From positions 1 to 43,624 of the IMG/VR virus record IMGVR_UViG_3300046411_000816: a DNA stretch of 43,624 bases, one strand, 5' to 3'. This DNA comes from a virus. The notes beneath the pieces are model-generated. The model made no database searches. It saw only the letters and a list, made by a program, of their open reading frames with translations, and was not told where the DNA came from. Positions 1-43,624 of this stretch are shown here, in pieces (position 1 is the stretch's first letter; every line of letters begins with the position of its first letter). Position numbers and translations under genes: made by a program.

Positions 1-42
1 ATGGTATGTATATTGGTAATCAACAAAATCTCAAATAACTCA

Positions 43-71
43 TTGACATTTCTATAGAAGGCACATATACT
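43..71 (+). promoter_or_regulatory. sigma70-type promoter at window start
   Basis: TTGACA at 43-48, a 17-base spacer and TATACT at 66-71. The -10 box abuts the first ATG of the following gene (72), so transcription from here would begin close to the second ATG at 78 and could give a leaderless message. A GAAGG at 57-61 could serve as a ribosome site on a longer transcript instead. Confidence 0.5.
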
Positions 72-758
72 ATGAGTATGTTAAAAATAAAATCCCCTTA
101 TGATTATAAAGAATTTAAAAGAACCTCGGTAGACGGGAAACGTCTATATGAGAATCCTTGGGGCGATCCTGTTCCAAGTGTAACCACTATTTTAAGTGCA
201 ACCCAATCAGCAGATAAAAAAGCAGGATTGGCTAGATGGAAAAAACGTGTAGGAGATGCTGAAGCACAACGTATTGTAACTGAAGCATCTAATGTTGGAT
301 CTGTAATGCATAATATATTAGAAAAATGGTTTAAAAATGAAGAATACAATCCAGGAAATAATATGGTCCATAAACAAGCAAAAGGTATGGCACAAGTTGT
401 AATAGACAATGTGGAACCTGATATTAGCGAAGTGTGGGGATCAGAGGTTAATTTAGTAGCAAAAGATTTATATGCAGGTACAACAGATTTAGTTGGAGTA
501 TATAAAGGTAAACAAACTATCATGGACTTTAAACAGACCAATAAACCTAAAAAACGTGAATGGATTGATGATTATTTCCTACAAGGAGCGGCCTATGCAA
601 ACGCCCACAATGAAATGTATGGAACAAACATATCAAACATAGCTGTTTTTATGTGCAGTAGAGCAGGTGAGTTTCAATTATTTGAAGCAGATAGTACAGA
701 ATTTAAACAATGGGAACTTAAATGGGCCGAACGTTTAGAACAATTTTATAATCTATAA
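72..758 (+). CDS. RecB/Cas4-like PD-(D/E)XK exonuclease
   Basis: Probable metal-dependent DNA exonuclease or endonuclease of the RecB/Cas4-like PD-(D/E)XK superfamily, common in T4-like marine phages and likely used in recombination or degradation of host DNA. Visible core: His80 in a GSVMHN helix, Asp139 in GTTDL, then Asp152-x-Lys154 in MDFKQ, followed by the QxxxY-type motif QGAAYA at about 171. The order and spacing are those of an intact active site. Two starts are possible, 72 and 78; the longer is given. The length of 228 residues is normal for a stand-alone phage enzyme. The precise substrate cannot be told from sequence. Confidence 0.8.
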   Translation: MSMLKIKSPYDYKEFKRTSVDGKRLYENPWGDPVPSVTTILSATQSADKKAGLARWKKRVGDAEAQRIVTEASNVGSVMHNILEKWFKNEEYNPGNNMVHKQAKGMAQVVIDNVEPDISEVWGSEVNLVAKDLYAGTTDLVGVYKGKQTIMDFKQTNKPKKREWIDDYFLQGAAYANAHNEMYGTNISNIAVFMCSRAGEFQLFEADSTEFKQWELKWAERLEQFYNL

Positions 759-759
759 A

Positions 760-767
760 GATAAATA
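760..767 (+). promoter_or_regulatory. T4-like late promoter box GATAAATA
   Basis: GATAAATA fits the NATAAATA late-promoter box of T4-like marine phages and sits about 20 bases before a virion-type gene, where late control is expected. Recognised by pattern only. Confidence 0.4.
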
Positions 768-788
768 CATTATATTAAGGAATAAACA

Positions 789-1544
789 ATGACAACAACG
801 ACAGCTAGAATGACAGTTAGAAAAGGTAATTTGGCAGATTTGCCAAAATTACTACCAGGTGAATTTGGACTTGCACAAGACATTCAAAGATTATTCATAG
901 GACAAGCTTCAGTAAATGGAACTTGCCAAGTAAGTAATAGTGATGCAACGACAGCTAAAGTAGAATTTACTTCAGCAAACGGCGATCCTATTGATTTAGA
1001 TTTAATCGCTAATTTAGATCAGTATACTTATGGAATCACAGTTAACCCAGCAAGTGATAATATTTCTATAACAGGTAATAACATAACATTCAAGGATGCA
1101 GTTGCATCATTCTCGCATGGCTTATCTTCAACTCCTACATCTAGTACAGTTTTTGAACTTTACTATAATAAAGAAGTTGGCTACCATGCAGAAGCATTCC
1201 CAAATCCAGTACAGTCTCAAAGTCTAAACAAACTGACAGCAGATTCTGCAGGACCTAAAGAATCAGGAATTGAATTTATTTGTGCAAATAAAGATAAGAT
1301 TACTATTGATTATAGTTTAACAACAACGTCAGCTTCAAGACACGGACAGTTATCAATCCTAATTGATGACAATGCTGGCGTTCCTACAACAAGCTCAATC
1401 AAAGACGTATATGACATCAGCAATGGCGCAATGCCTTTAGTCTTTAGTCTTTCACATAATAGTACAGACAAATTTAGTTTAATGTTTGATACTACAGATC
1501 TTGATACCGTACACACATTAAAATACGTACAAAAATCATTTTAA
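789..1544 (+). CDS. Virion surface/tail-associated structural protein
   Basis: A 251-residue protein with an N-terminal module around residues 8-38 (KGNLADLPKLLPGEFGLAQD, then RLFIG) resembling the short N-terminal domain of phage tail fibres and tropism determinants, where LxxGEPALATD followed by RLYIG is usual. The rest is rich in Ser, Thr, Asn and Asp with beta-type patterning and lacks enzyme motifs. A purine-rich AAGGAATAA lies before the start and a late-promoter-like box about 20 bases upstream. Probably a minor virion or fibre component. The exact position in the particle is unknown. Confidence 0.6.
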   Translation: MTTTTARMTVRKGNLADLPKLLPGEFGLAQDIQRLFIGQASVNGTCQVSNSDATTAKVEFTSANGDPIDLDLIANLDQYTYGITVNPASDNISITGNNITFKDAVASFSHGLSSTPTSSTVFELYYNKEVGYHAEAFPNPVQSQSLNKLTADSAGPKESGIEFICANKDKITIDYSLTTTSASRHGQLSILIDDNAGVPTTSSIKDVYDISNGAMPLVFSLSHNSTDKFSLMFDTTDLDTVHTLKYVQKSF

Positions 1545-1548
1545 ATAA

Positions 1549-1986
1549 ATGGACGAAGTATGGCAATTGCCTCCTAGACAAAGAATTCAAAGGTGGCGTG
1601 AATTAAGGAAACGGATTTGTGGTGTTTCCAATATTTTAGAACAATTACAAGTTGTTTTAGACTTTTGGAATACAACACCAGTAGGTACTAGAAAAGTTGA
1701 TCCATTTGATGAGTCAACATGGAGTACACCTTGGGAAATGCTACATCAGAATGATTACGACGAAAATGTTGTGTCGTTGGGTATGGCATACACGTTACAC
1801 TATAGTAATATAGCCTGTAGAATATTGCTTGTACAAACTGTGGAAAAAAATGATATAAAGTTAATAGTTTTAGTTGACAACAAGTACGTTTTAAACTATA
1901 ATTATAACAATATAGACACCACTGACATTATAGACAAAGAACTAGAAGTTTTAAAAGATATTGATGTTAGTACATTAAGCAAATAG
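1549..1986 (+). CDS. Conserved phage protein, unknown function
   Basis: A 145-residue protein not assigned to a family. The N-terminus is rich in Trp, Arg and Gln (WQLPPRQRIQRWRELRKR) and the C-terminal half is an acidic, Ile/Asn-rich segment. It starts four bases after the stop of the virion-type gene, so the two are probably co-transcribed. No transmembrane segment or signal peptide is seen. It could be a chaperone or assembly partner of the preceding gene, but that is only positional inference. Confidence 0.6.
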   Translation: MDEVWQLPPRQRIQRWRELRKRICGVSNILEQLQVVLDFWNTTPVGTRKVDPFDESTWSTPWEMLHQNDYDENVVSLGMAYTLHYSNIACRILLVQTVEKNDIKLIVLVDNKYVLNYNYNNIDTTDIIDKELEVLKDIDVSTLSK

Positions 1987-2038
1987 TTATCTATAGCTAC
2001 AGCCGATGTAAATACAAGACTATTTGAGATTTAGGACA

Positions 2039-4360
2039 ATGATGACAGCAATAAAAACAATAATCAAAAAAAGAGATGGTACAGAAGAAGAACTTGACCT
2101 TGAGAAGATGCATAAGGTTGTATTTTACGCCTGCGAAAATATTACAGGTGTAAGTGCTAGTGAAGTAGAAATTAAAAGTCACTTACAATTTTATAATGGA
2201 ATTGAGAGTGCAGATATTCAAGAAACATTAATTAAAGCGGCGGCTGATCTTATATCAGAAGAAACACCAAATTATCAATGGGTAGCTGGTAGACTTATTA
2301 ACTACCATTTACGTAAACAAGTTTATGATAAATTTGAACCACCACATTTACGAGAGATAGCTCGTATGAATGTTGATCGTGGTTTATATGATCCAGAATT
2401 TTTTTCTGCTTATGATGAAAATGAAATTAATCAAATGGAAGAGTTTATTAAACATGAACGTGATGAAGATATGACATATGCGGCCATGGAACAATTTCGT
2501 GGAAAGTATCTAGTACAAAATAGAGCAACAGGTGAAATATTTGAAACACCACAAGTATGTTATATGATGATTTCAGCAACATTGTTTAGTCAATATCCAA
2601 AAGAAGAAAGAATGAAATGGGTTAAAGATTACTATGACGCAATTAGTAATTTTGATATTAGTTTGCCTACGCCAGTAATGGCAGGTGTACGTACACCACA
2701 AAGACAATTCTCTTCTTGCGTTCTAGTAGAAACTGATGACGATTTAGATAGTATTAATGCTACATCATCTGCTATTGTAAAATATGTTTCACAGAAAGCA
2801 GGTATTGGTATTGGCGGTGGTTCTATTCGTGCCATTGGTTCAAAAATTAGAAACGGTGATGCAACACATACAGGTGTTATTCCTTTTTATAAATTATTTC
2901 AAAGTTCAGTCAAGTCATGTAGTCAAGGTGGTGTTCGTGGTGGAGCGGCTACGTTATACTATCCTATTTGGCACTTAGAAGTTGAAGACTTGCTTGTACT
3001 TAAAAATAATAAAGGTACAGAAGATAATCGTGTAAGACATATGGATTATGGCGTACAGTTTAATAAATTAATGTATGAACGTTTACTTACAAATGGTAAT
3101 ATTACACTTTTCTCACCTGCAGATGTTCCAGGCTTATATGATGCATTTTTTGCTGATCAAGATAAGTTTAAAGAAATATATGAGAAAGCTGAAAAGAAAA
3201 CTGGAATTAGAAAAAAAGTTCTTAAAGCATCTGAGTTATTTGGAATGTTTATGGAAGAACGTAAAAATACAGGAAGAGTTTATTTGATGAATGTAGATCA
3301 TGCTAATTCGCATGGTTCGTTCAAGCCTGAACTAGCACCTATTAAACAAAGTAACTTATGTTGTGAAATTAATTTACCTACTAAACCTTTGTATAGTGTT
3401 AGAGACAAAGAAGGTGAAATTAGTTTATGTACGTTAAGTGCAATCAATTGGGGAAATATTAGTGAACCTAGTAAGTTTAAAAAAGTTTGTAAATTAGCAG
3501 TACGTGGATTAGATGCATTATTAGACTATCAACAATATCCAGTATTAGCGGCAGAATTAAGCACAATGAAACGTAGACCATTAGGTATAGGTATTATTAA
3601 CTTTGCATATTGGTTAGCAAAAAATGATTTAACATATCAGAATATTGGCAAACGTGGATTAGCTAAAGTAGACGAATGGGCAGAAGCTTGGAGTTATTAC
3701 TTAATAGAAGCAAGTGTAGAACTTGCAGAAGAATATGGACCAATAACTGGTACAGGTGAAACAAGATACGGTGATGGTATTACACCTAATATGACATACA
3801 AAAAAGAATTAGATGAACTAGTACCACATAAAGAACGTATGCCTTGGGAAGAACTACGTGAAAGATTAAGAAATAGTGGTATTCGTAACAGTACATTAAT
3901 GGCTCTTATGCCTGCTGAAACGTCAGCACAAATAAGCAATAGTACTAACGGTATTGAGCCACCACGTGCATTTGTAAGTGTAAAGCAATCAAAACATGGT
4001 GTTTTGAAACAGGTTGTACCTGGATATGCACGTCTAAAGAATAAATATGATCTACTATGGACTCAAAAAAGTCCAGAAGGTTATTTAAAGATTATGGCCG
4101 TTCTCCAGAAGTATATTGATCAGGGCATATCGGTAAATACAAGTTATAACCCGGAGTTTTTTCCAGACGAGAAGATTCCATTAAGTGTTATGCTACAACA
4201 TCTTGTAATGTTTTACAAGTACGGTGGTAAACAGTTGTATTATTTTAATACATATGATGGTCAAGGTGAGATTGAATTTAAAAGCAAACCACTTAAAGGC
4301 CGTGAAGACTTTGAATCAGATGAACAGTACGACGACTATTGTGAAAGTTGCGTAATTTAG
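2039..4360 (+). CDS. nrdA: Ribonucleotide reductase class Ia, alpha (large) subunit
   Basis: Reduces ribonucleoside diphosphates to deoxyribonucleotides for phage DNA synthesis, together with the beta subunit encoded next. An N-terminal ATP-cone begins with IIKKRDGTEEELDLEKM, so dATP control may be retained. The catalytic core shows SSCVLVETDD, GIGIGGGSIRAIGS, the NLCCEINLP active-site segment with radical-relay Cys, and PLGIGIINFAYW. The C-terminus ends CESCVI, the redox-active Cys pair that hands electrons to the core and is recharged by glutaredoxin or thioredoxin. Start: ATG at 2039 or 2042, both just behind AGGA at 2033; a TTG further upstream in frame (2024) is less likely. About 770 residues, full length. 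Confidence 0.97.
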   Translation: MMTAIKTIIKKRDGTEEELDLEKMHKVVFYACENITGVSASEVEIKSHLQFYNGIESADIQETLIKAAADLISEETPNYQWVAGRLINYHLRKQVYDKFEPPHLREIARMNVDRGLYDPEFFSAYDENEINQMEEFIKHERDEDMTYAAMEQFRGKYLVQNRATGEIFETPQVCYMMISATLFSQYPKEERMKWVKDYYDAISNFDISLPTPVMAGVRTPQRQFSSCVLVETDDDLDSINATSSAIVKYVSQKAGIGIGGGSIRAIGSKIRNGDATHTGVIPFYKLFQSSVKSCSQGGVRGGAATLYYPIWHLEVEDLLVLKNNKGTEDNRVRHMDYGVQFNKLMYERLLTNGNITLFSPADVPGLYDAFFADQDKFKEIYEKAEKKTGIRKKVLKASELFGMFMEERKNTGRVYLMNVDHANSHGSFKPELAPIKQSNLCCEINLPTKPLYSVRDKEGEISLCTLSAINWGNISEPSKFKKVCKLAVRGLDALLDYQQYPVLAAELSTMKRRPLGIGIINFAYWLAKNDLTYQNIGKRGLAKVDEWAEAWSYYLIEASVELAEEYGPITGTGETRYGDGITPNMTYKKELDELVPHKERMPWEELRERLRNSGIRNSTLMALMPAETSAQISNSTNGIEPPRAFVSVKQSKHGVLKQVVPGYARLKNKYDLLWTQKSPEGYLKIMAVLQKYIDQGISVNTSYNPEFFPDEKIPLSVMLQHLVMFYKYGGKQLYYFNTYDGQGEIEFKSKPLKGREDFESDEQYDDYCESCVI

Positions 4361-4373
4361 TAGAGGGAATAAA

Positions 4374-5501
4374 ATGGGCGTTATTAATATTAAGAATGAA
4401 AAATATCATACAGAAGCAAATGCTTTTTTAGATGGTGATTTAGGATTTCAAAGATACGATACTTTAAAATATAAACAGTTTGATAAATTGACTGATAAAC
4501 AATTAGGTTTCTTTTGGAGACCTGAAGAAGTTGATGTAAGTAAAGATGCAAAAGACTTTAAAGATCTTACAGAGCATGAACAACATATTTTTACAAGTAA
4601 TCTAAAACGTCAAATTCTTTTAGATAGTGTTCAAGGTAGAGCTCCTAATGAAGCATTTAGTCCTATCGTTAGTTTACCAGAATTAGAAAATTGGATTATT
4701 ACTTGGACATTCTCAGAAACAATTCACAGTAGAAGCTATACTCATATTATTAGAAATGTATATGCTGATCCTACTAAAGTTTTTGATGAGCTAACTGACA
4801 GTAAAGAGATAGTTGATTGTGCAGGTGATATTTCTAAATACTATGATGATTTAATTGAACTAACAAGTTATTATAATTTGTTAGGAACAGGTAAGCATAA
4901 AGTAAACGGAAAAGAAGTTAATGTTGATCTGTATGACTTAAAGAAAAAATTATGGTTAACTTTAAATAGTGTTAACATTTTAGAAGGTGTTAGATTCTAT
5001 GTTTCATTTGCTTGTAGTTGGGCGTTTGCTGAGCTTAAGAAAATGGAAGGTAATGCAAAGATTATTAAGTTTATTGCACGTGATGAGAATGTTCACCTAG
5101 CAAGTACGCAATATGCATTAACAAAAGTATTGCCAAAAGAAGATCCAGACTTTGAAAAAATTAGAGTAGAATGCGAAGATGAAGTTACAAAAATGTTTAT
5201 AGACGCAGTTGATCAAGAAAAAGCATGGGCAGATTATCTGTTTAAAGATGGATCAATGATTGGTCTTAATTCAAAATTATTACAAGATTATATTGAATGG
5301 ATTTGTTGTAAACGTATGACAGCTTTAGGTATGAAGTGTCCTTATAGTCCTGGCCAAGCTAACCCGTTACCTTGGACACAAAAATGGATAGCAGGAGCAG
5401 AGGTTCAAGTTGCACCACAAGAAACAGAAATTAGTAGTTACGTTATTGGTGGTGTTAAAAAAGATGTAGGTGAAGACACCTTTGAAGGAATGAGTTTATA
5501 A
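4374..5501 (+). CDS. nrdB: Ribonucleotide reductase class Ia, beta (small) subunit
   Basis: Carries the di-iron/tyrosyl radical cofactor that drives NrdA. Same length (375 residues) as E. coli NrdB. All ligands line up with E. coli: Asp84 in LLDS, Glu115 and His118 in SETIHSRSYTH, Glu204 in LEGVRFY, Glu238 and His241 in IARDENVH. The radical Tyr122 is the Tyr of SRSYTH, so this is a conventional class Ia subunit. Trp48 (FFWRPEEV) and the C-terminal SSY of the electron-transfer path are present. Begins 13 bases after nrdA behind AGAGGGAA and ends overlapping the glutaredoxin start, forming an RNR operon. Confidence 0.97.
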   Translation: MGVINIKNEKYHTEANAFLDGDLGFQRYDTLKYKQFDKLTDKQLGFFWRPEEVDVSKDAKDFKDLTEHEQHIFTSNLKRQILLDSVQGRAPNEAFSPIVSLPELENWIITWTFSETIHSRSYTHIIRNVYADPTKVFDELTDSKEIVDCAGDISKYYDDLIELTSYYNLLGTGKHKVNGKEVNVDLYDLKKKLWLTLNSVNILEGVRFYVSFACSWAFAELKKMEGNAKIIKFIARDENVHLASTQYALTKVLPKEDPDFEKIRVECEDEVTKMFIDAVDQEKAWADYLFKDGSMIGLNSKLLQDYIEWICCKRMTALGMKCPYSPGQANPLPWTQKWIAGAEVQVAPQETEISSYVIGGVKKDVGEDTFEGMSL

Positions 5502-5755
5502 TGATAGAGATATGGGGTAAACCACAATGTGGTTATTGCGATGCCGCAAAAAGATTATGTGAATCAAGAAAATTTGAATTCGTCTATAAACAGTTAGGCG
5601 TAGATTTCAATAGGGAGCAAGTTTTTGAAAACTTCCCTGAAGCTAGAACATTTCCACAAATTAAAGTATATGGTAAAGTAGTTGGTGGATATGATCAGTT
5701 TCTAAAATACATTGAAGACACTGGTTTTAATGGAACTGGTGAATCAACAGGATAA
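5501..5755 (+). CDS. nrdC: Glutaredoxin, electron donor for RNR
   Basis: An 84-residue glutaredoxin-fold protein. The redox pair is Cys10-Gly-Tyr-Cys13, followed by the cis-Pro TFPQI loop and the VGGYDQF glutathione-binding segment. Its ATG shares one base with the nrdB stop (TAATG), so translation is coupled. Reduces the C-terminal Cys pair of NrdA. The T4 counterpart NrdC plays the same role, but the symbol is used by position and fold. It could also recycle the phage peroxiredoxin at 41.8 kb, which is speculation. Confidence 0.9.
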   Translation: MIEIWGKPQCGYCDAAKRLCESRKFEFVYKQLGVDFNREQVFENFPEARTFPQIKVYGKVVGGYDQFLKYIEDTGFNGTGESTG

Positions 5756-5758
5756 TAT

Positions 5759-6064
5759 ATGTTAATAGAAACACAATACCAAGTAGGTGATGTAGTAAGT
5801 ATTAAACTTTCTTCTGGTGAAGAAATGATTGCAAGATTAGATACAGAAACTGATGAAACAGTTACGTTAGCTAAACCTTACATACTTGTTGCCGCTCAAA
5901 ACGGCATGGCCTTAGCGCCTTATATGTTTACCGTTAGTCCAGATACTAAGATCAAATTAAAGATAAATAGTATTATATGCATAGTTAAGTCTGCTAAAGA
6001 CGCAAGTGATATGTATATCAAACAAAGTACAGGATTAACAGTAGCAAATGCAACCAGTTCATAG
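5759..6064 (+). CDS. Conserved phage protein, possible Sm-like fold
   Basis: A 101-residue protein whose first half (VGDVVSIKLSSGEEMIARLD, then a VTLAKPYIL strand) reads like a small five-stranded Sm/LSm-type barrel, as in uncharacterised proteins of marine T4-like phages. No catalytic motif. It follows glutaredoxin by three bases and overlaps the spike-tip gene by 17, so it bridges the RNR operon and the virion block. RNA binding is only suggested by the fold impression. Confidence 0.6.
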   Translation: MLIETQYQVGDVVSIKLSSGEEMIARLDTETDETVTLAKPYILVAAQNGMALAPYMFTVSPDTKIKLKINSIICIVKSAKDASDMYIKQSTGLTVANATSS

Positions 6065-6332
6065 ACACGGAGATAAACGTTCATGTGGTGCCTCAACAGA
6101 AGCACAAGGACATAGTAACGTTCATGTAAATAATCAACCTATTAGTGTTGATAGAGATCCAAATAGTCATGGCGGAGGTGCTCTTAACGCACAATGCAAA
6201 AATGTATTTGTAGGCAACAAATTAGTTGTTGTCGTTCCAAACGATTCCGATGCAGATAGATTTTGTCCATTACCTGGACATTGCAATCCAAAATCAGATA
6301 GTGGTAGTCCTGACGTTTATATAGGACAATAA
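6048..6332 (+). CDS. PAAR-repeat spike tip protein
   Basis: A 94-residue PAAR-like protein, the kind that caps the central spike of contractile tails and helps puncture the outer membrane (T4 gp5.4 equivalent). It shows the usual series of short Gly/Asn/Val turns (NVHVNN, NVFVGNK, GSPDVYIGQ) with His and Cys residues (RHGDKRSCG, CPLPGHC) that could bind a metal at the tip. Overlaps the preceding gene by 17 bases and is one base from the next. Intact length for the family. Confidence 0.85.
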   Translation: MQPVHRHGDKRSCGASTEAQGHSNVHVNNQPISVDRDPNSHGGGALNAQCKNVFVGNKLVVVVPNDSDADRFCPLPGHCNPKSDSGSPDVYIGQ

Positions 6333-6333
6333 C

Positions 6334-6531
6334 ATGATTAAGAATTTAAAAGACCTAGTTATAGTAGCTCTAACTGTAGGGGTACTTACATTACTAGGTG
6401 TTATTATAATTGGTGACTATTATGTTGCCTTGCAAGAAAATAGACCAGTAGACGAATCAGTAATTACTTTAATGAAAATGTCATTAACAGGAATGATTGG
6501 AATTATTGCAGGCTACATAGGATCAAAATAA
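6334..6531 (+). CDS. Small two-helix membrane protein, candidate holin
   Basis: A 65-residue protein with two hydrophobic helices, about residues 8-27 and 47-63, separated by a charged loop (ALQENRPVDESVI) and a short basic tail. Size and topology fit a small phage holin, and it lies in the late virion block. No lysozyme gene is adjacent, so lysis function is inferred from shape alone. It could also be a tail-associated membrane protein. Confidence 0.6.
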   Translation: MIKNLKDLVIVALTVGVLTLLGVIIIGDYYVALQENRPVDESVITLMKMSLTGMIGIIAGYIGSK

Positions 6532-6532
6532 A

Positions 6533-8257
6533 ATGAGTGTAGGTGATTTTAAAGACGGTTTAGAAGATTTTAATGATTATATCAACGGAACCAAAGTTGA
6601 CATACCAACTGGTCAAGTTGATGTAGATGTTAATGATGGCACAATCACCGCACAAACTCAAGCATACAGTTTAAAAGAAATTATTTGTAGTTTACTAGCA
6701 GGTAACGGAATTAAGTTACCTAATTTACAAATATGTTTAAAAGTAAATCTTGGTAGACTAATACCAGAAATTCCAGAAGCACTAGCAGATCTAAGAGGAG
6801 CATTAGAAGATGCTGAAAAAGCTCTTGATGATTTTATAGCACACACAAATATTGATAATGCATTAGGTAGATTAAATTCTGCCGTTGCTGAATTTGCGGC
6901 CATTGCAAATATGATTAACTTCTGTGGTACACCAGTTGTTCCACGTGCTATTCCAAATGTTCTTAGAGATGCAATGGGTAGTTTTGTAGGAGCAGGTAAA
7001 GATATACTTGACACACTAGGAACTATGGCAGACGGTGACATAGGTGGCTGTATAGGAACTGATGGGAAATTTAATCCAAATTTATTTACGAGTGGTATCT
7101 TAAAACGTCTAGGTGATCAAGTTGGCAATCTTGCTAACTTACCAGCTAACATTCAACAAGGATTAATTGATGATTTAAATGCTTTTAAAACTGATATGGA
7201 AAACTTAATTGAATTTGAAAATAATTTTAAAGGTTCAAGTTCAACAGGTGGAAGTATATTTGCTCCTACAAATAGAGTAAACACAAATGTTGGTGTAGCA
7301 GTAGATAACGAAAATATGACACTAGCAAAAAGTCAACAATATGCTAGTAATTTACAATCATTGTATAACAGTTTAAAAGCATACGAAGTAGATGAAGCAG
7401 GAAATAATATATTTGCATATCTACTTGAACCAGAACTATTAGCAAAATTAGAAAACGACGGTGCTCCTACAGTAGCACTAGCAGAAAGACAACCAATATA
7501 TGATCATTGTGGTAGAGTAACAGGCTATACACAAAGAAGTATTCAAGCAGTACAAGAAACAAGTGTAGGTGATCCAGAACAAACTAATACACAACCAGGA
7601 TTGGCAGGATTAGCTGAAAGTGGTACAGTAGTTACATCATCACCTGCTACAACAACAAATTTAGGTGGCGGCGGTAGCACAAGCTCAGGCTCGTCAGCAA
7701 GTTCAGCAAGTGGTGCAATAACAAATACACAATTACAAACAACACTATCTAATTATGTAACAAGCACACAATTACAAACAGAATTAGCAAACTATCAACC
7801 TTCGATAGATTTGACTCCGTATGCTTTACAAACACAATTATTTTCAGGCAGTTATATAGATTTAACAAATAAACCAAACTTATTTGATGGAAACTATAAT
7901 AGCCTAACTAACTTACCAACTATTCCAACAGACCTAAGCCAGCTAACAGATAATAATAATTTACTGTCAAGTGGTGGCGGTGGAAGTTATCCAACAAACC
8001 CAACATTTACAAGTGTAACAACAAATAATTTTACAGTCACAGGTACAGGCAACATAGTACTCGCAAGTGGTAATAACTTATCACTAACTGCAACACAAAG
8101 AGTAGAAGTAACAGGAAAGGTGCCAATGAAACTTGCAACAATGACAACAGTAGAAAGAAATCAAATATCATCACCTGAAAGTGGCGATATGATTTATAAT
8201 ACTGATATTAACAAGTTTCAAGGTTACGCCAATAATGCGTGGGTAGATTTAAATTGA
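6533..8257 (+). CDS. Large virion structural / tail fibre-like protein
   Basis: A 574-residue protein. Residues 1-230 are helical and partly hydrophobic (SLKEIICSLLAG onwards); about 360-400 is a low-complexity Gly/Ser/Thr linker; the C-terminal half has fibre-type repeats (ITNTQLQTTLSNY / TSTQLQTELANY; YIDLTNKPNLFDG / YNSLTNLPT). It finishes with a typical fibre-tip segment, GDMIYNTDINKFQGYANNAW. Late-gene content, no enzyme motif. Its TGA overlaps the likely TTG start of the protease gene, so the two are translationally coupled. Confidence 0.75.
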   Translation: MSVGDFKDGLEDFNDYINGTKVDIPTGQVDVDVNDGTITAQTQAYSLKEIICSLLAGNGIKLPNLQICLKVNLGRLIPEIPEALADLRGALEDAEKALDDFIAHTNIDNALGRLNSAVAEFAAIANMINFCGTPVVPRAIPNVLRDAMGSFVGAGKDILDTLGTMADGDIGGCIGTDGKFNPNLFTSGILKRLGDQVGNLANLPANIQQGLIDDLNAFKTDMENLIEFENNFKGSSSTGGSIFAPTNRVNTNVGVAVDNENMTLAKSQQYASNLQSLYNSLKAYEVDEAGNNIFAYLLEPELLAKLENDGAPTVALAERQPIYDHCGRVTGYTQRSIQAVQETSVGDPEQTNTQPGLAGLAESGTVVTSSPATTTNLGGGGSTSSGSSASSASGAITNTQLQTTLSNYVTSTQLQTELANYQPSIDLTPYALQTQLFSGSYIDLTNKPNLFDGNYNSLTNLPTIPTDLSQLTDNNNLLSSGGGGSYPTNPTFTSVTTNNFTVTGTGNIVLASGNNLSLTATQRVEVTGKVPMKLATMTTVERNQISSPESGDMIYNTDINKFQGYANNAWVDLN

Positions 8258-9753
8258 TAGAACGTGAATATATTGTTACATTAAAATCAGACGTTGATTA
8301 TGCACAGTTTAATCAAGAAATGATTGCGTCTACTGGCGCAGGTGATATTCCTAATAGAACTGTAGATGTAGCAAATGCTAGACCAGGTAGTAAAAGAAAT
8401 ACACACTATGCCTTGAACGCATTAGAAGTAATTAAATTAAGAAAAGATTCAAGAGTAGATGCAGTAGAACTACCACCAGAGCAAGACGACAATTTAATTA
8501 TTGAACCCCTTGCTATCCAAACAGGAAATTTTTCAAAAACAACATCAGATAGTGGCAATTATATGAATTGGGGTATGCGTAGATGCATAGAACAAAATAA
8601 TCCTTATACATTCTCATCTCCAAGTGATGATCAATTTGCTTATACATTAGACGGTACAGGAGTTGATGTTGTAATACAAGACACAGGTATACAAATAGGT
8701 CACCCAGAGTTTAATGATGCAGATGGTAATAGTAGAATAAAACAAATTGATTGGTATGCTGAAAGTGGTATAAGTGGTTCAATGCCTTCTGGACATTATT
8801 CAGATTGGAATGGACATGGATCACATTGTGCAGGAACAGTAGCAGGTCTAAATTATGGCTGGGCTAAAAATGCACATATCTATAGTGTTAGAGTAAATTT
8901 GTCAGGTGATACACAAGGCTTTCCAGTTTCAGGAGCATTTGATATCATTAAACTATGGCATAGAAATAAACCAATTACAAGTACAGGATACAGAAGACCA
9001 ACAATAGTTAATATGAGTTGGGGAACAGGTACAGGGTTTGTTAATATTACAGGTGGTAATTACAGAGGAACAAATTGGACAGGAACTAGTAAAAGAGCAG
9101 ACTATGGAATGATAGGTGGTGGATTTTTTAGTAGACATCCAATAAGAGTAATTAGTACAGATGCAGATGTGCAGGAATTAGCCGATGAAGGTATACACGT
9201 TTGTATAGCGGCAGGAAATTCAAGACAAAAAATAGATGAAACAGGTGGTATAGATTATAATAACTATTATACTAATACTAACGGAACAAAAAATTATTAT
9301 CACAGAGGTGGATCACCATTTGGTAATAACGCAATGATGATTGGTAATTTAGATAGTAACTTGCACAGTGGTGGACTAGAACAAAAAGCAAGTTCAAGCG
9401 AAACAGGACCAGGAATTACAGTATATGCACCAGGAACAAATATAATGAGTGCATGGACAAATGAGAGCGGAGGAAGTACATATCATGCTAATAGTAATTA
9501 TAAACAAAATAATATTACTGGTACAAGTATGGCAAGTCCACAGGTTTGTGGACTAGGTGCGTGTATACTACAGTTAGAACCTTACCATACCGCCGCATCA
9601 TTGAAACAAAAAATTAGAAACTTGGCAAGCCAAGATAATATATATTCATCAGGACTAGATGACGATTATTCCAACAGTAGATCCATACTAAATTCGGCGA
9701 ATAAACTGCTATATACGCCTTTTAACAGTGGTTATCCTATAAAGACCAGTTAA
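8254..9753 (+). CDS. Subtilisin-like (S8) serine protease
   Basis: A roughly 500-residue subtilase. Catalytic Asp143 sits in QDTGIQ, His188 in NGHGSHCAGT and Ser425 in GTSMASP; AAGNS provides the oxyanion Asn. Residues about 5-75 (EYIVTLKSDVDY onward) resemble an I9-type inhibitory prodomain. No signal peptide is visible, so it probably acts in the cytoplasm during assembly or is packaged in the virion. Start: TTG 8254, overlapping the stop of the fibre gene (TTGA), is preferred; an in-frame GTG lies at 8239. Coupling to the fibre gene suggests it matures or cleaves that protein. Confidence 0.9.
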   Translation: MIEREYIVTLKSDVDYAQFNQEMIASTGAGDIPNRTVDVANARPGSKRNTHYALNALEVIKLRKDSRVDAVELPPEQDDNLIIEPLAIQTGNFSKTTSDSGNYMNWGMRRCIEQNNPYTFSSPSDDQFAYTLDGTGVDVVIQDTGIQIGHPEFNDADGNSRIKQIDWYAESGISGSMPSGHYSDWNGHGSHCAGTVAGLNYGWAKNAHIYSVRVNLSGDTQGFPVSGAFDIIKLWHRNKPITSTGYRRPTIVNMSWGTGTGFVNITGGNYRGTNWTGTSKRADYGMIGGGFFSRHPIRVISTDADVQELADEGIHVCIAAGNSRQKIDETGGIDYNNYYTNTNGTKNYYHRGGSPFGNNAMMIGNLDSNLHSGGLEQKASSSETGPGITVYAPGTNIMSAWTNESGGSTYHANSNYKQNNITGTSMASPQVCGLGACILQLEPYHTAASLKQKIRNLASQDNIYSSGLDDDYSNSRSILNSANKLLYTPFNSGYPIKTS

Positions 9754-9806
9754 TGTACATAAAAGTAAAAAAGTTTAAAAAAACCAATAAAAATAACATT
9801 TCTTGG

Positions 9807-9835
9807 TTGACAAAAGAAGCTCTTGCCTGTATATT
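9807..9835 (+). promoter_or_regulatory. sigma70-type promoter
   Basis: TTGACA 9807-9812, 17 bases, TATATT 9830-9835, followed by AGAGG before the next ATG. The core and flanks closely resemble the promoter at 19798-19826 (both read TTGACAAAAG, then TTGC, then TGTATATTAATACT), which suggests a common class of phage promoter. Confidence 0.75.
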
Positions 9836-9865
9836 AATACTTAATAACTAACAAAAGAGGTAATT

Positions 9866-10288
9866 ATGATTAAAGTAATCTTTACAATGGCGTTAATAAT
9901 GGGAATGTCAAGTTCTGTATTTGCAGGACAAAAGGCAAAACATCAAACATCACTAGATGTTGCACAAGATGATCTACAACATACTTTGGTATGTTTGCCA
10001 GATAGTGCGACAGCTACAACAGATGGCGTAATAAATGAAGAAATGAGTAAACAAATACTAAATGCAAGTATTACAAACAACGAAACATCAATTTGGTTGT
10101 ACACAAACGAGTATAACGTAAAACAAGATGTAGGCGGTCCTGATCATACTTGGATTGGAGTTAAAAATGTAAATGGTGTAGAAACTGTAGCAGAAATGAA
10201 CTTTGTTACAATGATTCATACTATTACATCAACTTCAAATAATACAGTAGGTATACTTGTAAGTAAGTGTCATACACCTTATAAATAA
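9866..10288 (+). CDS. Secreted/periplasmic protein, unknown function
   Basis: A 140-residue protein with a clear Sec signal peptide: a short basic start, the hydrophobic run FTMALIMGMSSS and a VFA-GQ cleavage site at about residue 21. The mature part is Thr/Asn-rich and contains two Cys (LVCLP and SKCHT) that could form a disulfide in the periplasm. Preceded by its own sigma70-type promoter and AGAGG ribosome site. A phage protein exported early might alter the cell envelope, for instance to limit superinfection; that role is inference. Confidence 0.7.
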   Translation: MIKVIFTMALIMGMSSSVFAGQKAKHQTSLDVAQDDLQHTLVCLPDSATATTDGVINEEMSKQILNASITNNETSIWLYTNEYNVKQDVGGPDHTWIGVKNVNGVETVAEMNFVTMIHTITSTSNNTVGILVSKCHTPYK

Positions 10289-10328
10289 AAGTATGAACGG
10301 CAATTAAAGGCTAATAGAGTAAAATAAT

Positions 10329-10610
10329 ATGAGAGCAACAAAATATGAAGATGGGATCAAAAGGATAAAAGCTAAGATCGAAGTACCTATGTGTATTGAC
10401 GATGTTAGCACATATATCTTAAGTGCTTTTACTAGTAATATTGTTGATTTAGCAAAAATTCAGAAACTAAACAAAAGAGAATTATTGCAATTAGCAAAAG
10501 ACGAAGTAAGAGACAAGGGTACCGGTAAAATTTCTATAGAAACTGTTGATAATGATACAAAAGTCATAGTAAAGAACTATGTAAAGCAGATGTTTCCTGA
10601 GTTACAATAG
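10329..10610 (+). CDS. Small protein, unknown function
   Basis: A 93-residue, Lys-rich, soluble-looking protein without recognisable motif. The pattern suggests a helical core followed by two strands (GKISIETVDNDTKVIVKNYV). Shares one base with the next gene (TAG/GTG), so the two form a coupled pair. Confidence 0.6.
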   Translation: MRATKYEDGIKRIKAKIEVPMCIDDVSTYILSAFTSNIVDLAKIQKLNKRELLQLAKDEVRDKGTGKISIETVDNDTKVIVKNYVKQMFPELQ

Positions 10611-10819
10611 TGGGCGACGATTTAGATCTTATCAACAGATATGAGAAACTAGCTAATGATATTAATGATATATATCAGAAGTCAGAAGATCTTATAGGAA
10701 CTTACACTTATGATGATGAAAGAGATACCTTCATTGATCCCTGGTCAAAGTTAGAAGATGTACTTGGAGTAGATATATTACTGCAAGTGGCAAAGGTTAA
10801 TAGACAAGTTCAAGACTGA
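10610..10819 (+). CDS. Small acidic protein, unknown function
   Basis: A 69-residue acidic helical protein (NRYEKLANDINDIYQKSEDL and a C-terminal helix). GTG start overlaps the preceding stop by one base. Not recognised. Ends 15 bases before the tRNA-Thr gene. Confidence 0.55.
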   Translation: MGDDLDLINRYEKLANDINDIYQKSEDLIGTYTYDDERDTFIDPWSKLEDVLGVDILLQVAKVNRQVQD

Positions 10820-10834
10820 ACTAAATAAAATTAT

Positions 10835-10910
10835 GCCGTTATAGCTCAGCTGGTAGAGCAACTGATTTGTAATCAGTAGGTCCGCGGTTCGAATCCGTGT
10901 AACGGCACCA
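10835..10910 (+). tRNA. tRNA-Thr (anticodon TGT)
   Basis: Full cloverleaf with acceptor pair GCCGTTA/TAACGGC, D-arm AGCTCAGCTGGTAGAGC, anticodon arm ACTGA-TTTGTAA-TCAGT (TGT reads ACA), canonical GGTTCGAATCC T-arm and encoded CCA. ACA is a frequent Thr codon in the phage genes here. Confidence 0.97.
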
Positions 10911-10920
10911 TTAAGTATTT

Positions 10921-11005
10921 GCCCTTGTGGTGGAATTGGTAGACACGCAGGTCTTAGGAACCTGTGTCGCAAGACGTGAGAGTTCGAGTCTCTCCGAGGG
11001 CACCA
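10921..11005 (+). tRNA. tRNA-Leu (anticodon TAG)
   Basis: An 85-nt class II tRNA with acceptor pair GCCCTTG/CGAGGGC, anticodon arm CAGGT-CTTAGGA-ACCTG (TAG reads CTA), long variable arm and encoded CCA. Ten bases after tRNA-Thr, so probably one transcript. Confidence 0.97.
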
Positions 11006-11246
11006 AATCGGGTTGTGCCGTAATACACACGTTTAACACTCACGGTTAAGTGTTAAGGACATATAACTAAAATAAAATACACACAAAGGATATTACAGGA
11101 CAGGGCCCTTTTGAAACAAAGCCCAACGCAGGACATACAAAACAAAGACTAAATATAAAGAAGTACAAAATTACAAGAAGTAAATGAATAACATTGGAGT
11201 AAGCACTCAAGTAGGTTTATAGACGGTGTAGCTAGGAAAGGAATTT
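11006..11246 (+). other. 241-base non-coding gap with two hairpins
   Basis: No credible gene. Two hairpins are visible: TTAACACT 11033-11040 with AGTGTTAA 11049-11056 (8 bp, 8-nt loop), and GGGC..TTT with AAAGCCC at 11103-11124. Neither is followed by a U-run, so they are not simple terminators. The stretch may be a processed tRNA trailer, a leader for the next gene or a small RNA. Confidence 0.3.
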
Positions 11247-11453
11247 ATGTTGAAAGAAATAATTTTAGCGGCGGCAAAGAAACACGCAGAAGCAGAAATT
11301 GACCTTCATAAAGCTAACATTGAGGTTTATATGAGGCAAGTAGTAGGTATTGGCGAACATTCAGACATCGTTGAAACGATCCAAAAAGAGCTAGATAAAA
11401 TGGCTACTGCACATGACAGACTTGAAATGCTTAACAAATATTTCAAAGACTAA
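11247..11453 (+). CDS. Small conserved phage protein, helical
   Basis: A 68-residue protein, almost entirely amphipathic helix (AAAKKHAEAEIDLHKANIEV, then IQKELDKMATAHDRLEML), probably a helical hairpin or coiled coil. Strong ribosome site AGGAAAGG before the ATG. Followed at once by a strong terminator, so it ends the tRNA/leader transcript. Not assigned to a named family. Confidence 0.65.
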   Translation: MLKEIILAAAKKHAEAEIDLHKANIEVYMRQVVGIGEHSDIVETIQKELDKMATAHDRLEMLNKYFKD

Positions 11454-11458
11454 ACTTT

Positions 11459-11491
11459 AGTTAACACATTTAGGTGTGTTAACTTTTTTTT
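11459..11491 (+). terminator. Rho-independent terminator
   Basis: A perfect 10-bp stem, AGTTAACACA (11459-11468) with TGTGTTAACT (11475-11484), a 6-nt loop and eight T. The T-run runs straight into the first base of tRNA-Ala at 11492. Confidence 0.85.
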
Positions 11492-11567
11492 GGGGGATTA
11501 GCTCAGTTGGGAGAGCGCCTGATTTGCATTCAGGAGGTCGCAGGTTCGATTCCTGTATCCTCCACCA
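11492..11567 (+). tRNA. tRNA-Ala (anticodon TGC)
   Basis: Acceptor GGGGGAT/ATCCTCC with one G-U pair, D-arm AGCTCAGTTGGGAGAGC, anticodon arm CCTGA-TTTGCAT-TCAGG (TGC), canonical T-arm and CCA. Starts directly after a terminator T-run, so read-through or an unseen promoter must supply it. Confidence 0.97.
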
Positions 11568-11584
11568 TTAAAAAAGAGATTCAT

Positions 11585-12529
11585 ATGGATATAATTATAT
11601 ACCAAAATAATACAGGTTCAGCACCAGCAATTAACTGGTGGTTATCACAAGAATTAAACATAGGTCCAGAACTATATGCATTTAATGATGGGTATTGTAG
11701 ACCTAGAGGACATCACGTAGGCGGTGTATTAATAGAAGATAGTCAATCGCCTTATCATGAAAAACATAGAAAATCATTAACACTACTAGAAACAACAAAT
11801 CAACAGCCTAGCAATGTACCGCAGAGTGTTGTAGTAAATGGAAAACTAGTTAAGCACAATCCAGCCCATGAAGGAACTATTGATGTAACAAAACCTTTTA
11901 TTAAAGATAAAAGTAAATTTGATTATTTTGTTTGGAGTAACTATGGCGGCAATTTAGTTAATCCAGAAACTATAATCAAAGCAGACAAAACTTTATTAGT
12001 TGATAATAGTGTTGAAGAACAGATGTTTTTTTATATAAGCCAGTATGCATTCGCTTGGATTGAAACTCCAGATGATATTATTGAACAAACTGAATCATGG
12101 ATACAAGAACATACCAGTGTTGAAAATTGGAAAGAAGTTTGGTATAAAAAATATCATGATGCTATGTTACGTAGATGGAAAGATGGAGATTTAAAATATA
12201 TGTGGCAATTAAATTTTGCTCATAACGATTTAAGAACTGCATTAGAAAATGGTAAAGATGATATTGATTTTATTGATGCAGAAGATCATAAAAGACTATT
12301 TGAAGTAAAAAGCCAAGAAGCAGATTTTACAGAAACACTTTTCTCATATACAAATAAAGAAATAGATCATATTGTTGTTGGAGATGACTGGTTTACTAAA
12401 ACAGAAGACATTATGGCATATTTGGGAATAGTTAATTCTTTTAGACTAAAAAAATATTTAATTGATTATATTAAAGTATATAAACAGAAAAAACAGTTAT
12501 ATACAGAAACATTTTCACAATATCTATAA
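11585..12529 (+). CDS. Diverged sulfotransferase-like phage protein (paralogue 1)
   Basis: A 314-residue protein starting at ATG 11585; in-frame codons further upstream lie inside tRNA-Ala. The opening strand-loop (DIIIYQNNTGSAPAINWWL) occupies the place of the phosphosulfate-binding loop in the sulfotransferase fold, and the end (HIVVGDDWFTKTEDIMAYLGI) resembles the family's late helix-strand where an acceptor or PAPS site is expected. Similar layouts recur in genes at 14064, 14746 and 17512. Canonical catalytic residues are not obvious, so the family call is an inference. Possible role in modifying host surface or small molecules. Confidence 0.45.
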   Translation: MDIIIYQNNTGSAPAINWWLSQELNIGPELYAFNDGYCRPRGHHVGGVLIEDSQSPYHEKHRKSLTLLETTNQQPSNVPQSVVVNGKLVKHNPAHEGTIDVTKPFIKDKSKFDYFVWSNYGGNLVNPETIIKADKTLLVDNSVEEQMFFYISQYAFAWIETPDDIIEQTESWIQEHTSVENWKEVWYKKYHDAMLRRWKDGDLKYMWQLNFAHNDLRTALENGKDDIDFIDAEDHKRLFEVKSQEADFTETLFSYTNKEIDHIVVGDDWFTKTEDIMAYLGIVNSFRLKKYLIDYIKVYKQKKQLYTETFSQYL

Positions 12530-12532
12530 ATA
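12525..12532 (+). promoter_or_regulatory. T4-like late promoter box TATAAATA
   Basis: An exact TATAAATA spanning the stop of the preceding gene, 24 bases before the ATG of the thermonuclease-like gene. The spacing fits a T4-type late promoter. Confidence 0.5.
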
Positions 12533-12556
12533 CTAATAGAATAGGAAAACATTAAA

Positions 12557-13027
12557 ATGAGAAACGTATATATTATACTAGGATTGGCAACAATACTTAC
12601 AATAGCTCAATTATTATTTGGGCCAGCAGTAGCAAAAGAAGTTGAAATGAAAGTATACAATTACGAAATTACTAGAGTGATTGATGGAGATACAGTAGCA
12701 TTTGCGGCGCCATTTCTTCCGGCACCACTCAAACAAGAATTAAGTATAAGAGTATATGGAGTTGACACGCCAGAAAAAGGTTGGAGAGCTGAATGCGAAT
12801 CAGAAGCCAAGTGGGGTGAAGAAGCATCACAGTTTACCAAAGATCAATTAAACAATGCTAAAAAATTACAAGTAGCGATTGCTAAATGGGATAAATTTGG
12901 TGGCAGAGTGTTAGGCGACATTATTATTGATGGTAAAAGTCTTAGACATATGCTTATTGAAAACGGCTTTGCCAGAGAATATTATGGCGACAAAAAAGAG
13001 ACTTGGTGCAAACCAAAACGAAAATAA
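12557..13027 (+). CDS. Membrane-anchored or exported SNase-like nuclease
   Basis: A 156-residue staphylococcal-nuclease (TNase) homologue with an N-terminal hydrophobic segment, residues 5-23, acting as a signal or anchor and ending near AVAKE. The nuclease core has VIDGDTV (metal-site Asp), RVYGVDTPE (catalytic Arg, metal Asp, general-base Glu) and GRVLGD (second catalytic Arg), so the active site appears complete. Two Cys (AECESE and ETWCKP) could bridge in the periplasm. Likely degrades DNA or RNA outside the cytoplasmic membrane, for example incoming competitor DNA. Compare the altered second copy at 30.5 kb. Confidence 0.85.
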   Translation: MRNVYIILGLATILTIAQLLFGPAVAKEVEMKVYNYEITRVIDGDTVAFAAPFLPAPLKQELSIRVYGVDTPEKGWRAECESEAKWGEEASQFTKDQLNNAKKLQVAIAKWDKFGGRVLGDIIIDGKSLRHMLIENGFAREYYGDKKETWCKPKRK

Positions 13028-13034
13028 TCTAGTC

Positions 13035-13063
13035 TTGACATTTCAGTAAAACAGTAGTATAAT
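13035..13063 (+). promoter_or_regulatory. Consensus sigma70 promoter for tRNA-Asp
   Basis: TTGACA 13035-13040, 17 bases, TATAAT 13058-13063: a perfect consensus promoter. Expected start is about 13070, seven bases before the mature tRNA-Asp 5' end. Confidence 0.85.
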
Positions 13064-13076
13064 TAAAACTTAAATT

Positions 13077-13153
13077 GGGGGTGTAGCTCAGTTGGTTAGA
13101 GCGTCTGCCTGTCACGCAGAAGGCCGAGGGTTCGAGTCCCTTCACTCTCGCCA
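13077..13153 (+). tRNA. tRNA-Asp (anticodon GTC)
   Basis: Acceptor GGGGGTG/CACTCTC with two G-U pairs, anticodon arm TCTGC-CTGTCAC-GCAGA (GTC), T-arm GAGGGTTCGAGTCCCTT and encoded CCA. Driven by the consensus promoter just upstream. Confidence 0.96.
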
Positions 13154-13171
13154 TTAAGAATTGGAGAAGTA

Positions 13172-13687
13172 ATGTATAAAGTATCAGCATACTTTAGAGA
13201 TCACAAGGTTGTTGAAAAGTTTCACGATCTGTATGATGCAATAGATTTTAGAGATAGTGCAGATGCTAACTATCCTAAAAAAGTAAAATTTGAAAAGGTG
13301 AAAGATATGAGAGAATGGGTTTATGATTGTTGGAATAGTGTAATGGATGATAAGAGAAATCCATTAAGTAATATTCCAGATTTTAGTACACGACATATGA
13401 TTATGCAAGTATTGGCATGGATGTGGTGTACAGTATTTGGCATTATTGTAGGTAGTATGTATATGGGTGTGTTCAGCATGGTATTACATACACTATTGTT
13501 AGGTGCTATTGCAGTTACAGTAGCAACATTTGAAACTGCAAAACGTAATCCTACAAAATTAATAAATTTTGCTAGTGGATATACTTCATATGGTCGAGGC
13601 AGAACATATACTATCTATAGAGATAAACATGGTAATGCACAAAAAGTTCCATTGGATCCAAATGATCCTGGAGGTGAACACGAGTAA
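13172..13687 (+). CDS. Phage membrane protein, unknown function
   Basis: A 171-residue protein with a soluble N-terminal domain (residues 1-70), two adjacent transmembrane helices at about 77-97 and 99-122, and a basic then acidic tail ending PLDPNDPGGEHE. Between two tRNA genes and likely co-transcribed with them. No family recognised. Confidence 0.65.
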   Translation: MYKVSAYFRDHKVVEKFHDLYDAIDFRDSADANYPKKVKFEKVKDMREWVYDCWNSVMDDKRNPLSNIPDFSTRHMIMQVLAWMWCTVFGIIVGSMYMGVFSMVLHTLLLGAIAVTVATFETAKRNPTKLINFASGYTSYGRGRTYTIYRDKHGNAQKVPLDPNDPGGEHE

Positions 13688-13692
13688 TATAA

Positions 13693-13768
13693 GGTCCGTT
13701 CGTCTATCGGTTTAGGACATCGCCCTTTCACGGCGAAAAGAGGGGTTCGATTCCCCTACGGACTACCA
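13693..13768 (+). tRNA. tRNA-Glu (anticodon TTC)
   Basis: Acceptor GGTCCGT/ACGGACT, D-arm CGTCTATCGGTTTAGGACA typical of tRNA-Glu, anticodon arm TCGCC-CTTTCAC-GGCGA (TTC), T-arm GGGGTTCGATTCCCC and CCA. Confidence 0.97.
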
Positions 13769-13821
13769 AACTTTAGAATTTCATAAATAACATATAATTA
13801 ACTTTGAAAGAAATTCTAAAT

Positions 13822-14067
13822 ATGAAGATACGTTACTATCATAAAATTGATGGATGGAGATGGGTAGGATTTATTCTTGCTATGTTAAGTGCATTTCTTT
13901 TGTCAGGTGGTAATGCAGAAGTTCAATGGATTGGTTGGGGTATAGCCTGTTTTAGTTGTAGCATATGGGTTTATATGGGATATAAAGATAAAGACATACC
14001 TAGAGCTCTAATGGAACTTATGTATTTGTGTCTTGCAATCAGAGGAATAATAAACTGGATTCAATGA
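13822..14067 (+). CDS. Small membrane protein, three helices
   Basis: An 81-residue protein from ATG 13822 (a TTG at 13804 would add six residues). Three hydrophobic segments: 12-30, 36-52 and 61-80. Interhelical Trp and Lys/Asp pairs (GYKDKDIPRA) are typical of small phage membrane proteins, but no family can be named. ATGA overlap with the next gene shows translational coupling. Confidence 0.6.
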   Translation: MKIRYYHKIDGWRWVGFILAMLSAFLLSGGNAEVQWIGWGIACFSCSIWVYMGYKDKDIPRALMELMYLCLAIRGIINWIQ

Positions 14068-14753
14068 AAAATATAGAATGCCATCTGTGTGTACACAGTC
14101 AAGGGTATTATGGAAATTTATTTACATGGTTCTTTAACCTACATAAAGGAGGCTTACCTGCCCCTTTACGTCCAAGACTTACAGTAAAAAGTAATACTGA
14201 AGATCAAGGAGACTACAGTAAAGAAAACTTTGATAAAGGTTACTTTCATTTTAGACCAGATGATTATCATAAATGGTTTGTAGAAGATAATACTTGGGAA
14301 GAGTTTTTAGAAAGTATCATTAAAAGACAAAAAGAACACGATTGGTTGCCAGAACTTAATTTTCGTAAGATAGTATTAAAAACACATATTCATGCACCAC
14401 ATAAATTATATAAATTAGATTTATATAAAAAAATTAATCCAACAGTTATATATAATTTAACAGTTGATAGAAATAATACAGAATTTTTTGAGAAACTTGT
14501 AGCTAGATTAAAACTATTAAATACACATAATGAAGAGTTTAGTGTTGACTATCTTTTAGAGCAACACGACATTGCAAGTGAAGCTATAAATAATATTAGA
14601 AAAGATTATACAATATGTGATGTAGATGTTGATGGTCTTTTATTTAAATACGATATAGAACAATATAGAAATGTTTTAAGATACTTAAAATCAGGACCTA
14701 TAGATAACTGGAATTACAAATTAAAATATGCAAAGGAATTAATAGGTGAATAA
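14064..14753 (+). CDS. Diverged sulfotransferase-like protein (paralogue 2)
   Basis: A 229-residue protein starting at ATG 14064, overlapping the preceding stop (ATGA). It is paralogous to the next gene. Both open with ECHLxxH, then G-N-x-F-x-W-F, place an aromatic-rich stretch in the middle (TVIYNLTVDRN) and end with CDVD, then LLFKYDIEQYRNV and IDNW. The HxxxxGN loop and closing D-Y-D-x-x-x-Y segment recall sulfotransferase-like proteins with a degenerate PAPS site. Function unproven; soluble, no signal peptide. Confidence 0.45.
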   Translation: MKNIECHLCVHSQGYYGNLFTWFFNLHKGGLPAPLRPRLTVKSNTEDQGDYSKENFDKGYFHFRPDDYHKWFVEDNTWEEFLESIIKRQKEHDWLPELNFRKIVLKTHIHAPHKLYKLDLYKKINPTVIYNLTVDRNNTEFFEKLVARLKLLNTHNEEFSVDYLLEQHDIASEAINNIRKDYTICDVDVDGLLFKYDIEQYRNVLRYLKSGPIDNWNYKLKYAKELIGE

Positions 14754-15474
14754 AGTAGAATGTCATTTACTTATGCATACAGCCTGTATGAGTGGTAATA
14801 TGTTTTTGTGGTTTATGTCTCAACATGATGGATTTTTAGATTCCCAATGTTGGGGTAGAGATAGAATGATAGATAAATTTTGGGGGCAAAAAACTGATAA
14901 GCCTCTACACTATTCAATAGAGCAACATAATCTTTGGAAAGTAATAAAAGGAAAATCTAGGCATACATCTCATTTACATTCAAATGATGATACCAGAGAT
15001 TGGGAACAACACGTTATACATTCATATATAACTGCTAGTAAAGAAAAAAGAAGACTTAAAAATGTAACAAATTTTACTAAGATTGCTTGTAAACCAAACT
15101 TATTACATAATGTAAAAGAAGCTATTAAGGAAGGCGGTTTTGAACAAATATTAGATAAAGTAAGACCAGATTGTTTGTATCTGTTAGATGCTAGAGATCC
15201 TCAGCATTTTAGAAAGATAATTAAAAGAGCAAATAAATTAAGACCGTACGGTGAATTAAAGAATAAATTATTATTAGAAGACAACCTACAAGAGCAACGG
15301 GTTCAAACTGAAATGATTAAAAAATATTGTCCGGTATGTACTGTTGACATAGGAAAATTAATGTTTGATTACGATGATGAAGAATACAGTAAAGTTGCTA
15401 AAGCATTAAATTCAGCCCCATTAAGAAATTGGAAAGAATTAATTAAGGATAAAATGGACGTATACGATGGCTAA
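14746..15474 (+). CDS. Diverged sulfotransferase-like protein (paralogue 3)
   Basis: A 242-residue protein with GTG start overlapping the preceding stop by eight bases, behind AAGGAATT. Aligned by eye with its upstream neighbour: VECHLLMHTACMSGNMFLWF at the start, LYLLDARDPQHF in the middle (position of the fold's RDP motif) and CTVDIGKLMFDYDDEEY plus LRNW at the end. Tandem duplication followed by divergence is the likely origin. Overlaps the reductase gene by eight bases. Confidence 0.45.
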   Translation: MNKVECHLLMHTACMSGNMFLWFMSQHDGFLDSQCWGRDRMIDKFWGQKTDKPLHYSIEQHNLWKVIKGKSRHTSHLHSNDDTRDWEQHVIHSYITASKEKRRLKNVTNFTKIACKPNLLHNVKEAIKEGGFEQILDKVRPDCLYLLDARDPQHFRKIIKRANKLRPYGELKNKLLLEDNLQEQRVQTEMIKKYCPVCTVDIGKLMFDYDDEEYSKVAKALNSAPLRNWKELIKDKMDVYDG

Positions 15475-16249
15475 AATAAAAGAAAGAGTATTAGAAGTAA
15501 AACATTATACTGACACATTGTTTTATTTTAAGACTACAAGAGACCCAGGAACTAGATTCATTGATGGTGAGTTTATGATGGTAGGGTTAGATAATTGGTC
15601 AGAAAAATTACAAAGAAATAAACCCATCATGAGAGCTTATAGTGTAGTAAGCCCTAATCATCAAGAGCATTTAGAGTTTTATAGTATTAAAATTCCAGAT
15701 GGACCACTAACTAGTAAGTTAAAAGATATTAAAATTGGTGACGAAATTGAAGTAAATACAAAAAGTACAGGAACATTAATTAATCAAAATATGTTACCTG
15801 GACGTAACTTATACTTGATGGCTACAGGTACTGGTATAGCACCATTTATGAGTATTGCTAGAGGATTAGATACTTATAAACATTATGAAAAGGTTATTAT
15901 AGTATGGGGAGCAAGAAATTTAAAAGAACTACCTTTTAAAGAATATTTAGAAGGGTTGAACGATGATCCAATATATGGACAGATAACACAAAACAAACTT
16001 TGTACATATATGACCACTACACGTGAGGAAAGTGAAAACGAAGGACGAGTTACAACCGCACTATACGAAGGTAAGATTCAAAAGAAACTAGGGCTAGAAC
16101 CGTTAGATGCGGAAAACGATAGAGTCATGATTTGCGGTTCAATGCCTATGAATTTAGAATTAAAAGAATTCTTAGAAGATCGAGGATTCACAGAAGGCAC
16201 CATGAAGGAGCCAGGAAGTTATGTACTAGAAAAGGCGTTTGTAGGGTGA
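15467..16249 (+). CDS. fpr: Ferredoxin/flavodoxin-NADP+ reductase
   Basis: A 260-residue FAD enzyme that moves electrons between NADPH and ferredoxin or flavodoxin. FAD site: RAYSVV at 56-61; NADP(H) site: ATGTGIAPFMSIA at 119-131; ICGSMPM and the C-terminal YVLEKAFVG tail complete the bacterial Fpr pattern, close to proteobacterial FPRs. No ferredoxin gene lies in the window, so it must use a host or distant phage partner. It is an auxiliary metabolic gene, perhaps keeping a reduced carrier supplied for RNR, the oxygenase-like proteins or the radical SAM pair at 41 kb. GTGA overlap with the next small gene. Confidence 0.88.
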   Translation: MAKIKERVLEVKHYTDTLFYFKTTRDPGTRFIDGEFMMVGLDNWSEKLQRNKPIMRAYSVVSPNHQEHLEFYSIKIPDGPLTSKLKDIKIGDEIEVNTKSTGTLINQNMLPGRNLYLMATGTGIAPFMSIARGLDTYKHYEKVIIVWGARNLKELPFKEYLEGLNDDPIYGQITQNKLCTYMTTTREESENEGRVTTALYEGKIQKKLGLEPLDAENDRVMICGSMPMNLELKEFLEDRGFTEGTMKEPGSYVLEKAFVG

Positions 16250-16455
16250 GTGGGCAACGACGTTGGCTTAAAACTTGGGCAAGGACAGTTGGTATGCCAA
16301 TTGGGCTCAATGATGAAGACAAGCCAGAGTTCCTTCCTATTAGACAAACTGATGTAAAGAAAGCATTAATAGCAAGAACGTTTTGGATAGTACTACACAT
16401 TGTTACTTGTATTTTTATTATAGCAGGTAATGGTAAAGTGTTAGGAGTATGGTAA
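16246..16455 (+). CDS. Small membrane-tail protein, conserved in marine phages
   Basis: A 69-residue protein with GTG start at 16246 overlapping the reductase stop (GTGA). Basic N-terminus (QRRWLKTWARTVG), a DEDKPEFLPI linker and one C-terminal membrane helix at about 46-62 (TFWIVLHIVTCIFIIAG). Stop overlaps the next ATG (TAATG). Coupling on both sides supports a real gene; function unknown. Confidence 0.55.
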   Translation: MSGQRRWLKTWARTVGMPIGLNDEDKPEFLPIRQTDVKKALIARTFWIVLHIVTCIFIIAGNGKVLGVW

Positions 16456-17174
16456 TGAGAACGCAAGAAGATAAAGAAAAAATATTAGACAGATATAAAC
16501 CTTCTAAGTATCTAGTTGGTGCAGTTACACCGTCAATGATTGAATATTTGTTAGAGTATTTTCGTGGATCTGAAAAAATTATAAAATATAAACAATCAGG
16601 ATCACAAGGACCTGTTGTAATGAATTATAGTCCAGATAGAGACGAGAAACAAGAATGGTTTAATCCAGTTCAAGAGTTAGTATGGGATATTTTAGGATCA
16701 AATTGTTATGTATGGGGTAGTAATATATTTAGAGTTGAAAAACCTCATATTGCACACAATGACGACTATGAAGAAAAAATTTATCCTATATATAAAACTT
16801 TGGTATTACCTTTAGAAATAAGTAAGCAAACAAATTTTGTAACATTTGATCAAGCATATTTAGATGGTCCTGTTAAATTATTTAGAGGATACGATCCGGT
16901 ACCTGAAAGCTATTACAATAAAAGTTTAACTGATTATTCAAATATCATTAATTATACTGATAAACCTTTTGACAAAGAAATACATCAAAAGTACTTGAGT
17001 CATTTACCTTATGAGTCATTACATGGTTTAACTGTAGAAAAAGTAATTCCATGGGTACCAGGAAATGCTATTATATTTGATATGGGTAGAATACATTCTG
17101 CATCAAACTTTGTAGCTGAAGGTATAACTCATAAGATAGGTTATAGTATATTTACGGCTAAAGAGTTTAACTAA
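16455..17174 (+). CDS. 2OG-Fe(II) oxygenase-like protein
   Basis: About 239 residues. The double-stranded beta-helix signature of Fe(II)/2-oxoglutarate oxygenases is visible as HND (candidate H-x-D) in PHIAHNDDY, a VPGNAIIFDMGRIHSASN segment with the distal His, and a following HKIGYSIF strand where a basic residue would bind 2OG. Substrate unknown; such proteins are frequent in T4-like marine phages. Start: ATG 16455, seven bases behind AGGAG, preferred over ATG 16449. Confidence 0.6.
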   Translation: MRTQEDKEKILDRYKPSKYLVGAVTPSMIEYLLEYFRGSEKIIKYKQSGSQGPVVMNYSPDRDEKQEWFNPVQELVWDILGSNCYVWGSNIFRVEKPHIAHNDDYEEKIYPIYKTLVLPLEISKQTNFVTFDQAYLDGPVKLFRGYDPVPESYYNKSLTDYSNIINYTDKPFDKEIHQKYLSHLPYESLHGLTVEKVIPWVPGNAIIFDMGRIHSASNFVAEGITHKIGYSIFTAKEFN

Positions 17175-17247
17175 ATAGTATAGTAGGTTATCTTGGCCCG
17201 GGATTGAAAATCCTATAGGACTAAAGCCATCGGAAAAACCTATTTAG
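17171..17247 (+). ncRNA. Candidate structured RNA element (leader)
   Basis: A 77-base element closed by CTAAATAG (17171-17178) and CTATTTAG (17240-17247), with inner pairs TGGC/GCCA and GGATT/AATCC around a loop reading TTGAAAA. It ends just before the ribosome site of the next gene, so it could be a cis-acting leader. The TTGAAAA loop copies a tRNA-Phe anticodon loop, but no T-arm exists. No known riboswitch class was recognised. Confidence 0.3.
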
Positions 17248-17258
17248 TGGAGAGTAAG

Positions 17259-17510
17259 ATGAGTTTAATAGGACACAACTCAAAGTCAACTAAATTAATA
17301 ATAGATATTACCGATATCTATGATCAACGTGACCGAAAGAAAAAAGAATTAAAGTTTTATACTGTAGAGCTTGAAAAACTAATGGCTAAATTAGGTATGA
17401 TACAACAAGACATTGGCGTAACTGAAACTATTATCAGACTAATAGAAAACGAACAAATACTTGATTTACAAGAAGCCATTAGAGAAAAAAGAAAATTAAC
17501 AAAGGAATAG
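17259..17510 (+). CDS. Small coiled-coil protein conserved in T4-like marine phages
   Basis: An 83-residue protein. N-terminal MSLIGHNSKS motif, then continuous heptad-like helix from about 20 to 80 (ITDIYDQRDRKKKELKFYTV onward), predicted to dimerise. ATG at 17259 behind GGAGAG. Function not known. Confidence 0.65.
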   Translation: MSLIGHNSKSTKLIIDITDIYDQRDRKKKELKFYTVELEKLMAKLGMIQQDIGVTETIIRLIENEQILDLQEAIREKRKLTKE

Positions 17511-17511
17511 A

Positions 17512-18264
17512 ATGAACACATTATATCTAGTATGCAGTCATAGCTGTCTTAGTCAAATGGAAGTACCTTATTTGCTAAACAACAGTCCAAATCTACATGG
17601 CACAAGTCAAGCAGGAGAACATTGGGCTTCATATGAACTTGACGGCAAATCTATAGATCACGAACCTGGTATCTTAGGTAAAATAAGAGTACATGATGAT
17701 TATTGGAATATAGAAGGAGGTGACAGTCAATATTACAATTACAACATAAGAAACACCATGGAAATTACAGTACCACAATTAGATGGACTATTAAACTTAA
17801 TTAATAATAAAAGTATTGCAGTACTATTACACGCCCAAAATTATAAAGACATTTGGAAGTGGAGTAGAGAACTTCCTGTTATTATGATTAGAACTGCTAT
17901 AGACGAATGGGATGGAAACGTAGTACATTGGGCGGCAAGAGAATATAATACTCTTATGTTAGACTCAAAAAATAATAATAATAGTACAGATAGTCATGCA
18001 TGGCCTGGAGTAAAAGAAGTAGTAGATAAGTTTCAATCTAAAAAGGCTTATAACAATCTTATTGACGAGTGTGAAGGAGATATTATTCTTAAACAAAGTC
18101 AATGGACAACACTAGAAGGTTTAGATACATTATGGAAAACTATAGGTATTGATGCACCAGATCAAAATTGGATAAATCAATATTATGAAGATTTTCAAAC
18201 TCATCAAGAGATTGATGAAACAGTAGCAACAGAGTTAACAAATGAATACAATCTTAGATCATAA
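17512..18264 (+). CDS. Diverged sulfotransferase-like protein (paralogue 4)
   Basis: A 250-residue protein beginning one base after the preceding stop. The opening LYLVCSHSCLSQMEVPYLL and the LPVIMIRTAIDEW segment in the middle (strand plus Arg where the fold's RDP motif sits), followed by the late ILKQSQWTTLEGLDTLWKTI, give the same overall plan as the genes at 11585, 14064 and 14746. No signal peptide. Enzymatic activity is uncertain because canonical PAPS-binding residues are not clear. Confidence 0.4.
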   Translation: MNTLYLVCSHSCLSQMEVPYLLNNSPNLHGTSQAGEHWASYELDGKSIDHEPGILGKIRVHDDYWNIEGGDSQYYNYNIRNTMEITVPQLDGLLNLINNKSIAVLLHAQNYKDIWKWSRELPVIMIRTAIDEWDGNVVHWAAREYNTLMLDSKNNNNSTDSHAWPGVKEVVDKFQSKKAYNNLIDECEGDIILKQSQWTTLEGLDTLWKTIGIDAPDQNWINQYYEDFQTHQEIDETVATELTNEYNLRS

Positions 18265-18625
18265 CAACGTAGTTTTATTTTCTGATTTAATTAAAATATA
18301 TCTTTTTAAAGAAGAAAAGAAAGTAAAAGTATCTTTTAAAATTACTGATTACATAGTTACAAATTTTGCAGTAACACAAGATCAATTTGAAGAAATACTT
18401 GCTAAATGGAAAACAGAAGATGGCATACAAGGTATGCAATCAAAAGACTGTGGTAAGATTTGGTGGTATTACAATGACTGTGGTCCTAGACCAGCACGTT
18501 TACCAGCAAGTTATGTAACTGTAAGTTTTAAAAGATATAACTTTAGATTTTCTGTAGCAGAAATGTTAAAATTAAAAATAGAGTATTCTAGGCAGAAAAA
18601 TAACAAAATGCATTGGGACGAATGA
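18242..18625 (+). CDS. Hypothetical phage protein
   Basis: A 127-residue protein overlapping the preceding gene by 23 bases. Lys-rich, with a Trp/Cys/Tyr cluster (CGKIWWYYNDCGPRPARLP) in the middle that may form a compact binding surface. Not recognised. ATGA overlap with the next gene. Confidence 0.5.
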   Translation: MNTILDHNNVVLFSDLIKIYLFKEEKKVKVSFKITDYIVTNFAVTQDQFEEILAKWKTEDGIQGMQSKDCGKIWWYYNDCGPRPARLPASYVTVSFKRYNFRFSVAEMLKLKIEYSRQKNNKMHWDE

Positions 18626-19725
18626 GAGAACATTTAAAAAATTTAAAAGCACACAGTTTAGATATATGTGTAGGTTGGCACCTACATGATGATCTAGATG
18701 GCTTTGTGAAAGGCTTTTCTCAGAATTTAATTGAGTATTATCATAAACAATTAGAAGATTATGGAGTACAACAATTCATTGGAGACTCTGTAGATGACTT
18801 GAGAAATATAGCTGACATAAATGGTTTTAAAAGAGTATTAGTTATAAAGCAAGGACAAGTATTTCCTAACTTTAGCCAGTTTATGACAGAGGTATCAAAA
18901 GCAGAAACTGGTACGGTAATATTTCCTAGTTCATTTGATGGTGTGTTAGACTTTAATAATCCAGATACTAATAATATGTCAAGATTAATTGATATGTTAA
19001 ATTTACAAGTTTCATTTGTAGCAAATACAGATAATGCAAATCTTGCTAGACGTTATATGTCAGCAGATAAAGATATTAAGTTTACAAAATTAATTACAAG
19101 TGCTGGTGGATTAAATCCTATACTGTATCCATTTTCTTTAAACTTTGGAGCAGGCACAAATGTAGATGTAGTAGATATAAGCAACATAGCATTAATAAAT
19201 GCAAAACGTTGGGTTACTGAATGGGATGGGCATCAACAAGATGTTTTAAGTTTTGTAGATAAACTAATTAAATCTATGTCACCTAGTATATATCAAGAAG
19301 CATTTATAACACGTGGTGCTAGAATGAAAAATGATATGCAATACTTGTTGGACGAACAAGAAGGTTTTGATTTATGGTTTGATTCTGAATTTCCAAGCAT
19401 ACAATACAATTATTACAAACACGATTTCTTTAATAGTAGAGATAATGAAAAATTAGTAAGAACAATAGATAATAACGTAGGTAACGTTTATATACATTTA
19501 AGCAATATATTTGATTATCAAGCTACGGCATTTTACTACAGTTTAAAAACAAGAGTACAATTATTAAACAATTTTATAACTTTAATAAAATCAAATAACC
19601 TTGGCAAAAAGGTTATGATAGCATATGTGGATCCACAAGGACAACGTAAACCTACACCTATGTGGGTTGATGATATTGTGACCCAAGATATGCTACCCAA
19701 ATTCCAAGTATTTCCTTGGCAATAA
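18622..19725 (+). CDS. Hypothetical phage protein, about 367 residues
   Basis: A long soluble protein from ATG 18622 (overlapping the stop of the previous gene). Residues 70-120 (GFKRVLVIKQGQVFPNFSQF and GTVIFPSSFDGVLDF) look like an alpha/beta domain with a glycosyltransferase-like flavour, and the C-terminal third (VGNVYIHLSNIFDYQATAFY onward) resembles another alpha/beta region. No decisive catalytic motif, so no function is assigned. Last gene before the hairpin that opens the 19.8-25 kb cassette. Confidence 0.55.
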   Translation: MREHLKNLKAHSLDICVGWHLHDDLDGFVKGFSQNLIEYYHKQLEDYGVQQFIGDSVDDLRNIADINGFKRVLVIKQGQVFPNFSQFMTEVSKAETGTVIFPSSFDGVLDFNNPDTNNMSRLIDMLNLQVSFVANTDNANLARRYMSADKDIKFTKLITSAGGLNPILYPFSLNFGAGTNVDVVDISNIALINAKRWVTEWDGHQQDVLSFVDKLIKSMSPSIYQEAFITRGARMKNDMQYLLDEQEGFDLWFDSEFPSIQYNYYKHDFFNSRDNEKLVRTIDNNVGNVYIHLSNIFDYQATAFYYSLKTRVQLLNNFITLIKSNNLGKKVMIAYVDPQGQRKPTPMWVDDIVTQDMLPKFQVFPWQ

Positions 19726-19750
19726 TCCAAAAAATCGCATAAAATAAGGG

Positions 19751-19796
19751 TTTTTTTATTTGGCCAAACAATCACACCATTGGCCAAATAAAAAAA
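19751..19796. repeat. 17-bp perfect inverted repeat upstream of cassette promoter
   Basis: The left arm 19751-19767 (T7, ATT, TGGCCAA) is matched exactly by the right arm 19780-19796, around a 12-nt loop. Because the T-run is on the outer 5' side and an A-run on the outer 3' side in both directions, it does not end in a normal U-tract terminator. It lies directly against the -35 box at 19798, so it could be an operator, an mRNA-end stabiliser or a bidirectional termination signal. Confidence 0.6.
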
Positions 19797-19797
19797 C

Positions 19798-19826
19798 TTG
19801 ACAAAAGTAACTATTGCTTGTATATT
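19798..19826 (+). promoter_or_regulatory. sigma70-type promoter of the helicase-methyltransferase cassette
   Basis: TTGACA 19798-19803, 17 bases, TATATT 19821-19826, then TAGGAG before the ATG at 19863. Near copy of the promoter at 9807. Confidence 0.8.
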
Positions 19827-19862
19827 AATACTATAAAAACTAACAAACTATAGGAGCAATTT

Positions 19863-20420
19863 ATGCTAAAACTAGTAAATTCAGTAGAAGAACCAGACAT
19901 TTCAGCGGTAACTTCATTGTTTAACAATTATCACGCCAAAAAGTCAAAACGTTTTGGCAATGTTGGTGGTGGATTATTTAGAGGAGCAGATGGATCTATC
20001 ACAGTTACTTTACCAACAGAATTATGTTGGGATTGGAGTAATTCAGCAGGTGGTAATTCAGGAGGCAAGAATCCAAGACCTGTTGGAATTAGATTACTTC
20101 CTAATAGAGTAAAAGAGTTATATGGAGATAATGATAACGCATTGGAAACAATTTTTTCTTCAATAGACAGTCTAAAAGCATTTATTATGACTTCAGATAG
20201 GCAAGGTAGAGCTAAATTAGAGAATCTTCTTGCTAAGAAGAAATTAAAGAGTGCAATAACTGAAGTTGATATTGACTTAGATATCAAAGATATTGCTTCT
20301 AAAAGTGAGGAGTCGTTAGATAATATAGGAATGAAATTGTTGGATCTTGCTATAAGAAAAGACGACAATGAACTTGCTAAATTAGTATTAAACGGAGCAT
20401 TAGAGAAGATAGCATCATGA
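19863..20420 (+). CDS. Orphan protein at the head of the RM-like cassette
   Basis: A 185-residue protein behind TAGGAGCAA. N-terminal 70 residues have a Gly/Asn-rich patch (FGNVGGGLFRGADGS and SAGGNSGGKNPRP) and a strand with TLPTELCWDW; the C-terminal half is helical and charged. No known family. It overlaps the following 1352-residue gene by four bases (ATGA), so the two products are made together. It could be a subunit, specificity factor or inhibitor of that enzyme. Confidence 0.6.
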   Translation: MLKLVNSVEEPDISAVTSLFNNYHAKKSKRFGNVGGGLFRGADGSITVTLPTELCWDWSNSAGGNSGGKNPRPVGIRLLPNRVKELYGDNDNALETIFSSIDSLKAFIMTSDRQGRAKLENLLAKKKLKSAITEVDIDLDIKDIASKSEESLDNIGMKLLDLAIRKDDNELAKLVLNGALEKIAS

Positions 20421-23400
20421 CTCTTAAAGAAAGACTTGAAAAAGAAAAAATAGTTAAGATTGAAAAAAAATTACGTAGGTTAGCTAAAGATAGTAATGTC
20501 CGTAAAAGAATTTTAACTAGGGAAAAAACAGATGTAAGTCAATTTCCAGTTGGTTCAGCTAGTTGGTTCTTAGAAGATATACGTAGATTGTTCCACCCAG
20601 AACTGAAAAGTATAGTAGACGCAGAAGCTACAACAAAAGCAACAGGACAAAAGGTGTTTGGAGTATATTTAAGAGAAGAACCTCCAACGGGTTGTAAGAA
20701 GATTGGTAAGGCTACTGTCGTAGATGGTCAAATAACCAGAGAGACTTCTGGTACTAACCAGTCATACCATCTAAGGGATATTAGATTTATACCTTGCGCC
20801 AACGAATTAGCGGCATATATGTTAGAATATATCCTACAGATTATATTTGGTAGGCATAAAAGAACACAATCCTTAAAAGAGTACCCACATATTAAAGATG
20901 CTATAGATAAAAAATTTTCAAAGAGGTTTGAGTTTTGGATAAGACAGCAAAAGAGCAGATCAAATAAATCAAACACAGGATCCGAGTGGTTCAAACCTGA
21001 TTTGACCGTAGAGTTGTTTGAAAGTGTAGTACAATCTCTGGCAAAAGATTATAAAGATGCAGGGTCAAATAAACGATTTTTTCCTAATCTTGCAAGAGAT
21101 TATCAATTAGATGCAGTAAATGCATTTGTAGATTGTGTTGTACAAGTAGGATCTTGGGAACAGGTTTTATTAGATTCGATAGATTTCTATTTGCTGATGA
21201 AACCTAGATCGGGTAAGAATCTTACCATGCTATTAGCATTGGCAAAATTACATAAAAGATATCAAACCATGGGATGCTTTGACAAATCTACAGTGATGAA
21301 TGTCTTGTTTATTTCGTTAGTACCGGCCGCTTTTGACGGCACAATGGAGGACATTGAGAAACACTGGTTTGACCAGGATGTTAAGATTGATTATGTAGAC
21401 ACAAGCAATGCAGACTGGAAAGAGCAAAGATCAAAGAAGATCAAACAAGGTGCCAACATAATTATTTTATTCTCTTCAATGCAGAGTATCCACAAAGATA
21501 TCAACAAAGAAATTGCCAAAGAATGGCGTAAAGCAGAAACACTTGGAATTCAAAGCGAAGAATTTGATCCACATAAGAAACATGATTTACTGAACTTAGA
21601 CATTGAGTTTATGGTACTAGACGAAAGTGATTTTGGATTACGTACTTTATTAGCGGAAAGTGTAATTAAAGAGTTTAAACCAAAAATTAAACTACATCTA
21701 TCTGGTAGTGATCTATATGCAATAAGAAAACTTACTAGCGAATCACCTGTACCAAACTATTATCTACGAGATGTTATTGCAGAAGACAAAGACATAGAAG
21801 CAGGCAAGGTCAAACTTCCTAAATTGAGATATTGGTTTATGGAAGTGGGACTTCTGCCGTTTGATGATATGACCGCTGACGAGATGGATGAAAAGGCAGT
21901 TTCGAGATGTCTTAAAAACTTATATTTGACTAATATTGATAGGTTGTTAGAGAAGGCTACTGATCCTGCACAAATACACAAGATAAGAAAGTATAGTAGA
22001 GACCCACACACAGGCTTTTGGGTTGACGGAATGGGTAATGAGATCAAATTAGAGAATGAACAAGAAATGAGAAAGTTTAAAAGGTTAATAGGTAACCTTG
22101 CTAATTCTGGTTTTGAACTTCTAGAACACAAACATATCTTTAACACGGTGCCAACACAGGTAGGACAGTTGGCATTTGAAAACTTCTGTAAAAAACATAG
22201 TTGGTTTGACTATGAGGTCAAGACAGGTTATGAATTTGGTAATGCTGGCAAAAGACAAAGGCAAGTGAGAGACTGGATGGGAATCAGTGAATACAACCCA
22301 ACAGGTTTGAAAAAGACATGGTTTGTGACTGTAGCCAAAATGTTGAGAGGCGCCACGGTGCCTTGGAGTTCTGTTGTTAGATGTGATGAATTTGTAGACT
22401 TTAAGATAGGGCACCAGATTGACTTAAGAGCACAGAACGAGTATGGTCCTGATGGTGTACATTGTGATATCTTTGATATGAACCCATGGAGGAGGAAAAG
22501 AAGCCATGTGGAACTTATGAAGATGAGTTCAAACAAGGGAGACAAGTTTAAGTTGTTAGAGTCTACTGCCAACAGGTTGATGCCGTGGTGTGTTGGTGCT
22601 ACAGGCATAAGGCAGTCAACATTAGAGGAGACAGAAGACGCATATAACAATTTCAGATCATTAACGGACGGCTTTGAACAGGCAAATTTGTATAACATAG
22701 ATTCTGTTATTGCAGATATGGAATTACTTAAGAATGTAGGAACTGCATCTAGAGATGATAAACAGATTGACGAAAGAGCTGGTAAAAAGAAGAAGAAAAA
22801 AATTAAAGGCAAAAATGGTAATAAGAATTCAAAACTAGCACCTGACGAAATTACTAAGGCTTTAAAGTTGATCAAAAACTTTGCCAAATACCTGCCACAA
22901 TTACAGGTTATAACTAGAAGAAATAATAAAAATAATGAAGCATATCACACAATTAACGATTTATTAGAATTTAGCAGTCGAGATATACTGAAACTATGGT
23001 TTGAGTATGTTGGCCTACCTAAAGATATTACAAAAAAAGATATATTATGCTGGTTTAATCAAGATAAATTAAATGAGAAATTAAGAATTACAGCCAACAA
23101 AATTAACAGAGGTTTAGATTTAGAAGAGTTAGGACAAGTATCAAAACCAAAGGCAGGAGATGTACCTGTGCCATATGTATTAGCAAAATTAATTGTAGAG
23201 GAAATACCAGAAGAATTTTGGAAAAGACCCAACCTTAAGATTTTTGATCCTAGTTGTGGAAAAGGAGACTTTCTTAAGGTAATTAAAGAAAAGTTAGAAA
23301 ATCTTAATTTTACAAAAAAGCAAATAAGTCAAACCTTGTTTTACGCAGATCCTGAAGAATTTAATATATTATTTACTAATGAAACTCTTGACTTAGATAA

Positions 23401-24475
23401 CGGTTTCGTATATAATATATTAAAAAAGCCAAAGTTTTTAGAAAATACAACAACGGAAGAAAAAAATAAAATTAACAAAGTATGGAAAGTAAAGAACTTA
23501 ACAGAATTAACAGAACTTAAAAGGAAAATTGAAAAAATGCAATTCGATCTCATTATTACAAATCCACCTTATCAATCTACAGACGAAAATGGTGATAGAA
23601 ACGATCAAGCAAAAAACTTATGGTCTAAGTTTACAAAGATTGCTCATGATAATGTAAAACCAGGAGGAATATTTACACTAGTAACACCTAATACATGGAT
23701 GAGTACATCAGCAGATATAGGCAAAGGAAAATCTGGAATACATTTCTATAGAGATTATTTTCAGAAATATAAAGTATTAGCATTAAACATTAACGACTGT
23801 AAAAAGTATTTTAAAGAAGGAACAAGTTTTTCTTATTTTATAGTTGAAAAAACTATAGCAGACAAGCAAGTAACAGATATTAAAACTGAAAGTGATGAAT
23901 TTAAAATAGACTTGAGAAATGTTCCTATACTGCCAAAGCAAGTTACTTATGATAACATAGATATTTTAAATAAGTTTTTCTTTAGTGAACATCCTAAAAT
24001 TGAATGGAAAGGAAATAACTTACCCGAATCTTCCCTTAAAGACATTGACTATTCTGATAAGAAATCAGCAGAATATAAATATCCAGTTTATAGCACACCT
24101 GCAAAAGGTGGAAAATATTTTTATAGAAAAGATAAAATGCAAAACTTTGAACGTCAAAAAATATTATTAAGTGAATCTGGTAATTATAAACCAGTGTATG
24201 ATGACGGGAAAATGGGATATGATTCGTTTTGTCATGTATACTTTTTAAAATCTAATGAGACATTAGACTATGTAAAAAATGTAATAGAACATCCGCTTTA
24301 TAAATTTGCTATGGATCAAACACAGTTAGTAGGGTGGTTATCATCTATGGTTCATAGTCTACCAGCATTAGATTTTACAAAGAAGTTAAAATCACAAGAT
24401 ATATATGATTCATTTGGTATTACGTTAGATCAACAGGATAAAATTGATGAATGGTTTAGATCTCAAAAAAATTAA
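20417..24475 (+). CDS. GIY-YIG-like nuclease / SF2 helicase / N6-adenine methyltransferase fusion
   Basis: A 1352-residue multidomain protein. (1) Residues about 80-145: GVYL (82), KIGKAT, and ANELAAYMLEY with Glu130, the layout of GIY-YIG/T5orf172 nucleases. (2) Residues about 225-680: SF2 ATPase with a DYQLDAV Q-like motif, Walker A PRSGKN near 263, Walker B LDESD near 402, SGSD, then KMLRGATVPW and QIDLRAQ near 667, as in type I/III restriction translocases. (3) Lys-rich linker near 785. (4) Residues about 920-1150: gamma-class methyltransferase with DPSCGKGDF (944-952) and NPPY (1049-1052). (5) C-terminal 200 residues: probable target-recognition region. This is a single-chain restriction-modification-like plan. 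The middle of the gene looks richer in G and C than its ends, hinting at a composite origin. Confidence 0.8.
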   Translation: MTLKERLEKEKIVKIEKKLRRLAKDSNVRKRILTREKTDVSQFPVGSASWFLEDIRRLFHPELKSIVDAEATTKATGQKVFGVYLREEPPTGCKKIGKATVVDGQITRETSGTNQSYHLRDIRFIPCANELAAYMLEYILQIIFGRHKRTQSLKEYPHIKDAIDKKFSKRFEFWIRQQKSRSNKSNTGSEWFKPDLTVELFESVVQSLAKDYKDAGSNKRFFPNLARDYQLDAVNAFVDCVVQVGSWEQVLLDSIDFYLLMKPRSGKNLTMLLALAKLHKRYQTMGCFDKSTVMNVLFISLVPAAFDGTMEDIEKHWFDQDVKIDYVDTSNADWKEQRSKKIKQGANIIILFSSMQSIHKDINKEIAKEWRKAETLGIQSEEFDPHKKHDLLNLDIEFMVLDESDFGLRTLLAESVIKEFKPKIKLHLSGSDLYAIRKLTSESPVPNYYLRDVIAEDKDIEAGKVKLPKLRYWFMEVGLLPFDDMTADEMDEKAVSRCLKNLYLTNIDRLLEKATDPAQIHKIRKYSRDPHTGFWVDGMGNEIKLENEQEMRKFKRLIGNLANSGFELLEHKHIFNTVPTQVGQLAFENFCKKHSWFDYEVKTGYEFGNAGKRQRQVRDWMGISEYNPTGLKKTWFVTVAKMLRGATVPWSSVVRCDEFVDFKIGHQIDLRAQNEYGPDGVHCDIFDMNPWRRKRSHVELMKMSSNKGDKFKLLESTANRLMPWCVGATGIRQSTLEETEDAYNNFRSLTDGFEQANLYNIDSVIADMELLKNVGTASRDDKQIDERAGKKKKKKIKGKNGNKNSKLAPDEITKALKLIKNFAKYLPQLQVITRRNNKNNEAYHTINDLLEFSSRDILKLWFEYVGLPKDITKKDILCWFNQDKLNEKLRITANKINRGLDLEELGQVSKPKAGDVPVPYVLAKLIVEEIPEEFWKRPNLKIFDPSCGKGDFLKVIKEKLENLNFTKKQISQTLFYADPEEFNILFTNETLDLDNGFVYNILKKPKFLENTTTEEKNKINKVWKVKNLTELTELKRKIEKMQFDLIITNPPYQSTDENGDRNDQAKNLWSKFTKIAHDNVKPGGIFTLVTPNTWMSTSADIGKGKSGIHFYRDYFQKYKVLALNINDCKKYFKEGTSFSYFIVEKTIADKQVTDIKTESDEFKIDLRNVPILPKQVTYDNIDILNKFFFSEHPKIEWKGNNLPESSLKDIDYSDKKSAEYKYPVYSTPAKGGKYFYRKDKMQNFERQKILLSESGNYKPVYDDGKMGYDSFCHVYFLKSNETLDYVKNVIEHPLYKFAMDQTQLVGWLSSMVHSLPALDFTKKLKSQDIYDSFGITLDQQDKIDEWFRSQKN

Positions 24476-24920
24476 GACTCATATTAATGATAGGCCATAT
24501 ATGAGTGGAGTTGATAGGGATAACCTAAGGGTTAAAGCTACAGGTGAAGTATTTACTCCAACAGAACTTGTAAATGAAATTTTGGACCAACATCCAAAAG
24601 AGTTGTTCACTGATCCTACAAAAACTGTTATTGATATTGCAGTTGGAGATGGACAGTTTTTAGGGCAGATATTAATTCGTAAAGTGGAAAATGGAATTGA
24701 TTTTGAAACGGCCTTGGAGTCACTTTACGGATGCGATGTTATGATGGACAATGTAGAGTTGTGTAGGGAGAGACTCTTATGCGGTTTTAATCAATACAGA
24801 CATATTGTAGAAAAGAATATAATTTGCTCTAACGCAGAAAATGAGCATTTTCGTTTTGATGGTACACCTCAAAAAAATCAATCAACTATAAAAGATTCCA
24901 CTATGTTTGAAATTTCATAA
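24447..24920 (+). CDS. Short N6-adenine methyltransferase-like protein
   Basis: About 157 residues. It contains the entry motif TGEVFTPTELVNEIL and the SAM-binding motif DIAVGDGQF, but stops before any NPPY catalytic motif. Similar short methylase-like proteins occur in T4-like marine phages, so it may be a genuine small family and not a recent truncation. Overlaps the fusion gene by 29 bases (ATG 24447; a later ATG at 24501 is possible). It might regulate or replace the SAM-binding half of its neighbour; alone it should not methylate DNA. Confidence 0.65.
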   Translation: MNGLDLKKIKTHINDRPYMSGVDRDNLRVKATGEVFTPTELVNEILDQHPKELFTDPTKTVIDIAVGDGQFLGQILIRKVENGIDFETALESLYGCDVMMDNVELCRERLLCGFNQYRHIVEKNIICSNAENEHFRFDGTPQKNQSTIKDSTMFEIS

Positions 24921-24951
24921 GTTATCTTGTAAAAAATATTAAATTAGTACA

Positions 24952-24980
24952 AAAAACCCTTGTAAATAAAGGGTTTTTTT
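24952..24980 (+). terminator. Rho-independent terminator closing the cassette
   Basis: AAAAACCCTT (24952-24961), loop GTAAATA, AAGGGTTTTT (24969-24978), followed by further T. Almost identical to the terminator at 27675. Confidence 0.85.
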
Positions 24981-25003
24981 ATGGCTTTTTTTAGGAAAAA
25001 AGG

Positions 25004-25032
25004 TTGACTTTTATACCAAGATGTCTTATTAT
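25004..25032 (+). promoter_or_regulatory. sigma70-type promoter of the ligase operon
   Basis: TTGACT 25004-25009, 17 bases, TATTAT 25027-25032; AAAGGAG follows before ATG 25061. Spacer identical to the promoter at 27726. Confidence 0.8.
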
Positions 25033-25060
25033 ATATGTATAGTTAGAAAAAGGAGAGTAT

Positions 25061-25288
25061 ATGAAAACAGTAGAACAAATGGAAATGGAAGAATTAAGAG
25101 GCGAATTACAAGAGCTTAAATTAGGCTTGGGTGGAATTGGCACAAAAGACGTTATGAGAATGCACTCAATTGAAGATGAAATTGATTGGAGACAAGAAAG
25201 CGGATATGCAGATTATACTGCACAAGAAATACAAGATGAATTAATTGAAAAGGGTGAATTAGACACGCCTTATATGGAGGCACAATAA
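25061..25288 (+). CDS. Small acidic protein, unknown function
   Basis: A 75-residue acidic helical protein (MEMEELRGELQELKLGLG onward). First gene after the ligase-operon promoter, with a strong AAAGGAG site. TAATG overlap with the next gene. No family recognised. Confidence 0.6.
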   Translation: MKTVEQMEMEELRGELQELKLGLGGIGTKDVMRMHSIEDEIDWRQESGYADYTAQEIQDELIEKGELDTPYMEAQ

Positions 25289-25551
25289 TGAAACATTTTA
25301 AAATAAATCCATATTTGGTTAAAAAAGGTTTTTATGTAAGTTCAATGAATTGGGGAGATATACCTGGTGATGGATTTGAACTTATTTCAAGTGATGTTGT
25401 AGCAGGTCCTTTTAAGACTGCTAAAAGAGCACACGAAATTCTGGAAAGTAAATTTAATACTGATCCAATGGAATATGCAGTACACGGTCCAGCTAAGACA
25501 CCAAATGGAGATATTTGGTATAACAAAAATTACTATGGGGAGATTGTTTAG
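25288..25551 (+). CDS. Small protein, unknown function
   Basis: An 87-residue soluble protein with a beta-rich, Gly/Pro-containing sequence (YVSSMNWGDIPGDGFELIS and NGDIWYNKNYYGEIV). Starts on the preceding stop and shares its last base with the ligase GTG start. Function unknown. Confidence 0.6.
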   Translation: MKHFKINPYLVKKGFYVSSMNWGDIPGDGFELISSDVVAGPFKTAKRAHEILESKFNTDPMEYAVHGPAKTPNGDIWYNKNYYGEIV

Positions 25552-26663
25552 TGGAAAACATTACAAAACTAGAAACTTTATATAAAAGAGATACAACAGG
25601 TAAAGTTCGTATATGGGAAGTTGAATATGGATACACAGGTGATACTGCTGGTACAAGAACTATTAGTGGTACACAAGATGGTCAAAAAGTTACCAGTGAA
25701 TGGAACCTAAGCACTCCTAAAAATGTTGGCAAAGTAAATGCCACTACTGCATTAACACAAGCAGAAGCAGAAGCAAAGGCTTTATGGGATAAGAAAGCTG
25801 AAAAAGAATATTTTACAGATGTAAATAAAATTGATAGCTATGAAAAGTTTAAGCCTATGTTGGCACATGACTATACTAAAAGACCACAAAGTAGTGGATA
25901 CAGTCAGCCAAAGCTAGATGGTATTAGATGTGTAGTTGATAAAAATGGAATGTGGACTAGAGCTGGAAAGCCAATTAATAGTTGTCCTCATATTCTTGAA
26001 TCATTAAAAAAGTTTATTGAAGATAATCCAAATATGATTATAGATGGTGAACTTTATAATCATGAATTAAAAGCAGATTTTAATAAAATTACAAGTCTTG
26101 TTAGAAAAGTAAAATGTAGACCAGAAGAGATTGCTGAAAGTGCTGAGTTGGTACAATATCATATATATGATTGTTTTGATAGTAATAATCCTACTGCTAA
26201 TTTTGTAGATAGAGTTAAAGTATTAAAGTCTCTTAGATCAGATATTATTAGACCTGTAAGAACAGATATTTGTGAGACACAAGAAGAGCTTGATGTTTGT
26301 TATAGTGATTATATGGAAAATGGTTACGAAGGACAAATGGTTAGAAATAATACACCTTATGAAAACAAAAGAAGTAAGAACTTGCTAAAAAGAAAAGAGT
26401 TCAAATCTGAAGAATATAAGGTTGTTGAAATGTTAGAAGGCTCAGGTAATTGGGCTGGATATGCAAAAAGGTTTATGCTAGAACTTCCAGATGGAAGAAA
26501 GTTTGGAAGTGGTATAAGAGGACAACAAGCACAATTAAAGGCTTTATGGGAATCTAAAGATGCTCCAGACTGGGCTACTTGTAGATTTTTTGATTATACT
26601 CCAGATGGTGTTCCAAGATTTCCTGTAATAGTTGATTATGGAAAAGGACAAAGGGAGGACTAA
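25551..26663 (+). CDS. ATP-dependent DNA ligase
   Basis: A 370-residue ligase that seals nicks during phage replication and repair. Residues 1-95 form a WGR-like domain typical of marine T4-like phage ligases (LYKRDTTGKVRIWEVEYG). Catalytic motifs are intact: KLDGIR at 121-126 (nucleophile Lys121), DGELYN, YEGQMVR and LLKRKEF. The C-terminal OB domain is present. GTG start overlaps the preceding stop; last base overlaps the next ATG. Contrast with the degenerate ligase-like protein at 38648. Confidence 0.93.
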   Translation: MENITKLETLYKRDTTGKVRIWEVEYGYTGDTAGTRTISGTQDGQKVTSEWNLSTPKNVGKVNATTALTQAEAEAKALWDKKAEKEYFTDVNKIDSYEKFKPMLAHDYTKRPQSSGYSQPKLDGIRCVVDKNGMWTRAGKPINSCPHILESLKKFIEDNPNMIIDGELYNHELKADFNKITSLVRKVKCRPEEIAESAELVQYHIYDCFDSNNPTANFVDRVKVLKSLRSDIIRPVRTDICETQEELDVCYSDYMENGYEGQMVRNNTPYENKRSKNLLKRKEFKSEEYKVVEMLEGSGNWAGYAKRFMLELPDGRKFGSGIRGQQAQLKALWESKDAPDWATCRFFDYTPDGVPRFPVIVDYGKGQRED

Positions 26664-27013
26664 TGAAAGACTATAGCAAAGATAATCCACACCAGGATAT
26701 TGGTAAAAAGAAATATAGAATAAGACAAAACTATAACATATGGGTAGAGTATGATGTAGTAGCTAATTCTAAAGATGAAGCTGAAGAGGCTGTATTAGAA
26801 GAAGGCGGTATTGAAAAAATTGAATGGAAAGATGGATTCCATGAAGGCGAAGAAGTATCAGTATATGCTAATGATTGGAATACAGACTATTCACAAGATT
26901 TATATAGCACAAAGAAAATAGAAGAATGTGTTCCTTATGAAGATAGCGAAGGAATATATTATGATGACCCTGAATGGACATCAGATGACTTTAGATGGAA
27001 GAAAGAAGATTAA
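26663..27013 (+). CDS. Acidic hypothetical protein
   Basis: A 116-residue, strongly acidic protein (ECVPYEDSEGIYYDDPEW near the end). It begins with a segment reading like a small alpha/beta domain (YRIRQNYNIWVEYDVVANS then DEAEEAV). It could be a DNA-mimic or protein-binding factor by charge alone. One-base overlaps on both sides place it firmly in the ligase operon. Confidence 0.6.
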   Translation: MKDYSKDNPHQDIGKKKYRIRQNYNIWVEYDVVANSKDEAEEAVLEEGGIEKIEWKDGFHEGEEVSVYANDWNTDYSQDLYSTKKIEECVPYEDSEGIYYDDPEWTSDDFRWKKED

Positions 27014-27369
27014 TGCAATTTGATATAACAACAGGTAATTATTTTGGAACATTAATGTGTCGTTTAGTAGATGAATCAAGGCGATTGCTAAAAGAAGATG
27101 ACAAGAAATTTGATCCTACACCTGAAGCACACAAGATACAGAATGATATGTGCAAGGCAGGTGATTATTTGAGATTGTTAGATCAACCTACAATGATTAT
27201 AGCAAATATACCTCAACCGGTAGTACGAGAAGCTATGGATAAATCTATACCTCCATATAGAGAATATGCAGGTAAACTAGTAGAACATTTTATAAAGTCT
27301 TGTAAAGAGCAGGGTGGAGACCCGGTCAAAGTTGACAAATACTTTAACGAAAATTATAAATGGAAATAG
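27013..27369 (+). CDS. Hypothetical phage protein
   Basis: A 118-residue helical protein from ATG 27013 (TAATG overlap with the previous stop; an in-frame ATG at 26995 is less likely). The central segment QPTMIIANIPQPVVREAMD is the most structured-looking part. No family recognised. Followed eight bases later by a small gene. Confidence 0.55.
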   Translation: MQFDITTGNYFGTLMCRLVDESRRLLKEDDKKFDPTPEAHKIQNDMCKAGDYLRLLDQPTMIIANIPQPVVREAMDKSIPPYREYAGKLVEHFIKSCKEQGGDPVKVDKYFNENYKWK

Positions 27370-27377
27370 GAGAAAAA

Positions 27378-27539
27378 ATGTTTCAAATAATTTATATACC
27401 ACGTATTCATGATGAAGTTGCAGTAGCACAATTTGCAACCAAAAATGAAGCTGAAGCCTATATGGAATTGATTAAAGAAAAAAGACCAAAAGCATATCCA
27501 CATCATTATATTAAGGAGCAAGAAGATGGAAATAACTAA
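27378..27539 (+). CDS. Small protein, 53 residues
   Basis: A short gene behind a good AGGAGA site: starts MFQIIYIPRIHDEVAV, continues with a helix containing KNEAEAYMELIKEKRPK and ends EQEDGNN. Reads like a small ferredoxin-like or SPOR-type fold (strand, helix, strand). Overlaps the next small gene by 14 bases. Confidence 0.55.
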   Translation: MFQIIYIPRIHDEVAVAQFATKNEAEAYMELIKEKRPKAYPHHYIKEQEDGNN

Positions 27540-27687
27540 TGAAACAATTCAGCTATATAAAAAAAGAGTAGCTAATTGTATAAAAGCGGCAAATATGTCA
27601 AAAAAAGACACTTGGGCTTACAATTTCTGGATGCAAACTGCATCAAAAATTACAAAAAAACTTGAAAGGATGAGAAAACCCTTGTAA
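27526..27687 (+). CDS. Small basic protein, 53 residues
   Basis: A short Lys-rich helical gene with AAGGAG eight bases before its ATG; ends LERMRKPL. Its TAA lies in the loop of the terminator hairpin 27675-27701, so the coding end and the terminator are fused. Unknown function; charge would suit nucleic-acid binding. Confidence 0.5.
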   Translation: MEITNETIQLYKKRVANCIKAANMSKKDTWAYNFWMQTASKITKKLERMRKPL

Positions 27688-27701
27688 TTAAAGGGTTTTT
27701 T
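27675..27701 (+). terminator. Rho-independent terminator
   Basis: AAAACCCTT (27675-27683), loop GTAATTA, AAGGGTTTT (27691-27699) plus T-run. Near copy of the terminator at 24952. Confidence 0.85.
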
Positions 27702-27725
27702 ATTTAACTTTTTTTGATTAAAAGG

Positions 27726-27754
27726 TTGACATTTATACCAAGATGTCTTATTAT
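27726..27754 (+). promoter_or_regulatory. sigma70-type promoter of the HD/ClpP region
   Basis: TTGACA 27726-27731, 17 bases, TATTAT 27749-27754; AAAGGAGAA precedes ATG 27787. Confidence 0.85.
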
Positions 27755-27786
27755 ATAAGTATAGTTAGAAACAAAGGAGAATATAA

Positions 27787-28122
27787 ATGCAAAAAGAAAT
27801 AGACACTTTAATCCAAGCAATTAAAACAGACTACATTAATTGGACTACTTCAAATGGGACAAAAGAAATGAGTAGTTATAGTCAAGGTGTAGTTGATTCA
27901 ATGGAAGATAACATTCAAGTTAAAGAAGGTAAGAAATACATCAAGATTATTAGAGAAAATAGTGTTTGGGGTTTTATATCTAAAGTAGACTTCAAACATT
28001 TTAGAAAAGGTGATATTCTTAAAGCGGCAGGTTGGAATGCTCCTGCACTTAATGCTCCAAGAGGTAATATTTTAGATGGTGGATATACTGTTAGATGGAC
28101 AGGCCCACTTTACTTAAACTAG
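27787..28122 (+). CDS. Conserved phage protein, unknown function
   Basis: A 111-residue protein with a distinctive C-terminal half: KYIKIIRENSVWGFI, then DFKHFRKGDILKAAGWNAPA and NILDGGYTVRWTGPLYL. It reads like a small all-beta or alpha+beta domain found widely in T4-like marine phages. First gene of the operon behind the duplicated promoter. No enzymatic motif. Confidence 0.6.
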   Translation: MQKEIDTLIQAIKTDYINWTTSNGTKEMSSYSQGVVDSMEDNIQVKEGKKYIKIIRENSVWGFISKVDFKHFRKGDILKAAGWNAPALNAPRGNILDGGYTVRWTGPLYLN

Positions 28123-28127
28123 AGGAT

Positions 28128-28643
28128 ATGCAATTGATTGATAGAGCACTTAAATTTTCTACTGCGGCACACGCCGCAGTAAACCAGAAACGGAAGTACA
28201 CAGGTGATGATTATATTGTTCACCCTATTGCCGTTTCTGAAATTGTTGCGGCATTTGGCGGTACAAAAGAAATGATTGCCGCGGCCCTTTTACATGATAC
28301 AGTTGAAGATACTAATGTAACCAGAGAGCAAATTGCTGAAGAATTTGGTTGGAAAGTTTTTAAGTTAGTTGTAGAATTAACTGATGTAACTAAACCAGAA
28401 GATGGCAACAGAGCAATACGTAAGGCTATTGAAGCTAAACGTTTGGGTATGGCTAGTAAAGAAGCACAAATGATTAAACTAGCAGATCTTATTGACAACA
28501 CAAAATCAATAGTTGAGCATGATCCAAAATTTGCTGAAGTTTATATAAAAGAAAAAATAAATCTATTAGAAGCTATGGATAAAGTACATGGCACAGATCT
28601 ATATATGAAAGCTAACCTTCAACTTATGGAAATTCATGATTGA
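28128..28643 (+). CDS. HD-domain hydrolase of the SpoT/Mesh1 type, candidate (p)ppGpp hydrolase
   Basis: A 171-residue stand-alone HD domain. Residues match the alarmone-hydrolase set: Arg22 in KRKYTG, His32 in IVHP, His56-Asp57 in LLHDTVEDT, Glu60-Asp61, and Asp120 with Asn124 in KLADLIDN. These correspond in spacing to the Mn-binding and catalytic residues of Mesh1 and the SpoT hydrolase half. No synthetase, TGS or ACT domain is attached, so the product should only degrade. Likely effect: remove host (p)ppGpp to keep translation and transcription going under nutrient stress. Start ATG 28128 preferred; ATG 28095 would overlap the previous gene by 28 bases. Confidence 0.75.
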   Translation: MQLIDRALKFSTAAHAAVNQKRKYTGDDYIVHPIAVSEIVAAFGGTKEMIAAALLHDTVEDTNVTREQIAEEFGWKVFKLVVELTDVTKPEDGNRAIRKAIEAKRLGMASKEAQMIKLADLIDNTKSIVEHDPKFAEVYIKEKINLLEAMDKVHGTDLYMKANLQLMEIHD

Positions 28644-28758
28644 AATTTTTGATATATTTGTGTCAGCACGTATTGAATTGCAGATAACTTTATTAGTATG
28701 GTTGGTAGCAATACTATACCATGTATTCAAAGACACAAAAAATAGGGATAAATATTAA
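28636..28758 (+). CDS. Small single-helix membrane protein, 40 residues
   Basis: ATG overlaps the end of the HD gene. Acidic start MIEIFDIF, one membrane helix LQITLLVWLVAILYHVF, basic tail KDTKNRDKY. Fits between coupled genes with its stop two bases before the next ATG, which supports it being real. Function unknown. Confidence 0.45.
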   Translation: MIEIFDIFVSARIELQITLLVWLVAILYHVFKDTKNRDKY

Positions 28759-28759
28759 T

Positions 28760-28969
28760 ATGATATCAATAGAGATGACTATCGTTCTAGTTGCATTTAC
28801 CATTGCCTGTGCTTATTTCAATTTTAGAAGTGGGCATCGTGAAGGTGTAATGCAAGGTATGGAACTTACATTAAGGTTATTAGAAGCTGACAATAAGATA
28901 AGAATTGTTCGAACCAAAGATGGTAATGAAGAAATTCGTCCCATCGAGGTTCACAGTGACAAGTCATAA
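28760..28969 (+). CDS. Small membrane-anchored protein
   Basis: A 69-residue protein from ATG 28760 (a longer start at 28721 lies inside the preceding gene). N-terminal membrane helix at about 5-20, then a cytoplasmic helix and tail. Overlaps the next gene by 14 bases. Unknown function. Confidence 0.5.
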   Translation: MISIEMTIVLVAFTIACAYFNFRSGHREGVMQGMELTLRLLEADNKIRIVRTKDGNEEIRPIEVHSDKS

Positions 28970-29786
28970 TCTAATTTCATTAGAAGATATATTTGCATAT
29001 CAAGACACAGGTGAGTGGCCAATGGTTGACTCACACTTGCTATCTACTACCTATAACAATAGATGGGAAATGGCAGATAAATTATTCAAAGAATTAGATA
29101 AAGATCTTTTTGATAAAGTAAATAAAGAAAAACAATACCAAGATTGGCAGGACCCAGAAATACCAGAAAAGAGTTATTCAAAGAAATATTCAGGATCAGC
29201 TCTAAGTTATGATGATGATTATATGGTTGGTCCACATGATTGGGATAGTGAGGTGAATATAGGCGATTACGTGCAACGTAGAAAGGCGTATATTTACGAT
29301 TGGACTAAAGATGGGCTACAACATACCACAGAAGCTATAAGCTATTTTACGGGTATGCATGAAGCTTTTAAACCGGTATTAGAACACTATTTGTATGAAT
29401 GTTATTCAGACCAACTTGATTTAATTGAGAAATTACTTTACAAACTTATGATAATACAGTATAATACTCCTATAGCCACAGAACAAAATAGAGTTCAACA
29501 TAGGAAGTTCAACACAGAAAGATTTGGTGACGAACATTGTGATGAAACGTTAGGTGGTTTACATTTAGGTGAAAATTATGCTGAGTTTAGAGCTAAGAAT
29601 ACAAAGTCAAATAAATGGGAACTTATACATCAATTAGCTGGAAATAAGATGCTATGGATGTTTGGAGAAAATGCAGAACGTAGTGGACTAATACCAACAT
29701 ACCACGGAATGCAACATAACCCAGGTAAAGACTTAAATACTAGATATAGTATAATATTTGATTTACAAGCAAGATATAAACAATAG
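28956..29786 (+). CDS. 2OG-Fe(II) oxygenase-like phage protein
   Basis: A 276-residue protein from GTG 28956 behind GAGG. Near the C-terminus: [18 protein letters not shown] (candidate H-x-D), then [14 protein letters not shown] (candidate distal His) and RYSIIFDLQ (candidate 2OG-binding Arg). This suggests the same superfamily as the gene at 16455, although sequences differ. Upstream half is acidic and Asp/Tyr-rich. Substrate unknown; a metal-site substitution cannot be excluded without alignment. Confidence 0.45.
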
Positions 29787-29794
29787 GAGATAAA

Positions 29795-30382
29795 ATGCTT
29801 ATACCAACAGTAATAGAAACAACAGGTCGCGGTGAACGTGCATACGACATTTACAGTCGTTTGCTTAAAGATCGAATTGTAATGCTTAATGGCGAAGTTA
29901 ACGATCATTCAGCTCAATTAGTAGTAGCACAAATGCTATTTTGTGAGTCACAAAACAACGCAGAAGATATTAATTTTTATATCAATAGTCCTGGAGGTGC
30001 AGTAACATCAGGTCTTGCAATTTATGATACGATGCAATTTATTAAATCTCCAGTAAGTACAATCGTAATAGGGCAGGCTTGTAGTATGGGTAGTTTCCTT
30101 GCAATGGCAGGTGAGCCAGGTAAACGTAATATATTACCTAATGCTAGAACTATGATACACCAACCAAGTGGTGGTGCAGGTGGGCAGGCTACTGACATGG
30201 AAATACAAGTAAAAGAGATTATTAAAATAAAAGAAAATTTAACAAAAATCTATGAAAAGCATAATACTGCTAATAAGTCGTATGATGAACTATCAAAAGC
30301 TATGGAGAGAGACAATTATCTAAGTGCAGACGAGGCAGTTGCCTTTGGTTTAGCAGATAAAGTAGTTTCTCGCAAAACATAG
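29795..30382 (+). CDS. clpP: ClpP, ATP-dependent protease proteolytic subunit
   Basis: A 195-residue serine peptidase that forms the two-ring chamber fed by ClpX. Triad: Ser97 in GQACSMGS, His122 in MIHQPSGG and the Asp of [11 protein letters not shown]. The N-terminal [19 protein letters not shown] loop that docks the unfoldase is intact, and there is no long propeptide. GQATDMEI and the handle helix are conserved. Behind AGGAGA. Together with phage ClpX, ClpS and tmRNA it makes a self-contained tag-and-degrade set. Confidence 0.96.
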
Positions 30383-30405
30383 TAGTTTTTAAATCTTAAA
30401 TATTG

Positions 30406-30413
30406 AATAAATA
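30406..30413 (+). promoter_or_regulatory. T4-like late promoter box AATAAATA
   Basis: AATAAATA in the 77-base gap after clpP, about 47 bases before the next ATG. Fits NATAAATA. Confidence 0.35.
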
Positions 30414-30459
30414 CATGGCATAGACTATATCTATGTTATTAAAAGAAATGTGAAATTAT

Positions 30460-30819
30460 ATGTATACCTATAATGCTAGATTAATTAGAGTAATAGATGG
30501 AGATACTGTAGATTTAGAAATAGATCTAGGGTTTGATTTATCTGTTAGACAACGACTAAAGTTGTATGGAGTTGGTACTCCAGATAGCAGATCCGCTGAC
30601 TCTAATACTAAACAAAAAGGTTTAGAAGCAAAACAACGTTTAACAGAATTGTTACCAAGACAGTTTAAAATTATTACTATCCTTAATAAGCGAGGAAAGT
30701 ATGGTAGAGTGTTAGGAACTATATTCATAACAGAAAAAGACACAGGTAAAGAAGTAAACGTTAACGAACTGATGGTCACAGAAGGCCATGCAGTAAAGTA
30801 TACTATTCAAGGGAAATAA
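30460..30819 (+). CDS. SNase-like protein with altered active-site loop
   Basis: A 119-residue cytoplasmic SNase-fold protein without signal peptide. VIDGDTVDL and YGRVLG (Arg of the second catalytic position) are conserved, but the loop that normally reads YGVDTPE reads YGVGTPD: the metal-ligand Asp is Gly and the general-base Glu is Asp. Activity may therefore be weak or changed. Follows clpP and precedes the coiled-coil membrane protein by three bases. Confidence 0.75.
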   Translation: MYTYNARLIRVIDGDTVDLEIDLGFDLSVRQRLKLYGVGTPDSRSADSNTKQKGLEAKQRLTELLPRQFKIITILNKRGKYGRVLGTIFITEKDTGKEVNVNELMVTEGHAVKYTIQGK

Positions 30820-30822
30820 TAT

Positions 30823-32613
30823 ATGAGGTATTTTGGTTATTGGACAATATTAGTGGCTCTGGCAATTAGTGCAGTAGCGGCCTACTACAGTATCGTTGGC
30901 TTGGTTGCTATATTCTCCGCGGCTATGATACCTATTATTATCATGGGTTCCGTACTAGAAATTGGTAAACTAACGTCGGCAGTATGGTTACATTTACATT
31001 GGCGACAGGCACCCATTCTTATTAGAACGTATCTCTCCGTGGCAGTACTGTTGCTCATGTTTATCACGAGTATGGGTATATTTGGCTTTTTAAGTAAAGC
31101 TCATATCCAGCAAACAAGTCTAGCCACAGAGAACGTAGCTCAAATAGAGATTATAGAAGACAGTATTGTTAGAATTAAACAAGATGTAGTTAGATTTGAG
31201 ACAAAGATTTCAAACTTTGAAAATAAAGATGATAAAATTGATACTACAATACAAGATAAAATTAATCAAGAGCAAGAAAGAATTAATACTGCATATGATG
31301 GTGTTAATCCTTCTATTGAAGAATTAAATGAACGTATAGAAAAGCAATTAGCTGATAGAGAAAAAACTATAGAGCCATACACTCGTGAATTAGATAAAAT
31401 TCAAAAAGACTTAGAACTAATAGATATGTATGTAGCAACAGAAAATATTAAGAAGCTACAAGGCATGATTGGTGCTAGACAAGATGGTAGATATGGTAGT
31501 AGAACTGCTAAAGCAGTTAAAGAGTTTAGACAAGCTAAAGATGAACGTAAAGACGAAATTTTAAAAATTATAAACAACATAAAAACACAAGAAGATCCAG
31601 TAATTGTTGATGCTAGAAATGAGATCAAGAGACTAAGAGCACTAGCTGAACAACAAATTGCTGACTCAAATGAGTTAATTACTAGACTCAGAGCACAATT
31701 AGGCCAGGGACAGGTTGAAGATAGTACAGAAGAAATAATTGCATTAAGAGATAATATCAAAGCATCTAATGTAGAGCTTGGCGATCTATATAGCAAGAAA
31801 ATTGCGTTAGAAGGCGAAAGCAGACAATTAGAAGCAGAAGTTGGCCCGGTTAAATACATTGCAGAATTAATTTACGGTGACGAAGCAACAAGAAATATGT
31901 TAGAAGATGCCGTTAGATTTGTTATGTTAATTCTTGTTTGTGTTTTCGATCCGTTGGCCATTGTACTTGTTATCTCAGGTATTATATTGGTAGAAAGGTA
32001 TCCCAGGCCGGGCAAGAAAACAAAAATCTTAAATGAAAAAACAGTACAAGAAGAACAAACTGAATCTAGCGAAGACAGCAACATCAGAGAAGATGATACA
32101 GATATTGAGATCGAGCCAGAGACTACCAAAGAGTCTGATGTACAAGATAAAGTTTTGGAACAAACACTCGAAATAGCAGAAAAAATTCAAGAAGAAGATA
32201 AAGAAATTCTTGAGGCACTTGCTAAAGATACTGAATCAGAAGGATATCTTGAATCTAAAGATACTCCACCAGAAATTTTTAAAGACGAGAAGGGTGAAGA
32301 ATATACAGTAGACATTAAAACCGGCGAACGTAAGTACGTAGTCAACAAGGTTCAATGGGAACTAAATAGTAAAGAGAGATCAGCGGCAAAGAAAGAAAAA
32401 AAAGAATTAGTAAATAAAATTGTTGCTGAAATGAAAAGCACCGGAAGTTGGCCAGGTACAAGTTATATGGAAGGCGAAGGTGTTGTTAAAAAGAAAATTG
32501 AACAAATATTTGCTGATGATGCATCTTTAGAACTAAAAGAACTTATATCAAGAGCAGATGAAAAAGTATTACAAGAAGTGTATAACACAATATTAAAAGA
32601 TATTAAGAAATGA
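30823..32613 (+). CDS. Envelope-spanning coiled-coil protein with peptidoglycan-binding-like motif
   Basis: A 596-residue membrane protein. Three N-terminal helices (about 7-25, 27-48, 65-90), a long coiled coil (about 95-345), a further membrane region (about 366-392) and a highly acidic C-terminal tail ending in amphipathic helices. Inside the coiled coil, residues 208-236 (IKKLQGMIGARQDGRYGSRT, then KAVKEF) match the PG_binding_1 repeat pattern LQ, DGxYGxxT, AVxxF. If the coiled coil is periplasmic it could touch the cell wall. Possible lysis-timing, superinfection or cell-envelope role. Confidence 0.6.
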   Translation: MRYFGYWTILVALAISAVAAYYSIVGLVAIFSAAMIPIIIMGSVLEIGKLTSAVWLHLHWRQAPILIRTYLSVAVLLLMFITSMGIFGFLSKAHIQQTSLATENVAQIEIIEDSIVRIKQDVVRFETKISNFENKDDKIDTTIQDKINQEQERINTAYDGVNPSIEELNERIEKQLADREKTIEPYTRELDKIQKDLELIDMYVATENIKKLQGMIGARQDGRYGSRTAKAVKEFRQAKDERKDEILKIINNIKTQEDPVIVDARNEIKRLRALAEQQIADSNELITRLRAQLGQGQVEDSTEEIIALRDNIKASNVELGDLYSKKIALEGESRQLEAEVGPVKYIAELIYGDEATRNMLEDAVRFVMLILVCVFDPLAIVLVISGIILVERYPRPGKKTKILNEKTVQEEQTESSEDSNIREDDTDIEIEPETTKESDVQDKVLEQTLEIAEKIQEEDKEILEALAKDTESEGYLESKDTPPEIFKDEKGEEYTVDIKTGERKYVVNKVQWELNSKERSAAKKEKKELVNKIVAEMKSTGSWPGTSYMEGEGVVKKKIEQIFADDASLELKELISRADEKVLQEVYNTILKDIKK

Positions 32614-33062
32614 AATTAGACAATAGTTCTTACACAGTCACACCTCCTGATTTAATGTTGACTGAACACGGTGTAAGTGTACTAATAACCAGTACCAATC
32701 AAAAGTTAATAACAAAAGTAAAAGATATATTTGAAAAATATATTGCAACAAGCATTGTATTCTATATACAAAATAAACTAACTAACTCAAATACCCTACC
32801 ATGGCTATGGAACGTATCAAAAACTTGTGAATTTATGATTATTGATCTTGATACCTGTGCAGAAGCAGATATAATTGCAGGATTAATGAAACCAAGAGAC
32901 GATGAAAAAGTTGTACTGTTTTACAGTGATAAGTACACTAGAAGAGATACGATAAAACTAATAAACGCAACAGGCGAAAATTTAGTAGTCACTAAGATGG
33001 AAGATGTACATAACTATATAAGGTTACAAATGAACCCAGAGTATTTTGATGAGACCAAATGA
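32610..33062 (+). CDS. Conserved hypothetical upstream of clpX
   Basis: A 150-residue protein overlapping the preceding stop (ATGA) and the clpX start by 14 bases. Alternating strands and helices: VSVLITSTNQKLITKVKDI, FMIIDLDTCAEADIIAGLM and VVLFYSDKYTRRDTIKLI, an alpha/beta plan like a receiver or Rossmann-like fold without its catalytic residues. Tight coupling to clpX makes a substrate adaptor or regulator of ClpXP an attractive but unproven idea. Confidence 0.55.
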   Translation: MKLDNSSYTVTPPDLMLTEHGVSVLITSTNQKLITKVKDIFEKYIATSIVFYIQNKLTNSNTLPWLWNVSKTCEFMIIDLDTCAEADIIAGLMKPRDDEKVVLFYSDKYTRRDTIKLINATGENLVVTKMEDVHNYIRLQMNPEYFDETK

Positions 33063-34260
33063 TATAATCTGCAATTTTTGCGGAAAAGGTAGAAACCAAG
33101 TAAAAAAATTATTAGCAGGTGAAAATGCTATGCACATTTGTTCTGATTGTGTAGAGTTATGTCACGGCATATTACAGAACAATGAAATTAAAATAGAAAA
33201 TACAATAGAAAAGAAATTTAATCTTCCTACACCTAGAGAAATACACAAGCATTTAGATGATTATGTTATAAGTCAAGATAAAGCAAAGAAAACTTTAAGT
33301 GTAGCAGTTTATAATCATTATAGAAGAATTACATCAGATACAAAAACAAAATTACAAAAAGGAAATGTGTTTATTGCAGGTCCTACAGGAACTGGTAAAA
33401 CATTAATGGCACAAACACTAGCCAATCATTTAGATGTTCCATTTGTTGTAACAGATGCTACAGTTATTACCGAAAGCGGTTATGCAGGAGAAGATGCAGA
33501 AGTATTAATACATAAATTATTTCAAGCGGCAGATTACAACGTAGAAAGAGCAGAACGTGGTATAATTTATGTTGACGAAATAGATAAAAAAGCAAAACGT
33601 AATGACTTTGTAAGTTTAAGTAGAGATGTAAGTGGTGAAGGAGTTCAGCAAAGTTTATTAAAGCTAATAGAAGGTAGTAAAGTAACAGTACCTAATAAGC
33701 CTCAAAGTAATCCAGAAAAAGTAATTGTTGATACAACCAATATATTGTTTATTGTTGGTGGTGCATTTGTTGGTTTAGAAGAAGTAGTTGCTAATAGACT
33801 TGGTAAATCAAAAATAGGCTTTAATGGTGAAGAAGGTCATAAGATAGAAAATTGGACAGAGTACTTACAAACCAAAGACTTGGTAAAGTATGGATTAATA
33901 CCAGAATTTATTGGTAGGTTTGCAAGTACCAACGTATTATCCCATCTAAGCAAAGAAGACTTGGTAAAGATATTAACAGAACCAAAAGATGCTATTGTAG
34001 AGCAAATTAAAGAATTATTTTTACTTGACAAAATACAAATAGAGTTTAAAATGGAAGCATTGGAAGAGGTAGCAGACATAGCAATAAAAGAAGAAATAGG
34101 GGCCAGAGGGTTGCGTAAGATACTTGATGGTGCATTACTTGAATTACAATATAGGTTACCAGAAATGTCCAGTGAAGGTATAAACAAAATTATTATTACA
34201 AAAGATGTTATTTCTAAAAACGCAGAACCCCATTACATTAAGAGCACCAATGCAAAATAG
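33049..34260 (+). CDS. clpX: ClpX, AAA+ unfoldase
   Basis: A 403-residue ClpX with N-terminal zinc-binding domain (ICNFCGKG, then ICSDCVELC), Walker A GPTGTGKT (111-118), Walker B IIYVDEIDK, pore-2 RDVSGEGVQQ, arginine finger EFIGRF and sensor-2 GARGLR. The ClpP-docking tripeptide IGF is present (256-258). Two differences from bacterial ClpX: pore-1 reads GYAG instead of GYVG (144-147), and the RKH loop is shortened and lacks Arg-Lys-His (PNKPQSNPE near 215-223). These loops recognise ssrA-type tags, so substrate choice is probably altered. ATG 33049 within the previous gene. Confidence 0.96.
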   Translation: MRPNDIICNFCGKGRNQVKKLLAGENAMHICSDCVELCHGILQNNEIKIENTIEKKFNLPTPREIHKHLDDYVISQDKAKKTLSVAVYNHYRRITSDTKTKLQKGNVFIAGPTGTGKTLMAQTLANHLDVPFVVTDATVITESGYAGEDAEVLIHKLFQAADYNVERAERGIIYVDEIDKKAKRNDFVSLSRDVSGEGVQQSLLKLIEGSKVTVPNKPQSNPEKVIVDTTNILFIVGGAFVGLEEVVANRLGKSKIGFNGEEGHKIENWTEYLQTKDLVKYGLIPEFIGRFASTNVLSHLSKEDLVKILTEPKDAIVEQIKELFLLDKIQIEFKMEALEEVADIAIKEEIGARGLRKILDGALLELQYRLPEMSSEGINKIIITKDVISKNAEPHYIKSTNAK

Positions 34261-34771
34261 GAATTTTAGAAGAAGAGATACAAAACCTTTGTATACTGCA
34301 AATGAACGTATTAAATTTGCAGAAATACGAGTTTCCTTTCCAGATGGCGATAGTCAGGTCATGTCTACAAAGGAAGCCTTAGCAAAAGCAAAAGAAATGG
34401 AGTTAGATTTAGTACTAATAGCTGAAAAAGCTCAGCCACCAGTATGCAGAATTATCGCACTCAATAAACATTTGTATGAGCTAAAGCAAAAACAAAAGCT
34501 GGCTAAAAAGAAACAACGCGAAAGCATTGTAGAAATTAAGGAAATACGAATGGGTGTAAACATTGATATCCATGATTTGGAAACAAAAGCTAATATGGCT
34601 CGTAAATTCTTAGATAAAAATAACAAACTAACAGTTATGGTGACAATGAAAGGCAGAGAACGTGGCAGACCTGAGTCCGCTAAAGAAGTGCTAAATAAGT
34701 TTGCAGAAAAACTTAATATCAAATTTGAACATATTAGTGTTCAAAGTCACAGAGTAACTGGAAAAACATAG
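34250..34771 (+). CDS. infC: Translation initiation factor IF-3
   Basis: A 173-residue IF-3, starting at ATG 34250 inside the end of clpX (11-base overlap). N-domain: ANERIKFAEIRV, MSTKEALAKAKEMELDLVLI and QPPVCRII; basic linker LKQKQKLAKKKQRES; C-domain: VEIKEIRMGVNIDIHDLETK, ARKFLDKNNKLTV and MKGRERGRPE. The C-terminal tail (FEHISVQSHRVTGKT) differs from the usual MIMVLAPKK ending. IF-3 binds the 30S subunit, checks initiator tRNA and blocks premature 50S joining. A phage copy next to bS21 suggests steering of host ribosomes to phage messages. Confidence 0.93.
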   Translation: MQNRNFRRRDTKPLYTANERIKFAEIRVSFPDGDSQVMSTKEALAKAKEMELDLVLIAEKAQPPVCRIIALNKHLYELKQKQKLAKKKQRESIVEIKEIRMGVNIDIHDLETKANMARKFLDKNNKLTVMVTMKGRERGRPESAKEVLNKFAEKLNIKFEHISVQSHRVTGKT

Positions 34772-34778
34772 AAAACAT

Positions 34779-35060
34779 ATGGCATATAATAAAAACTATA
34801 CAAAAAATTGGCAGTCAAATGATAGACGGCCTACTAGACGTGACGATCAACCCAAAGTAAAAGGTTTAACTGTTGAAGTTAGAAACGGAAACCTTGAACA
34901 AGCTATGAGAAGACTTAAAAAGATGATAGCAAAAGAAGGTATAATGCAAGAAGTTCGTGACCGTAGACACTTTGTAAGTAACACGGAAAAAAGAATCAAA
35001 GCAGAAGCGGCTGGTAAAGCTAGACATCGTAGACGAATTGCTATGGACAAACCAAAATAG
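34779..35060 (+). CDS. rpsU: Ribosomal protein bS21
   Basis: A 93-residue bS21 with core LTVEVRNGNLEQAMRRLKKM and a basic C-terminal helix (EKRIKAEAAGKARHRRRIAM). It has an extra N-terminal extension of about 27 residues rich in Asn, Arg and Asp. bS21 sits near the anti-Shine-Dalgarno end of 16S rRNA and exchanges easily, so a phage version can be swapped into ribosomes. bS21 genes are known from several pelagiphages and other phages. Seven bases after IF-3. Confidence 0.95.
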   Translation: MAYNKNYTKNWQSNDRRPTRRDDQPKVKGLTVEVRNGNLEQAMRRLKKMIAKEGIMQEVRDRRHFVSNTEKRIKAEAAGKARHRRRIAMDKPK

Positions 35061-35063
35061 ATC

Positions 35064-35071
35064 TATAAATA
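35064..35071 (+). promoter_or_regulatory. T4-like late promoter box TATAAATA in a small palindrome
   Basis: TATAAATA just after the bS21 stop and 22 bases before clpS. It lies within the inverted repeat CTATAAA/TTTATAG (35063-35080). Confidence 0.45.
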
Positions 35072-35092
35072 TCTTTATAGGAAGGCATAATT

Positions 35093-35395
35093 ATGACAAG
35101 AACTCAGACAAGTGATGTAGCAGAGATTACAAAGTTAAAATCTCCACCTAAGTATTGTGTAATACTACTCAATGACGATTCTACACCTATGGAATTTGTT
35201 ATTAATATATGCCAAACTATTTTTAATAAAACAAAAACAAAAGCAGAAGCTATTACGTTAGAAGTACATAAAAAAGGTAAAGGTGTAGCAGGCACCTATA
35301 GCTACGAAGTAGCAGAACAAAAATGCGTAGAAACTGTAACAGAAGCCAGAAGAAATGGTTTTCCTTTAGATGTTACATTAGAAAAAACAGAGTAA
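35093..35395 (+). CDS. clpS: ClpS, N-degron adaptor
   Basis: A 100-residue ClpS. The binding pocket is intact: YCVILLNDDSTPMEFV (Asn-Asp-Asp and Met) and LEVHKKG (His). C-terminal AEQKCVETVTEARRNGFPL is conserved. ClpS normally delivers N-end-rule substrates to ClpA, but only ClpX is encoded here. It must therefore work with host ClpA, redirect ClpA towards chosen proteins, or pair with phage ClpX. Good ribosome site AGGAAGG. Possibly under the late box at 35064. Confidence 0.94.
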   Translation: MTRTQTSDVAEITKLKSPPKYCVILLNDDSTPMEFVINICQTIFNKTKTKAEAITLEVHKKGKGVAGTYSYEVAEQKCVETVTEARRNGFPLDVTLEKTE

Positions 35396-35406
35396 GTTAA
35401 ACAAAT

Positions 35407-35976
35407 ATGAAAATAGCAATCACGCAACGTGTGATTGACTTTCGAAACGGTCCATATGACAGCATAGATCACGGATTTTATGATATGTTCAATGGACATA
35501 CTTTACGGCCTATTCCAAATCACTTAGATCATTATCAAACAGATTTAATAGTCAGTAGCGATATTATAGTGTTCACAGGTGGCAATAGCATGATACCCGG
35601 AAATTGGCAGTACAATGAAAATAGATTAAGAGTCGAAAAGCACACGTTAGATTTAGCAAGACTGTACAACAAACCTATTTTAGGAATAAGTAGAGGTTGC
35701 CAATTCTTAACTACTAGCCTAGGAGGCAGTATTAAAGAAAATGGTAGACATACTCACGATCATATCGTATATTATAATGATAGTGAAGTTAAAGTTTGTA
35801 GTAGGCACGAAGAAGTATTAGATAAGATACCTGCAGGTGCCACTTGTTTAGCTACAGATGAAGATGGTAATTGCGAAAGTTGGAAGTTAGATAACATTAT
35901 AACAGTATTATGGCACCCAGAAAGAATGAATACACATTGGTTACCATATGAAGCATACGGAATATTAGGAATATAA
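35407..35976 (+). CDS. Class I glutamine amidotransferase-like (C26) with Ser in nucleophile elbow
   Basis: A 189-residue class I GATase/C26-fold protein. The elbow reads GISRGCQFL (93-101): the canonical third-position Cys of GxCxG is Ser95, and a Cys lies three residues later (98). The His-x-Glu end is present as VLWHPERM. It may use Ser, use the displaced Cys, or be a non-hydrolytic relative. Similar proteins accompany nucleotidyltransferases in surface-sugar clusters, and a cytidylyltransferase lies two genes downstream. Directly followed by the next gene with no gap. Confidence 0.75.
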   Translation: MKIAITQRVIDFRNGPYDSIDHGFYDMFNGHTLRPIPNHLDHYQTDLIVSSDIIVFTGGNSMIPGNWQYNENRLRVEKHTLDLARLYNKPILGISRGCQFLTTSLGGSIKENGRHTHDHIVYYNDSEVKVCSRHEEVLDKIPAGATCLATDEDGNCESWKLDNIITVLWHPERMNTHWLPYEAYGILGI

Positions 35977-36252
35977 ATGACAAAAATATTAAATTTTTTT
36001 AAAGAAAGCTATGCTAAAGATAGGCTAGCCTTTTATGCAGAAATAGTAGAGACAACAGTTCTCATTATGGCAAGTGCAATATTAAGTTTTACAATACTTG
36101 ACCCTGCTACAGAAATTTTTATTCCATTATATTTGGTAGGTAGTATACTTGCAGTATTCAGTACATACAGACGTGGTAGTAGTGCAGTTGTACTATGTAC
36201 GTGGTTTACTCTAATGAACGGCTGGGCTTTTATACAGTTGTTTATATTATAA
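35977..36252 (+). CDS. Small membrane protein, three helices
   Basis: A 91-residue protein with an amphipathic N-terminus (FFKESYAKDRLAFYAEIVET) and hydrophobic segments at about 24-40, 46-62 and 68-90. It begins on the base after the amidotransferase stop. Known only as a recurrent hypothetical of marine phages by impression; function unknown. Confidence 0.6.
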   Translation: MTKILNFFKESYAKDRLAFYAEIVETTVLIMASAILSFTILDPATEIFIPLYLVGSILAVFSTYRRGSSAVVLCTWFTLMNGWAFIQLFIL

Positions 36253-36263
36253 GGATTATTTAA

Positions 36264-36692
36264 ATGAAAATAGGATTTACTTGTTCAACATTTGATTTAC
36301 TACACGCCGGGCATATTGCTATGTTGCGAGAAGCTAAGGCACAATGTGATTATTTAATAGTAGGACTACAAACAGATCCTACAATAAGTAGACCAACAAA
36401 GAATTCACCTATACAAACAGTAGTAGAAAGATATACACAATTAAAAGCAGTAGGGTATGTAGATGAAATAATTCCATATACTACTGAACAAGATTTAGAA
36501 GATATACTTTCTATGTATAATATTAATGTACGAGTATTAGGTGAAGAATATAAAGAAAAAGATTTTACAGGAAAAGATATCTGTAAACAGAGAGATATTT
36601 CTCTATACTTTAATAAACGAGACCATAGATTCAGTTCAACAGAATTGAGGCAACGGGTTAACACAAAGGAAATGAAAAATGAGAGTGCGTGA
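36264..36692 (+). CDS. Cytidylyltransferase-like nucleotidyltransferase
   Basis: A 142-residue HIGH-superfamily nucleotidyltransferase: TFDLLHAGHIAML (HxGH) and FSSTELRQR (counterpart of the RTEGISTT signature). Size and VGLQTDPT match glycerol-3-phosphate or ethanolamine-phosphate cytidylyltransferases, which activate an alcohol phosphate with CTP for cell-surface polymers. The substrate cannot be set from sequence. Overlaps guaC by 14 bases. Confidence 0.85.
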   Translation: MKIGFTCSTFDLLHAGHIAMLREAKAQCDYLIVGLQTDPTISRPTKNSPIQTVVERYTQLKAVGYVDEIIPYTTEQDLEDILSMYNINVRVLGEEYKEKDFTGKDICKQRDISLYFNKRDHRFSSTELRQRVNTKEMKNESA

Positions 36693-37800
36693 AGAAGTTA
36701 AACTAAATTTTGAAGATGTATTAATGGAACCAAAACGTTCTACACTATCAAGTAGACGTGATGTACAAATGACTAGAAAGTTTACATTCCGAAACTCTGG
36801 TAAAGTGATTGACTTCTGCCCTATATTTGCTAGTAATATGGATGGTGTAGGTACGTTTGAAGTTGCTAAAGTATTACAAGAACACAAAATGATGACTGTA
36901 ATTACAAAAAGTACAACACTAGATGAATGGAAAGCGGCCGCAGGTACAGGTTTACGTTTACAGAGTGTAAGTGTATGTACAGGAACAAATCGTATGTACG
37001 ATCCAGACGCAGAAGATTATTCCAATATGCAGGCAGTATTAAAATCATTTCCTGATGTAAAAATGATTACTGTTGATGTTGCCAATGCTTATCACGAGAA
37101 TTTTGTAGACTTTATTAAAATGGTAAGAGAAGAATATCCAGATAAAGTTATTGTAGCAGGCAACGTAGTAACTCCAGAAATGGTAGAAGAACTAATTATA
37201 AATGGTGCTGACGTAGTTAAAATTGGTATTGGGCCTGGATCAGTATGTACTACAAGAACAATGACAGGTATTGGAGTACCACAGTTTTCAGCTATATTAG
37301 AATGTGCAGATGCGGCAAATGGCGTTGATGGACATATTATGGCAGATGGTGGTTGTGTACATCCAGGAGATATTGCTAAAGCACTTGGCGGTGGAGCTCA
37401 TATGGTAATGATTGGTGGAATGTTAGCTGGTCATAAAGAAGGTGGTGGTAATATTATTACTAAACATACTGCTACTGGTGGAGCTCATAAGCTAGATAAT
37501 GGAACATATGTTCCACACTTTGAAGAACAACAGTTTGTTGAGTTTTATGGTATGAGCTCAGATCGTGCTAGAGAGAAACATGGCAAACGAAAAGATGGCT
37601 ATAGAGGGAATGAAGGTAGACATATTGTTATGCCTTATAGAGGACCTATTAACGATACAGTAGAAAACATACTAGGTGGAGTTAGATCTGCGGCTACTTA
37701 CATTGGAGCAAGGCGTTTAAAAGATATGCCAAAATGTGCAACATTTGTAAGAACGCATAATGTCATCAACAGAACTTACGAACAATTCACTGTAAAATAA
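36679..37800 (+). CDS. guaC: GMP reductase
   Basis: A 373-residue TIM-barrel enzyme of the IMPDH/GMPR family with no CBS insert. The diagnostic loop GPGSVCTTRTMTGIGVPQ with catalytic Cys, and FYGMSSDRAREKHG with YRGNEG, match GuaC better than GuaB. It converts GMP to IMP using NADPH, turning host guanine nucleotides (from degraded RNA or DNA) into IMP and then adenine nucleotides, which suits an AT-rich phage genome. Downstream of AAAGGAA. Overlaps the preceding gene by 14 bases. Confidence 0.88.
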   Translation: MRVREEVKLNFEDVLMEPKRSTLSSRRDVQMTRKFTFRNSGKVIDFCPIFASNMDGVGTFEVAKVLQEHKMMTVITKSTTLDEWKAAAGTGLRLQSVSVCTGTNRMYDPDAEDYSNMQAVLKSFPDVKMITVDVANAYHENFVDFIKMVREEYPDKVIVAGNVVTPEMVEELIINGADVVKIGIGPGSVCTTRTMTGIGVPQFSAILECADAANGVDGHIMADGGCVHPGDIAKALGGGAHMVMIGGMLAGHKEGGGNIITKHTATGGAHKLDNGTYVPHFEEQQFVEFYGMSSDRAREKHGKRKDGYRGNEGRHIVMPYRGPINDTVENILGGVRSAATYIGARRLKDMPKCATFVRTHNVINRTYEQFTVK

Positions 37801-38040
37801 TTGTTGCTCAAATAGCATAACAGCCTTGCACACAGGCATTGCTAAATAGACTGCATTTTTTGCATGGCGATGATAAATAAAAGTGAATACAAAAAAGCGA
37901 CCTCAGCTTTTAAAAAATGAGAAGGCACTAGGGAAAGACCAGGGCGTGCCGACGCCTCAAAACCGACTGACACCGGAAAAGACTGGAACAAATGGATGCT
38001 TTCCCGAGAACGTATCCCAAACATATAATGGAGTAATAAG
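37801..38040 (+). other. 240-base non-coding gap with hairpins; possible leader RNA
   Basis: No convincing gene on either strand. It holds a GCCT/AGGC hairpin near 37823-37837, a late-promoter box GATAAATA at 37872-37879 and a compact hairpin GGCGT-GCCG-ACGCC at 37943-37956 nested near GGCAC/GTGCC. A transcript from the late box would have a roughly 160-nt structured leader before the next gene. It is more GC-rich than its surroundings. Confidence 0.35.
37872..37879 (+). promoter_or_regulatory. T4-like late promoter box GATAAATA
   Basis: GATAAATA in the non-coding gap after guaC; fits NATAAATA and would drive the small-gene cluster at 38-38.6 kb. Confidence 0.35.
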
Positions 38041-38274
38041 ATGACTCGAACTTTGAGTGCTCTTGTAACGGCTATTTCTGATGTTTTTGTTACCAAACAC
38101 AAGTCATCAGATGCAGACTTACTACTATGGGCAAAAACAGAATATGGTAATGACTGGCGTTATGCCTTTCAATGGATGAAAGATAACCCAGGTGCGGTAC
38201 CATTTAAAACACCAGCCGTAATAAAAACAGCGATTAAAAAGGATATAACAAATGATGAATACTTTGGCGTCTAA
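38041..38274 (+). CDS. Small protein, unknown function
   Basis: A 77-residue protein (MTRTLSALVTAISDVFV, then WAKTEYGNDWRYAFQWMKDN). Soluble, helical, Trp-rich middle. ATGGAGTAATAAG before the ATG gives a weak GGAG. Overlaps the next gene by 23 bases. Confidence 0.6.
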   Translation: MTRTLSALVTAISDVFVTKHKSSDADLLLWAKTEYGNDWRYAFQWMKDNPGAVPFKTPAVIKTAIKKDITNDEYFGV

Positions 38275-38440
38275 TTATTGTGCTATGTGCGATGCAGTAG
38301 CAGAATGGACAAAAAACTTTTTTGCAAGGTTAATTGAAACCTTCGAAACAATTGGCAGAGCAAGAGCGGCGGCTGAATTATCAAGACAAGGTTACTATAA
38401 AGAAGCAAAGGCGTTACTATCAGATGATACAAGCAATTAA
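38252..38440 (+). CDS. Small protein resembling alphaproteobacterial DUF1127-like peptides
   Basis: A 62-residue protein behind AAGGATAT. The C-terminal helix RARAAAELSRQGYYKEAKAL resembles the Arg-rich ends of small DUF1127-like proteins common in alphaproteobacteria, some of which bind RNA. That resemblance is by eye and could be chance. Overlaps the next gene by 17 bases. Confidence 0.5.
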   Translation: MMNTLASNYCAMCDAVAEWTKNFFARLIETFETIGRARAAAELSRQGYYKEAKALLSDDTSN

Positions 38441-38558
38441 GAAATTTTTTAGAAATATCACTATGTCTGAAAGTGAACGTTATCTAGCAAATTCAGTAGA
38501 TTTAGTTGACCTCGAAAGAAGACAACGAAAGCTACAAACTAGAGGATTTAGAGTATAA
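38424..38558 (+). CDS. Small DUF3563-like protein, 44 residues
   Basis: ATG 38424. The segment SESERYLANSVDLVDLERRQ followed by RKL matches the short DUF3563-type pattern (YLAxAxDxADLERR) seen in proteobacterial small proteins. Stop overlaps the next mini-ORF (TAATG). Function unknown. Confidence 0.5.
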   Translation: MIQAIKKFFRNITMSESERYLANSVDLVDLERRQRKLQTRGFRV

Positions 38559-38602
38559 TGTGGCCATACACAGAAGAAGAAAACGACTTTTTAAGTAAAT
38601 AA
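38558..38602 (+). CDS. Mini-ORF, 14 residues
   Basis: ATG overlapping the preceding stop (TAATG) encodes MWPYTEEENDFLSK. The overlap and non-random composition hint at translation by reinitiation. Too short to be sure. Confidence 0.25.
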   Translation: MWPYTEEENDFLSK

Positions 38603-38634
38603 TACCCTTGCTCATAAACTATAGTGTTAACTAG

Positions 38635-38642
38635 CATAAATA
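38635..38642 (+). promoter_or_regulatory. T4-like late promoter box CATAAATA
   Basis: CATAAATA six bases before ATG 38648. If used, the transcript would start at or next to the start codon. Confidence 0.3.
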
Positions 38643-38647
38643 GTTAT

Positions 38648-39619
38648 ATGAGCAAGGTACACCTATTATCACAAGTCATCACTAATCTGCAACAACAAAC
38701 TAGTCAACAAGACAAGTATGACTTATTGTGTCAATACGAAAAAGAAGCTATCTTAAAAAGAGTGATAAGCATAGCATACAATCCTTGGATTAATCTTGAA
38801 ATGCAAAACTTTGAACCTAAAAGAATGGGTAAAAAGTTTGGTATGAGTATACCTAAATTCTTACATATCATTGATGATATTGTTGACGATAAATTTACAC
38901 AAAAAGAAAAAGAATTTTCTTGTCAAATGGCAATGATGCATATAAACATTACAGAAGCACCACTTTTTATAAAGCTAATTAGACAAGATTTAGATTTAGG
39001 ATTAACAAGCGAAACTATTAACAAAGTTTGGCCTGGACTTATAATGAGTTATCCTATAAGTTACCCAGGTGCAGGAGATTATAAAACGTTTAATCAGTTT
39101 CCAGCGGCAGTACAGCCCATTAGTAGAGGACTAAGAGTAAACATAATAATTCACAAAAACAAAGTTTCATATAAGGACAAATCAGGCCAGGACATAGAAG
39201 GTTGGAATATATATGACAAACAGTTTATTAATCTTGCACAAGGTAACAATACAGTATTTGACGGTCACGCAGTAGTAACAAAAGACGTAGAAATAATTGA
39301 AACAGATAATCAAAAAGTATTAGAAGCAGATCCTAAAGATATTAGATTTATGTTGTGGGATGTAATTAGATATGATGGATTTATAAAAGGTGAAGATACT
39401 AGAGTTGGTTATAACTGGCGTCATAATGGAATAGAACATATGCAGATATTAGCAATAGATAAAAATAAAAATCCTTGTTATGATTTGTTACGTGCTGATT
39501 TAGTTGGCAGTCAAGAACAGTTAGAAATGTCAGTTAAGAAAATAAAATCTTGTGTTGTTAAAGCATTAGACGGTACTTGGAAACAAGGTATAGATAATTC
39601 GCAAATTATTATTAATTAA
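38648..39619 (+). CDS. Degenerate DNA-ligase-like protein (probable pseudoenzyme)
   Basis: A 323-residue protein. Residues 1-140 follow the N-terminal domain of T4-type ligases (ILKRVISIAYNPW, RQDLDLGLTSETINKVWPGL). The nucleotidyltransferase core is recognisable but broken: motif I KxDGxR appears as ISRGLR (158-163), losing the AMP-accepting Lys, and motif III DGE appears as FDGHAVV (204-210). Later FMLWDVIRYDGF and GEDTRVGYNWR keep the fold pattern. It may bind nicked DNA or partners without sealing. ATG 38648 chosen. Ends overlapping the convergent lipase gene by eight bases. Confidence 0.65.
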   Translation: MSKVHLLSQVITNLQQQTSQQDKYDLLCQYEKEAILKRVISIAYNPWINLEMQNFEPKRMGKKFGMSIPKFLHIIDDIVDDKFTQKEKEFSCQMAMMHINITEAPLFIKLIRQDLDLGLTSETINKVWPGLIMSYPISYPGAGDYKTFNQFPAAVQPISRGLRVNIIIHKNKVSYKDKSGQDIEGWNIYDKQFINLAQGNNTVFDGHAVVTKDVEIIETDNQKVLEADPKDIRFMLWDVIRYDGFIKGEDTRVGYNWRHNGIEHMQILAIDKNKNPCYDLLRADLVGSQEQLEMSVKKIKSCVVKALDGTWKQGIDNSQIIIN

Positions 39620-40379
39620 TTCTGCCAACAATTCTTTTAATATATTTTGATCCTAGATGATCATACAGTCCATCAAATAATTGAAATTTACTCCAGGCTT
39701 TCATTTTGCCTTTTCCTTTATCAAGGAATCTTTGAAACCAAGTCATATTAGTTTTAATCTTCATATCATATGTCATGTAGTATAATTTACCTACGTGTGA
39801 GTAGTATCCAAATGGTGGTACTTGACAAACTATATCATTATTATTAACAAAACGATATGCTTCTATGTTTTCAAATTGTTTACCCCATTCTCTATCTCCT
39901 ACACGTGGACTTCCGTAAGTGTAAAGAACTACATTTTTATATCCTAGTTCAACTAATCTACTTATTACAATAGTAGCCATTGCGGCTCCTAAACTATGCC
40001 CGGTAATAACAAACTTATCTTTTTTCTTTTTAGTCTTTAACCATTTTGTAATAGTAGGCCAAAGTTTATCAACTTCACCTTTAAACCCAGAATGAACATT
40101 TCCCTCTGTTTCACTATCTGCTGGCCATGCTTTAATATCTGCTAAGATGTCCTTAAATGATGTAGGTTCAGTTCCTCTAAATGCTAACACATTATAATAT
40201 GGTGTAGATATTCCATAACCTTGTGCATTGTCTACTTCAAAGTATTTTATTTTTTTAAATTTTAGATTTTGTTCTTTTAGATAGTTTTCTAAAACAGCAT
40301 GGTCCTCGTAGGCATATTCACATATGTTGGCACATATTTCTGAAAACATCCAATCTATATTATTTTTCTGGGTGCTCAA
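39612..40379 (-). CDS. Class 3 lipase-like alpha/beta hydrolase
   Basis: A 255-residue hydrolase of the lipase_3 type. Ser129 in GHSLG, Asp182 in NNNDIVCQVPP and His195 in YYSHVG form a plausible triad; TPYYNVLAFRGTEP is the usual oxyanion strand. No signal peptide, so it acts inside the cell, perhaps on inner-membrane lipids at lysis. Transcribed from the opposite strand and overlapping its upstream neighbour by 20 bases. Confidence 0.88.
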   Translation of the reverse strand: MSTQKNNIDWMFSEICANICEYAYEDHAVLENYLKEQNLKFKKIKYFEVDNAQGYGISTPYYNVLAFRGTEPTSFKDILADIKAWPADSETEGNVHSGFKGEVDKLWPTITKWLKTKKKKDKFVITGHSLGAAMATIVISRLVELGYKNVVLYTYGSPRVGDREWGKQFENIEAYRFVNNNDIVCQVPPFGYYSHVGKLYYMTYDMKIKTNMTWFQRFLDKGKGKMKAWSKFQLFDGLYDHLGSKYIKRIVGRIN

Positions 40380-40677
40380 TGATCTTCTCCAATTTATGTA
40401 TAGGTATTCTTTTGTTATCTATATAACGCCATACTTTACCTCTACCGTTGCTTACTTGAAATATAGTTTCTCTATAACCTATACTTATAATAGTGGCTTT
40501 TTCTCCATCTAAATATACAATATCACCTGGCTCAAAACCTGGTTTCATTTTCCATCTGATACTTGCTATTAGATCGCCAACCAGTTCTTTAACCCATAAC
40601 GCCACAAGAGCTGTAAGCCCTAGTGCTATAATAGGTGCAAGAATGTTTGATAATTCAAGAGTTTGTTCGTCTAACAT
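40360..40677 (-). CDS. MscS-domain-like small membrane protein
   Basis: A 105-residue protein with one N-terminal membrane helix (IIALGLTALVALWVKELV) followed by a small beta domain, MKPGFEPGDIVYLDGEKATI, then IGYRETIFQVSN and a WRYIDNKRIP strand. This resembles the beta domain of MscS-type mechanosensitive channels (GDxI, strand, IPN). Too short for a full channel; may form a mini-channel or modulate the host one. Confidence 0.6.
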   Translation of the reverse strand: MLDEQTLELSNILAPIIALGLTALVALWVKELVGDLIASIRWKMKPGFEPGDIVYLDGEKATIISIGYRETIFQVSNGRGKVWRYIDNKRIPIHKLEKIIEHPEK

Positions 40678-40685
40678 AAACGTAT

Positions 40686-41072
40686 TTATCTTTTAACTTT
40701 AGTTTTAACTTTTAATGAGGACATAGGCTCATTTGTTTTAGGGTTTATACTGCATTCTTTTACACATACTTTAGGAGGATTATCGCTATTCCAGCCTGGA
40801 TGCCATATATCATTATTGTAAAAATCAGACTCTAATATTTCGTCAAAGCTATATTTTTTTAAATTATTAAAATCTTGATCTTTGTTTACCTGTTTTACAA
40901 ATCTTGGATCTTCTGTTAGTATTTTCACACTAGTACTTTCTGGTTCTCGTTGACTACGATCCCATTGGTTAGCAAAAAAACAGCAAGGCCATACTCTACC
41001 TTCAGGAGTTACTTCCCAACTTCTTATATTCTTTTTTTCGTTCCATACCATACATTTTATATTACATCTCAT
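40686..41072 (-). CDS. SPASM-like C-terminal partner of the radical SAM protein
   Basis: A 128-residue protein whose ATG overlaps the stop of the upstream radical SAM gene (ATGA). Cys-rich: MRCNIKCMVW, RVWPCCFF and PKVCVKECS, with TPEGRVWPCC typical of SPASM auxiliary Fe-S domains. In most relatives this would be the C-terminal half of one chain. Here the two parts are in different frames, meaning either a coupled two-gene system or a frameshifted gene. Confidence 0.65.
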   Translation of the reverse strand: MRCNIKCMVWNEKKNIRSWEVTPEGRVWPCCFFANQWDRSQREPESTSVKILTEDPRFVKQVNKDQDFNNLKKYSFDEILESDFYNNDIWHPGWNSDNPPKVCVKECSINPKTNEPMSSLKVKTKVKR

Positions 41073-41692
41073 ATTGTTTCCAAAAGTTCCTGTGCTAAAT
41101 TTGTATCTGATGGACTTATAAGACCCCATTTTCTTCTATTCCATTTAAATTTAATTTCGCATGGCATATCTTTTGCTATTTGATTTGCTAAAGGAATTTC
41201 AGTCCAGTTCCATGAAAATATAAGATATTCCCATCTGCCTTTTCCACCATTTTGAAAATAACTTTTCATATTATCCATAGCACGATTCCAATCAACACCT
41301 TCTCTATATTTCCAATTGGTGTCATGATTTGCTCCATCTACACAAAATTGTATTGAAACTTTTTTTCCATACGTTTCTGCTATATGTTTGTACCAATTAG
41401 GTTTACGTAAAGCACCGTTGGTATAAATTTCTATTCTTCTACAATGCGATATTCCTACTTTTATAAATTCGTCTATATCTGGATGCATACAAGGATCTCC
41501 ATACTCTCCACAAAATTCTATTACATCTAATTCCTTGTTTTTGTTTTCAACAACATTTTTAAATAAATTAATGTCCATATGCTCTAGTTTTAATCCATCA
41601 ATTGGTTTTCCTGTATCTATATTAGTACGAGCACAAGATCTGCACCTTGCTTGGCAATAAGTTGTAAGAGCAAAATCAATAGAATGTTTCAT
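41069..41692 (-). CDS. Radical SAM protein
   Basis: A 207-residue radical SAM domain. The 4Fe-4S cluster motif is Cys13-x3-Cys17-x2-Cys20 (CQARCRSC); EFCGEYGDP is the SAM-binding GGE-like strand; IEIYTNGA and SIQFCVDG follow. It ends where the TIM-barrel would pass into an auxiliary domain, which is encoded by the next overlapping gene. Substrate unknown; peptide or tRNA modification are family possibilities. It would need a reduced flavodoxin or ferredoxin, which the phage Fpr could supply indirectly. Confidence 0.85.
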   Translation of the reverse strand: MKHSIDFALTTYCQARCRSCARTNIDTGKPIDGLKLEHMDINLFKNVVENKNKELDVIEFCGEYGDPCMHPDIDEFIKVGISHCRRIEIYTNGALRKPNWYKHIAETYGKKVSIQFCVDGANHDTNWKYREGVDWNRAMDNMKSYFQNGGKGRWEYLIFSWNWTEIPLANQIAKDMPCEIKFKWNRRKWGLISPSDTNLAQELLETI

Positions 41693-41719
41693 AACACTAA
41701 TATTTAGCTTAATTTCAAC

Positions 41720-41748
41720 TTGACACAGTAGACAAAATGCCTTATAAT
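41720..41748 (+). promoter_or_regulatory. Consensus sigma70 promoter for peroxiredoxin
   Basis: TTGACA 41720-41725, 17 bases, TATAAT 41743-41748: perfect consensus in the divergent gap between the minus-strand radical SAM gene and peroxiredoxin. Confidence 0.88.
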
Positions 41749-41800
41749 GATATTATATTTGGCACAAAGAAAGTGCTATTAACACGGAGTCATAATTATT

Positions 41801-42334
41801 ATGAAAGGTTTAAAATTACCCCACGTTGGATTTAGAGTAAGACAAGGTGACGAAGAAGCAGAACCAGGTACAGGATGTCCCATTGGTGGTGAATGGATTA
41901 CTAAAACAACAGACGATTACTTCAAAGGTAAACGTGTAGTGTTGTTTAGTCTACCAGGTGCATTTACCCCTACTTGTTCATCTGAACAATTACCAGGATT
42001 TGAAAGTAACTATGATTTAATTAAGTCTAAGGGAATTGATGAAGTATATTGTTGTAGTGTCAACGATAGCTTTGTAATGAATGCTTGGGCTGAAAAAATG
42101 CAAGTTAAAAACGTAAAAATGATTCCTGATGGATCAGGAAATTTTACCAGATTTATGGGTATGCTTATTGGCAAAAATCATCTAGGATTTGGTAATAGAA
42201 GTTGGAGATATATGGCAGTAATTAACGACGGTGTTGTTGAAGCATGGTGGCAAGAACCAGGAATCAATAATGACGGAGAAGATGAAGATCCATATGGAGA
42301 AACTTCACCAGAAAACTTAATTAAAACTTTATAA
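41801..42334 (+). CDS. Peroxiredoxin (Prx5-type redoxin)
   Basis: A 177-residue thiol peroxidase. Peroxidatic Cys59 lies in PGAFTPTCSSEQLPGFE; SVNDSFVMNAWAEK and a GNRSWRYMAVI strand follow the Prx5/PrxII pattern. Removes peroxides using glutathione/glutaredoxin or thioredoxin. The phage glutaredoxin at 5.5 kb is a candidate reductant. A strong promoter and CGGAG site suggest early or high expression; it would protect RNR and Fe-S enzymes during infection. Confidence 0.92.
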   Translation: MKGLKLPHVGFRVRQGDEEAEPGTGCPIGGEWITKTTDDYFKGKRVVLFSLPGAFTPTCSSEQLPGFESNYDLIKSKGIDEVYCCSVNDSFVMNAWAEKMQVKNVKMIPDGSGNFTRFMGMLIGKNHLGFGNRSWRYMAVINDGVVEAWWQEPGINNDGEDEDPYGETSPENLIKTL

Positions 42335-42344
42335 AGAGAATAAA

Positions 42345-42845
42345 TTGAAAAAAATAAAAGATACATACGATAATTTTTTTAAATGGGTTAAAGGTACTGA
42401 GTTAGTAGAACTAACTGACATAGATGTTTCCGAAGATCCTGTAAGACCTGAATTAACACTTGAATGGAGATTAGATGCCTCAAGAAAAATTTATGGTTTA
42501 AAATACGAGGATGATGTAGAAGCAATAGTTTGTGTAGCATACACTAATGAAGTACCTATTACAGTTAGAGAAATGGACTATATGAGTCAGGTAGCCTGCC
42601 AGGATGGCCAACTTGGTTCTATTGCAATAGCCTATACAGTATGGTCAAGAAAAAGAGGAGCAGGTAAAGAAATCATTAATAAGCTATATGAGTTTTTACG
42701 TAGTGAAAGATTAGCAACAAAAAGGTTGGTAACATTATCTCCACTTACACCAATGGCAACACATTTCCATATTAAGAATGGTGCCAAACAAATCAGCATA
42801 AACGATACAACACAAAACTTTGAGTATAAATTGGTTGACAATTAA
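42345..42845 (+). CDS. GNAT acetyltransferase-like protein
   Basis: A 166-residue GNAT fold with TTG start (GAGAATAAA upstream). The acetyl-CoA-binding region is AIAYTVWSRKRGAGKEIINK (R-x-x-G-x-G-type loop), followed by RLVTLSPLTPMATHFHIKNG, a pattern recurrent in T4-like marine phages. Target unknown; could acetylate a host protein or tRNA. Ends 11 bases before the late box of the tmRNA gene. Confidence 0.75.
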   Translation: MKKIKDTYDNFFKWVKGTELVELTDIDVSEDPVRPELTLEWRLDASRKIYGLKYEDDVEAIVCVAYTNEVPITVREMDYMSQVACQDGQLGSIAIAYTVWSRKRGAGKEIINKLYEFLRSERLATKRLVTLSPLTPMATHFHIKNGAKQISINDTTQNFEYKLVDN

Positions 42846-42856
42846 ACTTTTACGTG

Positions 42857-42864
42857 TATAAATA
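42857..42864 (+). promoter_or_regulatory. T4-like late promoter box TATAAATA for tmRNA
   Basis: Exact TATAAATA; a start six to seven bases downstream falls at 42870-42872, where the acceptor-piece sequence begins. Suggests tmRNA is expressed late. Confidence 0.5.
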
Positions 42865-42870
42865 TACATT

Positions 42871-43190
42871 GTGGACGTTGAAGCGACTTGAAGATATTAT
42901 GGACCTCGGGGCAGTACCGAGCACCTCCACCATAAAAGCATTGGAAAGAAAATGATAGTATTTGATTTACTTGGCTATGTGATACTGGCAAATTTTATTG
43001 CTAGTGCTTTTATGATGGGGGTGAACTAGGATCGACAGGTATTGTATGGAAGTGGAGTTTACCGGGTGATTACGTTATTGATCAAACTTTATAAACGCAG
43101 AAGATAATTTTGCTATAGCGGCCTAATTTAGGCACGTAGGGGTGGGAACTACCTGGCAACAGAAGTGCCACTGAATTCTTTAGAACTCAG
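42871..43190 (+). ncRNA. ssrA: Circularly permuted two-piece tmRNA
   Basis: Transfer-messenger RNA that rescues stalled ribosomes and adds a degradation tag. Order is permuted: the acceptor piece comes first (about 42871-42932: T-stem CTCGG/CCGAG at 42905-42921, then CACCTCC, A, CCA at 42930-42932). An intervening segment of 84 bases follows, then the coding piece from 43017. GGGGGTG (43017-43023) pairs with CACCTCC (42922-42928) over all seven positions, with one G-U; GGATCGACAGG follows as in other tmRNAs. ATTGTAT (43031-43037) pairs with ATATTAT (42894-42900), one mismatch, as P2. Tag frame: GCA 43097 to TAA 43126, A-E-D-N-F-A-I-A-A; TA at -5/-4 fits a resume codon. The T-loop (GGCAGTA) is unusual. 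The 3' limit is approximate. Confidence 0.88.
42952..43029 (+). CDS. Possible 25-residue hydrophobic peptide inside the tmRNA precursor
   Basis: ATG 42952 behind GGAAAG opens MIVFDLLGYVILANFIASAF, then MMGVN and stop at 43029. It fills the intervening segment between the two tmRNA pieces and runs into the first 13 bases of the coding piece. A single membrane helix is predicted. Could be real or a by-chance frame; translation would compete with tmRNA processing. Confidence 0.25.
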   Translation: MIVFDLLGYVILANFIASAFMMGVN

Positions 43191-43198
43191 TACTACAA

Positions 43199-43219
43199 AA
43201 AGATAAATTTCTTATCTTT
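43199..43219 (+). other. Hairpin after tmRNA
   Basis: AAAGATAA (43199-43206) pairs with TTATCTTT (43212-43219), loop ATTTC. Follows the tmRNA coding piece and precedes the next ribosome site; it may guide 3' processing or weakly stop transcription. No U-tract. Confidence 0.35.
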
Positions 43220-43236
43220 ATATCAAGGAAATATAT

Positions 43237-43624
43237 ATGAAATATATAATGACAGCGGCACTTGTCGCTTTTACATTTTCTACTGCTAACGCAGAAGATT
43301 ATAACAACACATCAGTAACTATGGCCGCAGAAGGTCCTGCTTATGGTGTGGAACTATCAACTAATGATACTACAAGAAAAGTAAGTGTCTACAATACGAA
43401 TGGCGCATTAGATCTAGGAGTACAATTAGTTGACAACGGTACCAATACAGATTTTAATGTATCTGTTGGTAAAACCATCGATAGTAATATCGGAACCGCA
43501 GAATCACCATTAGCTACAGTTTATGCATCTGCAGAAGCTGAGTATAATTGGGGCGATAGTTTTACTAAAAACGAAATGCATTTTACTCCTAAAATTGGAG
43601 CTAAAAAAGCTATTGGCAACCTAA
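43237..43624 (+). CDS. Secreted/outer-membrane beta-rich protein, partial (3' end outside window)
   Basis: Starts MKYIMTAALVAFTFSTANA with signal-peptide cleavage before EDYNN, behind AAGGAAAT. The 110 mature residues seen alternate polar and hydrophobic (VSVYNTNGALDLGVQLVDNG; TVYASAEAEYNWGDSF), as in outer-membrane beta barrels or porin-like proteins. Runs off the window end, so length and C-terminal signature are unknown. A phage-made envelope protein could change receptors or permeability late in infection. Confidence 0.65.
   Translation, partial: MKYIMTAALVAFTFSTANAEDYNNTSVTMAAEGPAYGVELSTNDTTRKVSVYNTNGALDLGVQLVDNGTNTDFNVSVGKTIDSNIGTAESPLATVYASAEAEYNWGDSFTKNEMHFTPKIGAKKAIGNL

Follow-up and report, generated by a model that had tools for sequence, protein, structure and literature searches.

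The 43,624-base DNA stretch analysed here (the window), which is the whole of one IMG/VR record, carries a circularly permuted, two-piece tmRNA gene at positions 42835–43190. A tmRNA releases stalled ribosomes and marks the incomplete chain for degradation. What looks new is the setting of this gene: the tmRNA of a phage lies near phage clp genes whose ClpX has changed in the loops that read tags. We consider it probable that the gene is a working permuted phage ssrA which is transcribed both early and late, is served by SmpB and alanyl-tRNA synthetase (AlaRS) of the host, and delivers its tagged chains to host ClpXP or to other host proteases.

Anatomy and conservation of the tmRNA gene

The window is for the most part collinear with G002, a contig of 221,643 bases, to which it is 82–91% identical in DNA over a G002 span of 126.5–163 kb. 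Two segments of the window, 19,758–24,952 and 40,695–41,700, have no long DNA match in G002; inside the first lies an ORF of 1352 amino acids (20417–24475) with an Eco57I-type N6 methylase region and an N-terminal half without a Pfam match. G002 encodes portal, tail sheath, terminase and DNA polymerase. Among the matches listed, the named phages closest to its terminase are those of the Pseudomonas PA5oct/Paride group (54.5%), followed by Phosso and Atu_ph07. Its major capsid protein is 67.5% identical to the counterpart of Pseudomonas phage Paride, and its gp55-type late sigma factor is 44.7% identical to that of the same phage (E 4.7e-68). Judged by these protein matches, the window represents part of the genome of a T4-like jumbo phage, a relative of Paride and PA5oct.

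The earlier note on this DNA had proposed a permuted two-piece tmRNA of the alphaproteobacterial type in a phage, with a covariance search against the corresponding Rfam model as the check. In Rfam cmscan, this model, RF01849 (alpha_tmRNA), matched positions 42816–43172 of the plus strand with 111.2 bits (E 1.2e-29; cut-off 50), and RF04321 (tmRNA_permuted) matched 42871–43126 of the same strand with 98.3 bits (E 4.6e-18; cut-off 47). ARAGORN independently called a permuted tmRNA (tmRNA*) at 42840–43217 with the tag AEDNFAIAA. With the gene standing on a phage contig, the proposal was borne out.

All parts of the gene lie on the plus strand. The acceptor (CCA-bearing) piece is placed at 42870–42932, with its 5′ end set by promoter spacing, and comprises the T stem-loop (42905–42921), the acceptor 3′ strand CACCTCC (42922–42928), the discriminator A (42929) and an encoded CCA (42930–42932). 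An intervening segment of 84 nt (42933–43016), presumably removed by tRNA-processing enzymes, separates the CCA from the acceptor 5′ strand GGGGGTG (43017–43023). The latter begins the coding piece (43017–43190, the 3′ end being approximate), which holds a D-like segment with GGATCGACAGG at 43029–43039 and the tag reading frame GCA...TAA at 43097–43126, with TA at −5/−4 and the stop TAA at 43124–43126, all as the note had described; the frame was read both by ARAGORN and from the sequence. The acceptor piece stands 5′ of the coding piece, as required for a permuted tmRNA, and the seven-base acceptor helix that had been drawn between the upstream CCA piece and the downstream coding piece (43017–43023 with 42922–42928) forms with 7/7 pairs, G3-U70 included. 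G3-U70 is the alanine identity pair, the determinant for AlaRS.

The tag frame of the window has a hydrophobic AA tail and a stop codon, which bears on the idea that the RNA is a decoy. The tmRNA of mycobacteriophage DS6A has no tag, and a phage tmRNA that lacks the coding region is on record as inhibiting the endogenous one in E. coli (PMC11915505). An RNA of this kind would poison trans-translation in the host, but the tag frame, the stop codon and the AA end are all intact in the window and its relatives, and a decoy is improbable here.

The P2 helix, which had also been said to fit, fared less well: cofolds of the two pieces give helices near its place, but Rfam marks several of the outer pairs as non-standard, and RNAalifold, given 19 joined sequences, recovers the acceptor and T helices, one short doubtful helix and no convincing P2. 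The 5′ leader hairpin of RF01849 is absent in the window, where promoter sequence stands instead. The ‘5-prime hairpin’ of the Rfam alignment falls on a promoter palindrome, GTATAAATATAC; it was judged spurious by comparison with cellular tmRNA genes, and is probably not an RNA element at this locus. Membership in the permuted tmRNAs stands, because the RF01849 cut-off was passed without the leader hairpin and RF04321, a model that omits the protruding 5′ and 3′ regions, excludes that region.

The relatives are 59 viral loci retrieved with the window ClpX. Fifty of these 59 clpX records, the nine shortest contigs being left out, were searched for tmRNA, SmpB, ClpS and ClpP. A permuted tmRNA was found above cut-off in 30 of the 50, in register in G002; the other 20 clpX-bearing records gave none above cut-off, and several of those end less than 9 kb from clpX. 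G031, a contig of 192 kb, has a ClpX of the window type and no tmRNA above cut-off, with a weak partial match that overlaps tRNA-Ala genes. Therefore, the pairing of tmRNA and ClpX is not obligatory. The signals in G031, G032 and G036 (22.7 bits, below cut-off) were not counted as tmRNAs.

Acceptor and T arms were parsed in 28 of the 31 tmRNAs of the window and its relatives, the parsing having missed L196, L202 and L204, and gave 12 distinct combinations. All 7 + 5 pairs form in each of the 12, with two-sided changes at acceptor pairs 5 and 6 and at T pairs 1–3, and acceptor pair 3 is the G-U pair (G3-U70) in 12/12. At the level of sequence, compensatory changes together with a fixed G3-U70 are the pattern expected from selection on a working tRNA-like domain. 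They also bear on the suspicion, raised by a single IMG/VR fragment with the tmRNA near the contig end, that the gene is a relic or host DNA misassembled into a phage contig. Given the compensatory change and the recurrence of the gene in related viral contigs, in register in G002, this explanation is extremely unlikely.

A direct DNA match of the window tmRNA was not found among named phages. In the relative L191 (1400–1960), the intervening segment of the tmRNA contains an incomplete repeat of the beginning of the coding piece and, after it, the letters of the CCA end, in a duplication-like arrangement. Right after the tmRNA of the window comes an ORF (43237–43624) with a signal-peptide-like start, as seen by eye; it is cut by the window end and has no Pfam or PHROGs match.

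The promoter of the tmRNA gene

The gene had been described in the earlier note as lying behind a T4-type late-promoter box. The box, TATAAATA, does lie at 42857–42864 of the plus strand and is at the same time a −10-like element, but the late-only reading overlooked TTGACA at 42835–42840, which stands 16 nt before it on the same strand, is conserved in the relatives and is predicted to serve the tmRNA gene as a sigma-70 −35 element. The octamer TATAAATA occurs six times in the window against 10.35 copies expected, and a significant late-box count in the window was rejected as not above chance. The octamer is part of a wider box, NATAAATA. By a simple longest-ORF caller, 42 of the 78 sites of this wider box in G002 lie at most 60 nt from an ORF start, the stretches concerned amounting to 3.6% of the bases; among 21 arrangements of the letters of the heptamer, the next share is 12/80. 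Sites before the portal and terminase genes are included. A T4-type late promoter system is likely in this phage group, because a gp55 homologue accompanies the enrichment of NATAAATA, both having been tested in the relative G002 and not in the window. With queries from HTVC008M, gp45 (clamp) and gp33 gave no match in G002 at E 0.01.

T4-type late promoters have no −35 element. The tmRNA genes depart from this pattern, for TTGACA accompanies NATAAATA in 20/20 distinct upstreams (from 31/31 tmRNAs of the window and its relatives), whereas TTGAC within 26 nt was found at just 4 of the 42 ORF-upstream NATAAATA sites in G002. The distance from TTGACA to the box is 16–19 nt in 18 of the 20 upstreams. 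In the remaining two, TTGACA stands 17 nt before TATAAT, and the box is found at 20 and 22 nt; the −10 and the late box are shifted apart there, and therefore both elements seem to be separately kept. The view that the late box is merely a sigma-70 −10 was rejected, since NATAAATA is enriched ahead of genes and TTGAC is mostly missing there.

These data also allow expression in the late phase only, in which the RNA would rescue ribosomes on degraded mRNA as infection ends, to be weighed. The strong enrichment of NATAAATA before genes of G002 such as portal and terminase, and the presence of a gp55 homologue, agree with it. However, the −35 spacing of TTGACA in every tmRNA upstream, so rare at the other NATAAATA sites, and the two upstreams with a displaced box do not, and the tmRNA of phage Melnitz was assigned an early promoter by its authors (PMC9004378). 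Expression confined to the late phase is thus distinctly unlikely. Because TTGACA at −35 spacing joins the late box, the tmRNA promoter is predicted to be a composite one that would allow both early and late transcription.

Two dispersed cassettes of the window (24951–25065 and 27641–27790) combine a hairpin that resembles a terminator and has a T run with, after it, GGTTGAC and TATTAT spaced as in a sigma-70 promoter. Further partial copies occur in G002; the cassettes appear to be duplicated promoters, and no Rfam family matched them above its cut-off. The TTGACA promoter of the tmRNA resembles these repeated cassettes, and, because the latter carry GGTTGAC/TATTAT at sigma-70 spacing, a −35 of the cassette type may be the early signal of the phage.

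Neighbouring genes and the ClpX loops

Five genes for protein turnover and translation lie within 5.6 kb of the plus strand, in the order ClpP (29795–30382; Pfam PF00574, E 1.9e-76, with the catalytic Ser/His/Asp stretches conserved in the alignment), ClpX (33046–34260), translation initiation factor IF-3 (34205–34771; PF05198 and PF00707), ribosomal protein bS21 (34779–35060; PF01165) and the ClpS adaptor (35093–35395; PF02617). Three other ORFs separate ClpP from ClpX, and a copy of TATAAATA (35064–35071) stands directly before the ClpS gene. Phosso and Atu_ph07 also have clpX beside infC. In 30/30 records with both genes, the tmRNA is on the strand of clpX and 7.1–15.5 kb away from it, downstream in 23 records and upstream in 7. 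ClpS was found in 48 and ClpP in 41 of the 50 records. No SmpB was found in the 50 records, including four contigs of 184–222 kb, none of the records being listed as at least 90% complete, so that smpB could sit in an unsequenced part; the control detected SmpB in 10 of 14 well-known genomes. Ten named phage records yielded SmpB once (Lak-B2) and the ClpX zinc finger seven times. A ClpA partner for ClpS gave no Pfam match in four long ORFs of G002.

Several other genes were observed along the way. G031, G034 and G024 have a second, weaker ClpP-like match elsewhere, which is perhaps a head maturation protease. The window further encodes a subtilase-family protease (8239–9753), a homologue of IMP dehydrogenase / GMP reductase (36679–37800) and an HD_4-domain protein (28095–28643). 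HD_4-type domains occur in (p)ppGpp hydrolases, and the last protein is possibly a phage alarmone hydrolase.

The window ClpX retains the zinc-finger cysteines, the Walker A and B motifs, sensor 2 and the IGF loop for ClpP docking. In E. coli ClpX, six residues are critical for reading the ssrA tag, namely Y153, V154, T199, V202, R228 and H230 (PMC7652416). The window ClpX does not have this full set. Relative to E. coli, V154 is replaced by alanine and T199 by serine, and the RKH loop is shortened with loss of R228 and H230, while Y153 and V202 are kept; the loops read GYAG and SLSRDV, with no RKH. The three loops are remodelled jointly in 53 of the 60 phage ClpX proteins (the 59 loci and the window, with L176, which is without the pore-1 stretch, counted as remodelled on two loops), and in the remaining seven each of the three loops is canonical. 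Near-identical sequences are frequent among the 60; the 51 first read comprise 35 distinct ones, of which 32 are remodelled and 3 canonical. Cellular ClpX loci, in a set picked by short peptides in common with the phage query and not randomly, were canonical in 80/80. A close cellular donor of the phage ClpX was not seen among these 80 loci kept of 104, the best match having 50% identity.

As for the effect of such changes, the mutation R228A lowers the ssrA specificity of ClpX and raises its N-degron specificity, and human ClpX, which has leucines at two such positions, leaves ssrA substrates undegraded; in E. coli ClpX, the loss caused by T199S by itself is only about fourfold (PMC7652416). 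The remodelled loops, known here from sequence, are no proof of lost tag reading: T199S is mild, V202 is unchanged, and the activity could be restored by an adaptor. Among named phages, Paride ClpX is without the RKH letters, and in Phosso and Atu_ph07 the H is replaced by N; GYVG is present in all three, and the ClpX of Bacillus phage G is canonical. The loss of RKH in Paride and the N for H in Phosso and Atu_ph07 may reflect a recurrent phage strategy.

The fate of tagged chains and the known phage tmRNAs

The phage tags that were read end in [LIM]AA and most of them begin with AN, like cellular tags. ARAGORN made no tmRNA call for 7 of the 30 tmRNA loci (L198, L203 and L205–L209), and the tags of L198, L203, L206 and L207 were read by eye. 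Cellular tags, read by ARAGORN from 45 loci (with no call for L360 and an implausible tag for L348), mostly end in [LIM]AA too. The suggestion in the note that the phage might choose its own tag is therefore weak, the pattern of ends and starts being the same as the cellular one. The AA ends are alike in phages with a canonical and with a remodelled ClpX, and co-evolution of tag and ClpX has no support.

Permuted tmRNAs in phages are already known, and the belief that none had been characterised fails because they were published in 2022 (PMC9004378) and one is found in HTVC008M, as well as in Phosso. The published work describes the isolated phage Melnitz with a two-piece tmRNA, reports 53 two-piece structures predicted by ARAGORN among 133 unique phage tmRNA structures, and views the Melnitz tmRNA as early-acting and possibly tagging host proteins (PMC9004378). 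This Methylophilales phage resembles the window phage in having a two-piece permuted tmRNA of alphaproteobacterial lineage behind what its authors regard as an early promoter; since Melnitz shows otherwise, the alphaproteobacterial type of a tmRNA is no proof of an alphaproteobacterial host. Unlike the window phage, a jumbo relative of Paride and PA5oct that encodes ClpP, ClpX, ClpS and IF-3, Melnitz is a 141-kb member of the Kyanoviridae with no ClpX zinc-finger match, and a glutamine riboswitch is reported with its tmRNA (PMC9004378).

The permuted tmRNA was found in two of nine named phage records searched, and in both deposited records the gene is unannotated. Pelagibacter phage HTVC008M (KC465899) carries it at 145161–145370 (90.6 bits to RF04321; tag ANFNEYALAA) and has a late sigma factor and S21 annotated in the record, but gives no ClpX zinc-finger match. 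Sinorhizobium phage Phosso (PV764938) carries it at 349596–350198 (113.3 bits) and, like the window phage, is a jumbo phage with clpX adjoining infC; its tmRNA, however, is about 31 kb from clpX, and its ClpX retains GYVG, with GGRKN replacing GGRKH. For AP-J-162, a Sinorhizobium jumbo phage, one tmRNA is tabulated and clpX adjoins IF-3, whereas in the available part of the paper ClpX is connected with DNA replication and the tmRNA and clpX are not linked (PMC11242549). For Bacillus phage G, too, a tmRNA was found (67.6 bits to RF00023), together with neighbouring ClpP-like and ClpX-like genes, but it is the one-piece model that matched and not the permuted one, and its ClpX has the canonical GYVG and GGRKH. 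The cellular alphaproteobacterial ssrA (RF01849) shares with the phage genes the order of the pieces, the acceptor and T arms and a similar tag pattern. In contrast, in the cellular genes that were read the acceptor piece is preceded by a 5′ leader hairpin and a CTATG...AAACG stretch, and the genes of the phage clade have no such leader hairpin stretch and have the TTGACA promoter.

Other phage reports touch on single parts of the system. Huge phages are listed with tmRNA, SmpB, IF-3 and S21 (PMC7162821), and a marine megaphage has a tmRNA (PMC9723777). Phage Clp proteins are discussed in PMC6102473 and PMC7824862, in the text of which the word ‘tmRNA’ is absent, and an SspB adaptor is described in phage pf16, a phage without ssrA (PMC5587285). 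In the open-access literature searched, no paper was found that links a phage tmRNA with a phage ClpX.

Does the phage ClpX read the phage tags? A self-contained axis is conceivable, in which the phage tmRNA tags chains and the phage ClpXP reads and shreds them, for instance to recycle the amino acids of host proteins. The constant distance range and strand of tmRNA and clpX, the frequency of ClpP and ClpS among the records, and the conservation of the ClpP-docking loop and the catalytic residues all favour it, and the Melnitz tmRNA has been suggested to tag host proteins for degradation (PMC9004378). On the other hand, the ssrA-reading loops are remodelled in most of the phage ClpX proteins, tag ends are the same whichever kind of ClpX the phage has, and a permuted tmRNA occurs without any ClpX zinc-finger match in HTVC008M and likewise, with the tmRNA described in PMC9004378, in Melnitz. 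In view of the ClpX loops above all, we regard this explanation as unlikely. Because the tags stay AA-ended while most phage ClpX proteins have lost tag-reading residues, the comparison suggests that host ClpXP, and not the phage ClpX, reads the phage tags.

In the working phage ssrA that we favour, host RNA polymerase would start early in infection from TTGACA-N16-TATAAA, and the T4-type late polymerase would later use the overlapping TATAAATA box, with the transcript starting at, or adjoining, the 5′ end of the acceptor piece. The tRNA-processing enzymes would then excise the 84-nt spacer, leaving an acceptor RNA that ends in CCA and a separate coding RNA, and the two would join via the acceptor stem, the pairing of which is seen in the sequence. 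Host alanyl-tRNA synthetase would charge the tmRNA through G3-U70, and host SmpB would carry it to stalled ribosomes, as may be expected with no SmpB in the clpX-bearing phage records searched. The unfinished chain would receive the tag AEDNFAIAA and most likely pass to a host protease, ClpXP or another, and the phage ClpX(P) would handle other substrates. More tentatively, and at somewhat less than even chances, the pathway may be split in the jumbo clade, so that its AA tags feed the host protease and the phage ClpXP is kept for phage-chosen substrates, possibly delivered as N-degrons or by an adaptor.

With the tmRNA of the window, a published class gains a well-supported member from another phage group. 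In members of the clade it is accompanied by phage ClpP, ClpX and ClpS, to which the window adds IF-3 and bS21, with no SmpB found; the altered ClpX next to the tmRNA is the part that merits the attention of specialists. This setting makes it testable why phages carry a ribosome-rescue RNA. If the split reading is true, the phage ClpXP would be spared a flood of tagged chains.
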